Positions 1 through 64,000 of a DNA stretch of 64,000 nucleotides are shown here, in pieces (the first letter of the stretch is position 1; the number at the start of each line of letters is the position of its first letter). The notes beneath the pieces were generated by a model. That model did no database searches. It was not told the origin of the DNA and worked only from the letters and a program-made list of their open reading frames with translations. The stretch comes from Aureliella helgolandensis. Its GTDB lineage: Bacteria > Planctomycetota > Planctomycetia > Pirellulales > Pirellulaceae. The stretch is from the NCBI RefSeq assembly GCF_007752135.1, contig NZ_CP036298.1, positions 4,712,001 to 4,776,000 on the forward strand, read 5' to 3'. A program made the translations under genes and the position numbers.

Positions 1-3000
1 TCGGGCTGACTGTAATCAAAAAGGGGAAAAGTAGCTTTGTAAGCTGTCTTTTCCACAAGGATCAAAAGCCCTCGATGTCGCTGTACACACTTCCCAACGG
101 CGAGTGGCGTTACAAGTGTTTCTCTTGCGGCGAGAAGGGCGATGTCTTCGACTTGGTTCAGAGACACAACAATGTCGAATTCCGTGAGGCCCTCGAATTG
201 GTTGCTCAGTTCGCGGGAGTTTCACTACCACGAACTTCAAAAGCAAGTCGGTCTCGTTCAGCAGAGTCGATTGCGCTGAAAGCCTTTACGACAAGTACCG
301 CGTATGAAAAATCAGGCCTACAGACTTGGGCGAAGCAACGCGGTTACAAAATAGCAACACTAGAGCGGTTCGACGTCCGCTTCACCCGTAATCAAAAGCT
401 CTCAACTGAATTCAACAAAGATCGAGAGACGTTGGCTTCTCTTGAAGACGCTGGACTTGTCGTTCGCGCTGCAGGCGTTGATGCGCGACAACCAGAGCTG
501 GACCTGGACATTCCGTTTCGCGATGCAATGTTCGGAGATCGAATTGTCTTTCCTGTGAAGGACATTCGAGGGCAGCCAAGGGGCTTTATCGGTCGAGCAG
601 TCGCAGAAGATGCTCGGCAGCGATACCTTTTCACGAGGTCGTTCCAGAAGAGCAAGCACTTGTTCGGTGCTGATGTCGTGCGTAAAGCAATTGCGAGTGA
701 TTCGGACGCTGGCGAAGAGGGCACAATTGAACCGCTTGAATACGTCTATGTGGTTGAAGGGCCAACGGATGTACTCAGGCTTGCAGGTTTCGGACTCCAC
801 GCGGTCGCTGCGATGGGAAGCGATCTTTCTGAAACACAAGCTGAACTCCTCGGCGAACTTGCTCGCGACGCATTGATGCGAAATCGTTCGCCTGTGATAC
901 GGGTCTTTTTTGATAGTGACGATGCGGGCGTCGAGGGAACACGCCGAGTTCTCGCACAATTGCTTCGTCAGATCGTAAAGTCGGCAAACTTCATGATTGA
1001 AGTTGTGACCTCACAGGGCGGCGATCATGGCTACGTTGGGGCAGACCCAGACAGTTGGCTAAAAGGCGTTGCTAAGCGGACAGCTATTGAGCGAATAAGG
1101 GAGCATGTGACTGCGGTTGGACAATTTCTTTTGTCCCACAGCATTGGATGCAGATCAAGTGAATTGGAATCAAATTGGAAACGCCTCCCATCTTCCCAGA
1201 AGTTTTCTGCGAGACGGCGCGTCGAACTGTTGTTGAAACGCGATGAGTGGAACGATGTTCTCGACCGACTGGGAGATAGCTTCTTTCGCACTTCGTTTTC
1301 AGTAGACGACAACACAGGTACGCGAGGCACCTGGGAATTTGACCTCGAAAACTTTCTATCACGCCGTGAAGACAGTTCTGGCTCAGCGATTGAAGATGGA
1401 AACATTGTTAGGAGCAGCGAGCAACGCAATTTACTTCATGCGATTCAAATAGCGCATTGTTTTTCTCAACGACGAGAATTCCCAGTCGACGCGAAGAGTT
1501 GGGATCGGTTACTGGTCGGTGGTAACGTCATCGTTCCCTATTTCAGAGAGTTACTCGGAACCTCTAAATGCAAGATCGAACCGCTACTCGCCATGAGTGT
1601 GCCCAAGGCGTCAGGCGGGAGCCGACTGAAAGCGATTCCCTGCCCAGAACAACTTTCGATTCAACAGTATCTTCTCAATGAACTGTTGGGTAGCGATGAA
1701 AGTCGCCTACCACCCAGTTTTAGAGACTGTATCCCTGCCATTCGGTACTCCGGCGGTGGTGTTCACGCGACAGGCCTTCCTTCCGGTGCTTCGACTGCAG
1801 CGACTGCAGCGACTTGCTTTTCCTACCAAGTAGACATGTCGATTGCACATGGAGAGAAGACGCCGGGAAATGAAGGCTTTTTCCGCCCGTACCCGGAATG
1901 TTGGTCGGAATTTGTCGATTACCTATCCAACTCGGTACGCGAAAGCAATCGGGACTGGACTGACGATCGCCGGTACTACGTTGCTCGGCTTGACGTTCGA
2001 GGCTACTACGACTCACTTTCGAGGGCTGCAATCGACCGCGTGCTTTTAGAGCCATTGCAAAATGCAATTGGGACGCTCAGTAAACCAACTGATTTTGCCC
2101 CGTCGTTTCAACCAACCATCGGCGATACGGCGACGCGAGCACGGCAGTTTATTGATGTGCTATGCGACCAGAGCTTTGGATACCAATACTACGACCCAAG
2201 CACGGGAGTTGACACGTCATTTAATAGCGGAGCGCCTCGCGGTATGCCGCAGGGGCCAAGTCTGTCGGCATATCTTGGAACAATCGCACTATTTCCACTG
2301 GACCAAGCGGTTTCAGCCGCAATTGTTGAGTTGAATAAGGGCGTTTCGATTCCCTCGGTAACGTACGCTCGGTACGTAGACGACATGGTCGTCATCGCAC
2401 GCTCAAAGAACGATCTTAATCGCATTCGGATGTTGATCGAAAAAGAGCTTGGAAAGATTGGCCTCGATTTAAGTCCGAAGGTAGACCCATTACCAGCGAT
2501 GAATGCTATTGAGGTTCAGAATTGGCTAACCGCTGATCGCGGACTCGTCGGCGTTTCTGGATTCTCGCAAGCTCCCCCAATTGTAACACCCATCCTATCG
2601 GACGACGGGTGCGTCGATCGTCGTTCTGCCTTAGTGCAATTGCATGATCCGGAATTACGAAGGCCCGGCGTAACTGCGTCAGCCCTGTCAAGTGTTGTCG
2701 AAAAAGTCCTTAAGTGTGTTGAAGTCCGATTTGGTGATCAATGCCATGTCGCTGCATTGATCTGGAGAATCTATACCGCAGAGCTAAGCGAGACCGGAAA
2801 GACGTGGAGCAATTCCGACGCTGTCGGAAAGTTCAGAGAGCTATGGACTGCATCAGCTATGTCCAACGATGGCGATACCGAGCCTTCTCAAACCATGCTG
2901 TTCGCAGCGATTCACGGTCTCGATAAACTGCTCTCTAGTCGTAGCTTCAATTCTGAGGCATTCGCGGACGTTGAACAGGCGAAGGCACTTGACCTAAGAA

Positions 3001-6000
3001 ACGCGATCGCTCAATCAATCAATGCTGGATTGGTTGAGCAACTCAGGACTGATTTTAGTGCTGACTCGAACGACGACGGTTTCATTCTTTCCGTCCATGA
3101 ACTGAGCTTACTTGCACAAACGGTGACTATCTCGCCAGTCGATGACTCCCAGTATTTAATTGGACGAATCGAGCACTTGCGAGCCAACTTCCCTAAGTCG
3201 GAAACGATCACTCGTTATCTAATTTCGATTTCAGCCGTTCCGCCTTTCGGAGCGTTGCTTGCGAAACTTGGAAACGTTGTACGAGATGACACGCCTCTTC
3301 ATATTTTATATCACGAAGCTGTTGGGCGTTTATCGAACGAAAAGCAAGCTGACGACATCGATGTTTTGTTCTGGATGGAGCAGGCGATCAATGAGCAAGT
3401 CACATCATCGCCAGACAACTGCCTTGCCAAAATTTTGGCGAGCTGGCTCTCGACTGGAGATGATGTTGCATCTCGTGTAACTGGTGAACTTGCTGTTCGC
3501 TCGCTCAGCGTACTGCTTAACATTGCAATGACGGACGCAGCTAGGCTGCTGAATCGGCGACGTCCGCTCGTCGATGAAGCATTGAAAGCAAAAACGGAAG
3601 AGGATTCGGTTTGGTTGCCATGCATCCCCATCGGCGGCCTTCGATACTTTGTCGGATCAGCGCGTGGTAAGTTTCTTGCTGTTCCGATTGAGTCAGTGAA
3701 GAACCAGGTAGAATCGACGTCTGAATCGCCGCTCAATTCAGCGGATCTCGCACCTCGCAGTTTGAAATGGGAGACGGCAGGAACATCGTACGAGTACTTC
3801 AACGCCAACAGCGAAACTTGGCATCTACTCAAACCGGATGGCAAAGAAGAACTGTGGGAGAATGCAACCCTCGGTCGATGGATCGCAAGATCATTCGAGA
3901 ACTTGGTAAACGCCGCTTCGGACAGTTTTGAGTGCCCGCCGAACTTGTACAACTTAGTTGCGCGTGAAGGTTCTGAAGGCCAAGCGATTGAGGGAACCCT
4001 TGGGCACTCCGTCGAGGCGGAACAGTTGTCTGGGCAGAGTTTTGCCCGGTCAGCAATCAATGGCTTGCTCGCAAAGCCAGTTCCTCACAATGGCTCCAGA
4101 TACTGGCGGGCAGGTATCGCGATTACCGACTTTCTTGGATTGATGGATGAAGTGGCATGCAACCCGCTGGTGAACATTGTTCGTCCGTCAGCGATACCGG
4201 AGTCGTCCGAGGAGGACTGGGAGCATCAGTGGGCGCAGGAAAAGCTTATTCGGTTTAGTCTGCAGCGTCTCTGTGGCGGAACAGCAAAGGTTTCGCTTGT
4301 TCATGACAATGGGTCGATACCGCCCAGTCTGCAAAGGGTGATTGGTCGCCTGCGTTCGTTCCCAGCGTTGGGTGAGGACGACGAACCATATAGGCAAATC
4401 GCGGCAGTCGTCACGACGGTCTTTGAAACGCGTTTTGCCGCCAAGCGTTTTGATAGCGTCCACGCGGACGATGATCCGAGTGTGCCCGGAGTTCCAACCG
4501 ATCTTCTCGCAAGAATTGCAAGAAGCGTCATCTACACTGACCGGAAACTCTCTGAGCGATTGCCTGTAAGTCCCAGGCCGAAATTCATAGAACGTCGCAA
4601 TGTGTCTGCTTGGATCAGTTTTTCGGATCGCGTTGCAGAATTGAAAAAGCGTCTTGGTGAACGCGATGAGAATGTTGAAACACCACTTCAGGCACTTGCG
4701 AATGGCTTGGCGCTGACCGGACTTGCCGATTTGCTTCGATGTCTGACGCTCGAATTGGTTGTCGCAGAACCAGGTCTTCGCGAGGAGCTTATCGGTCTAG
4801 ATCCAAGCAAAGTGAATCTTGCTCAATGGAATCTCGATGACACCGGCTGTTTCGTTCGCGAACAACGAACAGAACAAGCAGAAGGAGAACGGTCTCAAGG
4901 AGTGGTATTGTTGTTGGCGACTCTGAACGGAGGATTGCAACCCGAGAATCGAAACTACAAAGAGAGTCTCGGTCGGATTACCCCGCTCGGTTGGTGTATC
5001 GCAGCAGGAATTGTTTCTGGGACGCTTTCGTCAAACTTGCGTCTCCGCTCGATGTCGACAGAAAATGACGATGAAAATGCAGTTTCGCTATTCCGTTCGC
5101 TTGCAGGTTTCTTAGCGGCACCTGTAAGCCGCAATGAGAATGACGATCTTCCGGACGAGTCAGATCCTTGGAAAGGTCTCGATTCACTTCTCAAGGATGA
5201 CTGCCACGAACGGGTACTCGAGTTTTCAAGCCAGCTTGAGGCGTATGGACGCCAAGTTGGTCTGATCGTCAGCGAGCCGCGTTGGTCAAAACGTTTCTCG
5301 CTTGTCCCTTCGGAATATGGCGAATCCTCCGCTGATGAAGGGCGCAGAACTTGGGAAGTCAGTCTCGGCCTCGAATCTTTCCAGATTGAGCCCTGGCGAA
5401 TCGCAACGGCGTCCACGGCAAGTGATAGCCCAGGACATAAAGCCGAGTACCGCATCGAAAACGAGCAATCTGAATCGTGCTGGACGGAGACACGATTTAA
5501 AAGCAGGCTTATTGCTGTTCACATTGCACAACCGGGGATCGCTTCGCTTGCTGGCTTCGCACTGCCGTTAAACGGTGATACGAGCGGAGAGCATCCGAGC
5601 GAGATAGATTCTGTCGGCGACAACGCTCTCGAAAAGAACACTTCCGAGCCGGTGCAGGTTCCGTCCCCAGTTAAGTCCGCCGTGTCGGAGCAACGTGCAG
5701 CGAAAGAAAACGAATCTAACATTGTGAAACCTGAGATCGAGTGTGACTGGGATGCCTTAACGAGAGCACAGGAGAAATCCTGGATTAGCCGGGCGAAGCA
5801 ACCGCGAAGTCACTACAAGCGAATCGCGTTAGTTCAACTACAGGTGGAACCCTTTGGTTCCTATCGACATCCCGTCTACGATTGCTCGGAACAGATTCTC
5901 AAGAAGCTTGCAGACGATGAACTCGCAAAAGAACAGGCGACAGCAGAGGAAGAAGGGATACAGCCAGACGATGAACGCTTTCCCAAGAAATCATGGGAAG

Positions 6001-7517
6001 CTGGAAAGCATCCCGCCCGTTTCGACGCGTTCAGCCCGGTTGAGCGGAGAAGGCGACGACTGCTCGATGAAGTGCTTAGAGCGTGCAAACTTTTCAACGT
6101 CGACTTTCTGGTTTTGCCGGAGTACTCAACTCGCCCGGAGACCGTCACATGGATTCAGCGTCAATTGGAAGACCGAAAAATCGAGACTCTTGTTTGGGCA
6201 GGCACTTTCCGACTACCGCCGTTCTACGACACTGCGACTTTTTCTTGGCTGAACGCTGCAAAGGAATGGGCGGCAGTGCTACCGATCGTCGGAAGAACCA
6301 ATCATCCAGGAATCAAAGACAAGACTGGATTCATGACCCGCCTCAAAAAGTATCCGTCTATTGCTTACAACGAGATTTTCAATCCTCCGTCCAACTTCCT
6401 GGGAGCGTTATCCGACGAAAGCACGCGAATCACAGAATTGATTTGCTCAGAAATATTCCTCGCAATGTCTCCGGCCAATCTTCTTGCGCTTTGGAAATCA
6501 CTCGATGCCCTTATCCAACGGTTCGGACGTTCGGTGGTTTCAAAACATATTGAAGAAGAATACGTCATGAAGGATGTCATTGCCTTTTCCAGGGAAACCT
6601 CGCTGTGTTATGAAGAAAGCCGAGTCGGCGAGCCGGCAAGCCGCCGTCGAAGCATTCTTTTCGTTCCATCTATGACACCGCGCACTGTCGATTACGCAAT
6701 CCTAGGCCAAGCGAACCATCTTGCTGCTGGAATGATGACCGTCTTCTGCAATGACTCTGGTTCTCACTCACATGGACAGAGCTGCTTCATCGGCGAAGAT
6801 GGCTGGGACAATGAAAATCGGAAAGAAATTCTTGGCATTCCTGGTGCTGGGCCGTACCACGGCCTAACGCCTGGATTCTTCCGACAGTTCCAAGCGGATC
6901 GCGGGTGGCTGGGCACTGACGAACAAGCGATGGTGATTGCGGACGTTGATCCAAATCACCAATTCGGCGGAAAACCGCGTCCACAGAATTTGCTACCACC
7001 TCTCGAGATGGTTGCGCACCTTCCGATTCTTGAGGTTGGCGGTCGACAAAATCAGGAACGAAAGAAGATCGACTATGGACGCCTGACGAAACTTCCTGCT
7101 CCTGATTTGGCCGAACTCGTTCGGGTTATCCCGTGGCTGGATGGGCTTGACTGGGGAAATCAAAAAGCGTCGGACATGGCGTCACGAAAGTTTGTGGTTG
7201 ATCGAATACTTCAAGGAATCTCGACGATCATTTCCGCCCCTACAAATTCGGGGAATACCATTGGCGACCACAAGAACTTCGTGCTTGCACGTGCGCTGTT
7301 GTCGCTGGCCCACAGTGTTCCGGAGAACGCAGGTTGGCTAAAACGACGGGCTGAAGCATACAAGAGCCAACACGCTTCAAATCCAATGCCGTATCCACCG
7401 CCAGTCGCAACGGATTGGTTATACGTTGACCTGGACGAGGATCGCGAAGATGACGATGAATGCGAGCTGCAAGTCCCCCAAGTCGAGACGGAACCTGATG
7501 AAAAACTAAGCGACTGA
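1..7517 (+). CDS. Primase-reverse transcriptase-nitrilase fusion (DRT class 1-like), 5' end outside window
   Basis: Likely anti-phage reverse transcriptase with a built-in primase. The frame is open from base 3, so the real start lies upstream. The first ATG (75) is inside the zinc finger: Cys 45-47 and His 54-56 precede it, and the second half CFSC is at 117-128. Numbering from the ATG at 75: CHC2 zinc finger up to about residue 50; DnaG-like catalytic region with TOPRIM motifs EGPTD (228-232) and DSDDAG (280-285); RT palm with LDVRGYYDSL (Asp640), GAPRGMPQGPS near 718-730 and YVDD (767-770); about 1000 residues with no recognised domain; nitrilase fold from about 1915 with Glu2016 (VLPEYS), a Lys near 2091 and Cys2225 (VFCNDSG), a complete Glu-Lys-Cys set. 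RT plus nitrilase is known from DRT type 1 (UG1-type RTs); placement in that family is inferred. Stop TGA at 7515-7517. Confidence 0.88.
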   Translation, partial: GLTVIKKGKSSFVSCLFHKDQKPSMSLYTLPNGEWRYKCFSCGEKGDVFDLVQRHNNVEFREALELVAQFAGVSLPRTSKASRSRSAESIALKAFTTSTAYEKSGLQTWAKQRGYKIATLERFDVRFTRNQKLSTEFNKDRETLASLEDAGLVVRAAGVDARQPELDLDIPFRDAMFGDRIVFPVKDIRGQPRGFIGRAVAEDARQRYLFTRSFQKSKHLFGADVVRKAIASDSDAGEEGTIEPLEYVYVVEGPTDVLRLAGFGLHAVAAMGSDLSETQAELLGELARDALMRNRSPVIRVFFDSDDAGVEGTRRVLAQLLRQIVKSANFMIEVVTSQGGDHGYVGADPDSWLKGVAKRTAIERIREHVTAVGQFLLSHSIGCRSSELESNWKRLPSSQKFSARRRVELLLKRDEWNDVLDRLGDSFFRTSFSVDDNTGTRGTWEFDLENFLSRREDSSGSAIEDGNIVRSSEQRNLLHAIQIAHCFSQRREFPVDAKSWDRLLVGGNVIVPYFRELLGTSKCKIEPLLAMSVPKASGGSRLKAIPCPEQLSIQQYLLNELLGSDESRLPPSFRDCIPAIRYSGGGVHATGLPSGASTAATAATCFSYQVDMSIAHGEKTPGNEGFFRPYPECWSEFVDYLSNSVRESNRDWTDDRRYYVARLDVRGYYDSLSRAAIDRVLLEPLQNAIGTLSKPTDFAPSFQPTIGDTATRARQFIDVLCDQSFGYQYYDPSTGVDTSFNSGAPRGMPQGPSLSAYLGTIALFPLDQAVSAAIVELNKGVSIPSVTYARYVDDMVVIARSKNDLNRIRMLIEKELGKIGLDLSPKVDPLPAMNAIEVQNWLTADRGLVGVSGFSQAPPIVTPILSDDGCVDRRSALVQLHDPELRRPGVTASALSSVVEKVLKCVEVRFGDQCHVAALIWRIYTAELSETGKTWSNSDAVGKFRELWTASAMSNDGDTEPSQTMLFAAIHGLDKLLSSRSFNSEAFADVEQAKALDLRNAIAQSINAGLVEQLRTDFSADSNDDGFILSVHELSLLAQTVTISPVDDSQYLIGRIEHLRANFPKSETITRYLISISAVPPFGALLAKLGNVVRDDTPLHILYHEAVGRLSNEKQADDIDVLFWMEQAINEQVTSSPDNCLAKILASWLSTGDDVASRVTGELAVRSLSVLLNIAMTDAARLLNRRRPLVDEALKAKTEEDSVWLPCIPIGGLRYFVGSARGKFLAVPIESVKNQVESTSESPLNSADLAPRSLKWETAGTSYEYFNANSETWHLLKPDGKEELWENATLGRWIARSFENLVNAASDSFECPPNLYNLVAREGSEGQAIEGTLGHSVEAEQLSGQSFARSAINGLLAKPVPHNGSRYWRAGIAITDFLGLMDEVACNPLVNIVRPSAIPESSEEDWEHQWAQEKLIRFSLQRLCGGTAKVSLVHDNGSIPPSLQRVIGRLRSFPALGEDDEPYRQIAAVVTTVFETRFAAKRFDSVHADDDPSVPGVPTDLLARIARSVIYTDRKLSERLPVSPRPKFIERRNVSAWISFSDRVAELKKRLGERDENVETPLQALANGLALTGLADLLRCLTLELVVAEPGLREELIGLDPSKVNLAQWNLDDTGCFVREQRTEQAEGERSQGVVLLLATLNGGLQPENRNYKESLGRITPLGWCIAAGIVSGTLSSNLRLRSMSTENDDENAVSLFRSLAGFLAAPVSRNENDDLPDESDPWKGLDSLLKDDCHERVLEFSSQLEAYGRQVGLIVSEPRWSKRFSLVPSEYGESSADEGRRTWEVSLGLESFQIEPWRIATASTASDSPGHKAEYRIENEQSESCWTETRFKSRLIAVHIAQPGIASLAGFALPLNGDTSGEHPSEIDSVGDNALEKNTSEPVQVPSPVKSAVSEQRAAKENESNIVKPEIECDWDALTRAQEKSWISRAKQPRSHYKRIALVQLQVEPFGSYRHPVYDCSEQILKKLADDELAKEQATAEEEGIQPDDERFPKKSWEAGKHPARFDAFSPVERRRRRLLDEVLRACKLFNVDFLVLPEYSTRPETVTWIQRQLEDRKIETLVWAGTFRLPPFYDTATFSWLNAAKEWAAVLPIVGRTNHPGIKDKTGFMTRLKKYPSIAYNEIFNPPSNFLGALSDESTRITELICSEIFLAMSPANLLALWKSLDALIQRFGRSVVSKHIEEEYVMKDVIAFSRETSLCYEESRVGEPASRRRSILFVPSMTPRTVDYAILGQANHLAAGMMTVFCNDSGSHSHGQSCFIGEDGWDNENRKEILGIPGAGPYHGLTPGFFRQFQADRGWLGTDEQAMVIADVDPNHQFGGKPRPQNLLPPLEMVAHLPILEVGGRQNQERKKIDYGRLTKLPAPDLAELVRVIPWLDGLDWGNQKASDMASRKFVVDRILQGISTIISAPTNSGNTIGDHKNFVLARALLSLAHSVPENAGWLKRRAEAYKSQHASNPMPYPPPVATDWLYVDLDEDREDDDECELQVPQVETEPDEKLSD

Positions 7518-8370
7518 GTCGCGAAATAATCCTACTTTTCACCCAACCTGAATGCATGACGGCTGGGGAAATTATCTCGGCGCTTTGTGAGGTGGCTCGC
7601 GAAGAAAAGGCAGTGCTCTTGATTGAGTTCTGTCAAGCTGTGACTGGCGGCCGACGCCGTAGCGTTAAACATTCGCCGTTTTGCGTTTCCGTTGAGACTC
7701 CAACCTGCTGCTTCGTTAACCGAAGGCATATGAATCGAGTGAACGCAGTTTCCGAGCAAAGAAGCGTCCCTCTCGGATATTATATTGACTTCGCAAATGC
7801 GTTGAATTCAGGGCCAATAGTATTTGCTTTTCATACCCCAGGACGAACCGTCCTGAGCAGCTAGTATCGAGCCCAAAGCCCGTGCCGATCACTTCGACTG
7901 TAGGCGACTGTCCTCTTTGCCGGACAAGAGCCCTGAGAGGGCCACTAAGAGGCTGCAAAGTTGCTCGCCGTTTTCCTTCGTAGATAGGCTCGCGTAGCGG
8001 TCGGGCGATGCTAGGAGCCGCTAACGGCAGTCAAGCATTGGGGGGCTCCTGTGGGATCGTCCAGCCGGCAGTTGCCTAGTTTTTTTGCCGATCAAACGCG
8101 GCTTTCTGACGCCAGTGGGGCGCCCATTGCCAAGAATCGCTCCGGCATCCACCTCCCCGCTCCGCAGGAGATTGCTTGGCGTTCAGTGCGATCACTATTA
8201 GAAGTGCTGAAGGCTGAGTTGGAGCGTCTGCGGTTGTTTCAAAGCACCGCAGTGAGCATTGCTTGAGGTTTTTCCCAAAGGAGTAAGTAGCATCGCCCAG
8301 AAGACAGGTTTGGTTGCCGGCTTGTTTGGCAGACTGAATGAATGCCAAATCAGCTCCAAATGAACGCGAG
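7518..8370. other. Intergenic region, no supported gene
   Basis: About 850 bases after the RT gene. Short open frames exist on both strands (for example 7556-7864 plus) but none has a convincing ribosome site or recognisable protein. An imperfect inverted repeat, AGGAGCC around 8011 against GGCTCCT around 8045, is the only structure I noticed. I see no clear T-rich terminator directly after the RT stop. Confidence 0.5.
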
Positions 8371-8394
8371 GGAGGTGCGCAGCTGCGCGCCTCC
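8371..8394. repeat. Iterated palindrome, copy 1
   Basis: The core GTGCGCAGCTGCGCGC (8375-8390) differs by one base from GTGCGCAGCTGCGCAC, found three more times in this window (59620-59635, 61803-61818, 62427-62442). The flanks GGAGG and CCTCC lengthen the stem, giving 12 paired positions including one T-G wobble. All four copies lie outside recognised genes. Confidence 0.75.
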
Positions 8395-8488
8395 GCTCAT
8401 GCGTTGAAACGAATGACTTCACTCGGCGAATGGAGCAACAATCGGACGAAGGCATGCCGAGCTACCTGCAGCACGCCCGCCAATGGTT

Positions 8489-8659
8489 CTATCTGATGCA
8501 CGAGATTAATGCTGCGGTTCCTACTGCAATCGTGGAGAGAACTAAAATCACACAGATGCCGAGTTGAATGGCTTCCATCATCTGTTGCCTCTCTTCCTTC
8601 CTTAGTTGTCTCCGCTTCACCTCGCAGTGGCAACAGGGTTCGTTTTTCGTTTGAAACAT
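8489..8659 (-). CDS. Small putative membrane protein (56 aa)
   Basis: A short frame starting at ATG 8659 (complement), with AAGGCG about ten bases upstream as a possible ribosome site. The protein begins MFQTKNEPCCHCEVKRRQL, a Cys/His cluster followed by basic residues, and ends with one hydrophobic stretch (about residues 30-52) that could span the membrane. The frame stays open upstream to 8938, but that part reads like non-coding sequence. Family unknown. It stands alone on the minus strand between two plus-strand blocks; the call rests only on the ribosome site and the membrane segment. Confidence 0.35.
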   Translation of the reverse strand: MFQTKNEPCCHCEVKRRQLRKEERQQMMEAIQLGICVILVLSTIAVGTAALISCIR

Positions 8660-8877
8660 GCTGAGTTCGCCTTTTTGAAAGTACCGTGGCTTGTAAAAGA
8701 TGAATTTTACAAACGAGCCTTGCATCTCCAAAACTATTGATGGAATGACGAATTTTGGCATGCACCTAACCGTGATCGGCAAACGGCATGTGTTGGCAAA
8801 TCCGCTGCGAATACTCTCAATATGCAATTTCAGTGTCTGAGGGTTTCTGGGGCGAGTCTCCAACTGCGCAAGGCCGT

Positions 8878-8943
8878 AAACCGTGCGTCCGAACGCCCGT
8901 GAAGGGCGCGAACAAGGTGAATTCGTGCGCGGACGCACGGTTT
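8878..8943. promoter_or_regulatory. 66-nt nested inverted repeat (possible structured RNA or terminator)
   Basis: Outer arms AAACCGTGCGTCCG (8878-8891) and CGGACGCACGGTTT (8930-8943) are perfectly complementary over 14 bp. Inside are a perfect CGCCC/GGGCG hairpin with a GTGAA loop (8894-8908) and an imperfect stem CGCGAA...TTCGTGCG, so the whole can fold as a three-way junction. It lies about 300 bases upstream of the DUF1257 operon and ends in TTTT, so it may be a leader RNA or a two-way terminator. Confidence 0.5.
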
Positions 8944-9242
8944 TCGAGCTGCCTACGCGGCGGACGTTGACATCGAAGTGGGGAAGAAAGACGCATGGTC
9001 CGCATTTGGGCTGGAAAACGGCTCAGGAATCTTCGCCTGTTAGCCTGCCGGCACGCATTGACCTAAATTTCTGGCCTTCTCTGGCTATATCAACTGAGCT
9101 GGAACCCCTAGCTTCCAGCCAGTCCCAATCTTGGGCTCTTCTGGCGGCTGACCATCAATCAGCCGTCTCTCTCATGCGACATCTGAATCACCACTGGATT
9201 CAGTCGAGTCGCATTGTCCCCCATTTCAAGAAGGAGACTCAC

Positions 9243-9614
9243 ATGAGTCACATCGTTTCGGTCCAGACCGAGATCAGAGATCTAGTGGCGGTGCAATCCG
9301 CCTGTCAGCGCCTACGGTGGGATCGTCCTACCGTGGGGCAATTCAAGCTCTTCACTCGCTCAGTCACGGGCTTGGGAGTGTTGCCGCCGCAGTGGCGGTA
9401 CCCAATCGTGTGCGACCTGGCAACAGGCCAGCTCGCCTACGACAACTACGAAGGTCGCTGGGGCAATCCCGCCGACCTAGGACGCTTCAAGCAGGCCTAC
9501 GCCGTCGAGAAGGCAATGCTCGAAGCTCGCAAGGCGGGCAGGTTCGTGGTGGAACGTTCTCTCTCCGATGGTGCGATCGAATTGTGCGTGACCGTTCAGG
9601 GAGGTGTGGAATGA
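9243..9614 (+). CDS. DUF1257 family protein
   Basis: A 123-aa protein opening MSHIVSVQTEIRDL, which matches the start of DUF1257 proteins known from cyanobacteria and plastid genomes next to the Ycf46 ATPase. AAGGAG sits eight bases before ATG 9243, fixing this start although the frame stays open upstream to 8883. The middle holds the conserved pattern of Tyr/Trp/Asp residues (WRYPIVCDLATGQLAYDN, YEGRWG). It is first in a cluster joined by ATGA overlaps to DUF2997 and a Ycf46-like AAA+ ATPase, so the three products probably work together. Biochemical role unknown. Confidence 0.85.
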   Translation: MSHIVSVQTEIRDLVAVQSACQRLRWDRPTVGQFKLFTRSVTGLGVLPPQWRYPIVCDLATGQLAYDNYEGRWGNPADLGRFKQAYAVEKAMLEARKAGRFVVERSLSDGAIELCVTVQGGVE

Positions 9615-9817
9615 GCCAACGGATCATTATCCGAATCGACACCGAAGGAGCCACGCAGGTCCGTACCGAGGGCTTCCGTGGAAACAGCTGCCAGGCGGCG
9701 AGCCGCCTGCTTGAACGAGCGCTGGGGCGTACTACGTCCGAGCAGCTCACAAGTGATTACTACCAATCCAGTACTACCACTGGAAATCAACAATTTGAAA
9801 CTGGAGATACGCCATGA
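9611..9817 (+). CDS. DUF2997 family small protein
   Basis: A 68-aa protein. It starts at ATG 9611, overlapping the DUF1257 stop by four bases, and its own stop overlaps the next start in the same way. The centre, TEGFRGNSCQAASRLLERAL followed by GRTTSEQLTSDYY, matches the DUF2997 pattern of a Gly-x-x-Cys turn, a helix ending in LG, and a terminal Tyr-Tyr. DUF2997 normally travels with DUF1257 and Ycf46-type ATPases, as here. Function unknown; the neighbourhood suggests a small subunit or substrate adaptor of the ATPase. Confidence 0.82.
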   Translation: MSQRIIIRIDTEGATQVRTEGFRGNSCQAASRLLERALGRTTSEQLTSDYYQSSTTTGNQQFETGDTP

Positions 9818-11316
9818 ACACTGGCACCCATTCACTCTCTGACGAAATCTGGGAACTGGTTCGTGCCGGCTTCTCAGGAATTTGGATCGAGACGCACGAA
9901 CCGAGTGAGGCGATTCTAGAGCTCTCAGCCATGAGTGCCGAACACGACCTGCGTCTGCTTGCCTGGAATCTCGATTCGGGGTTGCGGTGTGTAGGCGGTG
10001 GACAACCTGAGGACAGTCAGGCTGATCCGATGGCCGCGATTCGCAGTCTGGCGACTCTGCCCGACGAGCAGTCGACTCTCCTGGTGCTGGAGAATTTCCA
10101 CTACTTCGTCGATTCCCCCGAGATCTGCCAAGCCCTGCTGACTCAGCTTCAGTTGGGCAAACAGTTCGGGAGGCATCTCGTGATCGTCTCACCCACGGTT
10201 CGACTCCCCGCAGTCTTGGAGCGACAGTTTGTGGTCCTGCAGCATGCGCTGCCTGTAGGTGGGCAGTTGTGGGATATTGCTGAATCTTTGATCGAAGACG
10301 TTGAGCTCTACCCAGAGTCCCAGCGTCAGGCCCTCAGAGAAGCAGCAGCCGGCATGACTCGGCTGGAAGCGGAGTCGGCTTTCAGTCTCTCTCTAGTACG
10401 GCACTCCAGACTTACGACCGAAGAGGTCTGGCAGCTGAAATCGGCTTGGTTGCGCAAATCGGGCATGCTCCAGCTTCATCAGAGCCAACACGGCTTTGAG
10501 TCGCTGGGTGGGCTGGAGAGCTTGAAGCAGTTCTGTCGCCATTCGCTGCGGCGACAGTCAGCAACGCTCGCCAGACCACGTGGTGTGGTGCTGCTGGGCG
10601 TTCCGGGTACGGGGAAGAGTGCCTTTGCGAAGTCGCTGGGCAAGGAGGTCGACCGGCCTGTGATGATGCTCGATGTCGGGCAGCTCATGGGCTCACTGGT
10701 CGGTCAGAGCGAAGCGAATCTTCGTGACGCTCTGAAGACGGCTGATGCCATGGCTCCATCGATTCTGTTTATCGATGAGGTCGAAAAGGCTCTCTCTGGC
10801 GCCGCCTCGGGTGGCAGGGGAGACAGTGGCGTTTCAAGTCGCCTGTTTGGCACGCTGCTCACCTGGCTCAACGACCACCAGAGTGACGTGTACACCATCG
10901 TGACCTGCAACGACATCCAGCGGCTCCCACCAGAGTTCAGTCGCGCTGAACGCTTTGATGGGATCTTCTTCCTCGATCTACCCGGGCGCGAGGAGAAGGA
11001 GGCGATTTGGGAATTGTACTTGAGTGAGTACGAGATCGACCCTTCTCAGGCTCGTCCGGAGGATGAACAGTGGACTGGCGCCGAGATCAAAGCTTGTTGC
11101 CGGCTCTCCAGCCTCCTGAGCGTCCCGCTAGTCGACGCGGCTCAGTACATCGTACCAGTCGGGGTAACCGCCTCGGAAGACATCCAGCGGCTCCGTAGCT
11201 GGGCCAATGGGCGTTGCCTGGATGCTTGCCAGCCTGGCATCTTCCGAACAGCCCTACCGACAACCACGGCCAAGCGTCCCAGGCGAGGCATCAGCCTCCG
11301 TCCCTCGGACAACTAG
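9814..11316 (+). CDS. ycf46: Ycf46-like AAA+ ATPase
   Basis: A 500-aa ATPase. Residues 1-220 form an N-terminal domain (ELVRAGFSGIWIETHEPSEA) typical of Ycf46-type proteins, which begin with a degenerate ATPase-like half. The AAA+ core follows: Walker A GVPGTGKS near 262-269, Walker B ILFIDEVEKAL near 320, a TCND sensor and the Arg-bearing SRAERFDGIFFLDLPGREEK stretch. It starts by an ATGA overlap with DUF2997. Ycf46 is known from cyanobacteria and red-algal plastids, where it has been linked to inorganic carbon responses; its role in this organism is unknown. A strong terminator follows at 11382-11420, ending the first transcription unit. Confidence 0.87.
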   Translation: MNTGTHSLSDEIWELVRAGFSGIWIETHEPSEAILELSAMSAEHDLRLLAWNLDSGLRCVGGGQPEDSQADPMAAIRSLATLPDEQSTLLVLENFHYFVDSPEICQALLTQLQLGKQFGRHLVIVSPTVRLPAVLERQFVVLQHALPVGGQLWDIAESLIEDVELYPESQRQALREAAAGMTRLEAESAFSLSLVRHSRLTTEEVWQLKSAWLRKSGMLQLHQSQHGFESLGGLESLKQFCRHSLRRQSATLARPRGVVLLGVPGTGKSAFAKSLGKEVDRPVMMLDVGQLMGSLVGQSEANLRDALKTADAMAPSILFIDEVEKALSGAASGGRGDSGVSSRLFGTLLTWLNDHQSDVYTIVTCNDIQRLPPEFSRAERFDGIFFLDLPGREEKEAIWELYLSEYEIDPSQARPEDEQWTGAEIKACCRLSSLLSVPLVDAAQYIVPVGVTASEDIQRLRSWANGRCLDACQPGIFRTALPTTTAKRPRRGISLRPSDN

Positions 11317-11328
11317 CCGTACTCCGGA

Positions 11329-11352
11329 TCGTCCCAAGAATACCTGGGACGA
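11329..11352. repeat. Small inverted repeat after the AAA+ gene
   Basis: TCGTCCCA and TGGGACGA are perfectly complementary around an 8-base loop, 13 bases after the ATPase stop and 30 bases before the terminator stem. It may stabilise the 3' end of the mRNA. Confidence 0.5.
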
Positions 11353-11381
11353 CCATCCCTTGTAACTCTAGAAAACCTCTC

Positions 11382-11420
11382 AACGCCGTGCACGTCAACT
11401 TCGATGTGCACGGCGTTTTT
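11382..11420 (+). terminator. Intrinsic terminator
   Basis: A perfect 12-bp stem, AACGCCGTGCAC (11382-11393) with GTGCACGGCGTT (11406-11417), a 12-base loop and a run of five T at the 3' side. It lies 66 bases after the AAA+ stop. Confidence 0.9.
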
Positions 11421-11468
11421 CGCAACCCCACGTGTTCCAAATTCATTTCCAATCTAAGGAGGACAACT

Positions 11469-12407
11469 ATGTCCACAGTAACACACCACACTCAAGATCA
11501 GCACTCGAACGACTCTTCCTACCAATTGAGGCACTCGTTCTCGGCCATGCGACTCTCCTTCTGCTGGCTGGGAACGCGCAAGAGTCTTTCCAGCGATCAA
11601 CTCCAGCAGGCTGCCAACCAGTTTGGGGCCGAAGGAAAGTTCATCTCGGCCGGCAAGAAGCTGCTCGATACCGGTCATCCCGCTATGAAGGGCGTCAGTC
11701 AACTCAAGCGTCAGATTACCGAGTACTGGAAGGGCGGTTCACTTCCCTATCCCGAAGCGGGCATTCGGCTTGTGCGTCACAGCGACCTTGACCGGCTGAA
11801 TCAGCAGATGGCCTCTTACCAGGAACAGCTGGTGTTGGCGGTCCGAGAGTTGCAAGCCAACTACGACGAGATCAAGGAGCTGGCCGCAGAGAGACTGGGA
11901 GGACTCTTCTCCGAGAGTGACTACCCAGTCACCTTGGAAGGGCTCTTTGAAGTCAGCTGGGATTTTCCAAGTGTGGAACCTCCCGAATACTTGCGACGTC
12001 TCCAGCCAGAGCTCTACGAGCAGGAGTGCCAACGGGTCCGCAGTCGCTTTGACGAGGCGGTCCAACTGGCCGAGCAGGCATTTGTCGACGAGCTTTCGGG
12101 ACTGGTTTCACACCTCGGCGAAAGACTCTCCGGTAGCGACGACGGCAAGCCGAAAGTGTTTCGAGATTCCGCAGTCGACAACCTGCGTGAATTCTTCGAT
12201 CGCTTCGGCAGGCTAAACGTCTCCTCGTGTCCCGAGCTCGATCAGCTGGTTGAGCGAGCGCGTGACATTGTCACGGGTGTTGGCCCCAGCACGCTTCGCA
12301 GCGACAGCAGTCTGCGCCAACAGGTGGCTTCGCAGCTATCGAGCGTTCAAAGCGTGCTTGATGGCCTGATGGTCGACCGTCCTCGTCGCCGCATTCTACG
12401 CGGTTAA
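11469..12407 (+). CDS. DUF3150-like protein
   Basis: A 312-aa protein. The start at ATG 11469 is chosen because AAGGAGG lies eight bases upstream and a terminator separates it from the previous gene. Residues 30-110 include GKKLLDTGHPAMKGVSQLKR and YWKGGSLPYPEAGIRLV, resembling DUF3150 proteins of phages and plasmids, often encoded beside AAA+ ATPases; this match is from memory of the pattern. Much of the rest is charged helix with coiled-coil potential (about 110-150 and 190-250). No signal peptide or membrane segment. It heads a second unit with two small genes downstream. Function unknown. Confidence 0.7.
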   Translation: MSTVTHHTQDQHSNDSSYQLRHSFSAMRLSFCWLGTRKSLSSDQLQQAANQFGAEGKFISAGKKLLDTGHPAMKGVSQLKRQITEYWKGGSLPYPEAGIRLVRHSDLDRLNQQMASYQEQLVLAVRELQANYDEIKELAAERLGGLFSESDYPVTLEGLFEVSWDFPSVEPPEYLRRLQPELYEQECQRVRSRFDEAVQLAEQAFVDELSGLVSHLGERLSGSDDGKPKVFRDSAVDNLREFFDRFGRLNVSSCPELDQLVERARDIVTGVGPSTLRSDSSLRQQVASQLSSVQSVLDGLMVDRPRRRILRG

Positions 12408-12419
12408 AGGGGAGGGGCT

Positions 12420-12677
12420 ATGAAACTCTACGTCTCGACCGACGGCAATTGCCAGTCGGTCTACAGCGAGACGCTCGACTTGGGCTCGGTGGGTGCACTA
12501 GACATCCGCCGAGCCTCGCATGTCGAGCCGACTTCCGATGGGCAATGGATCGCAGATCTCAGTCCCATCTCTGGCCCGCAACTAGGGCCTTTTACCACTC
12601 GCAGCCAAGCACTCCAAGCCGAGGTGGCTTGGCTCGATGCTTGGTTCCACAATCTTCACGGAGAATTTTCGATATGA
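12420..12677 (+). CDS. Small hypothetical protein (85 aa)
   Basis: Starts at ATG 12420 after GGGGAGGGG, 12 bases downstream of the DUF3150-like stop. The sequence is acidic, with an SGPQLGPFTTRSQALQAEV stretch and a Trp-rich end (WLDAWFHN). The 'GPF.TR..AL..E..WL' pattern resembles short proteins that interpret a query and add residues at its edges, but I recognise no family. Its stop overlaps the next start by four bases, so both are probably translated together. Confidence 0.72.
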   Translation: MKLYVSTDGNCQSVYSETLDLGSVGALDIRRASHVEPTSDGQWIADLSPISGPQLGPFTTRSQALQAEVAWLDAWFHNLHGEFSI

Positions 12678-12898
12678 ACGCACGTCTCAAGCTCAACTCT
12701 GCCGTTTTCCAGGGAGCTCTAATCATTGGAGGCCTGATTGGCTGGGCATTCGGCTCCTGGCTCGCTTTCGTACTTGCCGCCGCTGCCATCATCCTCACCG
12801 CCTACCACAGCGGTGACATCCGAACCACACCAAGCAAGCCCAAACCGCCAGTCCAACCAACTCACCAAATCCGGGCCATGCACCGCCGACGCCGGTAA
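12674..12898 (+). CDS. Small membrane protein (74 aa)
   Basis: Starts at ATG 12674 in an ATGA overlap with the previous stop. A long hydrophobic stretch rich in Ala, Gly and Ile (about residues 10-43) should form one or two membrane helices, followed by a basic, Pro-rich tail ending in RRRR. It is the last gene of the unit and is followed by a terminator. Not assigned to a family. Confidence 0.72.
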   Translation: MNARLKLNSAVFQGALIIGGLIGWAFGSWLAFVLAAAAIILTAYHSGDIRTTPSKPKPPVQPTHQIRAMHRRRR

Positions 12899-12923
12899 CC
12901 GCGTAGTTCCAAGTACGCTTCAC

Positions 12924-12961
12924 GCTGTAGCTCACTTCACCGAGCTACAGCCCTTTCTTTT
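12924..12961 (+). terminator. Intrinsic terminator
   Basis: A perfect 10-bp stem, GCTGTAGCTC (12924-12933) with GAGCTACAGC (12942-12951), an 8-base loop, then CCCTTTCTTTT. It lies between the plus-strand unit and the converging helicase operon. Confidence 0.8.
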
Positions 12962-13064
12962 AGCTCCTGGAGGAATCAGAAAGATAAAACTACAAGCTGA
13001 AGTCGTCAGTAGTCCGATCGCCCCACCAGGCATTGCGGTAATAAATATCGATTCATTAACGCAA

Positions 13065-15956
13065 TTAAATCTCCAAACTGAAACTAAGTTGCTCTACGAA
13101 TTCTTGGGGCAGATTGGGCCGGCAACCTGCATCGTCGTTTGGAATGAGCTTGGTAACCTCATCCTGCCCCATGACAATGCGGAACCATTGTTCGCGATCA
13201 CGCATCACCCGAAACTGACGTTCATCTGACGCTCCGGATAGATACGGCAGGTATACATGGATCGAATGACGATTCTCTGCTTTGCAGCCAAGCCGATCGA
13301 CTCGGCCCGTTCGTTGTTCGATTTGACTGGGATTCCATGCTAAATCGTGATGGATTACGTAGCGGCAGTATCGATGAAGGTCAACACCTTCTCCCATAAC
13401 CTCACTGCATACCAGGATATCAGGAAAGAAGGGAGTGTTGAATGCGCGCATCAGACGAGTACGCTGGTCACGGTCGGTCAACCCTGTCGCTTCCTGCACA
13501 TTGGCCAAAGTCATTGTGAATTCATCTTTCTCGTCCGCTTCATCGGCAGATAGAGCCCCATCGATTTTGATGCGAATCGCCCCTGTAGATGTGCGCTGGG
13601 CTGCGTCCAGAAACCCTGCTCGCTCGGCCGTCGAGCATCGATGGGCAAAGAAGTCAACGAACCCTTCAAACTTCCGTAGCCATGAGAATTTCGAGCCATC
13701 CTCATGATTGAGCATAATCTTTACTGCTTGTTGCGGGCTAATTGTGTCAAGCTGATGGATGGGAAAGGCACGGACCAAGGTCGTAGCAACCCGCATAAAC
13801 CTACGCATGATTTCAACCAGTCCATCGCGATCCGACGCCGAGATTGCCATGCTGTGAACATGCTCAAACTTCGTATCAACAATCTGAGACAATGCTTCAT
13901 CCAATGCACGACGCCCGATCGTCTTAGCGTCATCAAAATAGGTTCGCTGAATTCTGGAAACGAGTTCGTCAATGGTCTGATTCGTCTCACCAGTTTGTCC
14001 TGCTGCTGCAAACCGTCGCCGTGCAAGAGCGTAGCTTCGTTTCTCAACCTCCCTGCTAACGTGCAACCGAAGTGCTCGGACCGTCTGTCGGTAGAAAGCG
14101 AAGACTAGAACCTTCTCTCCTTGTTCCCAGAGATCGACAACTCGTTGTACAGTTGCCGCGATCTTCGGATGAGCCGCGCCGGTGGTCGCCAGCAACGCGT
14201 TATCGAACTCCTTGAGGTACCACGCAGAATGAGTTGTATCGTTAACAGGAGGCTTCGGTTCCACTCCCTCCTCTTCGTCACGTCCATGTTGGTTGTGTTC
14301 ACGAGTATGTCTGAAGGCTTCGTACGACGAACACAATGCTTCTCCAAGTAACTCTTTACCTGGCGATGCCGCACTTCTGGCAGCGAGAAAGAACGGCAAC
14401 AGCTGTTCGGAAGGAACCGCCAATCCTTCATCACACTCTTGGTCATCGGTGATCGCAGCTCCGCAAAACCGGATCCTGCGTTTCACGGTTACATTCGCCC
14501 AGTCATCTGTCTTGTTGTAGCGAATCAGCCAAGGCCGAAGTTGCTCTTGAGCCTTAACTCGTGAGTTGAGACATTTTTCAAAGGACTCACGCAAGGATCT
14601 TTGTCGTGGACTTAGCGACTCCAAGTCTTGAGACTGTATCGCCAGCCACCAATGATTGGGATCGGCATCAGGTGGCATGTCTGTCGGCCCGAGTCTCTGC
14701 CAGCTCTTCTGCAACTGGATCGCCGCTCGTTGGCTCTCAGTCAGGGAATGCTCAAGGATATCCAGCTTTTGGTGCAGAATCTCGGGCGACATGACTTCAG
14801 AACGTTTATCAAAATGTATATCTCCAAATCTTCGTAGCACGCGAATAAGCTCTTGATGTCCAAGCTGGAATGGAGTCGCTGTCAAGAATAACATGCGATC
14901 GAATGAACCGGAGAGAGCACCTTCACCTGACCTTAAGTCCTGATCCGAATCTGGCGATTGCAATTGTCGCGCCAGAGAGGTCGATGGATTTTTGAGATGA
15001 TGAGCCTCGTCCAGGATCAGTAGTGGGGATCGCCAAGACGCTTGGGCTAGCAATACTCGCCAAGTGTTATCCTCTATATTCTTGAGCTCGTGGCGGACGG
15101 CCGTAATTCGAGCGGTCAAATTGCTGCTGGCTCGCAACGGCATCTGCTCTAACGACTTGGCAAGCGAGCGAAGATCAAGTTTGCCGCGTTCGAGTGCCTT
15201 GACGACAGCATTCGGCACAGGATCGTCCTTGAGATGGCGTTTCTCGTTAGCAACATTCCCGTTGAAGAGCTCTTTCCATTCTTTGGGGTCTGTGGATAGC
15301 AAACTGTACCAAAGGTCCTCCCCCCAGCTGCTGGCTGACTGCGTCCCTAAAGCTTGCAGTAATTCAGCCATGAACCGGTGGGCAACTTTTCGCACTTGCA
15401 CAAGCGGAGACCTGCCACGAGCGTGCCGGCGAAAAGTCTCACGAACCAAGGCCAATCGAACCCATTTATCAGACTGACGCCTGGCCATCGCCCCCTGAGC
15501 AAGAAACACCATATGAGACCGTGTGCGAGCTGGATCATCGAGCAGCTTCAAAAAGTCGACGCTGGTCCGCGCGACTCCATAACGAAACGCGTTGGTGGCC
15601 CGTAGCTCCTTGGGCGTCCCCTGGTTGCAATCGACAGGTTTATGTCCATCCACATAGAGTTCACAGAATGTCTTCAGGTCATTCTCCCACTTGTCGATCA
15701 AATTGGGAGGAGCCATCACAACGACGGGGCCGCGTTTGCTCTGCAATCCGACACAATAGCCGACCGCCAAGGCAACAAATGTCTTTCCCATGCCGACCTC
15801 ATCCGCCAGAACTACGCCGGGCTGGATGCTGAGACGTCTAAGGATCTCAATTGTCTCTCGGCGCTGGCGATCTTGATCTGACGCAGGTATATGTGCGTTT
15901 TGCTTGCACCCCAAGACGAGGCTTGATATGAGCTGAAAGGGATCTACTGCTGACAT
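13065..15956 (-). CDS. SF2/SNF2-type DNA helicase (helicase-PLD operon)
   Basis: A 963-aa helicase, starting at ATG 15956 (MSAVDPFQLI) with AAGGA about 11 bases upstream; a TTG at 15977 is also in frame but weaker. Motif I is DEVGMGKT (52-59), motif II LDEAHHLKNPS near 313, and the helicase C-terminal half ends with EQRTGRVDRLG near 882. A long insertion of about 250 residues separates motifs I and II. It overlaps the end of the upstream PLD nuclease gene by 13 bases, so the two are co-translated. A SNF2-like motor beside an HKD nuclease suggests an anti-phage or restriction complex that moves along DNA and cuts it. I cannot match the trio to a named system; DISARM also pairs these domain types but with different proteins. 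Confidence 0.85.
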   Translation of the reverse strand: MSAVDPFQLISSLVLGCKQNAHIPASDQDRQRRETIEILRRLSIQPGVVLADEVGMGKTFVALAVGYCVGLQSKRGPVVVMAPPNLIDKWENDLKTFCELYVDGHKPVDCNQGTPKELRATNAFRYGVARTSVDFLKLLDDPARTRSHMVFLAQGAMARRQSDKWVRLALVRETFRRHARGRSPLVQVRKVAHRFMAELLQALGTQSASSWGEDLWYSLLSTDPKEWKELFNGNVANEKRHLKDDPVPNAVVKALERGKLDLRSLAKSLEQMPLRASSNLTARITAVRHELKNIEDNTWRVLLAQASWRSPLLILDEAHHLKNPSTSLARQLQSPDSDQDLRSGEGALSGSFDRMLFLTATPFQLGHQELIRVLRRFGDIHFDKRSEVMSPEILHQKLDILEHSLTESQRAAIQLQKSWQRLGPTDMPPDADPNHWWLAIQSQDLESLSPRQRSLRESFEKCLNSRVKAQEQLRPWLIRYNKTDDWANVTVKRRIRFCGAAITDDQECDEGLAVPSEQLLPFFLAARSAASPGKELLGEALCSSYEAFRHTREHNQHGRDEEEGVEPKPPVNDTTHSAWYLKEFDNALLATTGAAHPKIAATVQRVVDLWEQGEKVLVFAFYRQTVRALRLHVSREVEKRSYALARRRFAAAGQTGETNQTIDELVSRIQRTYFDDAKTIGRRALDEALSQIVDTKFEHVHSMAISASDRDGLVEIMRRFMRVATTLVRAFPIHQLDTISPQQAVKIMLNHEDGSKFSWLRKFEGFVDFFAHRCSTAERAGFLDAAQRTSTGAIRIKIDGALSADEADEKDEFTMTLANVQEATGLTDRDQRTRLMRAFNTPFFPDILVCSEVMGEGVDLHRYCRYVIHHDLAWNPSQIEQRTGRVDRLGCKAENRHSIHVYLPYLSGASDERQFRVMRDREQWFRIVMGQDEVTKLIPNDDAGCRPNLPQEFVEQLSFSLEI

Positions 15957-18079
15957 TGTCTGACAATCCTTCCCCAAAATGCAAGCAGCTCTTTTCCAAA
16001 CTTGGATGTGTGGCTACGGATCGACTGGTTCAAATTGTTCACCAAGGTCTGAAGAAACGGTAGGTAGACTTCGTTAAACTGATCTGCGTTGAGCGACGCA
16101 TCGTCTCCAACGTAGTTGACTTCTCGCAAAAGAATTGTGAAGTCAATCAGCGACAACAACGCTTCCTGCGAGTTCCCTGCACTATTGATTGCCTCGTTAC
16201 ACAAACGCTCGGCGAGTACCTTCACACCGATGAAGCCCTCCAACCGCCAGAGCAGGGCCCTCTGCGTGCGTACAGGGCGTTCTAAGTTATACTTCAGTCT
16301 CGCAAAAACCTGGGCACGGGTTCGTATTCGTCGAAGGAACGTATTCGCCAACGAATAATTCCTAAGTGGGTCCAAATCCACAGGATTGGCAGAGTCCAAC
16401 TCTTCATCAAACCCACTGTCGACCATCACTTTCCCAGCCGCCCAGACTCTTAAGGCGGCCCCTGGATCTGATGCGGCAAGAATCATCAATATCTCATCGG
16501 ACGACATGCTCTCAATTTCCGTTGGTGCCGGAAGATCGCTTGGGTTGTCGACATTGATGGGAAGAAATCCTTCAGTCCATGCCCCTTCACTCGAAACCCA
16601 CCTCACGAGCAAACGTATTGGCGGCGACGAGTGGCGCCAAATCGCCTCAAACCTCGCCTCACAACCTGATGTTTGCCACTCGTCATTTGTTAGCGTAAAC
16701 GAATCTTTCTCAGGGAGTGACAGGCAAATCCACTCGGCTGGAAGTGAGGCTGCATTGAATTCGATGATTAGCTTCGAGCAATCGCCGGTGTGAAAGGACG
16801 CGGAAACAAAACCCAAGGGGACGCTCGACGCTTCGGACCGCTCTTCCTCTTCCAGTTCCGAAACAGGGCCCTGAAGTAAGTCTTCACTGAGGTTGTCAAC
16901 TACTTCCATCTCCGGCCATACCTGATCCAATTGTCTTACAAGCTTGGAATTATCGCCCAGCTTCACGATGGTAAGTAAGTTGAGTTCCGCATTGGAGACT
17001 CCCTTGATGCCCATGCCTGCTTTCGTAAAATTCGACGAGCCAATCATCAGAGCGGAGTAGCCGCCGGCGTCGTTGTTGCGACGCAGAGCCAGCATTTTCG
17101 CATGCCACGGGCGCTCATGACCTTCGACATCTGCATGAGGAAGAATTTCGAACTCAACCCGATCGACAAATTTCTTACTCGTATGTAACAAGCTCTTGGG
17201 TGCGGCTAAACGCGGCGATTCACTGCCTAATGGATCCAACGAAGGTACTGCAAAATAGATCGAACGTGTACGGCCTCTCGCCATTGCCTTGCAGAGTGCT
17301 TCGGTCGTCGCGTCGTTTTCACTTCCGACATCGAAGAACGGTGAAGCCGTCCAGATCTCCTCAGGTGCGCCAGCTTTGGAGCAGTCCTGCAACGTTTCCG
17401 CGAGCGAACTGCGGCTTGCTTCGCCGGTTCGAATGTTGCGAGGTAACGTCGCTACTAATGTTTGCCGGACCATGGGATCGCTAGGCAGACTCTTCCAGTC
17501 CGCAGTATGGGACGTCACTTGATTCAAGAACGCCAATGCCCGTTCCTTTTGAGGACTTCCATCGTCTCCACTGGGAACAAAGTCGTTAAGTGACTGAAGA
17601 AAACGAATCGCCTCGCGGACAATCGACCTCGCGATGCAATTGGGAAAGCTATCAACGGAGAGCGTGACTTCCTGGTTGCTGCGATATCCCTGGGCAGTCA
17701 GATTGGCCGAGCTCACAATGACACGGACACAAGTGTCCCAAGCAAGAAGGCTCAATTTGGCGTGCTGTTTTCCGTTGGGAATGCGAACCGGCAAAACGTC
17801 CCATCGCATTGAGTGCTCGACGCCGGACTGCGTGCGATCGACGAGAACGCCAGCATAAGCTCTTCCCAAGTTCGCTTCTCGTTCGAGCAAGTAGGCCAGC
17901 TCTTCGCGCTGTGGATCGGAGTCGATTTGCAGGAAACGAGCTAGACACTGCTCTTCAAACAAGCTTGGTTGAAACGTAAACGTCGTGGCTAGACAGCCAA
18001 TCGCCTCGCCGGCATCCGCGGGAGGTCGCCATAGCTCTAGCATCGCCACTGCCGAATCGGCCTTCTTTCTCTTTGCCAT
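15944..18079 (-). CDS. Phospholipase D-superfamily (HKD) nuclease-like protein
   Basis: A 711-aa protein with two HKD-type motifs. The first is KQHAKLSLLAWD followed by VSSANLT (His106, Lys108, Asn126 region); the second is WHAKMLALRR followed by GSSNFTKAGMG near residues 325-360. Paired motifs form one active site in PLD-family nucleases and phosphotransferases. The C-terminal 300 residues have no recognised domain. It starts at ATG 18079 with AAGGAT 13 bases upstream, two bases after the stop of the first gene of the operon, and its end overlaps the helicase start. Probably the cutting subunit of the helicase system; nuclease activity is inferred. Confidence 0.8.
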   Translation of the reverse strand: MAKRKKADSAVAMLELWRPPADAGEAIGCLATTFTFQPSLFEEQCLARFLQIDSDPQREELAYLLEREANLGRAYAGVLVDRTQSGVEHSMRWDVLPVRIPNGKQHAKLSLLAWDTCVRVIVSSANLTAQGYRSNQEVTLSVDSFPNCIARSIVREAIRFLQSLNDFVPSGDDGSPQKERALAFLNQVTSHTADWKSLPSDPMVRQTLVATLPRNIRTGEASRSSLAETLQDCSKAGAPEEIWTASPFFDVGSENDATTEALCKAMARGRTRSIYFAVPSLDPLGSESPRLAAPKSLLHTSKKFVDRVEFEILPHADVEGHERPWHAKMLALRRNNDAGGYSALMIGSSNFTKAGMGIKGVSNAELNLLTIVKLGDNSKLVRQLDQVWPEMEVVDNLSEDLLQGPVSELEEEERSEASSVPLGFVSASFHTGDCSKLIIEFNAASLPAEWICLSLPEKDSFTLTNDEWQTSGCEARFEAIWRHSSPPIRLLVRWVSSEGAWTEGFLPINVDNPSDLPAPTEIESMSSDEILMILAASDPGAALRVWAAGKVMVDSGFDEELDSANPVDLDPLRNYSLANTFLRRIRTRAQVFARLKYNLERPVRTQRALLWRLEGFIGVKVLAERLCNEAINSAGNSQEALLSLIDFTILLREVNYVGDDASLNADQFNEVYLPFLQTLVNNLNQSIRSHTSKFGKELLAFWGRIVRQCQQ

Positions 18080-18081
18080 AG

Positions 18082-19371
18082 CTACCGCAGATCCTTGTAA
18101 AAATTGCGGATAGGACGGCCCCGGTAGGCATGGACAAGCCGATCGGGCTGCGGTCCAGGAACGTTCTCGCGATACTGATGACGCAAGTAGATGCGGTCAC
18201 CACCCAAGCGATCGAACCAAGTTCGTTTTCCAGAATCATTCTTTCCTTTTTGAATCGCTTCGTGGTGCTCACACAATGCGATCGAAACCTCCTCGACAGG
18301 CATTAGGCCAGAGAATCTCTGAAATCGCTCATCAAATTGACTCGCCAGGCCATTGTCAATAACTTGGAGCGAAGTGTAAGCCGCTTCGAACGCGTCTGTT
18401 AGGTTTGCGGCGGAGCTCTCAAAAGCTTGATCGCTCCCCAAGTCCGTGACTGTGAGTCCCCGTATATCAGCCTTTGCTGCTTCTGTTCGTATCACATTGA
18501 ATCCATCGCTTAACTTCCTACAGAAAGCCTCGTAGAACGAGATCGCATCAAGCAATGGCAATAGACTTGGGGCTCGGTTCTTCAGTTCTTCGACCATCTT
18601 CTCTTCGCAATAGGATTCATCATCCATGCTCTCTTGAAGGCCCCAGATGTCCCCTAATGCGCCCAGTGCACGATGATCCGTATTCAAAAGCAATCGACTT
18701 AGAACCTTTCGTTCGCGTTTGCCGGCTCCATCGGGCTTCAATGATTGTGCGAGTTGTTCCCAGGCGTCGCCATTCCAGTAGGTGTGAGTGCGTGGCGGCT
18801 TCGCCTCCAAACTGCGTCGCACTCCAGTTCGCCATGCGTCGAGTACTGGGTTAGCGTCCCGTAAATTGGTCCAACCTTGATCATGCGCCCAAGCAAGCAC
18901 GAGCTCTTCTGCGCCTGCCTGCGGTTTCATGTGAACGTCAACGAGTCCAAGATGGATTGCTAACCGTTTATAAACTCCGTGGAATCCGAAAATCCGAGGT
19001 GTCTTCAGATAGCTTTTATCATCAAGGTACTTGTGCGAGTTGAGCGCTCGTTTCGTTACAAGTGTGCCAGGCACGCCTCGCAACTCCGATGCAATGGTTG
19101 GTGATCTCAGCAACGATTCGACCACTAACCACTCCCAAACTAACCACGGTGCGCACGACTCCTCGACCGAGCTCGGTTCGAATTCTTCGGTAACGATTGC
19201 TCCGACCGCCATCGCCGTCAGAAACCGGATGCGTTGCATCCGCTCGCGTACTGCCGGCACTAACCGAGTGGCCAACTGATCCGCGATCAGGTACAGCCCC
19301 AATGGATCGAGTGCACCTTCGCTACTCGTCTCCGGATCAAAAGTCGTCAGGCTAGGTAGAACTACAGACAT
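18082..19371 (-). CDS. Unrecognised protein, first gene of the helicase-PLD operon
   Basis: A 429-aa protein starting at ATG 19371 after a strong AGGAGGAG site. The N-terminal part is DPLGLYLIADQLATRLVPAV, then ERMQRIRFLTAMAVGA; the C-terminal part holds a possible metal-binding-looking CEHHEAIQKGK and ends RGRPIRNFYKDLR. No catalytic motif is evident. Two bases separate it from the PLD gene, so the three genes form one operon. It may recognise the target or regulate the nuclease-helicase pair. I do not recognise the family. Confidence 0.75.
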   Translation of the reverse strand: MSVVLPSLTTFDPETSSEGALDPLGLYLIADQLATRLVPAVRERMQRIRFLTAMAVGAIVTEEFEPSSVEESCAPWLVWEWLVVESLLRSPTIASELRGVPGTLVTKRALNSHKYLDDKSYLKTPRIFGFHGVYKRLAIHLGLVDVHMKPQAGAEELVLAWAHDQGWTNLRDANPVLDAWRTGVRRSLEAKPPRTHTYWNGDAWEQLAQSLKPDGAGKRERKVLSRLLLNTDHRALGALGDIWGLQESMDDESYCEEKMVEELKNRAPSLLPLLDAISFYEAFCRKLSDGFNVIRTEAAKADIRGLTVTDLGSDQAFESSAANLTDAFEAAYTSLQVIDNGLASQFDERFQRFSGLMPVEEVSIALCEHHEAIQKGKNDSGKRTWFDRLGGDRIYLRHQYRENVPGPQPDRLVHAYRGRPIRNFYKDLR

Positions 19372-20444
19372 TTTTCCAGATCTCCTCCTGGTTTAATACC
19401 AGCCACGTTGGATAAGCACTGGTAGCTGGCAGGGATCACTCCCCCCTTGATTGCGAAGATACATGCACATTTTTCAGCCCGCGGTGTGTACCGTGGCCAG
19501 GCCTATCTCATAACCTAGCCAACGTCGACGGCGAATCGTTGCCCATGCTATCAAACGCCAGTAGACTTAGGTAGACTTTGGTGCTTTTACCATAGGAGGA
19601 ATACTTACGAGTAAACCCTCGGGGTAAAAAAGGGTTGGGCATCGAAACGAGGAGCTGCGAACGGCAATGCATGCTCGATCTACTTTAGAGTCAAGACTGG
19701 CTTGAGAGCGAGCGACGTAGAACTATGCACTCAAACATCAAAGACTTAAATTCTGTGTGTAGCTATTGCAACCAAGATACTGGCCAACCGTTGTTGCCCA
19801 ATCATTCATGACCGCGTCACTTTCCAAGCAATCACCATATTTCGGCGTCCTGACAAATCACGGTGGAGTTTTGGGGAGGCATGCTGCACTCGCTGAGGGA
19901 AATGCTTTTGATGGCGTAAATTCATCGCTGAAAAAAGTGTGATAATCGGCGAAACTGTTGGGCGGGTACTATGCCGCGCATGCAGGTATTTCTGTCCATC
20001 GATCGCACCTCGTTGGATAGCATTTCTAATGATGCGACAATAGCAACTTGGTAACCCGCACTATGTGTCAATGCGTCTAAGGCTCCAGTACCGACATGGT
20101 CCCTCTATCAATGTTTGATCGGCAGGGCAATTTGCAGCCCACTTGAGCCGGTGAGATCATTAACCAGTTGCAGCAACAGTTTGGATATCTCGCCTAGTAG
20201 AACTCCAAATAATCCGCAGAGTACTCGTAGCACATGTGAAATAGGACGGGCTACAACGTAACCGAGCGGATCCTCTGCTTCACCAAATTTGCCCCACCCC
20301 CAGGAATGGAATGATTGGTTGAACTGGCACTCTGAAAGGTAATCTAGAACATTGCAGGTTGCCGGCGTATTGAAGCCAGTCCATATGAGGGATATGCTCT
20401 AAAGCTTCGTACATCAAGTTCTATCTCAATTCGAAGCCTAGCAT
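19372..20444. other. 1.07-kb intergenic region between divergent defence operons
   Basis: It separates the minus-strand helicase-PLD operon from the plus-strand DISARM-like operon and must carry both promoters. I found no long open frame, no strong ribosome site and no clear direct repeats. A weak hairpin, AAACCCTCGGGGTAAAAAAGGGTT, is near 19613-19636. I cannot place promoters with confidence. Confidence 0.4.
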
Positions 20445-20861
20445 ATGCCGGACGATCCCAGTCTATTTCCAACAGGGATTTCTAGACACCAGTTGGAATC
20501 GCTGAGTAGCTTTGCGGATTCTGCCCAAGGCGCTTCGGCAGGGCTATTGCTCTCTCAGGCCGAAGAGCACGCGAAAAACGCTGAAGTAGCGTATCTGCAG
20601 AATGCAATTGTGAATCGTCGGCTAGCCATCGCGATATTGGATTCGATTCAGGCCGTGTTGAGTCGATGGTCAGAATTGCCGGAAAGCTACAAGTATTGGC
20701 TAGGCGGAGCAATTCGATATTTTGTTAGCAGCAACGATGAAGAGCCAGATTTCAACTCTCCCATCGGATTTGAAGACGATGTTGAAGTACTGAATGCGTG
20801 CCTTCGCTTTGCCAGACTCAATGATCTGTGCCTGGCCGTGGAGGATTACGACGATGCCTAG
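20445..20861 (+). CDS. YkvA/DUF1232-like small protein
   Basis: A 138-aa protein. The C-terminal half, IRYFVSSNDEEPDFNSPIG then FEDDVEVLNACLRF, resembles the YkvA (DUF1232) signature, in which a Pro-Asp-Phe turn precedes a Gly and an acidic DD before a helix. Unlike many YkvA proteins it has no clear membrane helix. The first half is helical and charged. It is the first gene of the DISARM-like operon; its stop overlaps the SNF2 helicase start by eight bases. The ribosome site before ATG 20445 is weak. Confidence 0.62.
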   Translation: MPDDPSLFPTGISRHQLESLSSFADSAQGASAGLLLSQAEEHAKNAEVAYLQNAIVNRRLAIAILDSIQAVLSRWSELPESYKYWLGGAIRYFVSSNDEEPDFNSPIGFEDDVEVLNACLRFARLNDLCLAVEDYDDA

Positions 20862-23841
20862 AGTTGCAACTCCCACGCCAGGCATGCGGGTCCTTTGTCG
20901 TGATGCCGAATGGCTGGTTACTCGCGTCGACCCGTCCGATCAAAGTCACCAGAACTACGCCGTTCATTGCATTGGTGCGGATGATCTGGTTCGTGGCCAC
21001 GAGGCAATCTTTCTGACTCAGTTGGACACGATTGAACCGGTTGATCCCCGAAAGACTCAATTGGTTCAGGACCAGTCCAGTGGTTATCGGATGGCGAAAC
21101 TCTTCCTGGAGGCCCAGCTCCGGCAGATGCCCGCGACGGGCGTCAAGCCGGATTTGAGAGGCATGGGCGTCTTTAAGCCGATGCAGTTTCAAATCCAGAC
21201 CGTGGAATGGGCTCTACAGCAACTTCGGCCTCGGCTATTGCTGGCCGATGCCGTCGGGCTTGGCAAGACGATTCAGGTCGGGATGGTGCTTTCGGAGTTG
21301 ATGCGTCGTGGCCGGGCGAATCGCGTTTTGGTTCTCGCCAAGAAGTCGATGCTGACTCAGTTTCAGTCGGAACTCTGGAATCGCTTTGGATTTCCATTGG
21401 TGCGACTCGACTCTGCTGGAATCGCCAAACTGCGGCTGCGAATCCCGACCAACAAGAATCCGTTTGAAGTCTATCAACGTGTCATCATCAGTATCGACAC
21501 GCTGAAGAACGTTGGCAGCTATCGACACTTTCTGGAAAACACACGTTGGGATTGTGTCGTCATCGATGAAGCCCATAACGTTGCTGGTGCCAGCGTTCCG
21601 GAACGGCACCTAGCGTACCGCCTGGCTCGATTGCTGTCACGTCGCACGGATTCGATGCTGCTGACTACCGCTACACCGCACAACGGGAAACGGGAAACAT
21701 TTGGGCGGCTGATTTCATTGCTAGACCCGTCCGCGATCCCCGATCCGGATTTCAAGGAATACAACGCCGAAGACATCAGAGGCTTCTTCTTGATGCGATT
21801 CAAGGAGGATGTTCGAGAAGATGCAGGTGCCGATCTGACCGACCGCATGCTTGTGCCGATCGATCAGACGACCGTCGCTGCGTCCGAGGGCGAGGAGAAG
21901 GTCTACGCGATTCTGTCCGAATTGCGCGCCGAAGCGATGAAGAACAAGAGTGAAGAAGCCTGGAAGAACAACGTGCTGGTGCAATATGGCATCTACAAGC
22001 AGTTCCTCTCCAGCCCAGAATCATGTCGCAAGACGCTCCAGAAGCGAATTACCGCTGTTCAGGCCAAAGATCCAGAGAGCCCAGAACTTCCCTACCTCAA
22101 CCGTATGGATTCGCAACTCGGCACGCTGAGTATCCGGGATTCGTCCAGGTATCAGCTTCTCAAACGACAGTTAGAAGCGATCGGTTGGGATGGCAAGGAA
22201 AACAGTCCCCGCGTACTAGTTTTTACGGAGTATCGCGAAACGCAAGATGCCCTGGCGGCGGCATTAGCCAAAGACTTCAAGATCAAATATTCGCCGAAGT
22301 TCGAGCAACAACCCAAACAGGTGCTGGCCACGATCAACGGCTCGTGCCCCGACATCCATCTGATGAAGACAGTTGAGGCATTTGGAACAGGTGCATCTGA
22401 CGTCCGTATGCTGCTGGCAACGGATGTCGCTTCGGAAGGAGTCAATCTGCATCACCAGTGTCACAACATCATTCATTATGACTTGCCTTGGTCGATCATC
22501 ACGCTGATTCAACGCAATGGTCGTATCGACCGCTTCGGGCAGACCGAGAGCCCGGTGCTGCGATATCTGCGAGTCAGCACGCGGGATGGAATGTTGAAGG
22601 GAGACGAGTCAATCTTCGAGCGACTGATCGAGAAGGTCGAGGAGATCAATCGTTCAACGCGCCAGGGTGAAACGGTCCTGAAACTGTACGACCCGGAAGC
22701 GGAAGAACGCTACATCGCCGAGGCGGGAATCCTGCAAGGCAATGTCGATGTGTTGGAGAAGCCTTCTTCGGAAGGTGAAGCGGAGTCGACCGAACTGGAA
22801 TCTGTTTTGAGCCAAGCCAACCCAGCAGGACAAGAAGACTTTCTAAAATTCCTGCTGGGTGAAACCGAGGACGTTCCCACCGCGGATCCGGCAGCTGGTT
22901 CATCGAGTGAGCAGCATTCGCGACTGCGACTGTACGACGACAAGAAATTCCTGCTGGATGGCTATCGCTACTTGGCAGAACTCCATCAGGATTATGCGGC
23001 CATCGAAGAAAACGGAAAGTTGATGCTGCTCAACGCCCCCAAGGATCTGCGGCGTCGACTTGGTGCGCCCAATGACCGTGGTGATGTGGTTTTTGGGGCA
23101 ACCGCTGTCCCCGTCGAATCCTGGCCCGAAGACAACCAGTTCCGCCTAACAGATGACCCGGATCGAGTGGAACTCGCAATCAAGTCCGCTCGAAACACCT
23201 CAGGCCATTGGTCCAGGGAACTACTCGCGACAGACCAACAACCGATTCTGCAGTGGATCACCGAGCGGCTGTTGATGTTGATGAAACGAGGCGAATGCCC
23301 TCACATCACGTCACGCAAGCTTGAGGAGGGTGAGCTCTGTTTCTGCTTTATCGGCCAAATCAGCTCCCGCGCCGGAGCTCCGTTGGTGGTGGATGCCCAT
23401 GCGATTTCATTCCGTAAGGGGGGCGGGTTTGAGCACCGGTCGCTTCGCGATGCGTTGGACGCGGCCGGATTTGACAGCCTTATTAACCAAGGCAACACGG
23501 GCGACATCAAGGCAATCCAGGGGCCACTGATCGAAGCAGCCGTGGAATCCAGTCTCGAACATATGCGTAAACTTGGTAGGCAACACGTCAATAGCTTGTT
23601 GCCCTTCCTACGACGCGAGAATCGCAGGCTACGTAACTGGAAAAACCGCCGCCAGGAGTTGCTCGAATCTCGCATTGATAAACTGCCACCGAATCATCGC
23701 AAGACAAAGATGTATCGCAAAGACCTAGAAGAGATGGACGCCTATTTGCGGGACCGAGAAGACAACTGGCAAGATACCTACTTCACGGCATCGACGGAAC
23801 CTTCGACGCAGTTGGTCCTGGTGATTGAAGGAGTCAAATGA
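20854..23841 (+). CDS. SNF2-family helicase (HepA/RapA-like, DrmD-like)
   Basis: A 995-aa ATP-dependent DNA translocase. The start at ATG 20854 (MPRVATPTPGMRVLC) is preferred to an upstream ATG at 20794 because the earlier gene runs to 20861. Residues 8-65 resemble an N-terminal SH3/Tudor-like module. Motif I ADAVGLGKT is near 128-136, DEAH (VIDEAHN) near 236, and motif VI IQRNGRIDRFGQ near 550. The last 300 residues are a charged, partly coiled C-terminal region. SNF2 proteins of this type are the DrmD component of some DISARM systems. It overlaps the YhcG gene by four bases. The stop is TGA at 23839-23841. Confidence 0.87.
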   Translation: MPRVATPTPGMRVLCRDAEWLVTRVDPSDQSHQNYAVHCIGADDLVRGHEAIFLTQLDTIEPVDPRKTQLVQDQSSGYRMAKLFLEAQLRQMPATGVKPDLRGMGVFKPMQFQIQTVEWALQQLRPRLLLADAVGLGKTIQVGMVLSELMRRGRANRVLVLAKKSMLTQFQSELWNRFGFPLVRLDSAGIAKLRLRIPTNKNPFEVYQRVIISIDTLKNVGSYRHFLENTRWDCVVIDEAHNVAGASVPERHLAYRLARLLSRRTDSMLLTTATPHNGKRETFGRLISLLDPSAIPDPDFKEYNAEDIRGFFLMRFKEDVREDAGADLTDRMLVPIDQTTVAASEGEEKVYAILSELRAEAMKNKSEEAWKNNVLVQYGIYKQFLSSPESCRKTLQKRITAVQAKDPESPELPYLNRMDSQLGTLSIRDSSRYQLLKRQLEAIGWDGKENSPRVLVFTEYRETQDALAAALAKDFKIKYSPKFEQQPKQVLATINGSCPDIHLMKTVEAFGTGASDVRMLLATDVASEGVNLHHQCHNIIHYDLPWSIITLIQRNGRIDRFGQTESPVLRYLRVSTRDGMLKGDESIFERLIEKVEEINRSTRQGETVLKLYDPEAEERYIAEAGILQGNVDVLEKPSSEGEAESTELESVLSQANPAGQEDFLKFLLGETEDVPTADPAAGSSSEQHSRLRLYDDKKFLLDGYRYLAELHQDYAAIEENGKLMLLNAPKDLRRRLGAPNDRGDVVFGATAVPVESWPEDNQFRLTDDPDRVELAIKSARNTSGHWSRELLATDQQPILQWITERLLMLMKRGECPHITSRKLEEGELCFCFIGQISSRAGAPLVVDAHAISFRKGGGFEHRSLRDALDAAGFDSLINQGNTGDIKAIQGPLIEAAVESSLEHMRKLGRQHVNSLLPFLRRENRRLRNWKNRRQELLESRIDKLPPNHRKTKMYRKDLEEMDAYLRDREDNWQDTYFTASTEPSTQLVLVIEGVK

Positions 23842-25013
23842 TGGCCAACCAGGATTTAACGCTGCCGCAGGATTACAGCCAATTCATCGAGACGCTCAGC
23901 CATCGCGTCGCCACGGCTCACGTTTCGGCCAGCCGGGCAGTGAATCGCGAGCTCGTTAGTCTGTACTGGGACATTGGAAAGCAGATCGTTTGCAAGCAGA
24001 ACGAGGCCGGATGGGGCAACAAAGTGGTTGAGCAAATCGCCCTGGATCTGCGTGCGAGATTCCCCGACAGGCAGGGCTTTTCACGATCGAATATTTTCTA
24101 CATGCGATCGTTCTATCTTGCTTACTCGCAGGGACTTACAAATGTCCAACAGGCTGTTGGACAATTACCAGGGGCTCCTCCAACCGAAAAAGTCGCGCGA
24201 CCTGCGCGACGTTTGGGCGGCGAACCACAACCATCAATAGTCCCACAGCCTGTGGGACAAGTTCCCGAATCGCTGGCAATTGTCCCGTGGGGGCACAACA
24301 TCCTACTGGTGGAAAAGCTCGACACCGTCGAATCCCGGCTCTGGTACGCTCAGCAAATCACCCTCAACGGCTGGTCGCGAGCCGTCCTGGCTCACCAGAT
24401 TGAGTCGGATCTCTTCGGACGTCAGGGCGCCGCAATCACCAACTTTCAGCAAACCCTGCCGGCTCCTCAGTCCGACCTGGCTCGTGAGCTGATCAAAGAT
24501 CCGTATCACTTCGGTTTCCTTGGTATCGCACACGATATAAGTGAACGTCAGCTGGAAGCCAGCCTGCTGAAGAAACTCACTGACTTTCTATTGGAACTTG
24601 GCAAAGGCTTTGCGTTCGTCGGTCGTCAGTACCATCTCAATGTTGGCGAGCAGGATTTCTATCTGGATCTGCTTTTCTACCACCTCGATCTGCGCTGCTT
24701 TGTTGTGATCGATCTTAAAGTTGAATCCTTCAAACCGGAATTCGCCGGAAAAATGTCGTTCTATCTTTCTGCGGTGGACGAACAACTGGCCAAAGAAGGT
24801 GACCAGCCGTCCATCGGCCTGATCCTCTGCAAAGAACACAATCACATCATTGTGGAATACACGTTACGACATCTGGAAAAGCCCCTGGGTGTCGCGTCTT
24901 ACCAATTACTGCCGACAGACGTTCAGTCAAAACTCCCGAGCCCTCAGGAATTGCAGAATCAGCTCGAAACTGCACTGGACGAAGCAGCATCCACAGAAAG
25001 TGAGGATGCGTAG
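23838..25013 (+). CDS. yhcG: DUF1016 (YhcG-type) PD-(D/E)XK nuclease
   Basis: A 391-aa protein. The N-terminal DUF1016 helical domain (HVSASRAVNRELVSLYWDIG, QGFSRSNIFYMRSFYLAY) is followed by a variable linker, then a nuclease domain with Asp273 (QDFYLDLLFYHL) and IDLK (Asp292, Lys294), the expected catalytic set. AGGAG lies before ATG 23838, which overlaps the helicase stop. The linker (about residues 102-150) is encoded by two 19-21 nt palindromes and the bases between them, and looks inserted. YhcG-type nucleases recur in defence islands beside methylase and helicase genes. It lies three bases before the methylase gene and is probably the cutting enzyme of the operon. Confidence 0.87.
   Translation: MMANQDLTLPQDYSQFIETLSHRVATAHVSASRAVNRELVSLYWDIGKQIVCKQNEAGWGNKVVEQIALDLRARFPDRQGFSRSNIFYMRSFYLAYSQGLTNVQQAVGQLPGAPPTEKVARPARRLGGEPQPSIVPQPVGQVPESLAIVPWGHNILLVEKLDTVESRLWYAQQITLNGWSRAVLAHQIESDLFGRQGAAITNFQQTLPAPQSDLARELIKDPYHFGFLGIAHDISERQLEASLLKKLTDFLLELGKGFAFVGRQYHLNVGEQDFYLDLLFYHLDLRCFVVIDLKVESFKPEFAGKMSFYLSAVDEQLAKEGDQPSIGLILCKEHNHIIVEYTLRHLEKPLGVASYQLLPTDVQSKLPSPQELQNQLETALDEAASTESEDA
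24143..24258. repeat. Twin palindromes inside the DUF1016 gene
   Basis: GTCCAACAGGCTGTTGGAC (24144-24162) and GTCCCACAGCCTGTGGGAC (24240-24258) are both perfect 9-bp-arm palindromes. The differences between them are paired, an A-T pair in one being a C-G pair in the other, so pairing is kept. They encode VQQAVGQLP-like and VPQPVGQVP-like peptides in the same frame. Confidence 0.75.
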
Positions 25014-26945
25014 CCCATGCCCTTAGATACCTGCATCACGAACGTTGGCGAATACTATTCGTCGCACTATCTGGACAGCACCTTTGCCAAGGACGTCAAG
25101 GAACTGGTGGCGAAGTGGAGTGAGTTGGGCTCGGATGCTCCGCCACGTCGGTTTCAGAACCTGTCGCAGTATTACTTCCGTGCCAAGACCCAGGTACTGG
25201 ATGAAGAAGAGCCCATCCGGCGACAGTTTGCCGGTGACGAAGCTCGCGGCTGGCACTCGCAACTGCTGCACTCGTTGGGATACACCGAACTCGAACCGCT
25301 GGATCATCCCACAGAGGGCGGTGACACGTTTGTGCCGACGCTGGGGCGAGTCAACCGCTACAACAAGCCGTGGCTGGTGGTTTGCGAAACGCACTTTTGC
25401 CTTCCTGAAGGCAGTCTGAAAGAAGGGATGCCCAGCGAAGATCCGCTCGGCATGCAGCCCTACAAGGATCAACTGAAGAATCAGGCCGACCACAAGCTGT
25501 GTGAAGGCGACTGGAGCCGTTGCGTTGGACGCATCTTTACGGAAGAAGATGCACCTCGCTGGATTCTGATGCTGGCCGGTAGTCAGGTCTTGCTGCTCGA
25601 TCGCAACACGTTTGCTCAGGGTCGATTCCTGGCCTTTGATCTGGACGATGCGTTCGGTCGCAAAGAGAAAGACACCTTCAACCACATCGCGGCATTCCTG
25701 TCCGCAGATACGCTTTGTCCGGATGGCGAATCGGACGAAGTGCTGCTGGACAAGCTGGAAGAACAAAGCCACCGGTTTGCTCATGGTGTGACGGAGAGTT
25801 TGCAGTTCGCGGTCCGTGAGGCGATTGAGTTATTGGTCAACGAGTGGGCTCGTGACCGAACCGAGCGAGAGAAGCGTCCGCTCTTGAAACTCGCGAAAGA
25901 CGAATTGAAACGGTCGGGGCAGAATTTCTCCCTCAACCTGCCAGAGCTCGACGACCGCACGTATGAAATCACGGCTGAGCATCTGCGTCGCGAGGCACTG
26001 ACGTTCGTTTATCGGCTGTTGTTTTGTTTCTACGCGGAAGCCCGCGGTGGTGAGCTGGAGATCCTGCCGGTCGACGACAACATTTTTCGGCTAGGTTACA
26101 GCCTGGAGTCGTTGCGTGATCTGGAGCTGGTGCCGCTGACCGATGCGACGAGTGAGGGGACGTACTTTCACCAGCATTTGAAGTCGCTGTTCAGCATCAT
26201 TCACGGCGGTTTCCGTCCGAACGACGACTCCAACAAGGCCGAACAGTCTCGCTTGCTGTTCAACGGCGAAACTGTGCGAGCGTTTGAAGTTCGTCCTCTG
26301 ACGGCCACACTGTTTTCGCCTGATGCGACACCGCTGCTCAACCGGGCGGAGTTGTCCAATGGGTGTTTGCAGCAGGTAATTCGCAAGCTATCGCTCAGTA
26401 CCGACAAGAATTCAAGAACCATCGGTCGCGTGAATTACGCCGAATTGGGCATCAACCAGTTGGGCGCCGTCTACGAAGGCTTGCTGTCTTACAAGGGGAT
26501 GTTCGCGGACCAGGAGTTAATCCACGTCAAACCGGCCAGCAAAGACTTTGGCGACAAAAAGACACCGACGTGGTTTGTCCCGAAGGATCGGCTGGAAGAA
26601 TTCAAGAAGGACGAAGTCGAACGTCTCGAAGACGGTAAGCCGCGGATTTACCGCAAAGGCGAATTCATCCTGCATCTCAACGGGATCGATCGCGAACAAT
26701 CGGCGTCGTACTACACGCCGGAAGTTCTAACTAAATGTCTGGTCGAGGAAGCCTTGCGGGAGCTGCTGAAGGATTACACGCCCGATGATGCCGACAAGAT
26801 CTTGCAACTGAAGATCTGCGAACCGGCGATGGGCAGCGGCGCGTTCCTGAACGAAGCCGCCGAGCAACTGGCGACTCGTTACCTGGAACTGAAGCAGAAG
26901 CAGCTCCAAGAAAAGTACCCGTCTGGCGAAGTTCCGCTCAGCGAT

Positions 26946-26953
26946 TTGCGAAT
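26946..26953. repeat. IS256 target-site duplication, left copy
   Basis: TTGCGAAT, identical to 28428-28435. Eight bases is the usual duplication length for IS256-family elements. Confidence 0.9.
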
Positions 26954-27043
26954 GGGGATGTCCCTTGCGTTGTTAAAACTGTTGGTGGTCTCGCTGGCTA
27001 AAGGGTACTGGAAAAGGTCTTTAGGATCAAACAGGTGGTGGAA

Positions 27044-28318
27044 CTAAAGTGATGGGGCCCGTGCCGTCGCCGGAGCCGTAGGCGACGGCACGGGCCCCGA
27101 CGGCGGCTTTGTTGGTGTAGCCGCGTGTTCTCTCGCTAGGGCGGCAATCAGCTTAGGTAGTTCCTTGTGGCCGCTGATTCGATGGAACCCCTTTTCGGCC
27201 TCAAGCAGTGCGTAGGACAGCCAGCGACTCGCCTGATCCGTGTCGGCTCGGAATCGTGTTACACGCCCCAAGCGGCGACGCGTGTTCAGGAAGGAGTTCT
27301 CAATCGCGTTGGTACTTAGCAGTGAACGATGGAGCGTGTTTGGCACTTCGAGTCGGTGAAGGGCTAGCAGGTCCTCACCGGCCTCATGAAGGCTCTTAAA
27401 CGCTTCGGCATTGAGAGGCTCAAGGAATGCCTCTAGCTCGCCGACGACCTCTTGTGCGGCGGTATAACCCTGCACGCTACGGAGTCGTCTAAACAGCCGA
27501 GCGAGTTCACCCGTATGACGCTTCGATAGCTTGCCACGAATGTTGCGTTCCTTGTGAACTAAGCAGCGTTGGATGACCGAGTCGGGGAAGTGCTCCTTGA
27601 CCGCTTTGCGAAGCACATCGCTGCCATCCAGGACTGCCAGTAAGCGCTGCGAGCAAGTAAAGCCGCGACGGGCCAAGCGAGCAAGCAATTCATTGGATAC
27701 AACTGCATTTTCACTACTGCCCAGCGCAAAGTCGAGCACATGCTTGCAGCCTTCAGAATCAATACCGAGAGCAACCACTGCCGTCTGGTCTGAGCTTAGC
27801 CGGATACCATCGAGCATCAGAATGCACCACGTATGCCCCGACAGATCACGGCTGCGTAGCTCGTCGATCAATCGTGTTCCCGCCTCTTGCCATAGACGCG
27901 AGACGCTCGAGCGGCTTACGCCTGGCGACTTCGGCTTCACCACAGACATCTGACGAGTGCTTACCCCAGACATCAACGCTTGAATTACAGCCTTCTCCAG
28001 CTGCTCAGGATCGTTGGCGGCAGCGTAGCTGATCAGCTCCACTTCGCGGCTTCCCCCCGCCTCCTGACGCTCGCGAACTCGCGGACGCGTCACCGACTCC
28101 CGTTCACCTTCGACCAAGATGCGTCCCGCGGCGCTACCAGCTCGATAGGTCCGACAATCGCTCGGGGCGTGCTTTGGGCCGCACAGTTCAGCCACTTCGG
28201 CAGCCATTACCTCACAGGCCATCTTCACGATCGAGCCCCGTAAGAATTCGCGAAACACTTCGCCAACTTCAGCGTTCGAAACTTGCCCAAGCTCGCGCAA
28301 CAAACTAGATTCAGTCAT
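27044..28318 (-). CDS. IS256 (Mutator-type) transposase
   Basis: A 424-aa DDE transposase starting at ATG 28318 ([12 protein letters not shown]). The frame stays open upstream to 28603 but that part crosses the IS end into the methylase gene. The catalytic acids are in [16 protein letters not shown] and [15 protein letters not shown], the Asp-Asp-Glu set of IS256 enzymes. The ribosome site GGGGAG lies inside an 11-bp stem (see 28319-28395). The gene looks complete, with no frameshift. Its last 18 codons carry a perfect 18-bp inverted repeat. Confidence 0.93.
27054..27098. repeat. Perfect 18-bp inverted repeat at the transposase 3' end
   Basis: The arms 27054-27071 (GGGGCCCGTGCCGTCGCC) and 27081-27098 pair over 18 bp around a 9-base loop. 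They encode the Pro/Ala-rich end of the transposase ([13 protein letters not shown]). Unusual for coding sequence; it may stop read-through or stabilise the transcript end. Confidence 0.85.
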
Positions 28319-28395
28319 GGTGGTCTCCCCGTCGGCGGTAACCGACGTAAATTGGAAAATGCAGAAGGCAATATATTGCCTTCTGGGAGACCACC
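28319..28395 (-). promoter_or_regulatory. Nested inverted repeats masking the transposase ribosome site
   Basis: GGTGGTCTCCC (28319-28329) and GGGAGACCACC (28385-28395) form an 11-bp stem directly upstream of the transposase ATG. Between them lie a CGTCGG/CCGACG hairpin (28330-28347) and a perfect 24-bp palindrome (28362-28385, half-site CAGAAGGCAATA). On the transposase strand the stem includes the GGGGAG ribosome site. Transcripts entering from outside the element would fold and hide it, while a transcript starting inside would not. Such protection is known for other IS elements; here it is inferred. Confidence 0.6.
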
Positions 28396-28427
28396 TTTCA
28401 ACTTTTAACAACGATTCGGACGCTTCC

Positions 28428-28435
28428 TTGCGAAT
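28428..28435. repeat. IS256 target-site duplication, right copy
   Basis: TTGCGAAT, identical to 26946-26953. Joining one copy to the left flank restores the methylase frame. Confidence 0.9.
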
Positions 28436-31400
28436 TCGGCATGCCGACGCAGCGAAGCTGGCGGCTTCGGCAACCGTTGTGGAAACGGAAGTGGTCTCCG
28501 TAGTCGGCGCAGTGCCAGAGTTGGTATACAGCGGCGGCTCATCAGCAACGATGCTGGTGGCGGAAAAGTCGCTCGACTGGGAGACCGGCACGGTTCCTAC
28601 CACGATCGAGCCTGCTCGCTTCGGTGATGAACTGAGGCGAGTAAAGCATTACATCGCCACTAATAACATCTACGGCGTCGACTTGAATGAAACGGCGGTC
28701 GAGTTGGGACAGCTTTCGCTATGGCTGGGCAGTATTCACCGACTGCTCGTGAAGGAAGGGGAGAACGGTGGTCGCGATATCTATCAATCGGGAGCAACGC
28801 CCTGGTTCGGCCTGCGGCTTCGTTGTGGGAATAGTCTGATCGGAGCTCGTCGGGCGGTGTGGACGACGGAACAGCTTCGTCGAGGCGAACATGCCTGGGC
28901 TTCGGCACATATCCAGCAGGTGCAGTCGGACATCGAGCAACTCCGTGAACACACGACGCCAGAAGAGTTCGCCAAGTTTCGCAAGCAGTCGCTTGATCTG
29001 GTCACCAAGATCAAATGGGACGAGCTGGCAGAGGGTGCCGACGAGTGCCGAGCCCAAGTCGTGCGGTTTTGCGAGTGTGCGAGGGAGCGAAGCACAGCTG
29101 GCCTGAGCAAAGATGAAAAAAAGCTGTACGAAAAGCGGCAGACGATCTGGAAATGGGTCAGCAACCAGAAGGACCAGGACGAGTTACTGGCGTTGTTTGA
29201 CTTGCTGCATGAAGGACGCATGCGTCAGGTCGAGCGGATCTCGTTTGACATCTTCCTGACGCTGGATGAGCAGCACAGCGAATTCAAAGCCGGACTGCCG
29301 CGGCTCTTGAAGCCAGGCGAGTCACGGAGCAACACCGAGATTTTCCACTTCCTAGTCTTTGACCCAGAGATGGTACCGACCCGCAGCGACAAGCTGATGA
29401 AGTCGTTCTGGAAGGACGACTGCGACAACGCTGGGGAATGGGTCAAGAAGCAGGTTTCTCCCAAGTGGTCGAAGGAGCCACTCAACGAAGCGATCGCCAT
29501 CTGTGACCTGATTGACCAGCACTGGCAGACGTATGGTCAGCAGCGTGCGGAAGCTCTGGATGCCACGGCCTGCACTGCCACCGTTTGGCCGGTCCCCGCA
29601 AACAGCTCCGAAGCGGTCAAGCCAAGCCCGTCGCTTGCCGAGCAGGAGCGGGTTTGTCGAGAGCTCGAATCAACCTCCGGCAGCTTTCAGCGTCTGCGTC
29701 TGGTGATGGATACCTGGTGCAGCCTGTGGTTCTGGCCGCTCGATCGTGTTGGCGACTTACCCTCTCGCGATGCGTTTTTGGCCTCAGCCCGGTTGTTGTT
29801 ATCCGGCGATCCGCCCAATGCGGCGTGGACAGGAATCCTCAGTACCAAGCTGGGGTTTGAGATTGATGTGCTGTTGCAGGCCGCACCGGAAGGCGAGGTG
29901 CCCGATACCGAGCTACTGGCTGGTGGAGTGCCGTGGTTTGGAGTCGCAGAAACGATTCGCGGTGAACAAAACTTTCATCATTGGGAGCTGGCGTTTGTCG
30001 AGGTGTTGGGAGAAGAGACGAATGAAGGTGGGTTTGATTTGATCGTGGGGAACCCCCCGTGGATTAGGGTTAGCTGGGCGGACGCTAATGTCCTTTCCGA
30101 ACTCGAACCGTTACTCGGCGTCAGAGACAATCGTAGCGCTGAGTACGGACGCAAAAGAAATGAACTCATTAAGGTGAAAGCCTCACGTACGTTTTACTTT
30201 AATGCATATCAAGAACAGGAAGGGGTTGGTGCGTGTCTAAATTCTTGTCGGCTATATCCCGATTTGGCTAGGATTCAAACGAACCTTTACAAGAATTTCA
30301 TCGTGCGGTCGTGGACAATCCTTTCACGACAAGGCATCGCAGGCCTCTTGCATCCAGAAGGCCCTTACGACGATGCAAAAGGAGGTGGCTTTCGCAGAGC
30401 CATCTATCCGCGCCTCCTTGCACACTACCATCACAAGAATGAGCTTCAATTATTTCATGACGTGGACCACCACACTGATTACAGCATCAACATCTACGGT
30501 TCGACGAAGCCGACCGTTTCGTTTGCTCATATTGCGAATCTGTTTCATCCAACAACTATCGCGAAATCGCACAACCATGCTGACATTGATGCTCCAATAC
30601 CGGGAATCAAAACCGACGAGAATAATTGGAATACTCAACCGCATTCAAAAAGGATAATACTCGTCGGACTTTCAGAGTTGGCGATGTTCGCGTTGCTTCT
30701 GGAAGACGAATCCGCGAATCCAATGGAAGCTCGCCTACCTCAGATCCATGCGCAGCCAATTATTGAAGTTGTGCGAAAAATCACGAGGTCGAAGCGACGG
30801 CTCAACGACGAGAAGGCGAACTACTATTCAACGGTAATGTTCGATGAAACGTATTCTCAACGAGATGGCGTCCTGACGCGAATGGACACTCCAAGTTTTC
30901 AAGGTAACGACCCGTCGGAATGGGTGCTAAGCGGCCCTCATTTCTTCGTTGCAACACCGTTCAACAGATCGGCACGAACAAAATGCACACATAACAATGC
31001 CTACGATGACGTAGATTTGACGGCCATTGAGGAAAAATTCATTCCTCGCGCCGTGTACCGCCCGGGCGATTCCAGCGAATCGAAGTCGTCATTCGAGGCA
31101 AAGATTCCGACATGGCCAAATTCGGAACCAATCACAGATCGTTACCGTTACGTAAACCGTCGGCGCGTTAGCATTTCAACTGAGCGGTCCCTGATCAGTG
31201 CAATCGCTCCGCGTGGGAGCACGCACATCCATCCCGTGCTTTCGCTGACGTTCATAGACAACGGACTCTTAACCCTCTTTGCCGGCACTACGGCAAGCGT
31301 ACTTGTCGACTTCCTGTTGCGAGTGACAGGCAAGTCTGACCTTTACGAATCAACATTGGGCGGTTTTCCGATTCCGCAAGAGCCATTTGCCAGCGCCATA

Positions 31401-32035
31401 TCGTGTCGCGCTCTTCGGCTGAATTGTGTTTCGCTCGCGTATAAAGAACTGTGGAACGAATCAGTTATTCTTGAACGAGATAATTGGACTTCAACGGACA
31501 ACCGACTTGTCCACGAATACGAACTCCCTTGGAGTGAGCTGAACCCGTCCGAGTGGACTTGGAAAACGCCGCTGCGGAGTGACTTTGCGCGTCGTCAGGC
31601 ACTGTTGGAAATCGACGTGCTGGTGGCGATGGGGCTGGGGCTGACACTCGACGAGCTGCTGACGATCTACCGAGTCCAGTTTCCCGTGATGCGGATGTAT
31701 GAACTGGCCGACGAGTTCGACGCCTGTGGCCGCCGCCTCCCCAACACTGTCCGAAAAAACCAGGGCGGCACCCAGTTCCGCACCGCACGCAACGAAGCCC
31801 TCGAAAAGTACCCCGAGGCCTACAAAACCCGCCCCGCCGAAGACGCTCTCAGCCCTGATTTGCCCTTCGCCGACGAAATCGGCGACGCCCCACCGCTGGA
31901 AGTCAGCTGGGAAATCGACGACGGCCTGCAAACCGTCACCAAAACCTTCTACCCACCCTTCACCAAAGTCGACCGCGAAGCCGACTACGCCCGAGCGTGG
32001 GAAGAGTTTGAACGACGATATCCAAAGGAATCGAA

Positions 32036-33319
32036 ATGAACAAAGCATACGGTGGCGTTGACATCGGTAAGCATGCCTCATTCGCTTGCCGCATTGACTT
32101 GGAACATCTCACCATCAGCTACCCGGAACGATCCCTGGGCGTGAACCAAATATTGGATTGGTTTACTTCCAATCCTGTCACTGGAATCTGCATTGATGGA
32201 CCACCGCAACCCAATCAAGGGCGACTGGCCGAACGACTTCCTCAAGATACGCGTTACAACACGCAGCGACGCGTGGCCGAATTCGCTTTGAGAATCTACG
32301 GCTGTTATGGAACCCCGGATGAGGTTCCTGACTTCGATTCAAATCAAGGTTGGATGGCAAGCTCCATGCACCTGTTTAACTCTCTGAAAGATCATTTCGA
32401 TTGGAACATTGATCTGGGGGATGGTCGTGGAGAGCTGAGCGAGACGCACCCAACCTATGCTTTCAAAGCGCTGTTGGGATGCGACGAGGGGAATACTCAT
32501 GGAGACGTTACACAATGGATTGTCGACCCAAATAACCAACTTGCCCCGAAACGCCCAAGAAATGCAGGAGGTCATGCACAGCGTATTGAGCTGCTCAATC
32601 AATCATTCGACCAGCTGAGTTTTCCATTGAATGAAACAATTCAGGCCTGGCTGGAGGCAAGTATCGACCATGTCGATGCGAGCTTGTGCGCATTGATGGC
32701 CCTCTGGAAAGGGGAGGCCATGAATGGACTGATGCCAGTTGGAGACTCTGCTGAGGGAGCCATCTACATTCCCACTGGTATCGATATTTTTAATGTGACT
32801 CAACCTCCTGACCGGGGTGAAGGATTACCGCCAGTTGGCCGACCTCCTTGCCAGCGCGCTGAAGGTGATGAACTGCTGCCACCAAACGCAATCATTTTAC
32901 GACTCGGAAACAATGGTCCGGGAGGTCTGACCCAGGAGGAGACGATTGCCCTGACGCAGGAGGCTGTTGCAGAAGGTGACAACTGGCTACCCGTTGGTAC
33001 CGGGCACAGTTTTAATCTCTGTCAGAATTTGCAGCAAATCGGACACATTCTCTATCTCGCGTTCGGAGACACCTTACGCTTGAGAGCCGTCACGAGCGGG
33101 TGTCATCGTCAAGCTGAGCCCACGTTGGCGTATCCTGGAGAATTTAATCCCTGGCCTGTCAACGAAACGTACGGCTGGGTGGAGATTACGGAAGTAACGG
33201 AAGTTGAAGTCAATCATTTCCAAACGCGACAAAGCGGAAACTGGAAACAAGGCTTTTCACAACGGGGTGGAAATCTCCTCTTCGCACGTGTTCCCCAACA
33301 TGGTGAGGAACAGAGATAG
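32036..33319 (+). CDS. DUF429 (RNase H-fold) protein
   Basis: A 427-aa protein. The N-terminal 230 residues match DUF429: [12 protein letters not shown] at the start, then CIDGPP, FNSLKDH and [13 protein letters not shown], then an Asp-containing [16 protein letters not shown], in keeping with an RNase H-like nuclease fold. The C-terminal half (about 260-427) has no domain I recognise. ATG 32036 overlaps the methylase stop (ATGA) and the helicase gene starts two bases after its stop. DUF429 genes appear in defence islands with methylase and helicase genes; its place in the mechanism is unknown. A GGAAACTGGAAACA repeat is near its 3' end. Confidence 0.78.
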
Positions 33320-33321
33320 CC

Positions 33322-36300
33322 ATGCTGCCAGCCCATTTAGCCGAGAACATCCGCAAGCAGGTACTTTTTTACCTGCAGTCGACTTTCGACTTCCGAGAGA
33401 AGTCGGTCGAGAAGGCGTTCGAGCGATTTCTGACCGATCCGGATACCGGACTGTTCAAAGGACCGTGGGTTCAGCTCCGCCGGCCCTATCGTCCTGCCGA
33501 TGCAGCTGAACGCGTGCCATTCGATTTCCCGGTCGAGTTCCACCCGTTCAAACACCAGAACCGATCGTGGCGACGACTGACCAGCAAGTCGCAGCACCCC
33601 AAGCCTACGATCGTCACGACAGGCACCGGCAGCGGTAAAACAGAATGCTTCCTGTTTCCGATCCTCGATCACTGCCTGCGCGCTCGCAAAGAAGGGCAGA
33701 AGGGCATCAAGGCGATCATCCTGTATCCGATGAACGCTCTAGCCGCCGACCAGGAAAAACGCTTTGCCAAAGTCATCTGGCGGACCTCCGAACTGAAGCA
33801 GGCAGGCATCCGCGTTGGCAACTACACCGGCCGCTACGATCCGTCTGATCCGGGCGCTTCGGCAGGGAGCGGCACGAAAGCGATGGGCGAAGGCCACGGA
33901 ATCAGCAATCACGAAGCTCAACAGGAAGATCCGCCCGACATCCTGCTGACCAACTACAAGATGCTCGACTACCTGCTCCTGCGCCCGCAGGATCAGCGGT
34001 TGTGGCGGTGGAACAGTTCCCAGGATACAGTCTCCAGTTTCCAGCAGCCTCTGAAGTACTTAGTCTTGGATGAGTTGCATACATACGACGGCGCGCAAGG
34101 AGCTGACGTTGCGTGCCTGATTCGCCGGCTTAAGGAACGCATGGACATCCTCAGAGGTGATTTGTGTGTCGTCGGTACCAGTGCCACGCTTGATGATCGC
34201 GATTCAAGAGACCACACACAGGACGTGAGTGGAAACCGGAAACCGGAAACTGGAAACTCGACATCGGTCGATGCCAAGGAAACCAGCAGCGATCGTCTCG
34301 CCAACTTCGCCAGCACGCTGTTTGAGGAAGAGATCAACGCCGAAGCGGTGATCGGGGAAGACCGAGTCACCGTGGCAGAGATGGTCGTGCTGGCTCCGCT
34401 GGAGGTGACACTGCCGAACCCAACAGGATGCCTACCACTCGAAGATGAAGATGCATTGAAGTACGCCCTGAGGCAGTCAGTGTTGTGGGGCGGCCCTCAG
34501 TATGCCGGACCTGAAATATCTCATCAGCCGTTCTCAAAAGACGATCACAAGCTAATCGATGAGGAAAAGGCGACATTAGAGGCAGTCGAAGAGTGGTCAG
34601 TACAGTTGGGTGGGTGGTTGAAGGGACGGATGCTGTTCAAGTATCTGCTGACTATCTTTGAAAAGTCGGAAGCTGACGGCTCAGGTCCGCTCACCTGGCA
34701 AAACCTCGTCGATCTACTCGCCCGTGAAGATTTAGGGTTCAACGACCACCCGAAGGCGACCGACCGAGGAGCTATCTGTGCCTCGTTTTTCGCGCTGGTT
34801 GCCCAGGCTAAAGAGGTTCGCAGCGGTCATGCTTTTCCACTGGTGCCGACCCAGGTCCAGCTATGGATACGCGAACTGCGCCGTCTGGGCCGACTCGTTC
34901 ACGACAAACCGATCTTCAGCTGGCTGGACGAACCGACCCAGGAATTTCCCAGCCTGCCAGTTTTTCATTGCAGCGAATGCGGAGAATCGGGATGGGTCGG
35001 ACTGGCCGATCCGAACACCGAGACTCAGATTGGCGCGAAGGGCGTCACTGGCTTCCAGCTCGATAGCGAGCCGTCCAAAATCTACCGTGGTTGGTTTGGA
35101 TTCAAAGGGATGCGGAATCCAAACATTGTCGTGATCAGCCCTTGGCCTGAAGAGACAGCCAAAGAAATTGACTGGCAGGATCAAAAGACATTTGGGTTTG
35201 AAGCACAGCAAACACTACAACCAGCAAACGAGCAACAGGAATTTGGCTTCAAACAGTGGTACATGTGTCCCAAAAGCCTAGTGCTGAGACTGGACGACGG
35301 ACCGTGCCCACTGACGAATGATCCCAAGCGTTTCAGGGTCAAAGTGAACCATGAAACGCGGCTGGACAAGAAACAGAATACCGTCGGTGATCAGGGGTGC
35401 CCCAACTGCCAATCGACAGATGGCGTGTTCTTCATCGGTAGCCAATCGGCGACTTTGTCCAGTGTGGCAATCGACGAGCTGTTTGGTTCGGTACTGAACA
35501 ACGACCCGAAGCTACTCGCATTTACCGACAGCGTGCAGGATGCTTCGCACCGTGCCGGATTCTTTTCATCTCGGACATACCAATTCACGTTCCGCACCGC
35601 ACTTCAACATGTGATTGATGATGCTGGCGTCAGCGGGCTCCGGTTGAGTGACGCGGGACCAGCGTTATTGGATTGGTGGTCGCAACCGCGTCCCGGTTGG
35701 CGAGGAAGTATTCGCGAGGCGATGGCTTCATTGTTGCCGCCGGATCTGCATGAGTATTCCGATTTCGTCAACTATCGAGACAACGCATCGGCATCCGATC
35801 CACCCAAACGTTTGAGAGATGAAATTGATCTCCGACTGACCTGGGAAGTAACCAGTGAATTCGGCCTGATGCAGACTCACGGTCGCACGATAGAGCCCGC
35901 AGGCAGTTCCTGTATCGCCTGGGATGACAAGCGGATCGAATCGACTCTGAAGAATCTTCGGGAACGAATCCCCGGTATTGATCCTGCACTGGCGGATATG
36001 TCAGACAGGGCGATCAAGTTGTGGATTTACGGTTTCTTGCACCGAGCTCGCATTCGTGGTGCGATCGCGCATCCGTTTCTGGATAGCTTCGCGAAGAATG
36101 GATTCTGGGGGAAGTATCCTTTTGGACGAACCATCTCCGGTCGCGAAACCTATCCCGGCGGTGGACACTACAAGCCGCATCTGATGGTGACGCAGGCCCA
36201 GCGGACTCACGATCACGTTCTGGCGCCTTCCAAAGGCGGTCGGCAACCGTGGCAACTAGTCTGGGCAAGACGGTCGCTTGCAAAGCCAAACGCTGATGAA

Positions 36301-39300
36301 GCCAGCTTGCTGGATCTGATTGCTGCGCTACTGACGTGCGGTACAGAGGCCGGACTATTCACACGGCTGCATCAGGATGGGACCAAGAACTTCTACGCCG
36401 TCTCTGCTCATGCGGCGCTCCTGACGTCGGATCGCGTGAATTTGGTTTGCAGCGAGAGCGGCAAAGCCGTAATTCGTCCAACTGCCGAAGCGGAGATTTG
36501 GAAGGGCGCGCCGAGCTGGGAATACTACTCCCAGAAAGGACGATACGCAGTGGCGGGGTACTCTCCGCGCCAGCAATACTACCAGGACCGATATCGCAAA
36601 GGAGCACTCAGACGCGTCGTTGCCAGCGAACATACCGGTCTGTTGGCGACCGAGGATCGCGAAAAGCTCGAGCTTGAGTTTTCCAGAACCCAACATACTG
36701 ATGATCCCAATGTCCTGACCTGCACTAGCACGTTGGAGATGGGGATCGATATCGGTGACTTGTCGAGCACGATGCTGTGTTCGATTCCTCCGAGTACCGC
36801 CAGCTATCTGCAACGGATCGGTCGGGCTGGCCGGTCAACGGGAACAGCGCTGATTGTCTCGGTAGTCAACCAACGACCACACGACCTGTTCTTCTATGGT
36901 CGCCCGTCGGAGATGCTGCGTGGCAAAGTGGATCCTCCCGGTTGCTGGCTGGATGCGTCCGCCGTGCTGGTGCGACAATACCTCGCGTACGGATTCGACT
37001 CTGCCACCAAAATCGGCGAACTAACTGAGTTACCGAAGTCCGGCAAGCAACTTGTCGAAGACATGGCGAAGCCAAAGGGCAACATCCCTAAAATGTTGCA
37101 GTGGATCACAAAGAACGAAGCCGACCTTCGTGGTCAGTTCCTGAAACGCTTCCACGGCGACGTGCAATCCGATACGCGAGAACGATTCGTAACAGAGACA
37201 TCGTCTGATCTGTTGTTGCAACGGATGCATCTGGCGACAGGTGAATTTGAGCGAATGAATCGCGATCTGGAGAACGCTCGCAAACGACTTCGTGATCAGC
37301 TGGCCAAACTGGATGATGAAGAGAAGGAAGCACGACTGGAAATCGAGCAGGAATTGCGGATTCTGCAGGGGCGATTGATGAGCCTGAGCAGAACCACGGC
37401 GCTTGAGATCCTGACTGACAGCGGTCTCCTCCCCAACTACGCATTTCCGGAACGAGGCGTCCGCTTCTACGGTGCGATCTACAACAAACATCGCAAGTCC
37501 GACCAGGAGCATAAGCCAATCGAGATCACGCGTCCCGCCGGTGTGGCATTGAAGGAGCTGGCACCAGCAAATCACTTTTACACCCACAGCCGTGTCTTCG
37601 ACATTCAGCAAATTGCGATCGGTAATCCGCAGGATCCGCTGATCTTCACGTGGGCTATTTGTGGTGCTTGCGGACACATGCGGCCTAAGGAGGATTTGGA
37701 TAAGCCCGAAGCCCAGCCTGCCTGTCCGCAATGCGGACACGATGGTGATTCGGCCAGCCAACTCGATCAAGGCCAGCACCGGAAATTCATCGAGTTTTCG
37801 CGGTCACAGGCTCTGTCGTATATGGAGCACTACGACAGTCTGTCCGGTGACCGTAGCGATGAGCGGAATCGCGAATACTATCAGACCATTCGCAGCTTTG
37901 ACCTGACGCAGGACACACCGGCAGGTGCCGTCGGTGATGAGGGACTGCCTTTCGGTATTGAGTACCGTGCATCCGTGATCATGCGAGAAGTCAACGTCGG
38001 CTATCAGGGCGAACAGGGAATCGTACCGTTTGGTGTCGATCAAGAGGCTCCGGAAGACGGTTTCCGCGTTTGCCGGGACTGCGGAATTGTGGTCAGGCCG
38101 GGAGCATCGCTGGACGACATTCGGCATCGTCGCAGCTGTTCTCGTCGACGAGCGAATGACAAACGCCGGCAGGAAGGACGAAACGAACTTCCGTATAACT
38201 GGGAACCAGTCTACCTATATCGTGAACTGAAATCGGAAGCGATTCGCCTACTGCTTCCGATCGCGGACGATAATGACATCGACACGCTGACGGCATGTGT
38301 TCACCTAGGACTTCGGTTGCGATTTGAAGGCAACCCTGCTCACCTGAACGTGTCTCCTCAGATCATGCCGGATCCAGCGACTGGAATGAAACGGTATTAC
38401 GTTGTGCTGCTGGACGGAGTTCCGGGAGGGACGGGTTACCTAAAGACGCTCTATCAGGAGAAGGACGTCCAAAATCGCGACGGTGAAGGCATCATGCAAG
38501 TGTTGCGTTTGGCGCGGAACACATTGGAGACGTGCGTTTGTCGCCAAATGCGACAGGATCCAGAGCGACAGGACACCGACGGATGCTATCGCTGCATTCG
38601 CACTTACCACCTGCAATACAAGTCGGACACGATCAGCCGTGAGCGTGGGATCACGCTACTGAGCAAGCTAATTGCCGCTGGTGAGAAACGAGTGCCGCAA
38701 CAGGCCCTCGCAGCCATCAAGCCGAACTCTCTGTTTGGCAGCATGTTGGAGAAAAAATTCGTTAACCTTTTGGAGTCATTTGTCGGACAACAGAACGGAG
38801 GTTGGGAACAAACCATTATCCGCGGAAATCAGGGCTTTCGATTCTCGCTGCCAGGCGTCGAGCGACTTTGGGAATTGGAACTGCAACCCACCCTTGGTTC
38901 CGCCCAGGGTGTTTCGATTCAATCACAGCCGGACTTCGTCTTGCGGACGGATGATGATCGCATCAAACCGGTCGCGATCTTCACAGACGGCTTTCAGTAC
39001 CACTGCCATCCCGTCAATCGTCTCGCCGACGACCTGAAAAAGCGGCGTTCCATTTTGGAGAGTGGCAAGTATCACGTCTGGAGCGTCACCTGGGACGACC
39101 TCAACCCTGAAAATGCTGATCACGTGATGGTGTGCCATTCACCGGTCGCCCAGATGCTTCAGCAGTACGCGAACGCGGCAAAGGGACAGGGCAAGATCGT
39201 CCCGGATGCCCGGAAAATGATTTGCAATGGACTGGTTCAGTTGAAAGCGTTCATCGCAGCGCCACATGCACCCGGTTGGACACAACTGGCAACATTTGCA

Positions 39301-40020
39301 TCGTATTTTCCACTACAGATGCTGGCGGCGCAACGGACGGTGAATGCCCAGGAACTGCGGGCAGCACTAGGCACATGGCGCCCAGGTGCAGCACTCCCCA
39401 GGATTGCAACTCAGGAAAATGGAGAATGGGTCTACAACGATCGTGCCAGCTTGAATCAGGACATCGTGAGTTACATCACCGTCGGTGACGCCGTCAGCAA
39501 CAGACAGAGCCAGGTCATCACGCTCGCACGTCTTGGCGACAGTGAAGCCGAGACAACCGGCAGCGATTTCAGCGAGCGATGGAGGCGGTTCCTGGCCTGC
39601 CTGAACTTGTACCAGTTCAGCGAGAACTTCCGGTTCTGGGCTGCATCGGAAAGCGAAACGACGGCTCCCGAAATACCGCTCGAAGCGGTTGAAGCGGTGG
39701 CGGATGACTGGCAGCCGGTGATGGAAGAAGTTCTCCCGAGCCTGCAGCCATACGTGCAGGAGCTGGCCGCCGCCGCTCTGCCGTTACCTGCGGCCTTACC
39801 CAAAGTCGAATACTTCAATGAACAAATCGAAGACGATGCGTTTGCGGAGCTGGCATGGCCCAATTGTTCACCTCCGGTCGCACTTCTGGCTGGAGATCAG
39901 TCTGATTTTGCATCAGCATGGCAAGCACAGGGCTGGAAGGTTGTCACGCCGGACGATCTACAGGCAAAAGGCGTCGCACACTTGATCGATCTGATCGCCA
40001 AGGGAATTTCAGGAGCTTGA
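33322..40020 (+). CDS. DEAD/DEAH helicase with DUF1998 (MZB) and C-terminal nuclease-like domain
   Basis: A 2232-aa protein related to COG1205/DrmA-DrmB type helicases. Motif I is TGTGSGKTE (about 100-108), motif II LDELHTYDG near 250, motif III GTSATL near 286, motif VI YLQRIGRAGR near 1165. Zinc-binding pairs occur at CSECGESG near 551, CPNCQS near 693 and CGACGHMRP/CPQCGH near 1445-1473. A DUF1998/MZB block with CVCRQMR and CYRCIRTY is near 1740-1762. Near 1870-1910, PDFVLRT and AIFTDGFQYH followed by DDLKKRRSILESG resembles a Vsr/DUF559-type PD-(D/E)XK nuclease, so the protein could cut as well as unwind; that is inference. It is downstream of the IS256 insertion and may suffer polar effects. 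A 7-bp tandem repeat is at 34231-34258. Confidence 0.87.
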   Translation: MLPAHLAENIRKQVLFYLQSTFDFREKSVEKAFERFLTDPDTGLFKGPWVQLRRPYRPADAAERVPFDFPVEFHPFKHQNRSWRRLTSKSQHPKPTIVTTGTGSGKTECFLFPILDHCLRARKEGQKGIKAIILYPMNALAADQEKRFAKVIWRTSELKQAGIRVGNYTGRYDPSDPGASAGSGTKAMGEGHGISNHEAQQEDPPDILLTNYKMLDYLLLRPQDQRLWRWNSSQDTVSSFQQPLKYLVLDELHTYDGAQGADVACLIRRLKERMDILRGDLCVVGTSATLDDRDSRDHTQDVSGNRKPETGNSTSVDAKETSSDRLANFASTLFEEEINAEAVIGEDRVTVAEMVVLAPLEVTLPNPTGCLPLEDEDALKYALRQSVLWGGPQYAGPEISHQPFSKDDHKLIDEEKATLEAVEEWSVQLGGWLKGRMLFKYLLTIFEKSEADGSGPLTWQNLVDLLAREDLGFNDHPKATDRGAICASFFALVAQAKEVRSGHAFPLVPTQVQLWIRELRRLGRLVHDKPIFSWLDEPTQEFPSLPVFHCSECGESGWVGLADPNTETQIGAKGVTGFQLDSEPSKIYRGWFGFKGMRNPNIVVISPWPEETAKEIDWQDQKTFGFEAQQTLQPANEQQEFGFKQWYMCPKSLVLRLDDGPCPLTNDPKRFRVKVNHETRLDKKQNTVGDQGCPNCQSTDGVFFIGSQSATLSSVAIDELFGSVLNNDPKLLAFTDSVQDASHRAGFFSSRTYQFTFRTALQHVIDDAGVSGLRLSDAGPALLDWWSQPRPGWRGSIREAMASLLPPDLHEYSDFVNYRDNASASDPPKRLRDEIDLRLTWEVTSEFGLMQTHGRTIEPAGSSCIAWDDKRIESTLKNLRERIPGIDPALADMSDRAIKLWIYGFLHRARIRGAIAHPFLDSFAKNGFWGKYPFGRTISGRETYPGGGHYKPHLMVTQAQRTHDHVLAPSKGGRQPWQLVWARRSLAKPNADEASLLDLIAALLTCGTEAGLFTRLHQDGTKNFYAVSAHAALLTSDRVNLVCSESGKAVIRPTAEAEIWKGAPSWEYYSQKGRYAVAGYSPRQQYYQDRYRKGALRRVVASEHTGLLATEDREKLELEFSRTQHTDDPNVLTCTSTLEMGIDIGDLSSTMLCSIPPSTASYLQRIGRAGRSTGTALIVSVVNQRPHDLFFYGRPSEMLRGKVDPPGCWLDASAVLVRQYLAYGFDSATKIGELTELPKSGKQLVEDMAKPKGNIPKMLQWITKNEADLRGQFLKRFHGDVQSDTRERFVTETSSDLLLQRMHLATGEFERMNRDLENARKRLRDQLAKLDDEEKEARLEIEQELRILQGRLMSLSRTTALEILTDSGLLPNYAFPERGVRFYGAIYNKHRKSDQEHKPIEITRPAGVALKELAPANHFYTHSRVFDIQQIAIGNPQDPLIFTWAICGACGHMRPKEDLDKPEAQPACPQCGHDGDSASQLDQGQHRKFIEFSRSQALSYMEHYDSLSGDRSDERNREYYQTIRSFDLTQDTPAGAVGDEGLPFGIEYRASVIMREVNVGYQGEQGIVPFGVDQEAPEDGFRVCRDCGIVVRPGASLDDIRHRRSCSRRRANDKRRQEGRNELPYNWEPVYLYRELKSEAIRLLLPIADDNDIDTLTACVHLGLRLRFEGNPAHLNVSPQIMPDPATGMKRYYVVLLDGVPGGTGYLKTLYQEKDVQNRDGEGIMQVLRLARNTLETCVCRQMRQDPERQDTDGCYRCIRTYHLQYKSDTISRERGITLLSKLIAAGEKRVPQQALAAIKPNSLFGSMLEKKFVNLLESFVGQQNGGWEQTIIRGNQGFRFSLPGVERLWELELQPTLGSAQGVSIQSQPDFVLRTDDDRIKPVAIFTDGFQYHCHPVNRLADDLKKRRSILESGKYHVWSVTWDDLNPENADHVMVCHSPVAQMLQQYANAAKGQGKIVPDARKMICNGLVQLKAFIAAPHAPGWTQLATFASYFPLQMLAAQRTVNAQELRAALGTWRPGAALPRIATQENGEWVYNDRASLNQDIVSYITVGDAVSNRQSQVITLARLGDSEAETTGSDFSERWRRFLACLNLYQFSENFRFWAASESETTAPEIPLEAVEAVADDWQPVMEEVLPSLQPYVQELAAAALPLPAALPKVEYFNEQIEDDAFAELAWPNCSPPVALLAGDQSDFASAWQAQGWKVVTPDDLQAKGVAHLIDLIAKGISGA
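34231..34258. repeat. 7-bp tandem repeat inside the helicase gene
   Basis: Four units: GGAAACC, GGAAACC, GGAAACT, GGAAACT. The 7-bp period is not a multiple of three, yet four units keep the frame, encoding a loop between motifs III and IV (NRKPETGN). A two-unit copy of the same repeat is in the DUF429 gene at 33236-33249. Confidence 0.75.
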
Positions 40021-40022
40021 CT

Positions 40023-42113
40023 ATGGCCAAATTGATGGTCCACCGAAACATATTGAAGTCCTTTCATAAGCTCCCGAGCAAGGTGCAGAAGCGAGTTTCC
40101 GAGCTGATCGGGGAGTTTCAGCATGACCCGGAATCGCCTGCGATTGGTCTGCATCCACTTCCTGGAACCATGTTGGATCCGAAGGTCCGTGGAGTAAAGA
40201 AGCTTCCCGATGGGTACCGGGCAATCGTGATTGCTCCTGAGAAGGGTGACACGTACTTGTTGGTGCACATCGATGCCCACGACAAGGCCTACGACTGGGC
40301 CAAGAACAAACGATTTGAAGTCCACGGAATGACCGGTGTCTTTCAGGTATTCGATGCCGCGGAAGTCCAGTCTGTCGTCCAGGAAGCCGTGCCGACTCAA
40401 CCTCGACTGTCTGATTATCCACTTGCTCGCCTGTCAGACGATGATTTGTTTAAAGCGGGCGTCCCCAAACCCCTTATACCAGCGGTAAGGTCGATCCGCA
40501 GTGACGATGCTTTAGAAGCGCTCAGTGCGTATTTACCACCTGACTGCCGTGACGTGCTGTTTGGCCTAGCCGCTGGCATGACGCTCGAGCAATCGATCGA
40601 TGAAATGCTCGGTGCCGTTGCTGCGCCGGCAGACGTTGTTCCCGAAAGCCCTGGCGACTTCACGAAGATCCAGAAGACTCCGAACTTCGACCTAGTACTG
40701 GTCGCAGGCGAAGAGGAATTGAAGCAGATTCTAGAAGGTACTCTGGAAGAGTGGCGGATCTTCCTCCACCCCTATCAACAAAAACTTGTCAAGTGGAAGA
40801 CGAAGGGGCCGATGAACGTGACTGGTTCGGCGGGCACCGGAAAGACAGTCGCTCTCATGCACCGTGCTGTACATCTTGCTCGACAGCTTGTGGACGAGTC
40901 CGCACGAATCCTGGTGACGACGTTCACGACAAATTTGTCGGTGACAATCAAGCATCACATGCAGCGTCTCGCTCCGGATGTCGCTGGTCGCATCGAAGTG
41001 ACCAACCTGCATGCTCTGGCTCGAACCATTTGCAATCGAGCCGGCTGGAAGGGACGAATTGCGGAGGATGAAGAATTAGCCCAGATTTGGGCGGATGTGT
41101 GGCTGAGCTATTCGGAGGAGCTGCCGCTCTCCAAAGAGGAAATGCAGCTAGAGTATGAGCTAGTCATCGACCCCAACGGTATCGATGACGAAGAAACATA
41201 CCTCGGCACCGTTCGATCCGGCCGACCAAGGGTTAGTCGAAAGCAACGTAAAGCTGCATGGCCTGTCTTCCGGGCATTCCAACGAGGCCTTAAGAAACGA
41301 AACCTGTTGACGTTCGAGGGGGCCATTCACGAAGCTCGCTTAGCAGTCTTACAGGGGAACTTCACACGCTACGCCCACGTGCTTGTCGACGAAGTTCAGG
41401 ACTTTAGCTTGGAAGCCCTTCGTCTGATTCGAGCCATCAGTCCAATTGATGAAGGCACACCCGACCCACTTTGCACCGTCGGTGACGGCCATCAGCGAAT
41501 CTACCGCACGAAGATCCCAATGAGCCGCGCAGGCATCGATATCCGTGGTCGCTCCCGTCGGTTGAAGATCAATTATCGAACCAGCGAACAGATTCGCAAG
41601 TTTGCGCAGGGGATCTTAAAAGGCGTAGAAATTGACGACCTCGATGGTGGGCTTGCGACAACCGTCGGAGACCACTCGGTCTTCAAGGGGCCTGAGCCGC
41701 TAATCGAAAAATGCGAGACTGAGAACGCGGAAGCTGAAGCCATTGTCGCTTGGGTACAAATGCTGATGTCAGATTACGGACTCGCTACTCATGAAATCTG
41801 TGTCACGCCACGCAAGCCCAAAATCGTCACAGCGTTGTCCTCCGCAGGCATTGCAACCTTTGAACTCAAGCCGCGTGAAGAGGACCCAGGATCTGAAGAA
41901 GCAGGCGTTCGTGTGGGAACCATGAAACGCATCAAAGGACTCGAGTTCCGGGCCGTGGCCATAGCCTGCGCCAACAAAGACGACGCAATGAACGCCCCCA
42001 ATCAATCCGACATCCGGGATCGATGCGAACGCTACGTCGCAGCAACGCGAGCACGGGAACACTTATTGATCACGCTGGCCGCTAGTGCAGGTAAGTCGGA
42101 GCCCGAACAATGA
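40023..42113 (+). CDS. UvrD/Rep-type helicase with N-terminal RelE/ParE-like domain
   Basis: A 696-aa protein. Residues 1-95 (VHRNILKSFHKLPSKVQKRV, LPDGYRAIVI, LLVHIDAHDKAYDWAK) match the RelE/ParE toxin fold. An SF1 helicase follows, with GSAGTGKT near 267-274, VDEVQDFS near 453, a Tyr-Arg motif (KINYRTSEQIRKF) and YVAATRAREHLLIT at the end. The start at ATG 40023 is supported by CAGGAG about ten bases upstream, three bases after the DUF1998 helicase stop. ParE-UvrD fusions are known in bacteria; the small domain may cut mRNA or bind DNA gyrase, or be only a binding module. It overlaps the next gene by four bases. Confidence 0.83.
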   Translation: MAKLMVHRNILKSFHKLPSKVQKRVSELIGEFQHDPESPAIGLHPLPGTMLDPKVRGVKKLPDGYRAIVIAPEKGDTYLLVHIDAHDKAYDWAKNKRFEVHGMTGVFQVFDAAEVQSVVQEAVPTQPRLSDYPLARLSDDDLFKAGVPKPLIPAVRSIRSDDALEALSAYLPPDCRDVLFGLAAGMTLEQSIDEMLGAVAAPADVVPESPGDFTKIQKTPNFDLVLVAGEEELKQILEGTLEEWRIFLHPYQQKLVKWKTKGPMNVTGSAGTGKTVALMHRAVHLARQLVDESARILVTTFTTNLSVTIKHHMQRLAPDVAGRIEVTNLHALARTICNRAGWKGRIAEDEELAQIWADVWLSYSEELPLSKEEMQLEYELVIDPNGIDDEETYLGTVRSGRPRVSRKQRKAAWPVFRAFQRGLKKRNLLTFEGAIHEARLAVLQGNFTRYAHVLVDEVQDFSLEALRLIRAISPIDEGTPDPLCTVGDGHQRIYRTKIPMSRAGIDIRGRSRRLKINYRTSEQIRKFAQGILKGVEIDDLDGGLATTVGDHSVFKGPEPLIEKCETENAEAEAIVAWVQMLMSDYGLATHEICVTPRKPKIVTALSSAGIATFELKPREEDPGSEEAGVRVGTMKRIKGLEFRAVAIACANKDDAMNAPNQSDIRDRCERYVAATRAREHLLITLAASAGKSEPEQ

Positions 42114-42355
42114 CAACGATACCGAATCCCGAGATCGAAGAGCGTATCATCTATCACTATTGCGATGCAAATGCGTTGCTGTCAACGTTTGAAGAACTAT
42201 CCGACACACGACTTGCCGCAGACGATTCGATCTTCGTCAAACGCGTCGATATCGGCGGAATGTCCAGCGGACATGTCGGTCCCAGATGGTGGCGAGAATC
42301 AGAAACAGCACTCCTGCTTCAACAGTTTCGAAGCATTCAAAAGGTGGCAGTGTGA
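42110..42355 (+). CDS. Small protein of the DISARM-like operon (81 aa)
   Basis: An 81-aa protein starting at ATG 42110 in an ATGA overlap with the UvrD stop and ending in a GTGA overlap with the FRG gene, so it is tightly coupled to both. IIYHYCDANALLSTFEEL resembles the first helix of DUF2971-type proteins, but the rest (VKRVDIGGMSSGHVGPRWWRE) does not follow that family. Function unknown. The double overlap is the main support for it being a true gene. Confidence 0.6.
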   Translation: MTTIPNPEIEERIIYHYCDANALLSTFEELSDTRLAADDSIFVKRVDIGGMSSGHVGPRWWRESETALLLQQFRSIQKVAV

Positions 42356-43404
42356 CAACGGAAAACGTAGAGATTATCGAGATCAAGAGTGCAAAAGATT
42401 TCCTTGCAGCCCTGCGTCCATCAAACGACTTGTGGCTCGCGAGCGGGAGTTCGATACATCCGTGGGTGTTTCGAGGACATCGCAACGAACAATGGAAACT
42501 GGAACCAACTGCTTGGCGCGAACAGACTCTCAGCTCTTCGCGGTTCATGGATGTCCGTTCTTACGTCGATGAGGAAATTATTGAACGAACGATAAGTATT
42601 AACTCGACTTTTTCAAATATCCATCAGATTGACAAAGAGCGGATACGCGGTTTTGTTGCTCAGAGAAGGTTTGAGTTTCTTGAAGTGCAAGCATTCTGCG
42701 CACTGGTGGACGACCTAGGGTTTACCGTGCCCGGCGGGCCGATCTCCATGGAGCTTTCACTCGACTTTACTTCCGGGAGCTCATTGGAAACGCCACATCA
42801 CGCAGTTGCTCTCGCCCAGCACCACGGGATGCACACGAGACTTATCGATTGGACTCGCAATCCGCTCGCCGCCGCATTCTTTGCCGCAGAGAAGGTGAAT
42901 GAAACTGATGGGAAACTTTGTGTTTGGGCGTTCAATCGGCGAGCACTGATTAACAATGTTGATTGGAAAGAACTGTTCGTCCCACGTAGTGAAATTGGCT
43001 TCTTGCACGCACAGGCCGGCTTGTTTACCTATTGCCCAATGGCCGATGGGCTCTTTCTGTTCAATGGTAGATGGCCCGTAATGGAGGAGATGATTTCGGG
43101 AAACGAGTATTGCGAGTTCGCATTTCGGAAACTCACTCTTCCATGGTCCGAGGCACCAGAACTTCGACGTCTACTTTACGCTGAGTCGGTTTCCAAGGCA
43201 CATTTGATGCCATCTTACGACAACGTGCGTGAGACTCTCTGCAACTTGTGGGATGAATACGAGCGTACCGCGAAACTAAGCGCGAATAGCGGTGAATCGG
43301 TAAACAATCGCGACCAGCGTTCGAAGCAGCAACTGACTGAGACGGCTAGTGCTTGCAGCGAGACAAACGTCCAGTCGTTACATGGCGACAGTCAAACAGA
43401 TTGA
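42352..43404 (+). CDS. FRG-domain protein
   Basis: A 350-aa protein starting with GTG 42352 (MTTENVEIIEIKSAKDF), which overlaps the previous stop; an ATG at 42286 is also in frame but falls inside the upstream gene. The FRG domain shows HPWVFRGHRNEQWKLEPTAW (37-56) and, near 152-177, LAQHHGMHTRLIDWT then NPLAAAFFAA, the defining parts. FRG proteins are common in defence islands and are suspected effectors of abortive infection, with activity unproven in most cases. The tail (about 300-350) is Ser/Asn/Gln-rich and looks disordered. Confidence 0.83.
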   Translation: MTTENVEIIEIKSAKDFLAALRPSNDLWLASGSSIHPWVFRGHRNEQWKLEPTAWREQTLSSSRFMDVRSYVDEEIIERTISINSTFSNIHQIDKERIRGFVAQRRFEFLEVQAFCALVDDLGFTVPGGPISMELSLDFTSGSSLETPHHAVALAQHHGMHTRLIDWTRNPLAAAFFAAEKVNETDGKLCVWAFNRRALINNVDWKELFVPRSEIGFLHAQAGLFTYCPMADGLFLFNGRWPVMEEMISGNEYCEFAFRKLTLPWSEAPELRRLLYAESVSKAHLMPSYDNVRETLCNLWDEYERTAKLSANSGESVNNRDQRSKQQLTETASACSETNVQSLHGDSQTD

Positions 43405-43486
43405 CAGCAACTTGCGTGAAACTGCAAAGATTGAATTCGATATCATAGACATCAAAGAAATGAAGCAAATCAGCAATGTCAAATAA
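43382..43486 (+). other. Possible 34-codon small frame
   Basis: MATVKQIDSNLRETAKIEFD followed by 14 residues bridges the FRG stop and the DUF262 start, overlapping both. There is no clear ribosome site, so translation may depend on coupling. The ends fit a short leader that couples two genes, but a chance frame is equally possible. Confidence 0.2.
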
Positions 43487-44522
43487 TCGCCCGAGGCACA
43501 ACTTCCAAACAATCGCGTGGTTTCGTGATTTATTCAAGCGAGAGAAACTTGACCTTGAACCGCCATATCAGCGTCGAAGCGTTTGGAACCAATCATTCAA
43601 AGATTACTTCATCGATACCGTTTTGCTCGGCTACCCTACCGCGGCAATCTTCCTCTACGAGGAATTTTCGTTATCGGGAGACGTTATCTACCGAGTGGTT
43701 GATGGCAAGCAGCGGCTTACAACCCTATTTGAGTTTCTTGAGGGAAAGTTTCCAGTCGGAGAGAAAGCGCAACTTTCGAGTCTCCGCGGGCAGTATTGGG
43801 AGCAACTCGACAGCGACTTAAAGAAGCGATTTTGGGCCTACGAGTTCTTAGTCGAATACCTACCAGATACCGAAGAGACGAAGATCAACGACATCTTTGA
43901 TCGTATCAACCGAAATGTGGCAAAACTTTCTCCGCAAGAACTGCGTCACGCCCGCTACGATGGTGAGTTCATATCCTCTGCCGAGGAAATGACGAAATGG
44001 ATGTTCGCGAAGTTGCCATCGGGATTTCCGAACCTACAGGATCGCTCAAAACGCCAAATGAAGGATGTAGAAGTTGTCGCACAGTTGATGCTCTGTCTTG
44101 AAGAAGGGGTTAAAAGCTATTCTCAAGCGGATCTCGACAAGGCTTTCAGCGATCGCGATGAAAGCTGGGAGAGGAAGCTCGAAATCGAAGAGCATTTTCG
44201 AGATACCATTGGTCGAGTCTCTAGAGTCGTAACTGCTGGACACGAATTGAATCGTACGAGGCTCAAGAATCAGGCTGATTTCTTCTCTCTCTTCGCTGTT
44301 TTGGCAGATCCCTCAGTAGACAGCCACCCTATCGATGACGTCGCATTGCGCATTTCCGAGTTCATTGAACTGGTAGAAGACTCAGGGCGCCGAGCAGATT
44401 CCAAGGCTGCGCTATCTTACTTCGACGCCGCGCGATCTGCGTCAAATGACGTCGGTCCTCGGAATACTCGAATCAAGATTCTCGCTGCGAAGATTCGCGG
44501 AGAGGAACCGATACTACCATGA
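43476..44522 (+). CDS. DUF262 (GmrS/ParB-like) protein
   Basis: A 348-aa protein with the DUF262 signature: PPYQRRSVWN (29-38), LGYPTAAIFL and RVVDGKQRLTTLFEFL (73-88). In GmrSD-type restriction systems this domain is a nucleotide-dependent ParB-like unit that senses or cleaves modified DNA, usually joined to a DUF1607/HNH half. Here that half is missing and the next gene is a RelA/SpoT-like synthetase, overlapping by four bases (ATGA at 44519). The pair probably acts together, perhaps with DUF262 as sensor and the synthetase as effector. Confidence 0.83.
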   Translation: MSNNRPRHNFQTIAWFRDLFKREKLDLEPPYQRRSVWNQSFKDYFIDTVLLGYPTAAIFLYEEFSLSGDVIYRVVDGKQRLTTLFEFLEGKFPVGEKAQLSSLRGQYWEQLDSDLKKRFWAYEFLVEYLPDTEETKINDIFDRINRNVAKLSPQELRHARYDGEFISSAEEMTKWMFAKLPSGFPNLQDRSKRQMKDVEVVAQLMLCLEEGVKSYSQADLDKAFSDRDESWERKLEIEEHFRDTIGRVSRVVTAGHELNRTRLKNQADFFSLFAVLADPSVDSHPIDDVALRISEFIELVEDSGRRADSKAALSYFDAARSASNDVGPRNTRIKILAAKIRGEEPILP

Positions 44523-45520
44523 TTGTTCCAAGTGACATAAGAAGAGCATATGACTTCAGCGATCCCTATATCGTGCAGATGGAACAGCGAGTGCGGGACA
44601 TAGTTCTTTCGTACTGTGAGAATGAAGGTTACGCCTATGTTGGCCGCAGAAAGGAGCTCGACTCACTCAGTGAGAAGCTAGAATCAGGACGATACAAGGC
44701 ATGGAGCGATATTGATGACGTGTTTGGGTGCACGATCGTAATTCCGCATCTTGAGAAAGAGAATGCGGTTATCGATTACTTGAATGCGAAGTTCCGTTGT
44801 GTCGACCTTCGAGCTCGCGGCAAAACGAAAAAGCCCCCGGATTCATTTCGCTTCGATGCGACACGATTTATAGGATCATTGCTTTTTGATTCTGGTGTTG
44901 ACTCCCATCCAGTTTTCACTTCACTCAAATTCGAAGTGCAAATCCGATCGGCGTTTGAGCATGCGTGGTCGGTTTCGATGCATGGTCTCGCCTATAAGAC
45001 TGATGATATTGATTGGAAACGCAAAAGAGTTGCAGCACAGATCAAGGCTGTAGTCGAGCAGCTTGATCAACTGATAGTTTCATTTGAAACAGCAGCTTCT
45101 CCAGTCATCGAATCTCCATGGCCCGAAACTGAGTTTCTGAAGGCAATTTATGACTGCTTCCATCAGCTGAATGAGGTGAACTCATTTCCTGAAGAGTCTG
45201 TACCAAGCAGCTGGAGCAGATTTAGTGAGAATCTATATTCGCTTTTGCAGTCATCACGATCTTGGCCACGAAACTTTGAAGACCGGTTGCCATACGTCAG
45301 AGATTGTTTGGATGTGGTGGCAAATCACATCAGCAACTTGGATGATTTTCCACGAAGTATTTCTTTGCATCAGCTTGCACTCGGCGTTCTATGGGATGCA
45401 AAGAAACTGGTGCCTAAACTAAGTAGATTTACCCCCATCATCACTTCAGAGCTTGAAGATATATTTCCATCCCTTAAGTCTTGCAGTACGCGTTTTCAGT
45501 TCGCAAAGCTTGGCGGCTGA
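44519..45520 (+). CDS. RelA/SpoT-domain nucleotide pyrophosphokinase-like protein
   Basis: A 333-aa protein. The synthetase fold occupies about residues 20-185: VGRRKELDSLSEKL (41-54) supplies the Arg/Lys and Ser of the ATP site, WSDIDDVFGCTIVIP (62-76) the catalytic Asp and Gly, and FEVQIRSAFEHAW (about 138-150) the EVQIR strand. The key residues look intact, so it may make an alarmone or transfer pyrophosphate to nucleotides or tRNA, as in toxSAS toxins. There is no hydrolase or TGS domain. The C-terminal 150 residues are helical and unassigned. It overlaps the DUF262 gene. The exact product is unknown. Confidence 0.83.
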   Translation: MIVPSDIRRAYDFSDPYIVQMEQRVRDIVLSYCENEGYAYVGRRKELDSLSEKLESGRYKAWSDIDDVFGCTIVIPHLEKENAVIDYLNAKFRCVDLRARGKTKKPPDSFRFDATRFIGSLLFDSGVDSHPVFTSLKFEVQIRSAFEHAWSVSMHGLAYKTDDIDWKRKRVAAQIKAVVEQLDQLIVSFETAASPVIESPWPETEFLKAIYDCFHQLNEVNSFPEESVPSSWSRFSENLYSLLQSSRSWPRNFEDRLPYVRDCLDVVANHISNLDDFPRSISLHQLALGVLWDAKKLVPKLSRFTPIITSELEDIFPSLKSCSTRFQFAKLGG

Positions 45521-45543
45521 ATTGATTGGAGCGGAATGCTACT

Positions 45544-45651
45544 ATGCCATCGAGTGCTGTGATTGGAAACGACGTCGAGTTCCTTGAAGATGATATTTCT
45601 GTCTATTTTGAACATGCTCGTATTTCGACTGGAATGAGAAAGAGCGATTGA
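45544..45651 (+). other. Possible 35-codon small frame before the sacsin-like gene
   Basis: Starts at ATG 45544, encodes MPSSAVIGNDVEFLEDDISV followed by 15 residues and stops at TGA 45649-45651; the same frame continues open for 14 codons afterwards. There is no ribosome site and no family match. It may be the remnant of an older gene or a chance frame. Confidence 0.15.
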
Positions 45652-47573
45652 CAGCCAAGTGCGGCGGATAAGGCAGTGCTTTTCCATACACCTTGATGAA
45701 CCAACATTTGATCGTGAAACCACCCTCCAACATAGTCCGCGCGACCGACCACCCTCGAGCGGCAGACATTCAGAACATTCGTAATCTATTGCGAGGTTAT
45801 GGATCCACTGGCAGCTTGCTCAAAGAGATGGTCCAGAATGCAATTGACGCCAACGCTCAGCATCTTTGCTTTACTATGATCCGCGGTGACAAGAATGCTC
45901 CACACCCGCTGTTTAGAACGGATTGTCTCTGCATCGTTAACGATGGGCCGTTTTCTCCAGCCAACCTGGACGCAATCTTTCGCATGAATGTGGGCACCAA
46001 GGCTCACGAGTCACATAGCATTGGCCGCTTTGGACTTGGGATTAAGAGCCTATTTTGGTTTTGCGAAGCGTTCTTTATCTGCGCGAACGCAGATTCATCT
46101 CTAGGGTGGGACGGTCAAGCAAACATTCCGTTCGCCTTTTACAATCCTGCCCAGAGCTTGCGATACCAAGACTGGGATGAGGCGGCGAATCAGTATAGTG
46201 CCGACATTCAAGGGCGGATTGCTGATTGTGTGACATCGCTTGGCAGTTTCGATAACCGCTGGCTCGCATTGTGGTTGCCACTTCGCACGCGGTTGCAAAG
46301 TCATAGCCCGAATCACTTTATCGAGAAATTTTATCCAGCTGAGGACGAAAAATTCTTCGCTCAGCTACGCGAGCAACTGCAAGACCTGTGTCCATCACTA
46401 TTTTTTACGAACAAGTTAGCAACCATCTCGCTCGTCGACCAACGCAATGCTAGTGAGCCGATTGTCACGTGGCAGCGCCACGAATTTCAGCAACCAGCAA
46501 GTGTTGAGCAGACTGGGATTGAGCATGGCTTCGACATTAAATCCAGCTTAAGTGTCAACGACAACACCTCCGATCAAATTCGTTCGATCGGATGGTCAGG
46601 AGTTTTGGCCGATGAAAACATTGGTGGGTTGAAGCGGAACGGATGGCCACAATCGACCACAATCACCTCAGACGGTGAAGAAATCGTTCAGGATGTAAAG
46701 GCTGAACCGCATTTTGCGGTGACGGTATCCCATAGGACCAACGATGCTTCCACCTTGTCCATCGTTTGGTCGGTCTTTCTGCCGGTTGGCGAACAACCAA
46801 CGGGCAAGGTCAAGAGCTCGCTTCCGAGTTCAATGGGAGAGATCGTCATTACGCTCCATGGTTACTTCTTTCTCGACTCGGAGCGTCGGCGAATCGACGC
46901 TTTGGAAAAGTCATTTACAGGTGATTCGTCAGCAACCATCTACTCCCGCTGGAATGCATTAGTTTGCCGAAATGGCACCCTTGCCGCGATCCCGCAAGCT
47001 CTGGCTGAATACTGCCATTCACAGACTGTTCCGGGCGAGCACTGTGCTGCGCTCGCCAAAGCGATCAAAGAGACATGGCTTTGGCAACAATTCAGCGGTG
47101 ATATTTGCGCAAAATATCGCTGGTTGCCTCGCCTAACACTAAATGGATCCGAATGGACCTTGATTGCAAGTATCGAAACGATTTGGGCCGTTCCCGAAAT
47201 AACAGACATCGGATTGCTCGTACGGTACATCCCGAATATCAAGCAGCTAATTGACACGGAATTCGTGATTTCGCGTAGGAACACTGCGGATAGCGAATCC
47301 AACGGTCTTGGAGATGATGCACCCCGCACGCTCCTCGCTTCGAACGTGGAATGGCTTGTCGAAAGTGTCAATTGGGCGACGGAAATTCCAGTTAGAGTCA
47401 CGAACTGGATCAACACGTTAGTCGATCAATTGGATGCCGTACCGGACTCATTGCGCGACAAATTGAACGACCTCCCATTGATAGGTGTTCGCGTCCTTAC
47501 TTCGGGAAGCCGCATAATGCAATGTGTTCGCGTTTGTCGGGAGCTAGAAGCCGATGTATTGGTTCAGCCTAAG

Positions 47574-47576
47574 ATG
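47574..47576. repeat. IS3 target-site duplication, left copy
   Basis: ATG, repeated at 49188-49190. Three bases is a normal duplication length for the IS3 family; so short a match would be weak alone but it restores the reading frame exactly. Confidence 0.7.
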
Positions 47577-47694
47577 TGAAAACGCGGATTGAGAATAGCA
47601 TAGTAAAGAAGTGAATTTTCGGTTATTTGGATGCAAAGGGGGCTAGCCCCCAAACCCCCAGGATTTTGCGCCTTGGGGGCCATTAACAAGCTCG

Positions 47695-48786
47695 TCAATG
47701 TGCTGGAACCCTAGTGACCAATGAGGGCTCATGTTGCCCTCCACGGATGTTTGTCAACGGCGATGATGCGGCGCTCGAGTTGCTTCCCAGCAGTGCTCTA
47801 TCCTCCGCAGCATTGCTGTTAGCATAGCTTATTCCTAGCGGAGCGTCCGAACATCCCGGCGTCGCTTTCTGACGTTTGGTTGCACGCGATTGTGCTCGTA
47901 ACATGCGGGCTTCCTCGACCTTTCGGTCACGCTCCTCAAGGATCGCTTGCTGCCGTCCTTCGAGCATCGCTTGCGGAGTTACATAGCCTACAGCACTATG
48001 TAGACGTACGGTGTTGTAATCTTCCACAAACTTGGCTACTCCGCGTTTAGCTTCTTCCAAGCTCAAGGGGCTCAGTGGCCGGATACACTGACTCTTGATC
48101 GTGCGATGATATCGTTCGATCTTACCATTGCTTTGCGGGTAGTACGGGCTTGTACGCACATGCTTCATGCCACACAATCGCACGAAGTGTTTGAAGTCTT
48201 TGGCGATGAATTGCGGCCCGTTGTCAGAGATGATTCTTGGTCGCGCATCGGGATACCTTTCTCGTGCCTTTTGCAGCACGACCTCGATATCCATCTCTTC
48301 CATCTTCTCACGAATATCCCAGTGCACCACACTACGACTGAAGCCGTCGAGTACGGTCGCCATGAAGTAAAACGTTCCTGCGATGTTCAAGTAAGAGATG
48401 TCGATATGCCAATGTTCGTGAGCCACAAGAGGTTGCTGAAAGCCAGTCCCCTTTTTTGACTTACGACTATTTCTACGCAATAGGCCCGCGCTGCTGAGTA
48501 CGCGATACACCGTCCCGGCACTGCACGCGACGATGTTTGCGTCAATCATCATGTAGGTCAGCCGCCGATAGCCCTCCAGTGGATGATCGAAATGGAACTT
48601 GAGGATGGCCTGCTTCTCCTCTTCGTTGAGCCAATGGTCACGCGGTACCCAGCCGTTGTGCTCGTAGGTCCGTCCGTAGCTCCGACTCCAGTTAGAGAAA
48701 GTCGATGACCATAATCCGACCCATGTAAGCAGTTGCTTGCTGGTAACATCCGTAGCCGCCGTCCATTTGCGTACGAAGTCGACCAC
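47695..48786 (-). CDS. IS3 transposase OrfB (integrase core)
   Basis: A DDE transposase of 363 codons from the first ATG. The catalytic acids lie in HEHWHIDISYL, RIISDNGPQF and YPQSNGKIERYHR. The frame extends upstream through RAWGILNRTWVPHEQRDAVV to the slippery run at 48839-48846, so the working product is an OrfAB fusion made by -1 frameshifting. The C-terminal tail after about residue 280 is charged and Ser-rich, longer than usual. It looks complete. Confidence 0.9.
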   Translation of the reverse strand: MVDFVRKWTAATDVTSKQLLTWVGLWSSTFSNWSRSYGRTYEHNGWVPRDHWLNEEEKQAILKFHFDHPLEGYRRLTYMMIDANIVACSAGTVYRVLSSAGLLRRNSRKSKKGTGFQQPLVAHEHWHIDISYLNIAGTFYFMATVLDGFSRSVVHWDIREKMEEMDIEVVLQKARERYPDARPRIISDNGPQFIAKDFKHFVRLCGMKHVRTSPYYPQSNGKIERYHRTIKSQCIRPLSPLSLEEAKRGVAKFVEDYNTVRLHSAVGYVTPQAMLEGRQQAILEERDRKVEEARMLRAQSRATKRQKATPGCSDAPLGISYANSNAAEDRALLGSNSSAASSPLTNIRGGQHEPSLVTRVPAH

Positions 48787-48821
48787 CGCATCACGTTGTT
48801 CGTGGGGAACCCAGGTGCGAT

Positions 48822-49142
48822 TTAAGATTCCCCAAGCTCTTTTTTTAGCTCGACGTGCTCCTGCAGTAGTTCGGCAATGACTTCGTTTTTCTGCTGCAGC
48901 TTCGCTTCGAGCTTCTCGATCTTGGCGGCATTGGCATCCTGCTGCATACGCACGTTGGCGGCGTTCTTTTTACGCTCGAATGCGCCTGCTCCGTTTTCAA
49001 ACAGCAGCTTTTGCCAATTGTAGAAATTGACGACACTGATCCCGTGCTTGTCACAGACCTCTGAAACGGGCACCTTCTCAATCAAGTGCTCGCGTACAAT
49101 CGCTATCTTCTGTTCTGGCGTTAAAATCTTACGTGTTGACAT
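48822..49142 (-). CDS. IS3 transposase OrfA (HTH subunit)
   Basis: A 106-aa protein starting at ATG 49142 (MSTRKILTPEQKIAIVREHL). The N-terminal helix-turn-helix (VSEVCDKHGISVVNFYNWQK) is followed by a leucine-zipper-like coiled coil (IEKLEAKLQQKNEVIAELLQ). The stop lies just after the slippery site, as usual in this family. Confidence 0.9.
   Translation of the reverse strand: MSTRKILTPEQKIAIVREHLIEKVPVSEVCDKHGISVVNFYNWQKLLFENGAGAFERKKNAANVRMQQDANAAKIEKLEAKLQQKNEVIAELLQEHVELKKELGES
48839..48846 (-). promoter_or_regulatory. Programmed -1 frameshift site (A7G)
   Basis: On the transposase strand the sequence is AAAAAAAG. In orfA the codons are CTA AAA AAA GAG; slipping back one base enters the orfB frame. 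This is the typical A6G-type IS3 frameshift signal. Confidence 0.8.
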
Positions 49143-49187
49143 TCTGCGATACCCTTTATGGAACCGCTATACTCTACCACGCGTTTC

Positions 49188-49190
49188 ATG
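49188..49190. repeat. IS3 target-site duplication, right copy
   Basis: ATG, matching 47574-47576 and starting the codon at which the ATPase frame resumes. Confidence 0.7.
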
Positions 49191-52100
49191 ACACACTTGC
49201 AAAATGAGCAATACACCGAAGGAAGACTCTATCAGAAATCTTACTCCGAACGCACCGAATGGTGTGAGGCTTTGCGCGAAGCGGTACCCTCGATTGAGGT
49301 CTTCGAGTACGACGGCTGGCAACTACCAACGTGGGCAAAACAGTTAACGGCTCCGCGATGCGAAGTTGCCGCAGCGCAAACAGTAGTATTGAACGCGGAG
49401 AGTCTGGCGGCATTTGACCATCGGACCACACTCTTAGAGCTTATGAGTAGGGCGCAGCCTTTTTCAGAAGAAACGCGTCTGGCCCTACGATATCTTTTGC
49501 ACGGCAGTGCTGAGCATCGACTAGAAAGTGATGCAACATTGTTCGTTGGCTCATTAATAGATGGAAATAAGACCTGGACCAAACTTGCGAGTGAATTTCT
49601 CAACCAGTCATCGGATAAATCTAGTTGGAGACTACTATCTGAGAACTGCACAGAGCTACTCCTGCCCGCCGTACAGCAGCGACTTTCCATACGTACCATT
49701 GACGCCAAAGGTTGTCTCGCGGAACTGTTAAGTGGATCCGTTGTAATTGAGCAACTCAACTTTCCTAACAGCGAATGGTCTGACGAAGAGTTAGCGGAGT
49801 TGATCAATGGAGTTAACGGAGCCGCCGACTCACGCGTCGCTTCGGCGCAAGGGGTTTTGCGTCGATTGGCCATTCATTCCCGACTCGGTTATGACGATCG
49901 AGTATCCATCGCTTCAGAAGACGGCAAGCTGATCCAGACGTTTTTCCTAGATGACCCGACGTTCCATCAAAATGTACCTTCTGACCTGGAAGACGTTTGG
50001 CGAGCCTGGATTGGGCAGGTCAAAGTTGTTGCTCGAATACCTCCGTCCCAAAGCGGCCACTATCAGCAAGCAACTTTGTTTGAAGTCGACGGTACTCAAA
50101 CTCTGAATGAACTAACTTGGCCACGCATCGTAAACAACTGCCTTTGCTCCGAATCGCCGGTACGTTTTGCTTCGCTTGTGTTGCATGCCTTTGCAACGGT
50201 TGGGGATCGAGCGGCGGCCGGGAATTCACCACTTTTAAAGAAGACTAAATGGATTCCATTAGAAGTGAGTGGTGTCACTTCACTCGAAGACATTCTCCAC
50301 ATTGATGGAATCGAAGAAGATATTGCCGAAATCCTTGATCCGACCAAGTCAGGCTTCTGCGGCCTTTCCTCTGTTGCGCGCTGGTTTCGAGAGCACGCCG
50401 GTTTTAGCTCTTTACGTAGGTACCTACCAACTACCGAGAGCGCATTGTCATTGTTGACCGAGTTGATTGAGAGTGAACCACGTTGGAGACTTGGGATTTC
50501 CCACCTGAAGACTCTCGAAGAACTAAAGCCAATTCTCGTTTCGATCCGCGAAAAAACGGATCTACCGATTGCCAAGTTACTCTGCAGGCTACTCAAAGAG
50601 CAGCCTGATGTTGAGTCACTAATTGAACGTGTGCTCCTACCCAAGGTGTGCAAGAGCTTTGAGAACGCTTCTGGCTTCCACCGACAACTGATCGAAATTC
50701 TACGCGCGCTGACTTCAAACCAAGCCCTCAATGCCTTTAATGTATACCTGAAACAAGCTGCCATGGATGGGGTTTGGTCAAAGGTCCTAGCTTCGATCAA
50801 ACTTCTGTCAGCGACAAAGAAATGGACCGATGCTTCGGACCTCGTTTGGCCCGGCGACAACCTGTCCGCATCGATCCAACTAAATGAGATTCATTCCGCG
50901 ATTTTGACTCCCTATCGTGAAGTCAACGGCGGCTCTAGCGCACAGCCTTACGAAGAGCAACATGTGACGGCGCTCAGGGGAATCCAGCGTCTGAAAACGA
51001 GTCCAAACTTAGACGTAGAAGCGGCGAAACTGGAACGCTACCTCCAACCTTTTATCGAGCGTTACGGTGAAAACCTACCCGCTTCATTGGTAGCGGTAGT
51101 TGCGGGTAGCGTGCCGATGCGACAATTGCTCAATAAACTTTTGGAATCGGCATATGACGGCTCGATGCAGGATTTTGGAAATTGTGTTCTGGGAGATGTC
51201 CGTTCAGAACTGAGCGAGTCCATTCAAAAGACCAGATTTATATTTGAGATGATTACCGAAGATTCAATTGAAGTCGAAACGCTTACCGGTGATCTCAAAG
51301 TTGTGCCCTTATCAGATAACCTTGAATCCTTAGTGGTTGGGGATCCCAAACGGCTTTCTAGTACTTATTACTACTACAATGCTTCCGGTTCGGAACGCGC
51401 ATCCTATAAGATTGTTCGCCTTCGAAGTCTGCGTGAGGTTGGAGAACGCTTCGAAGCTATCCCAATCTTCTCCAAAACGATTGAGACCATCTTAATCGAG
51501 TCACATTGCAATGGACGTAGTAGTCTGTGTCCTACTGATATTAGCGGTGGATTGGAGAGAATTGCGGATACTTCGCAAACACGCTTACGCACAAGTCAGC
51601 TGGCGATCCTGAATAATGCCCGTGATCGTTTGGCGCATCTCGGATTGAGAGACATGCCACCCTTCAACGAAGTCTACCAGAAGCTGGTGCAGGCTGATCG
51701 ATTGAAAGTTGCCGCCAAGGACTTGGCAGAGAGAAAATCGAGTTCGGCTAGCGTACGTGCCCAGGAGGCTGAAGAGTCTGAAAGTGCCGCAATTCAACAG
51801 TTGGAGCAGATCCTTAGGTCTGCCGAAGTTGAATCGCTGGATGTATTAACGACAGCACTTCGGGAGAAACTGATTGACTTCGAATACGATGCTCGATCCG
51901 TCCCAAATGAAGTTTTTCAAAACGCAGATGATGCCGCCAGCGAGTTAAGGCATCTCTGTAAGCAAGATGTGCTCGCTGCCGCCCACTTTTTTTTGCGATT
52001 TAATAGCGAAACGAGATTGCTGGAATTTTTCCATTGGGGACGGCCAGTCAATCGGCACAAGTATCCTGGCTTTGATAGTGGCCGCCAATACGGATTCGAC

Positions 52101-54825
52101 GAAGATGTGCACAAGATGTTGACGCACGGCCACTCAGATAAGCATCGACGAATTGCCGATTCGCAGAACAATGCGACCGGGCGGTTTGGGCTGGGATTCA
52201 AGAGTGTCTTCTTTCTTTCGGACACCCCCAGGGTTATCAGTGATTCACTCGCATTCGAGGTGCGTGGGGGATTCTATCCGGTTAGTCTCGCGAGTGACGA
52301 AGCGACGCATGCAAGGGATGCGGCGAAGGCATTGTTTGCTACAACTGCAGCTGTTACAGTTTTCCAACTTCCGCTGCGTTCCGCAACCGAACTGCCAAAT
52401 GAGAGAATTGGCTCTGTTCTCGATGAGTTTTCCAGGAATGCGCAGATGTTGTGCCTCTTTGCGCGAGAGATCCGCTCTATCGAGATACAAATCGATGAAA
52501 CCAATATCAAATGGTCAATGAAGCAGACTCTACTCCAGCGCGAGTCAAAAATTCTGTTGTCAGAGATCAATGGAAGAGATAGGGCGCATCGATATATAAC
52601 ATTCCGTTGCCCAATCGCAGGAGACACTCGATCGGCAGAAATCGCCATGCAAGTTGGAGTCAACGGTCCTGAAGAGATCGATGGGTCTCTTTCTGGAATT
52701 TGGTGTACGACCAGGCTGAGCGAGGAATCATCTTGTCACCTTGCAATCAATGGTCCATTCAAGCCAGATGCGGGAAGGCAGAGCTTAGCTTTCTCCAGCA
52801 ACAACGAAAATCATAGTATTGCCAAGCAGATTGCACGTGGTTGGGGAACGGCACTTATCGATTTGTTCGACTGTACTAGTGAGAACTTTAATCAGCTGGC
52901 TGTATTCGCAGGCTTTCATTCTCACATCAACTTCGAGATTTTCTGGGAACGATTTTTCAAACTGGTTGGTTCCGTAGAGGTTGTTGGCGACTGGTCGGAC
53001 GTTCAGACGGCAAGGTCGATGATCGGTTGGATTTCTTATTCTCCGTCTTACGGCGCAATACGAAATCTCATGACAGAACGAGCCGCCATTCCAACCGGCT
53101 TTAGTGGCAGGTATGCAAAGATGGTTCGCTTGCGGGATGTCGAATTCGTTTTGCAAGGCCTAGCCGACAAGAAGCCAGAGTGGTTTGAGGCGATAGTGCA
53201 GTTCGAACTAGTTAGAAAGCACTTTCCCCCGGGTAGTGTCGTTACCGCATCTGTCGGTTCGCTTATTCGAAAACTGGTTGAAACCGAAGCTAACAACGAC
53301 GGCTCGGGATCTACCGAACCTGCGTTCCAGGTGCTTCGGCTGATTGAACTACTGAGAATATATGCGCCTGGAGATAAGGTAGGCGCGGATTCAGCACAGA
53401 GAATCTGGAATTGGTTTTCGATAGCGAAGCCGTTTGAGATTCCACCGATGGAACGGCGGGACGAACACCATGATCTGGAAGAATGGCTGAAGTCTCTGAA
53501 GTTTTTAACGCGCTCAGGCGAATTCAAACCTGCATCTGACTTACTTTGTGGCCATGATGAATTGCCTATCGATCTGGCCATTAGTGATGACGAATACCTG
53601 CGTGCCCAAATTGCACCGACCGGCCGCGTTCTCGCAGAGGAATATAGTACAGACGGGCTGTCATTGTTTCTGTTGGCAAGAAAGCGACTCACAGCTGATG
53701 CGGGGACACTTGCCGAGTGGGTCAAAAGCGCTTCCAGCGACAAGTTACCAGCAATTTTCAGCTATCTACTCGAGGGAGATTTGCGTTTCGACTTGGCTAA
53801 ATTGCTTACTGTGCAGTGGCTCAAAGAACATCAAACAAGTCGAAACTACTCACAGTTGGACGAATCTCAAAAGAATGAATTGATGCGCAATTTCGCGGAG
53901 AAGGGGCGGTACACAATTCAATTGTTAGATACCAGCCCAATGCCAAGCTATGCAAATCACGGTATTGACCTCAGCCCGGCGGAAGCGTTCGAAGAAATTT
54001 CGCGTTGGTGGAGTAGCGAACAAGTCCCACGCTGTCTCGAGTATGATTCCCAGAGCTATCCTCCAGGATTCCCCGGCCTTCTTTTGTGGCCAGATGAAGA
54101 GGGATGGGAGGCTGAACGAAATCGGGAGGGGTGGTTACTACTCTTCATCGCGGCTTCGTTGGGCTCATTGGGGATGAACCAAATTGGCCGCAATCTTAAT
54201 TTTCTACAATTCCTAGTTGATCAAGATTGGCTTTCGGTGCTTTTGCGATCTGAATCCGATTCTGCCGCAGTTGTCCAGGCTGTCAACGACTATCTCAACG
54301 AATTTGTTCAGCGTACAAGATATCATTTCCAGATGCGTCAGTTTATAGGCTTTTTGGCATCGGCAAAGAACCTGGATGCACTTGTGGCGTCTCTACGCGA
54401 TGCAGATCAACTAAACAATGTCAGTAGTTTTAATTTTGCCTTTACGCCGCGTGCCAATTCTATGCTTGAAGGTCTAGATATCGACTCGCCCCCAATCGCT
54501 GACATACTTGGCATCGGCGCGAGTTTTATACTGCGCGAGCTTTATCGGAAGGGGCGTCTAACTGCGTCGGAGGGCTTTGGCTATGCGTTCATGCCAACTA
54601 GTCGAGTTCGGTTACTTTGCGAGAACCTTTTTAATATTAGGGTTCAGCCGTGGCGGCAATCTACGCAGTCCATTTTTTCTGAACTCAGTGACTTTGACGG
54701 GGATGCAACTTTCAATCGCTGTTTCGACCTACCATTGCTTCTTCTCGCGCACAATCCCAGACTGCAAATAGAAGTTCTTGGTGGTGAGATAGATTTCGAC
54801 AGCAACGAAAACAAGGAAGCGATTG

Positions 54826-57507
54826 ATGACAGTGTCGAATGAATTTCAGCCGGGTGTAACTGTAGTCCATCCGCAATTCGGTCGCGGTATTATCGAAATT
54901 TGTAAAGGGGCCACGACTCTCGTTCGATTCCAGAGCGACTTCGAGGAGTGCCTTTCGAAGGAGTTGGTTGCGATAACTTCCGCCCAGTCTGACTATGAGT
55001 CTGGCCGCCCATCCGATCCAGCCAGAGTCGTAGCGCGTTTGCTGGCTGAAACAATTCGTTCAATCAATGATGCCTGGGGCGTATTTACACCCGCACGCAT
55101 CGACCTCCTACCTCACCAGCTTTGGGTCTGCCGAAAGGCGACCGAAACATGGCCAGTGCGCTGGGTAATCGCGGACGACGTTGGTTTAGGAAAAACGATT
55201 GAGGCAGGATTGATCTTGTGGAGGCTTCGACGGCTAGGACTCGTCAATCGACTACTGATACTGTGTCCAGCCAGCCTTGTCGTCCAATGGCAAGAGCGAC
55301 TCTTCAATATGTTCGATATACGTACTTCGTTATACGAACCCAAACAGGATACTAAATCGGTTGACTTCTGGAAGTTGAACCCAGCTGTCGTCGCGTCGTT
55401 TCACACTTTGCGCGATGACAAAGATGGACGGCATGATCGTATGCTAGACACCGACCCATGGGACTTGATCATCGTTGATGAGGCTCACCACCTTAATTTC
55501 GATGAGCATGCAGGTATGACCAATGCGCACGCTCTAATACGCAAGCTGCAGGACGAAGAAAAGCTCCAGTCGTTATTGCTGTTTACCGGAACGCCACACC
55601 GTGGCAAACATTTCGGATTTCTTGCACTTATGTCTTTGGTGCGACCTGATTTATTTGATCCTCGCAAAGAACATGATGGGCAATTAAGTGGTCTTCGTAA
55701 TGCACTTATCCGCAACAATAAGTACAGCGTCACGAATCTCCGCGGCGAGCATCTCTTCAAGCGTCCGGAAGTTCACGCAGTGAATTATTCCTACAGCTCA
55801 GCCGAAGCAGGTTTTTACGACATGATGACTAGCTTCATATCCAGCGGCAACGCATACTCAACTAAGCTGGACGGTACTCAAGGAAGGGCTGTGATGCTGG
55901 TCCTGATCGCACTTCAGAAGTTAGCATCGAGCTCAGTAGCGGCAGTCAAGAGTGCACTTCACAAGCGGCTCATAAAGATGCGTGAAGTCGGCAAGCTCAT
56001 GGCGCAAAGAGTGGCTCATTCCCGCGCCGTCGATGATTTGCAAGAGTCTGAGGACGATTTTGATCGGCACACGGTCTTCGAAGAAGAATCGGCTCCCATG
56101 ATCGCGTTTGACCTCATGGAGAATGAATGCTCTCGGCTCGAAGAGCTCATTGAGGCCGCAAACAACGTCGAGAAGGAAACAAAGATCGAGGCCATAGTCG
56201 AGCATCTCCGAACCCTTCCTGAAGATACTTCAGTCCTTTTCTTTACTGAGTACAAAGTCACTCAAGCACTGCTTGTTTCCGAACTTTGGAGAGCATTTGG
56301 AGATGGTATCGCGACATTTATTAATGGAGACAATCTACTAAACAATGTTTTCGGAAAAAGTGGCACTCCACAAACGCTTCGCGAAAGTCGCGATAGTGCT
56401 AAGGACCGATTCAACGAAGGAACAGTCAGGTTTTTAGTCTCAACCGAGGCCGCAGGCGAGGGTGTCGACCTCCAACATCGATGCTCACGGCTTATCCATG
56501 TCGATTTGCCGTGGAATCCGATGCGATTACAACAAAGGGTCGGGCGGCTGAACCGCCTTGGGCAAAAAGATATCGTCAAAGTTACTCTTTTTCAGAATCC
56601 CGATACTGTTGAATCTCGCATCTGGAGCTTGCTTCTAGACAAGATTGATCGCATTTCGCATTCGATTAATGCCGCATCGGAAGATCCGGAAGACTTGCAT
56701 CAGATGATCCTCGGAACATCTCAGCCGCGGTTTTATCAGCAGCTTTTCTACGATGCCAGTACTAAAAAGAAGGAACGCCTGGATAGCTGGTTTAACGAAC
56801 GAACTGGACAACTCGGTGGAGCGGATGCAGTGGACGTTGTGCGCGAACTGATCGGAAATGCGCAATGTTTTGATTTCGACAATGTATCGAAAGAGGTGCC
56901 GAAGCTCGATCTGCCCGACCTAGCGAATTTCTTCAAATTGTCTCTTCGCTGCAATAGGCGGCAAATTACTGAGGTTGATGGCTTTATTTCCTTTAAGACA
57001 CCGGATGGCTGGACAAAGAGACGCGGAGTCAAGCCCCGCTATGAACAAGTCAAGTTTGGCAGAACCAAAAGCAAAGAAGCGCAGAAGTCACTGCTTGGAA
57101 TCGGAAGTGCGGTTGTCGATGTCGCAATTGAAACCGCCTGCGAAATCACAGACGCATTTGCGACATTACCTGGTTCCGACACAGCTTGTGAGCTTTTCGT
57201 TTTCCGGTCCTTCGATAAAGTAACTCGCAATATCGCTCAACCCAAATCCATTATATGCGGAGTCTATAAGCTGACTGAATCGTTCAAAGTCCTGCGAGAC
57301 CAAGAAGTGTTCGAACTACTCAATCAATCTGCTGCAGAATTGAAGCCTCAAAACGAGCAATTGCCCACGCCGGAAGCCAAAAACAAACGGACGAACTTAG
57401 ATGAGATTACAACACATTTGATCGCCAACATCTCCAAGCTCAACTTGCCATTTTCCGCCCCCGACTTTGAGCTTCTCGGAGTCATCGCGGTTGCCAAAGC
57501 TACTTAA
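54826..57507 (+). CDS. SNF2-family helicase with N-terminal SH3/Tudor-like domain
   Basis: An 893-aa translocase starting at ATG 54826 after AAGGAAG; a TTG three bases earlier is less likely. It overlaps the end of the sacsin-like gene by 17 bases. Residues 8-45 (PGVTVVHPQFGRGIIEIC, TTLVRFQSDFEECL) look like a small SH3/Tudor-type module, also seen in RapA. Motif I is DDVGLGKT (117-124), motif II VDEAHHLN near 215, motif VI LQQRVGRLNRLGQ near 567. The last 250 residues are unassigned. With a GHKL ATPase upstream, this looks like a two-gene DNA-surveillance system. The protein itself appears complete. Confidence 0.87.
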   Translation: MTVSNEFQPGVTVVHPQFGRGIIEICKGATTLVRFQSDFEECLSKELVAITSAQSDYESGRPSDPARVVARLLAETIRSINDAWGVFTPARIDLLPHQLWVCRKATETWPVRWVIADDVGLGKTIEAGLILWRLRRLGLVNRLLILCPASLVVQWQERLFNMFDIRTSLYEPKQDTKSVDFWKLNPAVVASFHTLRDDKDGRHDRMLDTDPWDLIIVDEAHHLNFDEHAGMTNAHALIRKLQDEEKLQSLLLFTGTPHRGKHFGFLALMSLVRPDLFDPRKEHDGQLSGLRNALIRNNKYSVTNLRGEHLFKRPEVHAVNYSYSSAEAGFYDMMTSFISSGNAYSTKLDGTQGRAVMLVLIALQKLASSSVAAVKSALHKRLIKMREVGKLMAQRVAHSRAVDDLQESEDDFDRHTVFEEESAPMIAFDLMENECSRLEELIEAANNVEKETKIEAIVEHLRTLPEDTSVLFFTEYKVTQALLVSELWRAFGDGIATFINGDNLLNNVFGKSGTPQTLRESRDSAKDRFNEGTVRFLVSTEAAGEGVDLQHRCSRLIHVDLPWNPMRLQQRVGRLNRLGQKDIVKVTLFQNPDTVESRIWSLLLDKIDRISHSINAASEDPEDLHQMILGTSQPRFYQQLFYDASTKKKERLDSWFNERTGQLGGADAVDVVRELIGNAQCFDFDNVSKEVPKLDLPDLANFFKLSLRCNRRQITEVDGFISFKTPDGWTKRRGVKPRYEQVKFGRTKSKEAQKSLLGIGSAVVDVAIETACEITDAFATLPGSDTACELFVFRSFDKVTRNIAQPKSIICGVYKLTESFKVLRDQEVFELLNQSAAELKPQNEQLPTPEAKNKRTNLDEITTHLIANISKLNLPFSAPDFELLGVIAVAKAT

Positions 57508-58490
57508 TAGCAGACCTTAATCTTTCCACAGATGCTAAATATATGAGTTCATGTATGGACAACGAGAAGTGCTGAAAAGCGCGAACTAAGTGAGAAAGTC
57601 GCTTCGGCAGGCACGTATTGACGGCAAGTAGAAGCGATTCATCTTTAAACCCTAAAGCAACGAACTACTTCGGAATTCTAGGGGGAGGGATTTCAGGGGC
57701 ACAGCACTCCACCGGAGGGTGTTGGGATTCACATGTGGGCTGGGGCTGCGCACTCGCTCGGGCATGTTGAAACGCTAGTAGGAACAGCGCCGGGTGAAGT
57801 GGCGATAAGATGGCTCTGCGCACCGCGAGAATCGTACGAGCTAACTCGCGCGGCGCACGCGAGGGAGAATATTACGGTGCAGGACTAAGCACAGCGGAAT
57901 GATTACTTGCTGGAAGCAAATGCGGCTTGCACCTGCGAGCGGACGCGGAAGCGAGATCCTCGGCGTCGTGAGCGACTGCGGGCGATCTCATACGACTCGC
58001 CGGCTACATTGAGAAAGAGCTCGCCAAAGTTGCTTACCAATTCAATTATGACTGCTGGCTGCAAACCGATCCGCTGGAAAATCGGTGGCGCATCCTCGGG
58101 TGTCGAACCACGCTTGTCCGCTCGCCGCAGAGTACGACTAATCGGTGCGTGCGATAGACAAACCGCATAGCGTCGCCCAGGGTTGGCCCGTGTTAGTTCA
58201 TTAGTCGCAAAGACCGAGATCTGGTCGCTCATGCTAAGCAACTGGTACATGTCCTAGACCATGCAGCTGCTGCGACACATGTTGCTGCCTTCGGGGGCTG
58301 ACACCGGATTCACGGCGTCGGGGTAACGATGGAAATCGGTAACATCGTGACTAGTCGCGAGATTCAGTTCGACGCGCTGAAGTTTACACTGCCAACCGAC
58401 TGTCCTTCAATCTCGAACAAGTGGTTTTCCGCGCATGTGAGAGGCCAGCTGAATCGGCTTGCAGCGACAATTTGCGAGTTGTCCCTATTT
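57508..58490. other. Intergenic region, no supported gene
   Basis: About 980 bases without a convincing gene. A 115-codon minus frame (57903-58250) and a plus frame over the same bases lack ribosome sites and family matches; the region may hold remains of an old element. I see no clear terminator after the SNF2 stop. Confidence 0.45.
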
Positions 58491-59300
58491 TTATTCGGGG
58501 TAGTTCTCGGCTAACCATTCCTGATCGGTTTGACTTAGCTTGACGATTTGGACAGTTACTTCTTCGCTGTTATCCATGCGTTTCAGCTTTACCCAGCCTT
58601 GCTTCACATCCACTACCTTCGCTTCAACACTGAATTTCCCCGTCGGATCACTGAACACTCGTGTGATAGGCTCGGGGGCTGGTGTCGGCTCAAGAGTCGG
58701 CTCTGGTTCGGGAGCTCGCTCAATATCTGCCGTTTCGAGTTCAACATTATCATCCGCCTCGGCTTGCGTGGCGGGAAGTGCTGGCACCTCCGGTGTCGGC
58801 GTGAGCTCTGGCATAAGATCCCGGGCACTCTGCTCAGTCTCTAAATCGGCTAGTTCATCGTCTGTCGCTTCATCGTCTGTCGCTTCATCGTCTGTCGCTT
58901 CATCGTCTGTCGCTTCATCGCCGGTCGCTTCATCGCCGGTCGCTTCGGCACCGACGGGGGGTGGGTTTAATCGTGCCTGCTCCGCCTGTCGGGCGGCTTG
59001 CTCCACTCGTTGGGATGCTTGCTGGGCTGCGGCCCCAAGCCCCAATGCGCCCATCATCAACCCCATCCCCACGAAGGCAAAGAAAAGGACGCCAGGAAAG
59101 CCAACGATTAGCCCTGCCAATGCCAGCCCTTTGGGTTTGCGCGAGAACAGTGCTAAGAAGCTTAGTGCCGCTCCTGGGATACAAAGCAGGCCGCACGTCA
59201 GCCAACCGATCGTAGAGAAAATCAAGCCTGCCATACCAAGCACATTTGTGTCATCCGATTTATGGATGACTACTGTTTGTGGTTGTTGCTGAGTTGACAT
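58491..59300 (-). CDS. SHD1-domain membrane protein
   Basis: A 269-aa protein. Two hydrophobic segments (about residues 20-47 and 55-90) suggest membrane helices of the kind in DUF4190-like proteins. An acidic repeat of five residues (EATDD/EATGD, about 119-148) follows, then a Pro/Glu-rich linker, and at the end a domain with SVEAKVVDVKQGWVKLKR and LSQTDQEWLAEN, matching SHD1, abundant in planctomycetes. The start at ATG 59300 has only a weak AAGAAA site. Its function is unknown; it probably sits in the cytoplasmic membrane with SHD1 inside or in the periplasm. Confidence 0.83.
   Translation of the reverse strand: MSTQQQPQTVVIHKSDDTNVLGMAGLIFSTIGWLTCGLLCIPGAALSFLALFSRKPKGLALAGLIVGFPGVLFFAFVGMGLMMGALGLGAAAQQASQRVEQAARQAEQARLNPPPVGAEATGDEATGDEATDDEATDDEATDDEATDDELADLETEQSARDLMPELTPTPEVPALPATQAEADDNVELETADIERAPEPEPTLEPTPAPEPITRVFSDPTGKFSVEAKVVDVKQGWVKLKRMDNSEEVTVQIVKLSQTDQEWLAENYPE
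58854..58943. repeat. 15-bp tandem repeat in the SHD1 gene
   Basis: Six units: TTCATCGTCTGTCGC four times, then TTCATCGCCGGTCGC twice, with no other variation. They encode the acidic pentapeptide repeat. Near-identical units suggest length variation between strains. Confidence 0.9.
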
Positions 59301-59349
59301 TTTGTTTCTTACTCCACCAAAGTTTGGCTATTTGCATAGCGAGCTGAAA

Positions 59350-59372
59350 CGCACAGAATTCCCTTCTGTGCG
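59350..59372. promoter_or_regulatory. Hairpin upstream of the SHD1 gene
   Basis: CGCACAGAA and TTCTGTGCG form a perfect 9-bp stem around TTCCC, 50 bases before the SHD1 start. It could be an operator or leader hairpin; no T-run follows on either strand. Confidence 0.45.
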
Positions 59373-59714
59373 GAGAAACCAAGTTAGCAGTGCTAGCTTG
59401 TTCGCGAAGCGTAGGAAAGTCAAGCCGCGGAGTTACTAACGACTTGCTCTGATGAATGTCGTTTGCGGTTCTTCATTGAAAGTCCTTTCGCCATTTTGGG
59501 CTTTCAGAATTTCATAACTGATGCATCAGGTTTGTGGGAGCACGCCAGGGCGTCCGGAAGAACACCTTCTGATAGTTATTGCCATTTGCAGACGCCTCCG
59601 AATCGTCACGAAACTTGAAGTGCGCAGCTGCGCACTTCCCAAACGGAGGCAGGAATCGACAATCAACTATGGATTGCTGCCTCCCGCACAAACACCGATG
59701 GCGCTGCCGCTAAA
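59373..59714. other. Intergenic region with an iterated palindrome
   Basis: It holds one copy of the iterated palindrome (59617-59638) and no supported gene. Confidence 0.5.
59617..59638. repeat. Iterated palindrome, copy 2
   Basis: The core GTGCGCAGCTGCGCAC is at 59620-59635, with GAA and TTC flanks making a perfect 22-bp palindrome. Confidence 0.85.
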
Positions 59715-60788
59715 TCATTCGTCTTCGATATTTACTTGAGAATTCGGCTCCGGCAATTTGAACGCTTGCAGCCGATCGAAATAAGGGAGGCCCCCTTTGC
59801 TGTACCTATTCTGCTCGTCCGCCCGAAGCTCTACGCAGCCTACGGAATAGCTTCGCAGATGCGAATCGGAGGGTAACTTGTCAATTTCCGAACCTCTAGG
59901 CACTTGCGTATTCTTCGCCACGCTTTCGATGTAAGAGCGAATCCAACTCGCCTGCTCGGACTCACCTGTAGCCCGTAGGTCGAGATCTTGCTGCTTCGCG
60001 TAGCTCGAGAGCAATGGATTGGTATCGAATCGACTAGGTTTCATCGCCGAAATCCCGAGGTAAGTCTGCACTCGCAGCGCTACCTGTATGCGACTGTCGA
60101 GGAATGAATAGACTTCGCTTGCGGAGGTTGGTATTTGGTGACTGCTTCCACCTCGAACGAGTTGTTCTACGATGTGTTCGCCGCCGATGTACCCAAGAAA
60201 TCGCAATGCATGCTCTTGCGAGACTTCATCGATGCCGGCCTGGGCGATAGGACCGATGACACTTCCAATGATCCAATCGGGTGCTTGCAGGCGGTCGGCG
60301 ACCTGGAAAAACAGGCGTTCGTACCAATGGACCGCCTGTACGGAGAGGCAACAAGCCTCCGAGATTTGGTCGGATTCTTGCCCGGCTAGGATTCTCGCCT
60401 CAAGGCACGCTTTTCGCCAGGAGTCTGCATGTAAAAAGAACTCCTCGGCAGCGATCATGTGCCGCAGATGCAATGGACACTTTATGGGGAAATCTACTGG
60501 CGAGACGCCGGCTCGAAGCAGGCGATTCCGGATCCCATGCATACGGAGAAACGCGGTCGTCATCGGGCCGTCCAGCATCGGGGAGTATCTACCGCCAGCG
60601 TCGTAGAGCGTTATTGCTCGGTCATAGCGCCAGGTAGGACGACGAAGGGCGGATTCGACGTTATGCCGATCGTACTCAGGCAGCGAGCTCGGATCGGCCA
60701 CCATACCGGTATTGTCGTAGCCCGCGGCCACGAGACTGTCGGTGAAGTCGTGGACACTGAATGAATTGCGGGTGCTTGTAGAGCACAT
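59715..60788 (-). CDS. Planctomycete-type hypothetical protein (357 aa)
   Basis: Starts at ATG 60788 after CAGGATT. Residues 135-175, ACLEARILAGQESDQISEAC then CLSVQAVHWYERLFFQV, look like a helix-turn-helix that reads a condition before the WYERL helix, so DNA binding is possible. The rest is unassigned. It is the last of three minus-strand genes with spacings of 10 and 54 bases. Similar trios seem typical of planctomycete genomes, possibly on mobile elements; that is recollection. Function unknown. Confidence 0.72.
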   Translation of the reverse strand: MCSTSTRNSFSVHDFTDSLVAAGYDNTGMVADPSSLPEYDRHNVESALRRPTWRYDRAITLYDAGGRYSPMLDGPMTTAFLRMHGIRNRLLRAGVSPVDFPIKCPLHLRHMIAAEEFFLHADSWRKACLEARILAGQESDQISEACCLSVQAVHWYERLFFQVADRLQAPDWIIGSVIGPIAQAGIDEVSQEHALRFLGYIGGEHIVEQLVRGGSSHQIPTSASEVYSFLDSRIQVALRVQTYLGISAMKPSRFDTNPLLSSYAKQQDLDLRATGESEQASWIRSYIESVAKNTQVPRGSEIDKLPSDSHLRSYSVGCVELRADEQNRYSKGGLPYFDRLQAFKLPEPNSQVNIEDE

Positions 60789-60842
60789 TCGAGAATCCTG
60801 TGATGTGTAGATAGCGAATGAAAAGAAGCTGAGTTTGTTGAG

Positions 60843-61097
60843 CTACAGCTGAAAATGGGCTTTCACGATTCGGGATCTTGCCAGAATCTCAGCCCCGAAA
60901 ACTACTAGGGGCAGTCTCGTCCGGCAGGCATTGCGACTTACCGTTTCTTTGCCTTTCGTCGTTTTGGGCCCGGTGGAGTGTTTCCACGGCTCACAGGCTT
61001 GGATTGCGTCGCTTAGAGACTGACGGCCTGCATCGGTCAAAGGACCACGCAGGGCTCGATTGCGTCGGCCTGCTGCAACGCGCTTGGGGTTTGTCAT
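60843..61097 (-). CDS. Small basic protein with 'TGPKT..GK' motif (84 aa)
   Basis: The N-terminus is basic (MTNPKRVAAGRRNRALRG), followed by STGPKTTKGKETVSRNACRT. The motif TGPxT..GK....NA recurs in small phage or mobile-element proteins. The start at ATG 61097 follows the previous stop by ten bases. It is probably DNA- or RNA-binding by charge; function unknown. Confidence 0.7.
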   Translation of the reverse strand: MTNPKRVAAGRRNRALRGPLTDAGRQSLSDAIQACEPWKHSTGPKTTKGKETVSRNACRTRLPLVVFGAEILARSRIVKAHFQL

Positions 61098-61106
61098 GAC
61101 AATTTC

Positions 61107-61559
61107 TCACGCGGCGTTACTTACAAGTTTGTTTCGAGGACGTTTTTTAGAACTGGGCTGCGATGTACTGTTTGACGCTTGCTGTTTGAGCTGCAGCGAG
61201 GCGATAAGCTTCAGTATTTGCCTGTTCTCGGAGTCCAACTGGGTCGATAGCCGGATGTAGTCGGTACAGTGGTCTACATTGGCGGCATCTACTCCACGTG
61301 CCTTCATTAGCATGGACGTATGATGATTAATTACAAACTGCTCCATGAGGCACCTGAGCTCGAATGATGGAGTGCTGGTTCCTGCTAAATCCGCGACAGC
61401 CTTGTCGAGATAGAGCCGGACGCTCTCGTGTGGCATCCCCGACATAGAGCCGGCCGCGAAGATCTTCTCCAAATACGTAGCGGCACTGTGGTCCCTCACC
61501 GCATCTGCCAATCCATTGACTGTGCGATCATCCAGCTCGATAGCTTGTGGTGAATGCAT
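61107..61559 (-). CDS. Hypothetical protein (150 aa), first gene of a minus-strand trio
   Basis: The start is set at ATG 61559 (MHSPQAIELDDRTVNG) because TGGAGG lies nine bases upstream; the frame also opens at 61589. The protein is helical and without membrane segments; the tail is basic (KKRPRNKLV), and residues 105-130 (LSTQLDSENRQILKLIASLQ) look like a coiled coil. It leads the operon with the 84-aa and 357-aa genes. Family not recognised. Confidence 0.72.
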   Translation of the reverse strand: MHSPQAIELDDRTVNGLADAVRDHSAATYLEKIFAAGSMSGMPHESVRLYLDKAVADLAGTSTPSFELRCLMEQFVINHHTSMLMKARGVDAANVDHCTDYIRLSTQLDSENRQILKLIASLQLKQQASNSTSQPSSKKRPRNKLVSNAA

Positions 61560-61802
61560 TGTGTATTGCCTCCAGGTTCGGTATTCCACGACTCCAGCCC
61601 CCAGTGGTCTGGATCTCCAACTGGATTTAAGCGGTTTTCTAATTCATCACCAAACATTTTTTGCAAAACACCGCGGAAAGTCTTTCCGCTCTTCGTTTGA
61701 ACATCTAGTCATGCATGATCCTTCCGTCTCAAGACATGCCAAATTCAATTGTCGATGTGTGCTAAACAACTCGCACAGGCAGAGTACTAGGCGGAAAAAC
61801 AG

Positions 61803-61818
61803 GTGCGCAGCTGCGCAC
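61803..61818. repeat. Iterated palindrome, copy 3
   Basis: Exact GTGCGCAGCTGCGCAC. Confidence 0.85.
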
Positions 61819-62426
61819 TTGCTGCCGAAGAGTCAGGGAGAGTTTGAGAAACAATTGCTCCACGAAAAAAGGGCGGCGTCCTGCAACTCACGTGCTAGAT
61901 TCAGCCCTCGCACTTGGATCGGTAAGTGGAATTTGGTGGCCTTTCGGGCCTTTCGTAAAACAGTAACGAAAGTCTGCTCGTTGAATTTCGGAGTTTCGGA
62001 AATCGCTGCCTTCAGGTTTGCAGCTTTCAGCACTCGGAAAGATTCAATGAATTAGGCTGGCAACACGTCCTGCCTACAATACGGACCACAGGCTGAAACT
62101 CTAGTGGCCGTCGCAATTTGCATTTCCGAGCCGAAGCACCAGCAGGTCTCTCCCAAGGCAGGTACCTGAAATTAGTGCTTCACCACAACTCGACTCGAAT
62201 GCGCCATCCATGCGTTGATAAAATGGTCGGGAAACTCTTCTCGCAAGTCGGTGCGGCAGCTGGATCTTAGATTCGCGAAGGACTTGATTCACCTTGATGG
62301 CATCCAAGCGTCCGGGGCGTATGATTTCCGCCTTGCATGAGAAGGGCACGCGTTCTCAGAATCGGCGATAGGCTATCACGCCGCCTCGTGTCAACGCTCA
62401 AATGTGACATGTTTGCGCCGCCCCAC

Positions 62427-62442
62427 GTGCGCAGCTGCGCAC
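62427..62442. repeat. Iterated palindrome, copy 4
   Basis: Exact GTGCGCAGCTGCGCAC, about 280 bases before the last gene. Confidence 0.85.
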
Positions 62443-62719
62443 TGTTTTAGGTCCGGAACAGCCTTCTATTCTAGGAAGTTACTTTGGAGGCACATGACTC
62501 TAAGATCAAACACCGGGGCCAACATGTTATGCATTTACGCCGGAGCGCGTGGTGCGAATGGCGCCTTTGGATTTGCCCAACTAGTCGGGATAAACCACAC
62601 AGACGTTAGCCTTAATTCACTTACCAAGCATATCAGTTTTCGTACGCTGTCGCCTCGGCTCTTCAGGTGGGTTACGCTGTCTGAGACCACGTTAGCCATA
62701 CAGTTTAGGAGCCAGTGCT

Positions 62720-64000
62720 GTGACCGAGCCGACGCATTTTGACAACGCCGCTATCGAGAGTGCAATCATAACGCAACGACTTGGACCATACTTGGCAGGT
62801 TGTTTCCCGGAAGTTTGGCCGCTCCTGACGGATTTCAAACCTTGTTTGATCAGCTCGTCGCTCTGGGTCGATGGTTGGTCTCGTTTCGTAGAGTTAACGC
62901 AGTCTAGCCACAATTTAAGACTACTGTGGGCACTAAACGCGAAAAATGACGATATGTCATGGACTCGGGTTCTACTGCGATTGCGATCACCAACCGTGAT
63001 CATGGTATCTAGGTGGCCTGGCGACCAGTGGGTTCTTGCAGAACTTTGCAAAGGACTCTTCCGTGGCGACCGATTTGCTCAAGTCGTGGCCCGAAGACAG
63101 TTCAACAATCGTATCTGTCACGGAGAACTAGGAAGACTGGTCGACGCATACTTTCAGTCCCACAATTCGCGGGATTCAACCGGAGACGATAGGGACCAAG
63201 CTGGATTTTTGGTAGCGGAATACCACGCACCTATCAACTTGAATGAGCATATCGATCCCCTTGTTTTCCCTTACAAGAATGCCCTCCAAACAGAACCAGC
63301 ATCCTCGGAAAAATGGAATACCGCTGCACGGAATTGCATACACTCGTTCATCGCCCAAGACGAATACATCCCGAAGCAAACACTGCTGAGTGGCCTGTCC
63401 GCCGTGCCCTACTTCTTGCCGGTTCAAGTGGCACGCAGGGTAGTGGAACATTCACAAGAGCGCGGCTACCTGCAGACCGTGGAAAAGTCATTTGTGTCGC
63501 TACCAAGCATGGCCAAGAAATCGTCCCGCTGGACTCGCGGTGAAGTTGCCAGCGAGCTTCAGGCGTTGGTCGACGCGACGAGGCACACTGACAGCTGGAC
63601 TGCGACCTGCCTCTCCGCCATTCGCTGGAATTTCACAGGAAATGCCAGTCTGAATGATGAAATGGGGCTATTGGTTCCAATTTGGTGCAGGTTGAGGAAA
63701 ATTCGTGCAACCCGCGCAGCAACAATCTGCTCTGCAGTCAAACTACATGAAGTGAGTTCACTTCTTGCAATTCTGGACTTACTCGGAGAGTCGCTACAGG
63801 AATTTGATAAGAACATCCTCCGGGCTGACGAAGACCAACAGAGAAGAAGGGGTGAAAAGTCCTTCAGGCACATGAATGATTTTCTGCTCCAGTGGAAGCA
63901 GATTACAAAAGCGCAACATGGCGAGAGTGACGATGCGATCTCCAGTTGGAAAAGTCTCAATGACGTGAGCTTCCTCCTAGAACACGGAAATCCCATCCGA
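62720..64000 (+). CDS. Unrecognised protein, 3' end outside window
   Basis: An open frame of 427 codons running off the window edge. The start is GTG 62720 (MTEPTHFDNAAIESA), with TAGGAG eight bases upstream, a good ribosome site; no ATG in the frame serves as well. The translation is typical of a soluble helical protein rich in Trp, Arg and Leu (WPLLTDFKPCLISSSLWVDG, QFNNRICHGELGRLVDAYF). From about residue 130 there are charged segments. No catalytic motif is obvious. The absence of stop codons over 1281 bases supports coding. Confidence 0.78.
   Translation, partial: MTEPTHFDNAAIESAIITQRLGPYLAGCFPEVWPLLTDFKPCLISSSLWVDGWSRFVELTQSSHNLRLLWALNAKNDDMSWTRVLLRLRSPTVIMVSRWPGDQWVLAELCKGLFRGDRFAQVVARRQFNNRICHGELGRLVDAYFQSHNSRDSTGDDRDQAGFLVAEYHAPINLNEHIDPLVFPYKNALQTEPASSEKWNTAARNCIHSFIAQDEYIPKQTLLSGLSAVPYFLPVQVARRVVEHSQERGYLQTVEKSFVSLPSMAKKSSRWTRGEVASELQALVDATRHTDSWTATCLSAIRWNFTGNASLNDEMGLLVPIWCRLRKIRATRAATICSAVKLHEVSSLLAILDLLGESLQEFDKNILRADEDQQRRRGEKSFRHMNDFLLQWKQITKAQHGESDDAISSWKSLNDVSFLLEHGNPIR

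Follow-up and report, generated by a model that had tools for sequence, protein, structure and literature searches.

Introduction

Class 3 UG/Abi reverse transcriptases (RTs) are defined by an RT and a nitrilase or phosphohydrolase domain in one protein, and two of them, DRT1 and DRT5, are reported to be protein-primed. DRT1 starts synthesis on its own Ser402 and makes semi-random DNA, which assembles the protein into dormant filaments and arms its nitrilase; defence needs both the RT and the nitrilase active sites, and escape mutants of phage T4 map to Dda, a single-stranded DNA helicase. The priming serine is reported as not common to other class 3 DRTs, and a partner, Drt1b, is found beside about 18% of drt1 genes (all according to PMC13275509). 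A primase domain has been joined to a defence RT in DRT7, an RT–primase-polymerase fusion for which there is preprint evidence of protein-primed, duplex-like DNA (PMC13213688), and a preprint cited in PMC13174585 reports, by its title, a PrimPol–RT hybrid with proofreading exonuclease activity. RT–TOPRIM retrons also exist, namely Ec67 (PMC7699616) and retron-Eco2 (PMC13275509). Throughout this literature, as far as the available portions extend, the priming described for defence RTs is on a protein residue.

Here, we analysed a stretch of 64,000 nt from the planctomycete Aureliella helgolandensis (hereafter the window), at the start of which lies a gene for a DnaG-type primase, an RT and a predicted nitrilase in a single chain.

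Results

One chain with three enzymes, belonging to a catalogued family

The gene covers window positions 1–7517 (+), where it appears as an open frame from 3 to 7517, and its product has 2526 aa. The first start codon of the frame is a GTG at genome position 4711937 of the 8.44-Mb contig, 64 bases upstream of window base 1, and residue n of the protein corresponds to window position 3n-66. From N to C terminus, a DnaG-type zinc ribbon and polymerase/TOPRIM primase are followed by an RT palm containing YVDD, a weakly conserved stretch of about 1000 residues and, at the C-terminal end, a nitrilase fold. Pfam families above their cut-offs are Zn_ribbon_DnaG (7.7e-13), DNAG_N (3.4e-10), Toprim_2 (2.2e-6) and RVT_1 (1.1e-8), and the PADLOC model RT_UG29 (PDLC03767) matches the protein end to end with 1393 bits (profile positions 23-2278 of 2280). 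As a single model spans the whole protein with such a score, the match is beyond chance, and the Pfam and PADLOC scores rule out an assembly of chance motifs. The initial annotation, which had read a DnaG zinc finger and TOPRIM, a YVDD RT and a nitrilase in one chain, is thus borne out by the profiles together with the predicted nitrilase fold.

The full-length match also means that PADLOC already lists the family among candidate defence RTs, in agreement with the DRT membership proposed initially. The initial annotation was not aware of a DnaG-like primase fused in front of such RTs; the fusion is on record, as the PADLOC model already spans it. The A. helgolandensis protein is a divergent planctomycete member of the catalogued UG29 family and not a novel kind of protein, and UG29 is probably an anti-phage RT family. 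The UG groups of RTs were reportedly named in a survey by Mestre in 2022. Our literature search found no paper pairing the word UG29 with reverse transcriptase, no experiments on the family and, among the searchable papers, no mechanism; reverse transcriptase, DnaG and nitrilase co-occur in one paper only, where dnaG is an item in a list of neighbouring domains.

Among 60 related genomes, its own included, only its own genome gave a full-length match, and some match was present in 58 of them, the strong ones being DnaG-length frames. The host itself carries a separate DnaG-length frame of 677 aa, which rules out the UG29 protein as its sole primase.

Sampling of relatives

A scan of genome contigs with a single sequence returned no match, and a profile of three sequences returned 50 loci, a lower bound since only two short patterns were used. 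Both patterns were drawn from the RT part and made no selection for primase or nitrilase. With two plasmid members, from Polaromonas and Sphingomonas, this gives 52 loci beyond the query, or 53 with it. By known taxonomy, 39 of the 50 genome-contig loci belong to Pseudomonadota, the others to Planctomycetota, Acidobacteriota and Bacillota, with two labelled Deltaproteobacteria and one Pedosphaera. The distribution is patchy, across several phyla and on plasmids too, and we infer horizontal transfer. Two loci matched in viral contigs were of other kinds (L077, DRT3a/DRT3b; L076, an RT of another kind).

Conservation was counted on the 44 of 53 loci with frames of at least 2300 residues. Left out were four loci running off their contig (L029, L044, L050 and L058), L053, whose frame stops 83 bases short of the contig end, and four with broken, split or shortened frames (L042, L063, L067 and L070); 16 of the 44 intact proteins entered the RT and primase trees. 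Identity to the A. helgolandensis protein is 24-35% among the 44 (median 24.8%), the nearest relative being L026 at 35%.

Three of the omitted loci show other arrangements of the modules. In Pseudoalteromonas (L063:10001-18304), two frames overlapping by shared stop/start bases encode primase–RT and then middle–nitrilase. In Aureimonas (L042:813-8549), primase, RT and nitrilase lie on three separate frames in the same reading frame, either a natural split or a decayed gene. In a Lachnospiraceae locus (L067:4357-7152), a 931-aa frame passes from the primase and the start of the RT, up to about aa 654, straight into the nitrilase end, which begins near aa 2210, and has neither YVDD nor the region of the nitrilase triad. 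Such short forms may be natural, given that the PADLOC RTasDnaG-like model matches both the UG29 primase half and the UG29 nitrilase end.

The primase half

The primase half comprises aa 1-400, with the DnaG-type part at aa 23-400 (window 1–1136, +), identified as CHC2 zinc ribbon and RNA polymerase/TOPRIM domain by Pfam, DnaG profile and Foldseek. A profile of 21 UG29 primase halves matched Aquifex DnaG (2au3) at E 2.5e-46 over positions 9-396, covering zinc ribbon and polymerase domain, and DnaG folds lead the Foldseek list for the predicted primase–RT structure (1.3e-16). The zinc ligands Cys37, His40, Cys61 and Cys64 (45–128, +) are each present in 44/44 proteins, as are five of the TOPRIM acids, Glu274, Asp278, Asp326, Asp328 and Asp370; the sixth, Asp372, is Asp in 38 and Asn in 6 (all six at 756–1052, +). 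The half thus has the CHC2 zinc ribbon, the polymerase domain and the TOPRIM acids of a DnaG, and the possibility raised at the outset that it lacks active residues in all homologues is excluded. Near the DnaG active site, Arg220, Lys/Arg229 and Tyr230 are kept in 44/44 and Lys/Arg238 in 43/44. Pfam gave no match to the C-terminal helicase-binding domain at E<=1. In the primase tree, 16 UG29 halves group with one UG6-associated DnaG-like protein and are separated at 100/100 from the other 54 DnaG-type proteins, in a run for which the program issued a long-branch warning and the bootstrap had not settled.

The reverse transcriptase and its placement

The RT domain (aa 500-960; window 1434–2816, +) contains Asp686, PQGP at 771-774, YVDD at Tyr813-Asp816 (2373–2384, +) and Lys848. 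Asp686, Gln772, YVDD and Lys848 are invariant in 44/44, and Asp692 is replaced by Glu in 2. After UG29 itself, the PADLOC families closest to this RT are UG10_large, then UG19 and UG4 (among the best 25 of 48), and among those matched by all 21 members the leading ones by best E-value are UG10_large, DRT1a, UG34 and UG19 (among the best 25 of 88); RT_UG6 is absent from both sets, that is, from the best 25 of 48 for the first member and the best 25 of 88 for the 21 members. The Drt1a profile matches the UG29 protein over one stretch only (positions 163-330 of 1176) and not at full length, and the UG29 RT profile scores 8.2 bits against the UG6 RT, which is not the score of a UG6-type RT. The best PDB profile matches of the RT are DRT2, a maturase RT, a retron-type RT and DRT9, with DRT1 at 6.2e-6. 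A survey for UG10_large gave one partial match in 229 genomes at E<=1e-15, which proved to be UG17.

The initial annotation had expected this RT to group with nitrilase-linked RTs. In a 43-row tree, the 16 UG29 RTs form one clade (99/96), and DRT1 and UG5-nitrilase are joined at 94/81. Forcing UG29, DRT1, UG5-nitrilase and UG6 into one clade costs 2.96 log units (p-AU 0.381) and the joining branches are weak, so the union of UG29 with the other nitrilase-linked RTs is neither supported nor rejected by the tree.

As DRT1 primes on a serine, hydroxyl residues after the RT are relevant here. Positions 856 and 874 are Ser, Thr or Tyr in 95% of the 44 proteins, position 856 being Asn in A. helgolandensis, and no Ser/Thr/Tyr column is fully kept between aa 820 and 1140 in the 44. 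The predicted primase–RT structure has a pTM of 0.53 and no confident domain placement, such that the facing of the two active sites is not readable from the model.

The middle region and the C-terminal nitrilase fold

The middle region (aa 961-1929; window 2817–5723, +) is weakly conserved and matches no Pfam family above cut-off. It is followed by a predicted carbon-nitrogen hydrolase (nitrilase) fold with C-terminal helices (5724–7514, +), supported by structure prediction and fold search. Pfam gave no CN-hydrolase match in the nitrilase parts of 21 members at E<=1, and a PDB sequence-profile search with this part found no nitrilase; the identity of the domain therefore rests on the predicted fold. 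PADLOC gave weak links from the nitrilase part to UG5-nitrilase (4/21 members, best 4.8e-5), Drt1a (5/21) and RTasNitrilase (2/21). AlphaFold2 modelled the last 597 residues with a pTM of 0.87, and the 29 PDB matches of the fold search at E<=1e-3 are carbon-nitrogen hydrolases at probability 1.00, yeast Nit2 first, with modest TM-scores of 0.30-0.53 by target. Among the listed matches is a Drosophila pyrimidine-degrading enzyme, which we take to be a carbon-nitrogen hydrolase. The DRT1 structure 9yfd, found in the PDB sequence-profile search with the RT, is not among the best 50 fold-search matches (library to 2026-04-08). Glu2062, Lys2137, Glu2146 and Cys2170 (6120–6446, +) are each present in 44/44 proteins. 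We regard it as settled that the C-terminal end has, by its predicted structure, a nitrilase fold with a Glu-Lys-Cys triad, which places it in the superfamily.

The search for homologues with the same three domains, proposed with the initial annotation, thus returned the catalytic residues of all three in 44/44 proteins, bar the substitutions at Asp372 and Asp692. Since three separate active sites persist through this much sequence change, all three enzymes are probably in use. Primase, RT and nitrilase distances run parallel (r 0.93-0.95), a figure that shared ancestry alone inflates.

A split relative

The genome that carries the UG29 locus L027 also contains an operon (L159) of RTasDnaG-like (369 aa, 277 bits), RT_UG6 (1076 aa, 841 bits) and RTasNitrilase (310 aa, 319 bits; all PADLOC). 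The genes succeed one another as the domains of UG29 do, and each overlaps or abuts the next. Pfam has no match on the RTasNitrilase protein, which has further PADLOC links to Drt1a and UG5-nitrilase. Between the two systems, similarity of the RTs and of the nitrilases is distant, the UG29 nitrilase profile giving -1.0 bits here beside the low RT score mentioned above. At another locus (L162), an RT scoring 91 bits to Drt1a and 91 to UG6 is paired with an RTasNitrilase (206 bits), and no DnaG-like frame of at least 200 aa adjoins the pair. Operon and pair together mean that the three enzymes are combined through more than one arrangement of genes, and that systems other than UG29 may do without the primase. 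No UG6 RT was found in plasmids, phages or viral contigs; at E<=1e-20, one of 247 genomes (already known) and one of 338 (a partial match) had one, and a third set gave 0/294, where the controls gave no match either.

Neighbouring genes

Among neighbour families, a DEDDh-type exonuclease of about 300 aa recurs most often, its gene being adjacent in 8/53 UG29 loci. The eight loci fall within one alphaproteobacterial clade of nine (44-row tree, SH-aLRT 100), and in the ninth member, on a Sphingomonas plasmid, the exonuclease gene is adjacent across the point where the circular record begins; 8/9 genes, all except that of L033, were examined for the kind of exonuclease. We treat the parallel to the PrimPol–RT hybrid with proofreading activity as a lead only.

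A Drt1b-like membrane-protein gene follows the UG29 gene at 2/53 loci. At L063 the protein scores 164 bits in PADLOC and is followed by a smaller relative of itself, and in Psychromonas (L071:17745-18644) the gene overlaps the end of the UG29 gene and its product resembles the L063 protein at E 1.8e-52. These neighbours and the RTasNitrilase match have raised, very slightly, our confidence in the reading of UG29 put forward in the Discussion. Across the family, the 74 nearest neighbours gave single matches at E<=1e-25 to restriction, Jet-type, HerA and other PADLOC families, in a comparison run without a control set, and none of the PADLOC families had matches in two or more of the 74 at that threshold. 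A conserved upstream non-coding RNA, as in retrons and class 2 DRTs, was not seen by blastn in 41 upstream regions, where only near relatives matched each other.

Both plasmid members have recombinase or integrase genes near them, and about 570 bases upstream of the A. helgolandensis gene lies a gene whose product carries an N-terminal domain of integrase type (9.9e-5). Downstream in the window are SNF2 helicases, a PLD protein, DrmD- and DrmMI-like proteins, an Eco57I-type methylase and a GmrSD-type protein, and the region is defence-rich. An AAA ATPase with an IetA-like PADLOC match is encoded at 9814-11316 (+). The segment 13065-19371 (-) has an SNF2-type helicase with PDC-M27C/ZacC-like PADLOC matches, a PLD protein with a weak ZacB-like match and a 429-aa protein with no Pfam or PADLOC match at E<=0.001. 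The DrmD-like helicase and the DrmMI / type IIG-like methylase at 20794-27047 (+) suggest a DISARM-like or restriction cluster. A 1240-aa protein with an Eco57I methylase match lies at 28317-32039, FRG-domain, GmrSD-type, RelA/SpoT-type and Sacsin/HATPase-type proteins stand in a row at 42286-47579 (+), and two very large frames, of 2232 and 1894 aa, occupy 33322-40020 (+) and 49158-54842 (+).

Discussion

We believe, with moderate confidence, that UG29 is a single-chain, defence-associated RT working like a class 3 DRT, with the DnaG half starting synthesis. In such a protein the polymerase part would make DNA outside the genome, and this DNA would set the state of the C-terminal nitrilase, as in DRT1. 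Phage infection would release the nitrilase, by analogy the effector of UG29, to attack an essential amide or amine metabolite, so that the infected cell stops. Phage-derived single-stranded DNA would be captured by the zinc ribbon of the DnaG half; this half would then synthesise a short RNA and hand it over to the RT, which would elongate it with DNA, and in the alphaproteobacterial clade the DEDDh exonuclease might trim or proofread the product. The hand-off of the primer to the RT is the least certain step, and we give it somewhat less than an even chance. Taken as a whole, the scheme in which an RNA primer synthesised on single-stranded DNA of the phage passes between active sites and the resulting DNA arms the nitrilase, in both a fused (UG29) and a three-gene (UG6) form, strikes us as possible but on balance unlikely.

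The initial annotation had seen in the fusion an RT set apart by needing no external primer; this is no speciality of UG29, since DRT1 starts on its own Ser402 (PMC13275509). As DRT1 primes itself on a serine, a primase is not needed in principle, and the L162 pair, with no DnaG adjacent, counts against its necessity. The RT of UG29 might therefore prime itself on a protein hydroxyl to give single-stranded DNA, with the DnaG half priming the second strand of a double-stranded product, much as the protein priming of DRT1 and DRT5 and the duplex-like DNA of DRT7 would suggest. The hydroxyl residues at positions 856 and 874 speak for this route, though position 856 is Asn here; against it stand the missing invariant hydroxyl column in aa 820–1140 and the DRT1 serine, which, being reportedly not common to other class 3 DRTs, is not a transferable position, and we consider the route rather improbable. 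A little less probable again is a DnaG half that serves as a sensor or switch, recognising single-stranded DNA of the phage or replication intermediates with its zinc ribbon and TOPRIM and so controlling RT and nitrilase. The mapping of DRT1 escape to Dda makes replication-fork DNA a plausible trigger, and the Asn in place of Asp372 in 6/44 would fit a binding role, but a pure binder need not keep metal-binding acids, and of the six, five are invariant and the sixth is kept in 38/44.

That UG29 serves the replication or maintenance of a mobile element rather than defence would suit a primase joined to a polymerase, the plasmid members with their recombinase or integrase genes and the integrase-like gene upstream of the present one. 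However, 50/53 loci come from genome assemblies or a genome collection (with contigs not sorted into chromosomes and plasmids), no replication partner is shared by many of the loci, the commonest neighbour being the exonuclease at 8, PADLOC files UG29 among the DRTs and a Drt1b-like gene follows two members. Moreover, we know of no role in replication for the conserved nitrilase, which we also count against this explanation, and we judge it highly unlikely. Least probable of all is a TOPRIM acting as nuclease or effector and not as primase, for which the RT–TOPRIM retrons Ec67 and retron-Eco2 offer precedents: the UG29 half combines a complete DnaG zinc ribbon with the polymerase domain and is not a bare TOPRIM, an effector candidate is already there in the nitrilase, and by blastn the 41 upstream regions resemble each other only between near relatives.

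If synthesis primed by the DnaG half is the correct reading, a defence RT would start on the replicating DNA of the invader and not on a protein residue. With UG29, a widespread family has a complete DnaG primase in one chain with an RT, which makes a primase-made primer directly testable, and the split UG6 operon allows the question to be addressed gene by gene.

In comparison with known systems, the A. helgolandensis protein belongs to PADLOC RT_UG29 from end to end and differs from it in nothing of kind. The UG6 operon has the three UG29 modules in UG29 order, all three named by PADLOC as DRT parts, but in three genes instead of one and with an RT and a nitrilase barely alike by sequence. 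DRT1 (UG1) and UG5-nitrilase share with UG29 an RT followed by a C-terminal nitrilase, and UG29 combines RT and nitrilase in a single protein as class 3 is defined; both are without the primase half and about half as long, the UG29 RTs form their own clade, and the partner Drt1b of DRT1 has its likeness beside 2/53 UG29 loci. In DRT7/UG10 a primase is likewise joined to a defence RT, and UG10_large is the next-best PADLOC model for the UG29 RT; its primase is of the AEP/PrimPol type (PMC8934634, PMC13213688 and a title cited in PMC13174585), whereas that of UG29 is DnaG/TOPRIM, and the available portions of PMC8934634 and PMC13213688 mention no nitrilase, unlike what we describe for UG29. Finally, Aquifex DnaG (2au3) shares with UG29 the zinc ribbon and the RNA polymerase/TOPRIM domain with its metal-binding acids, and the UG29 half differs from bacterial DnaG in having no detected helicase-binding domain and in being fused to an RT and a predicted nitrilase.
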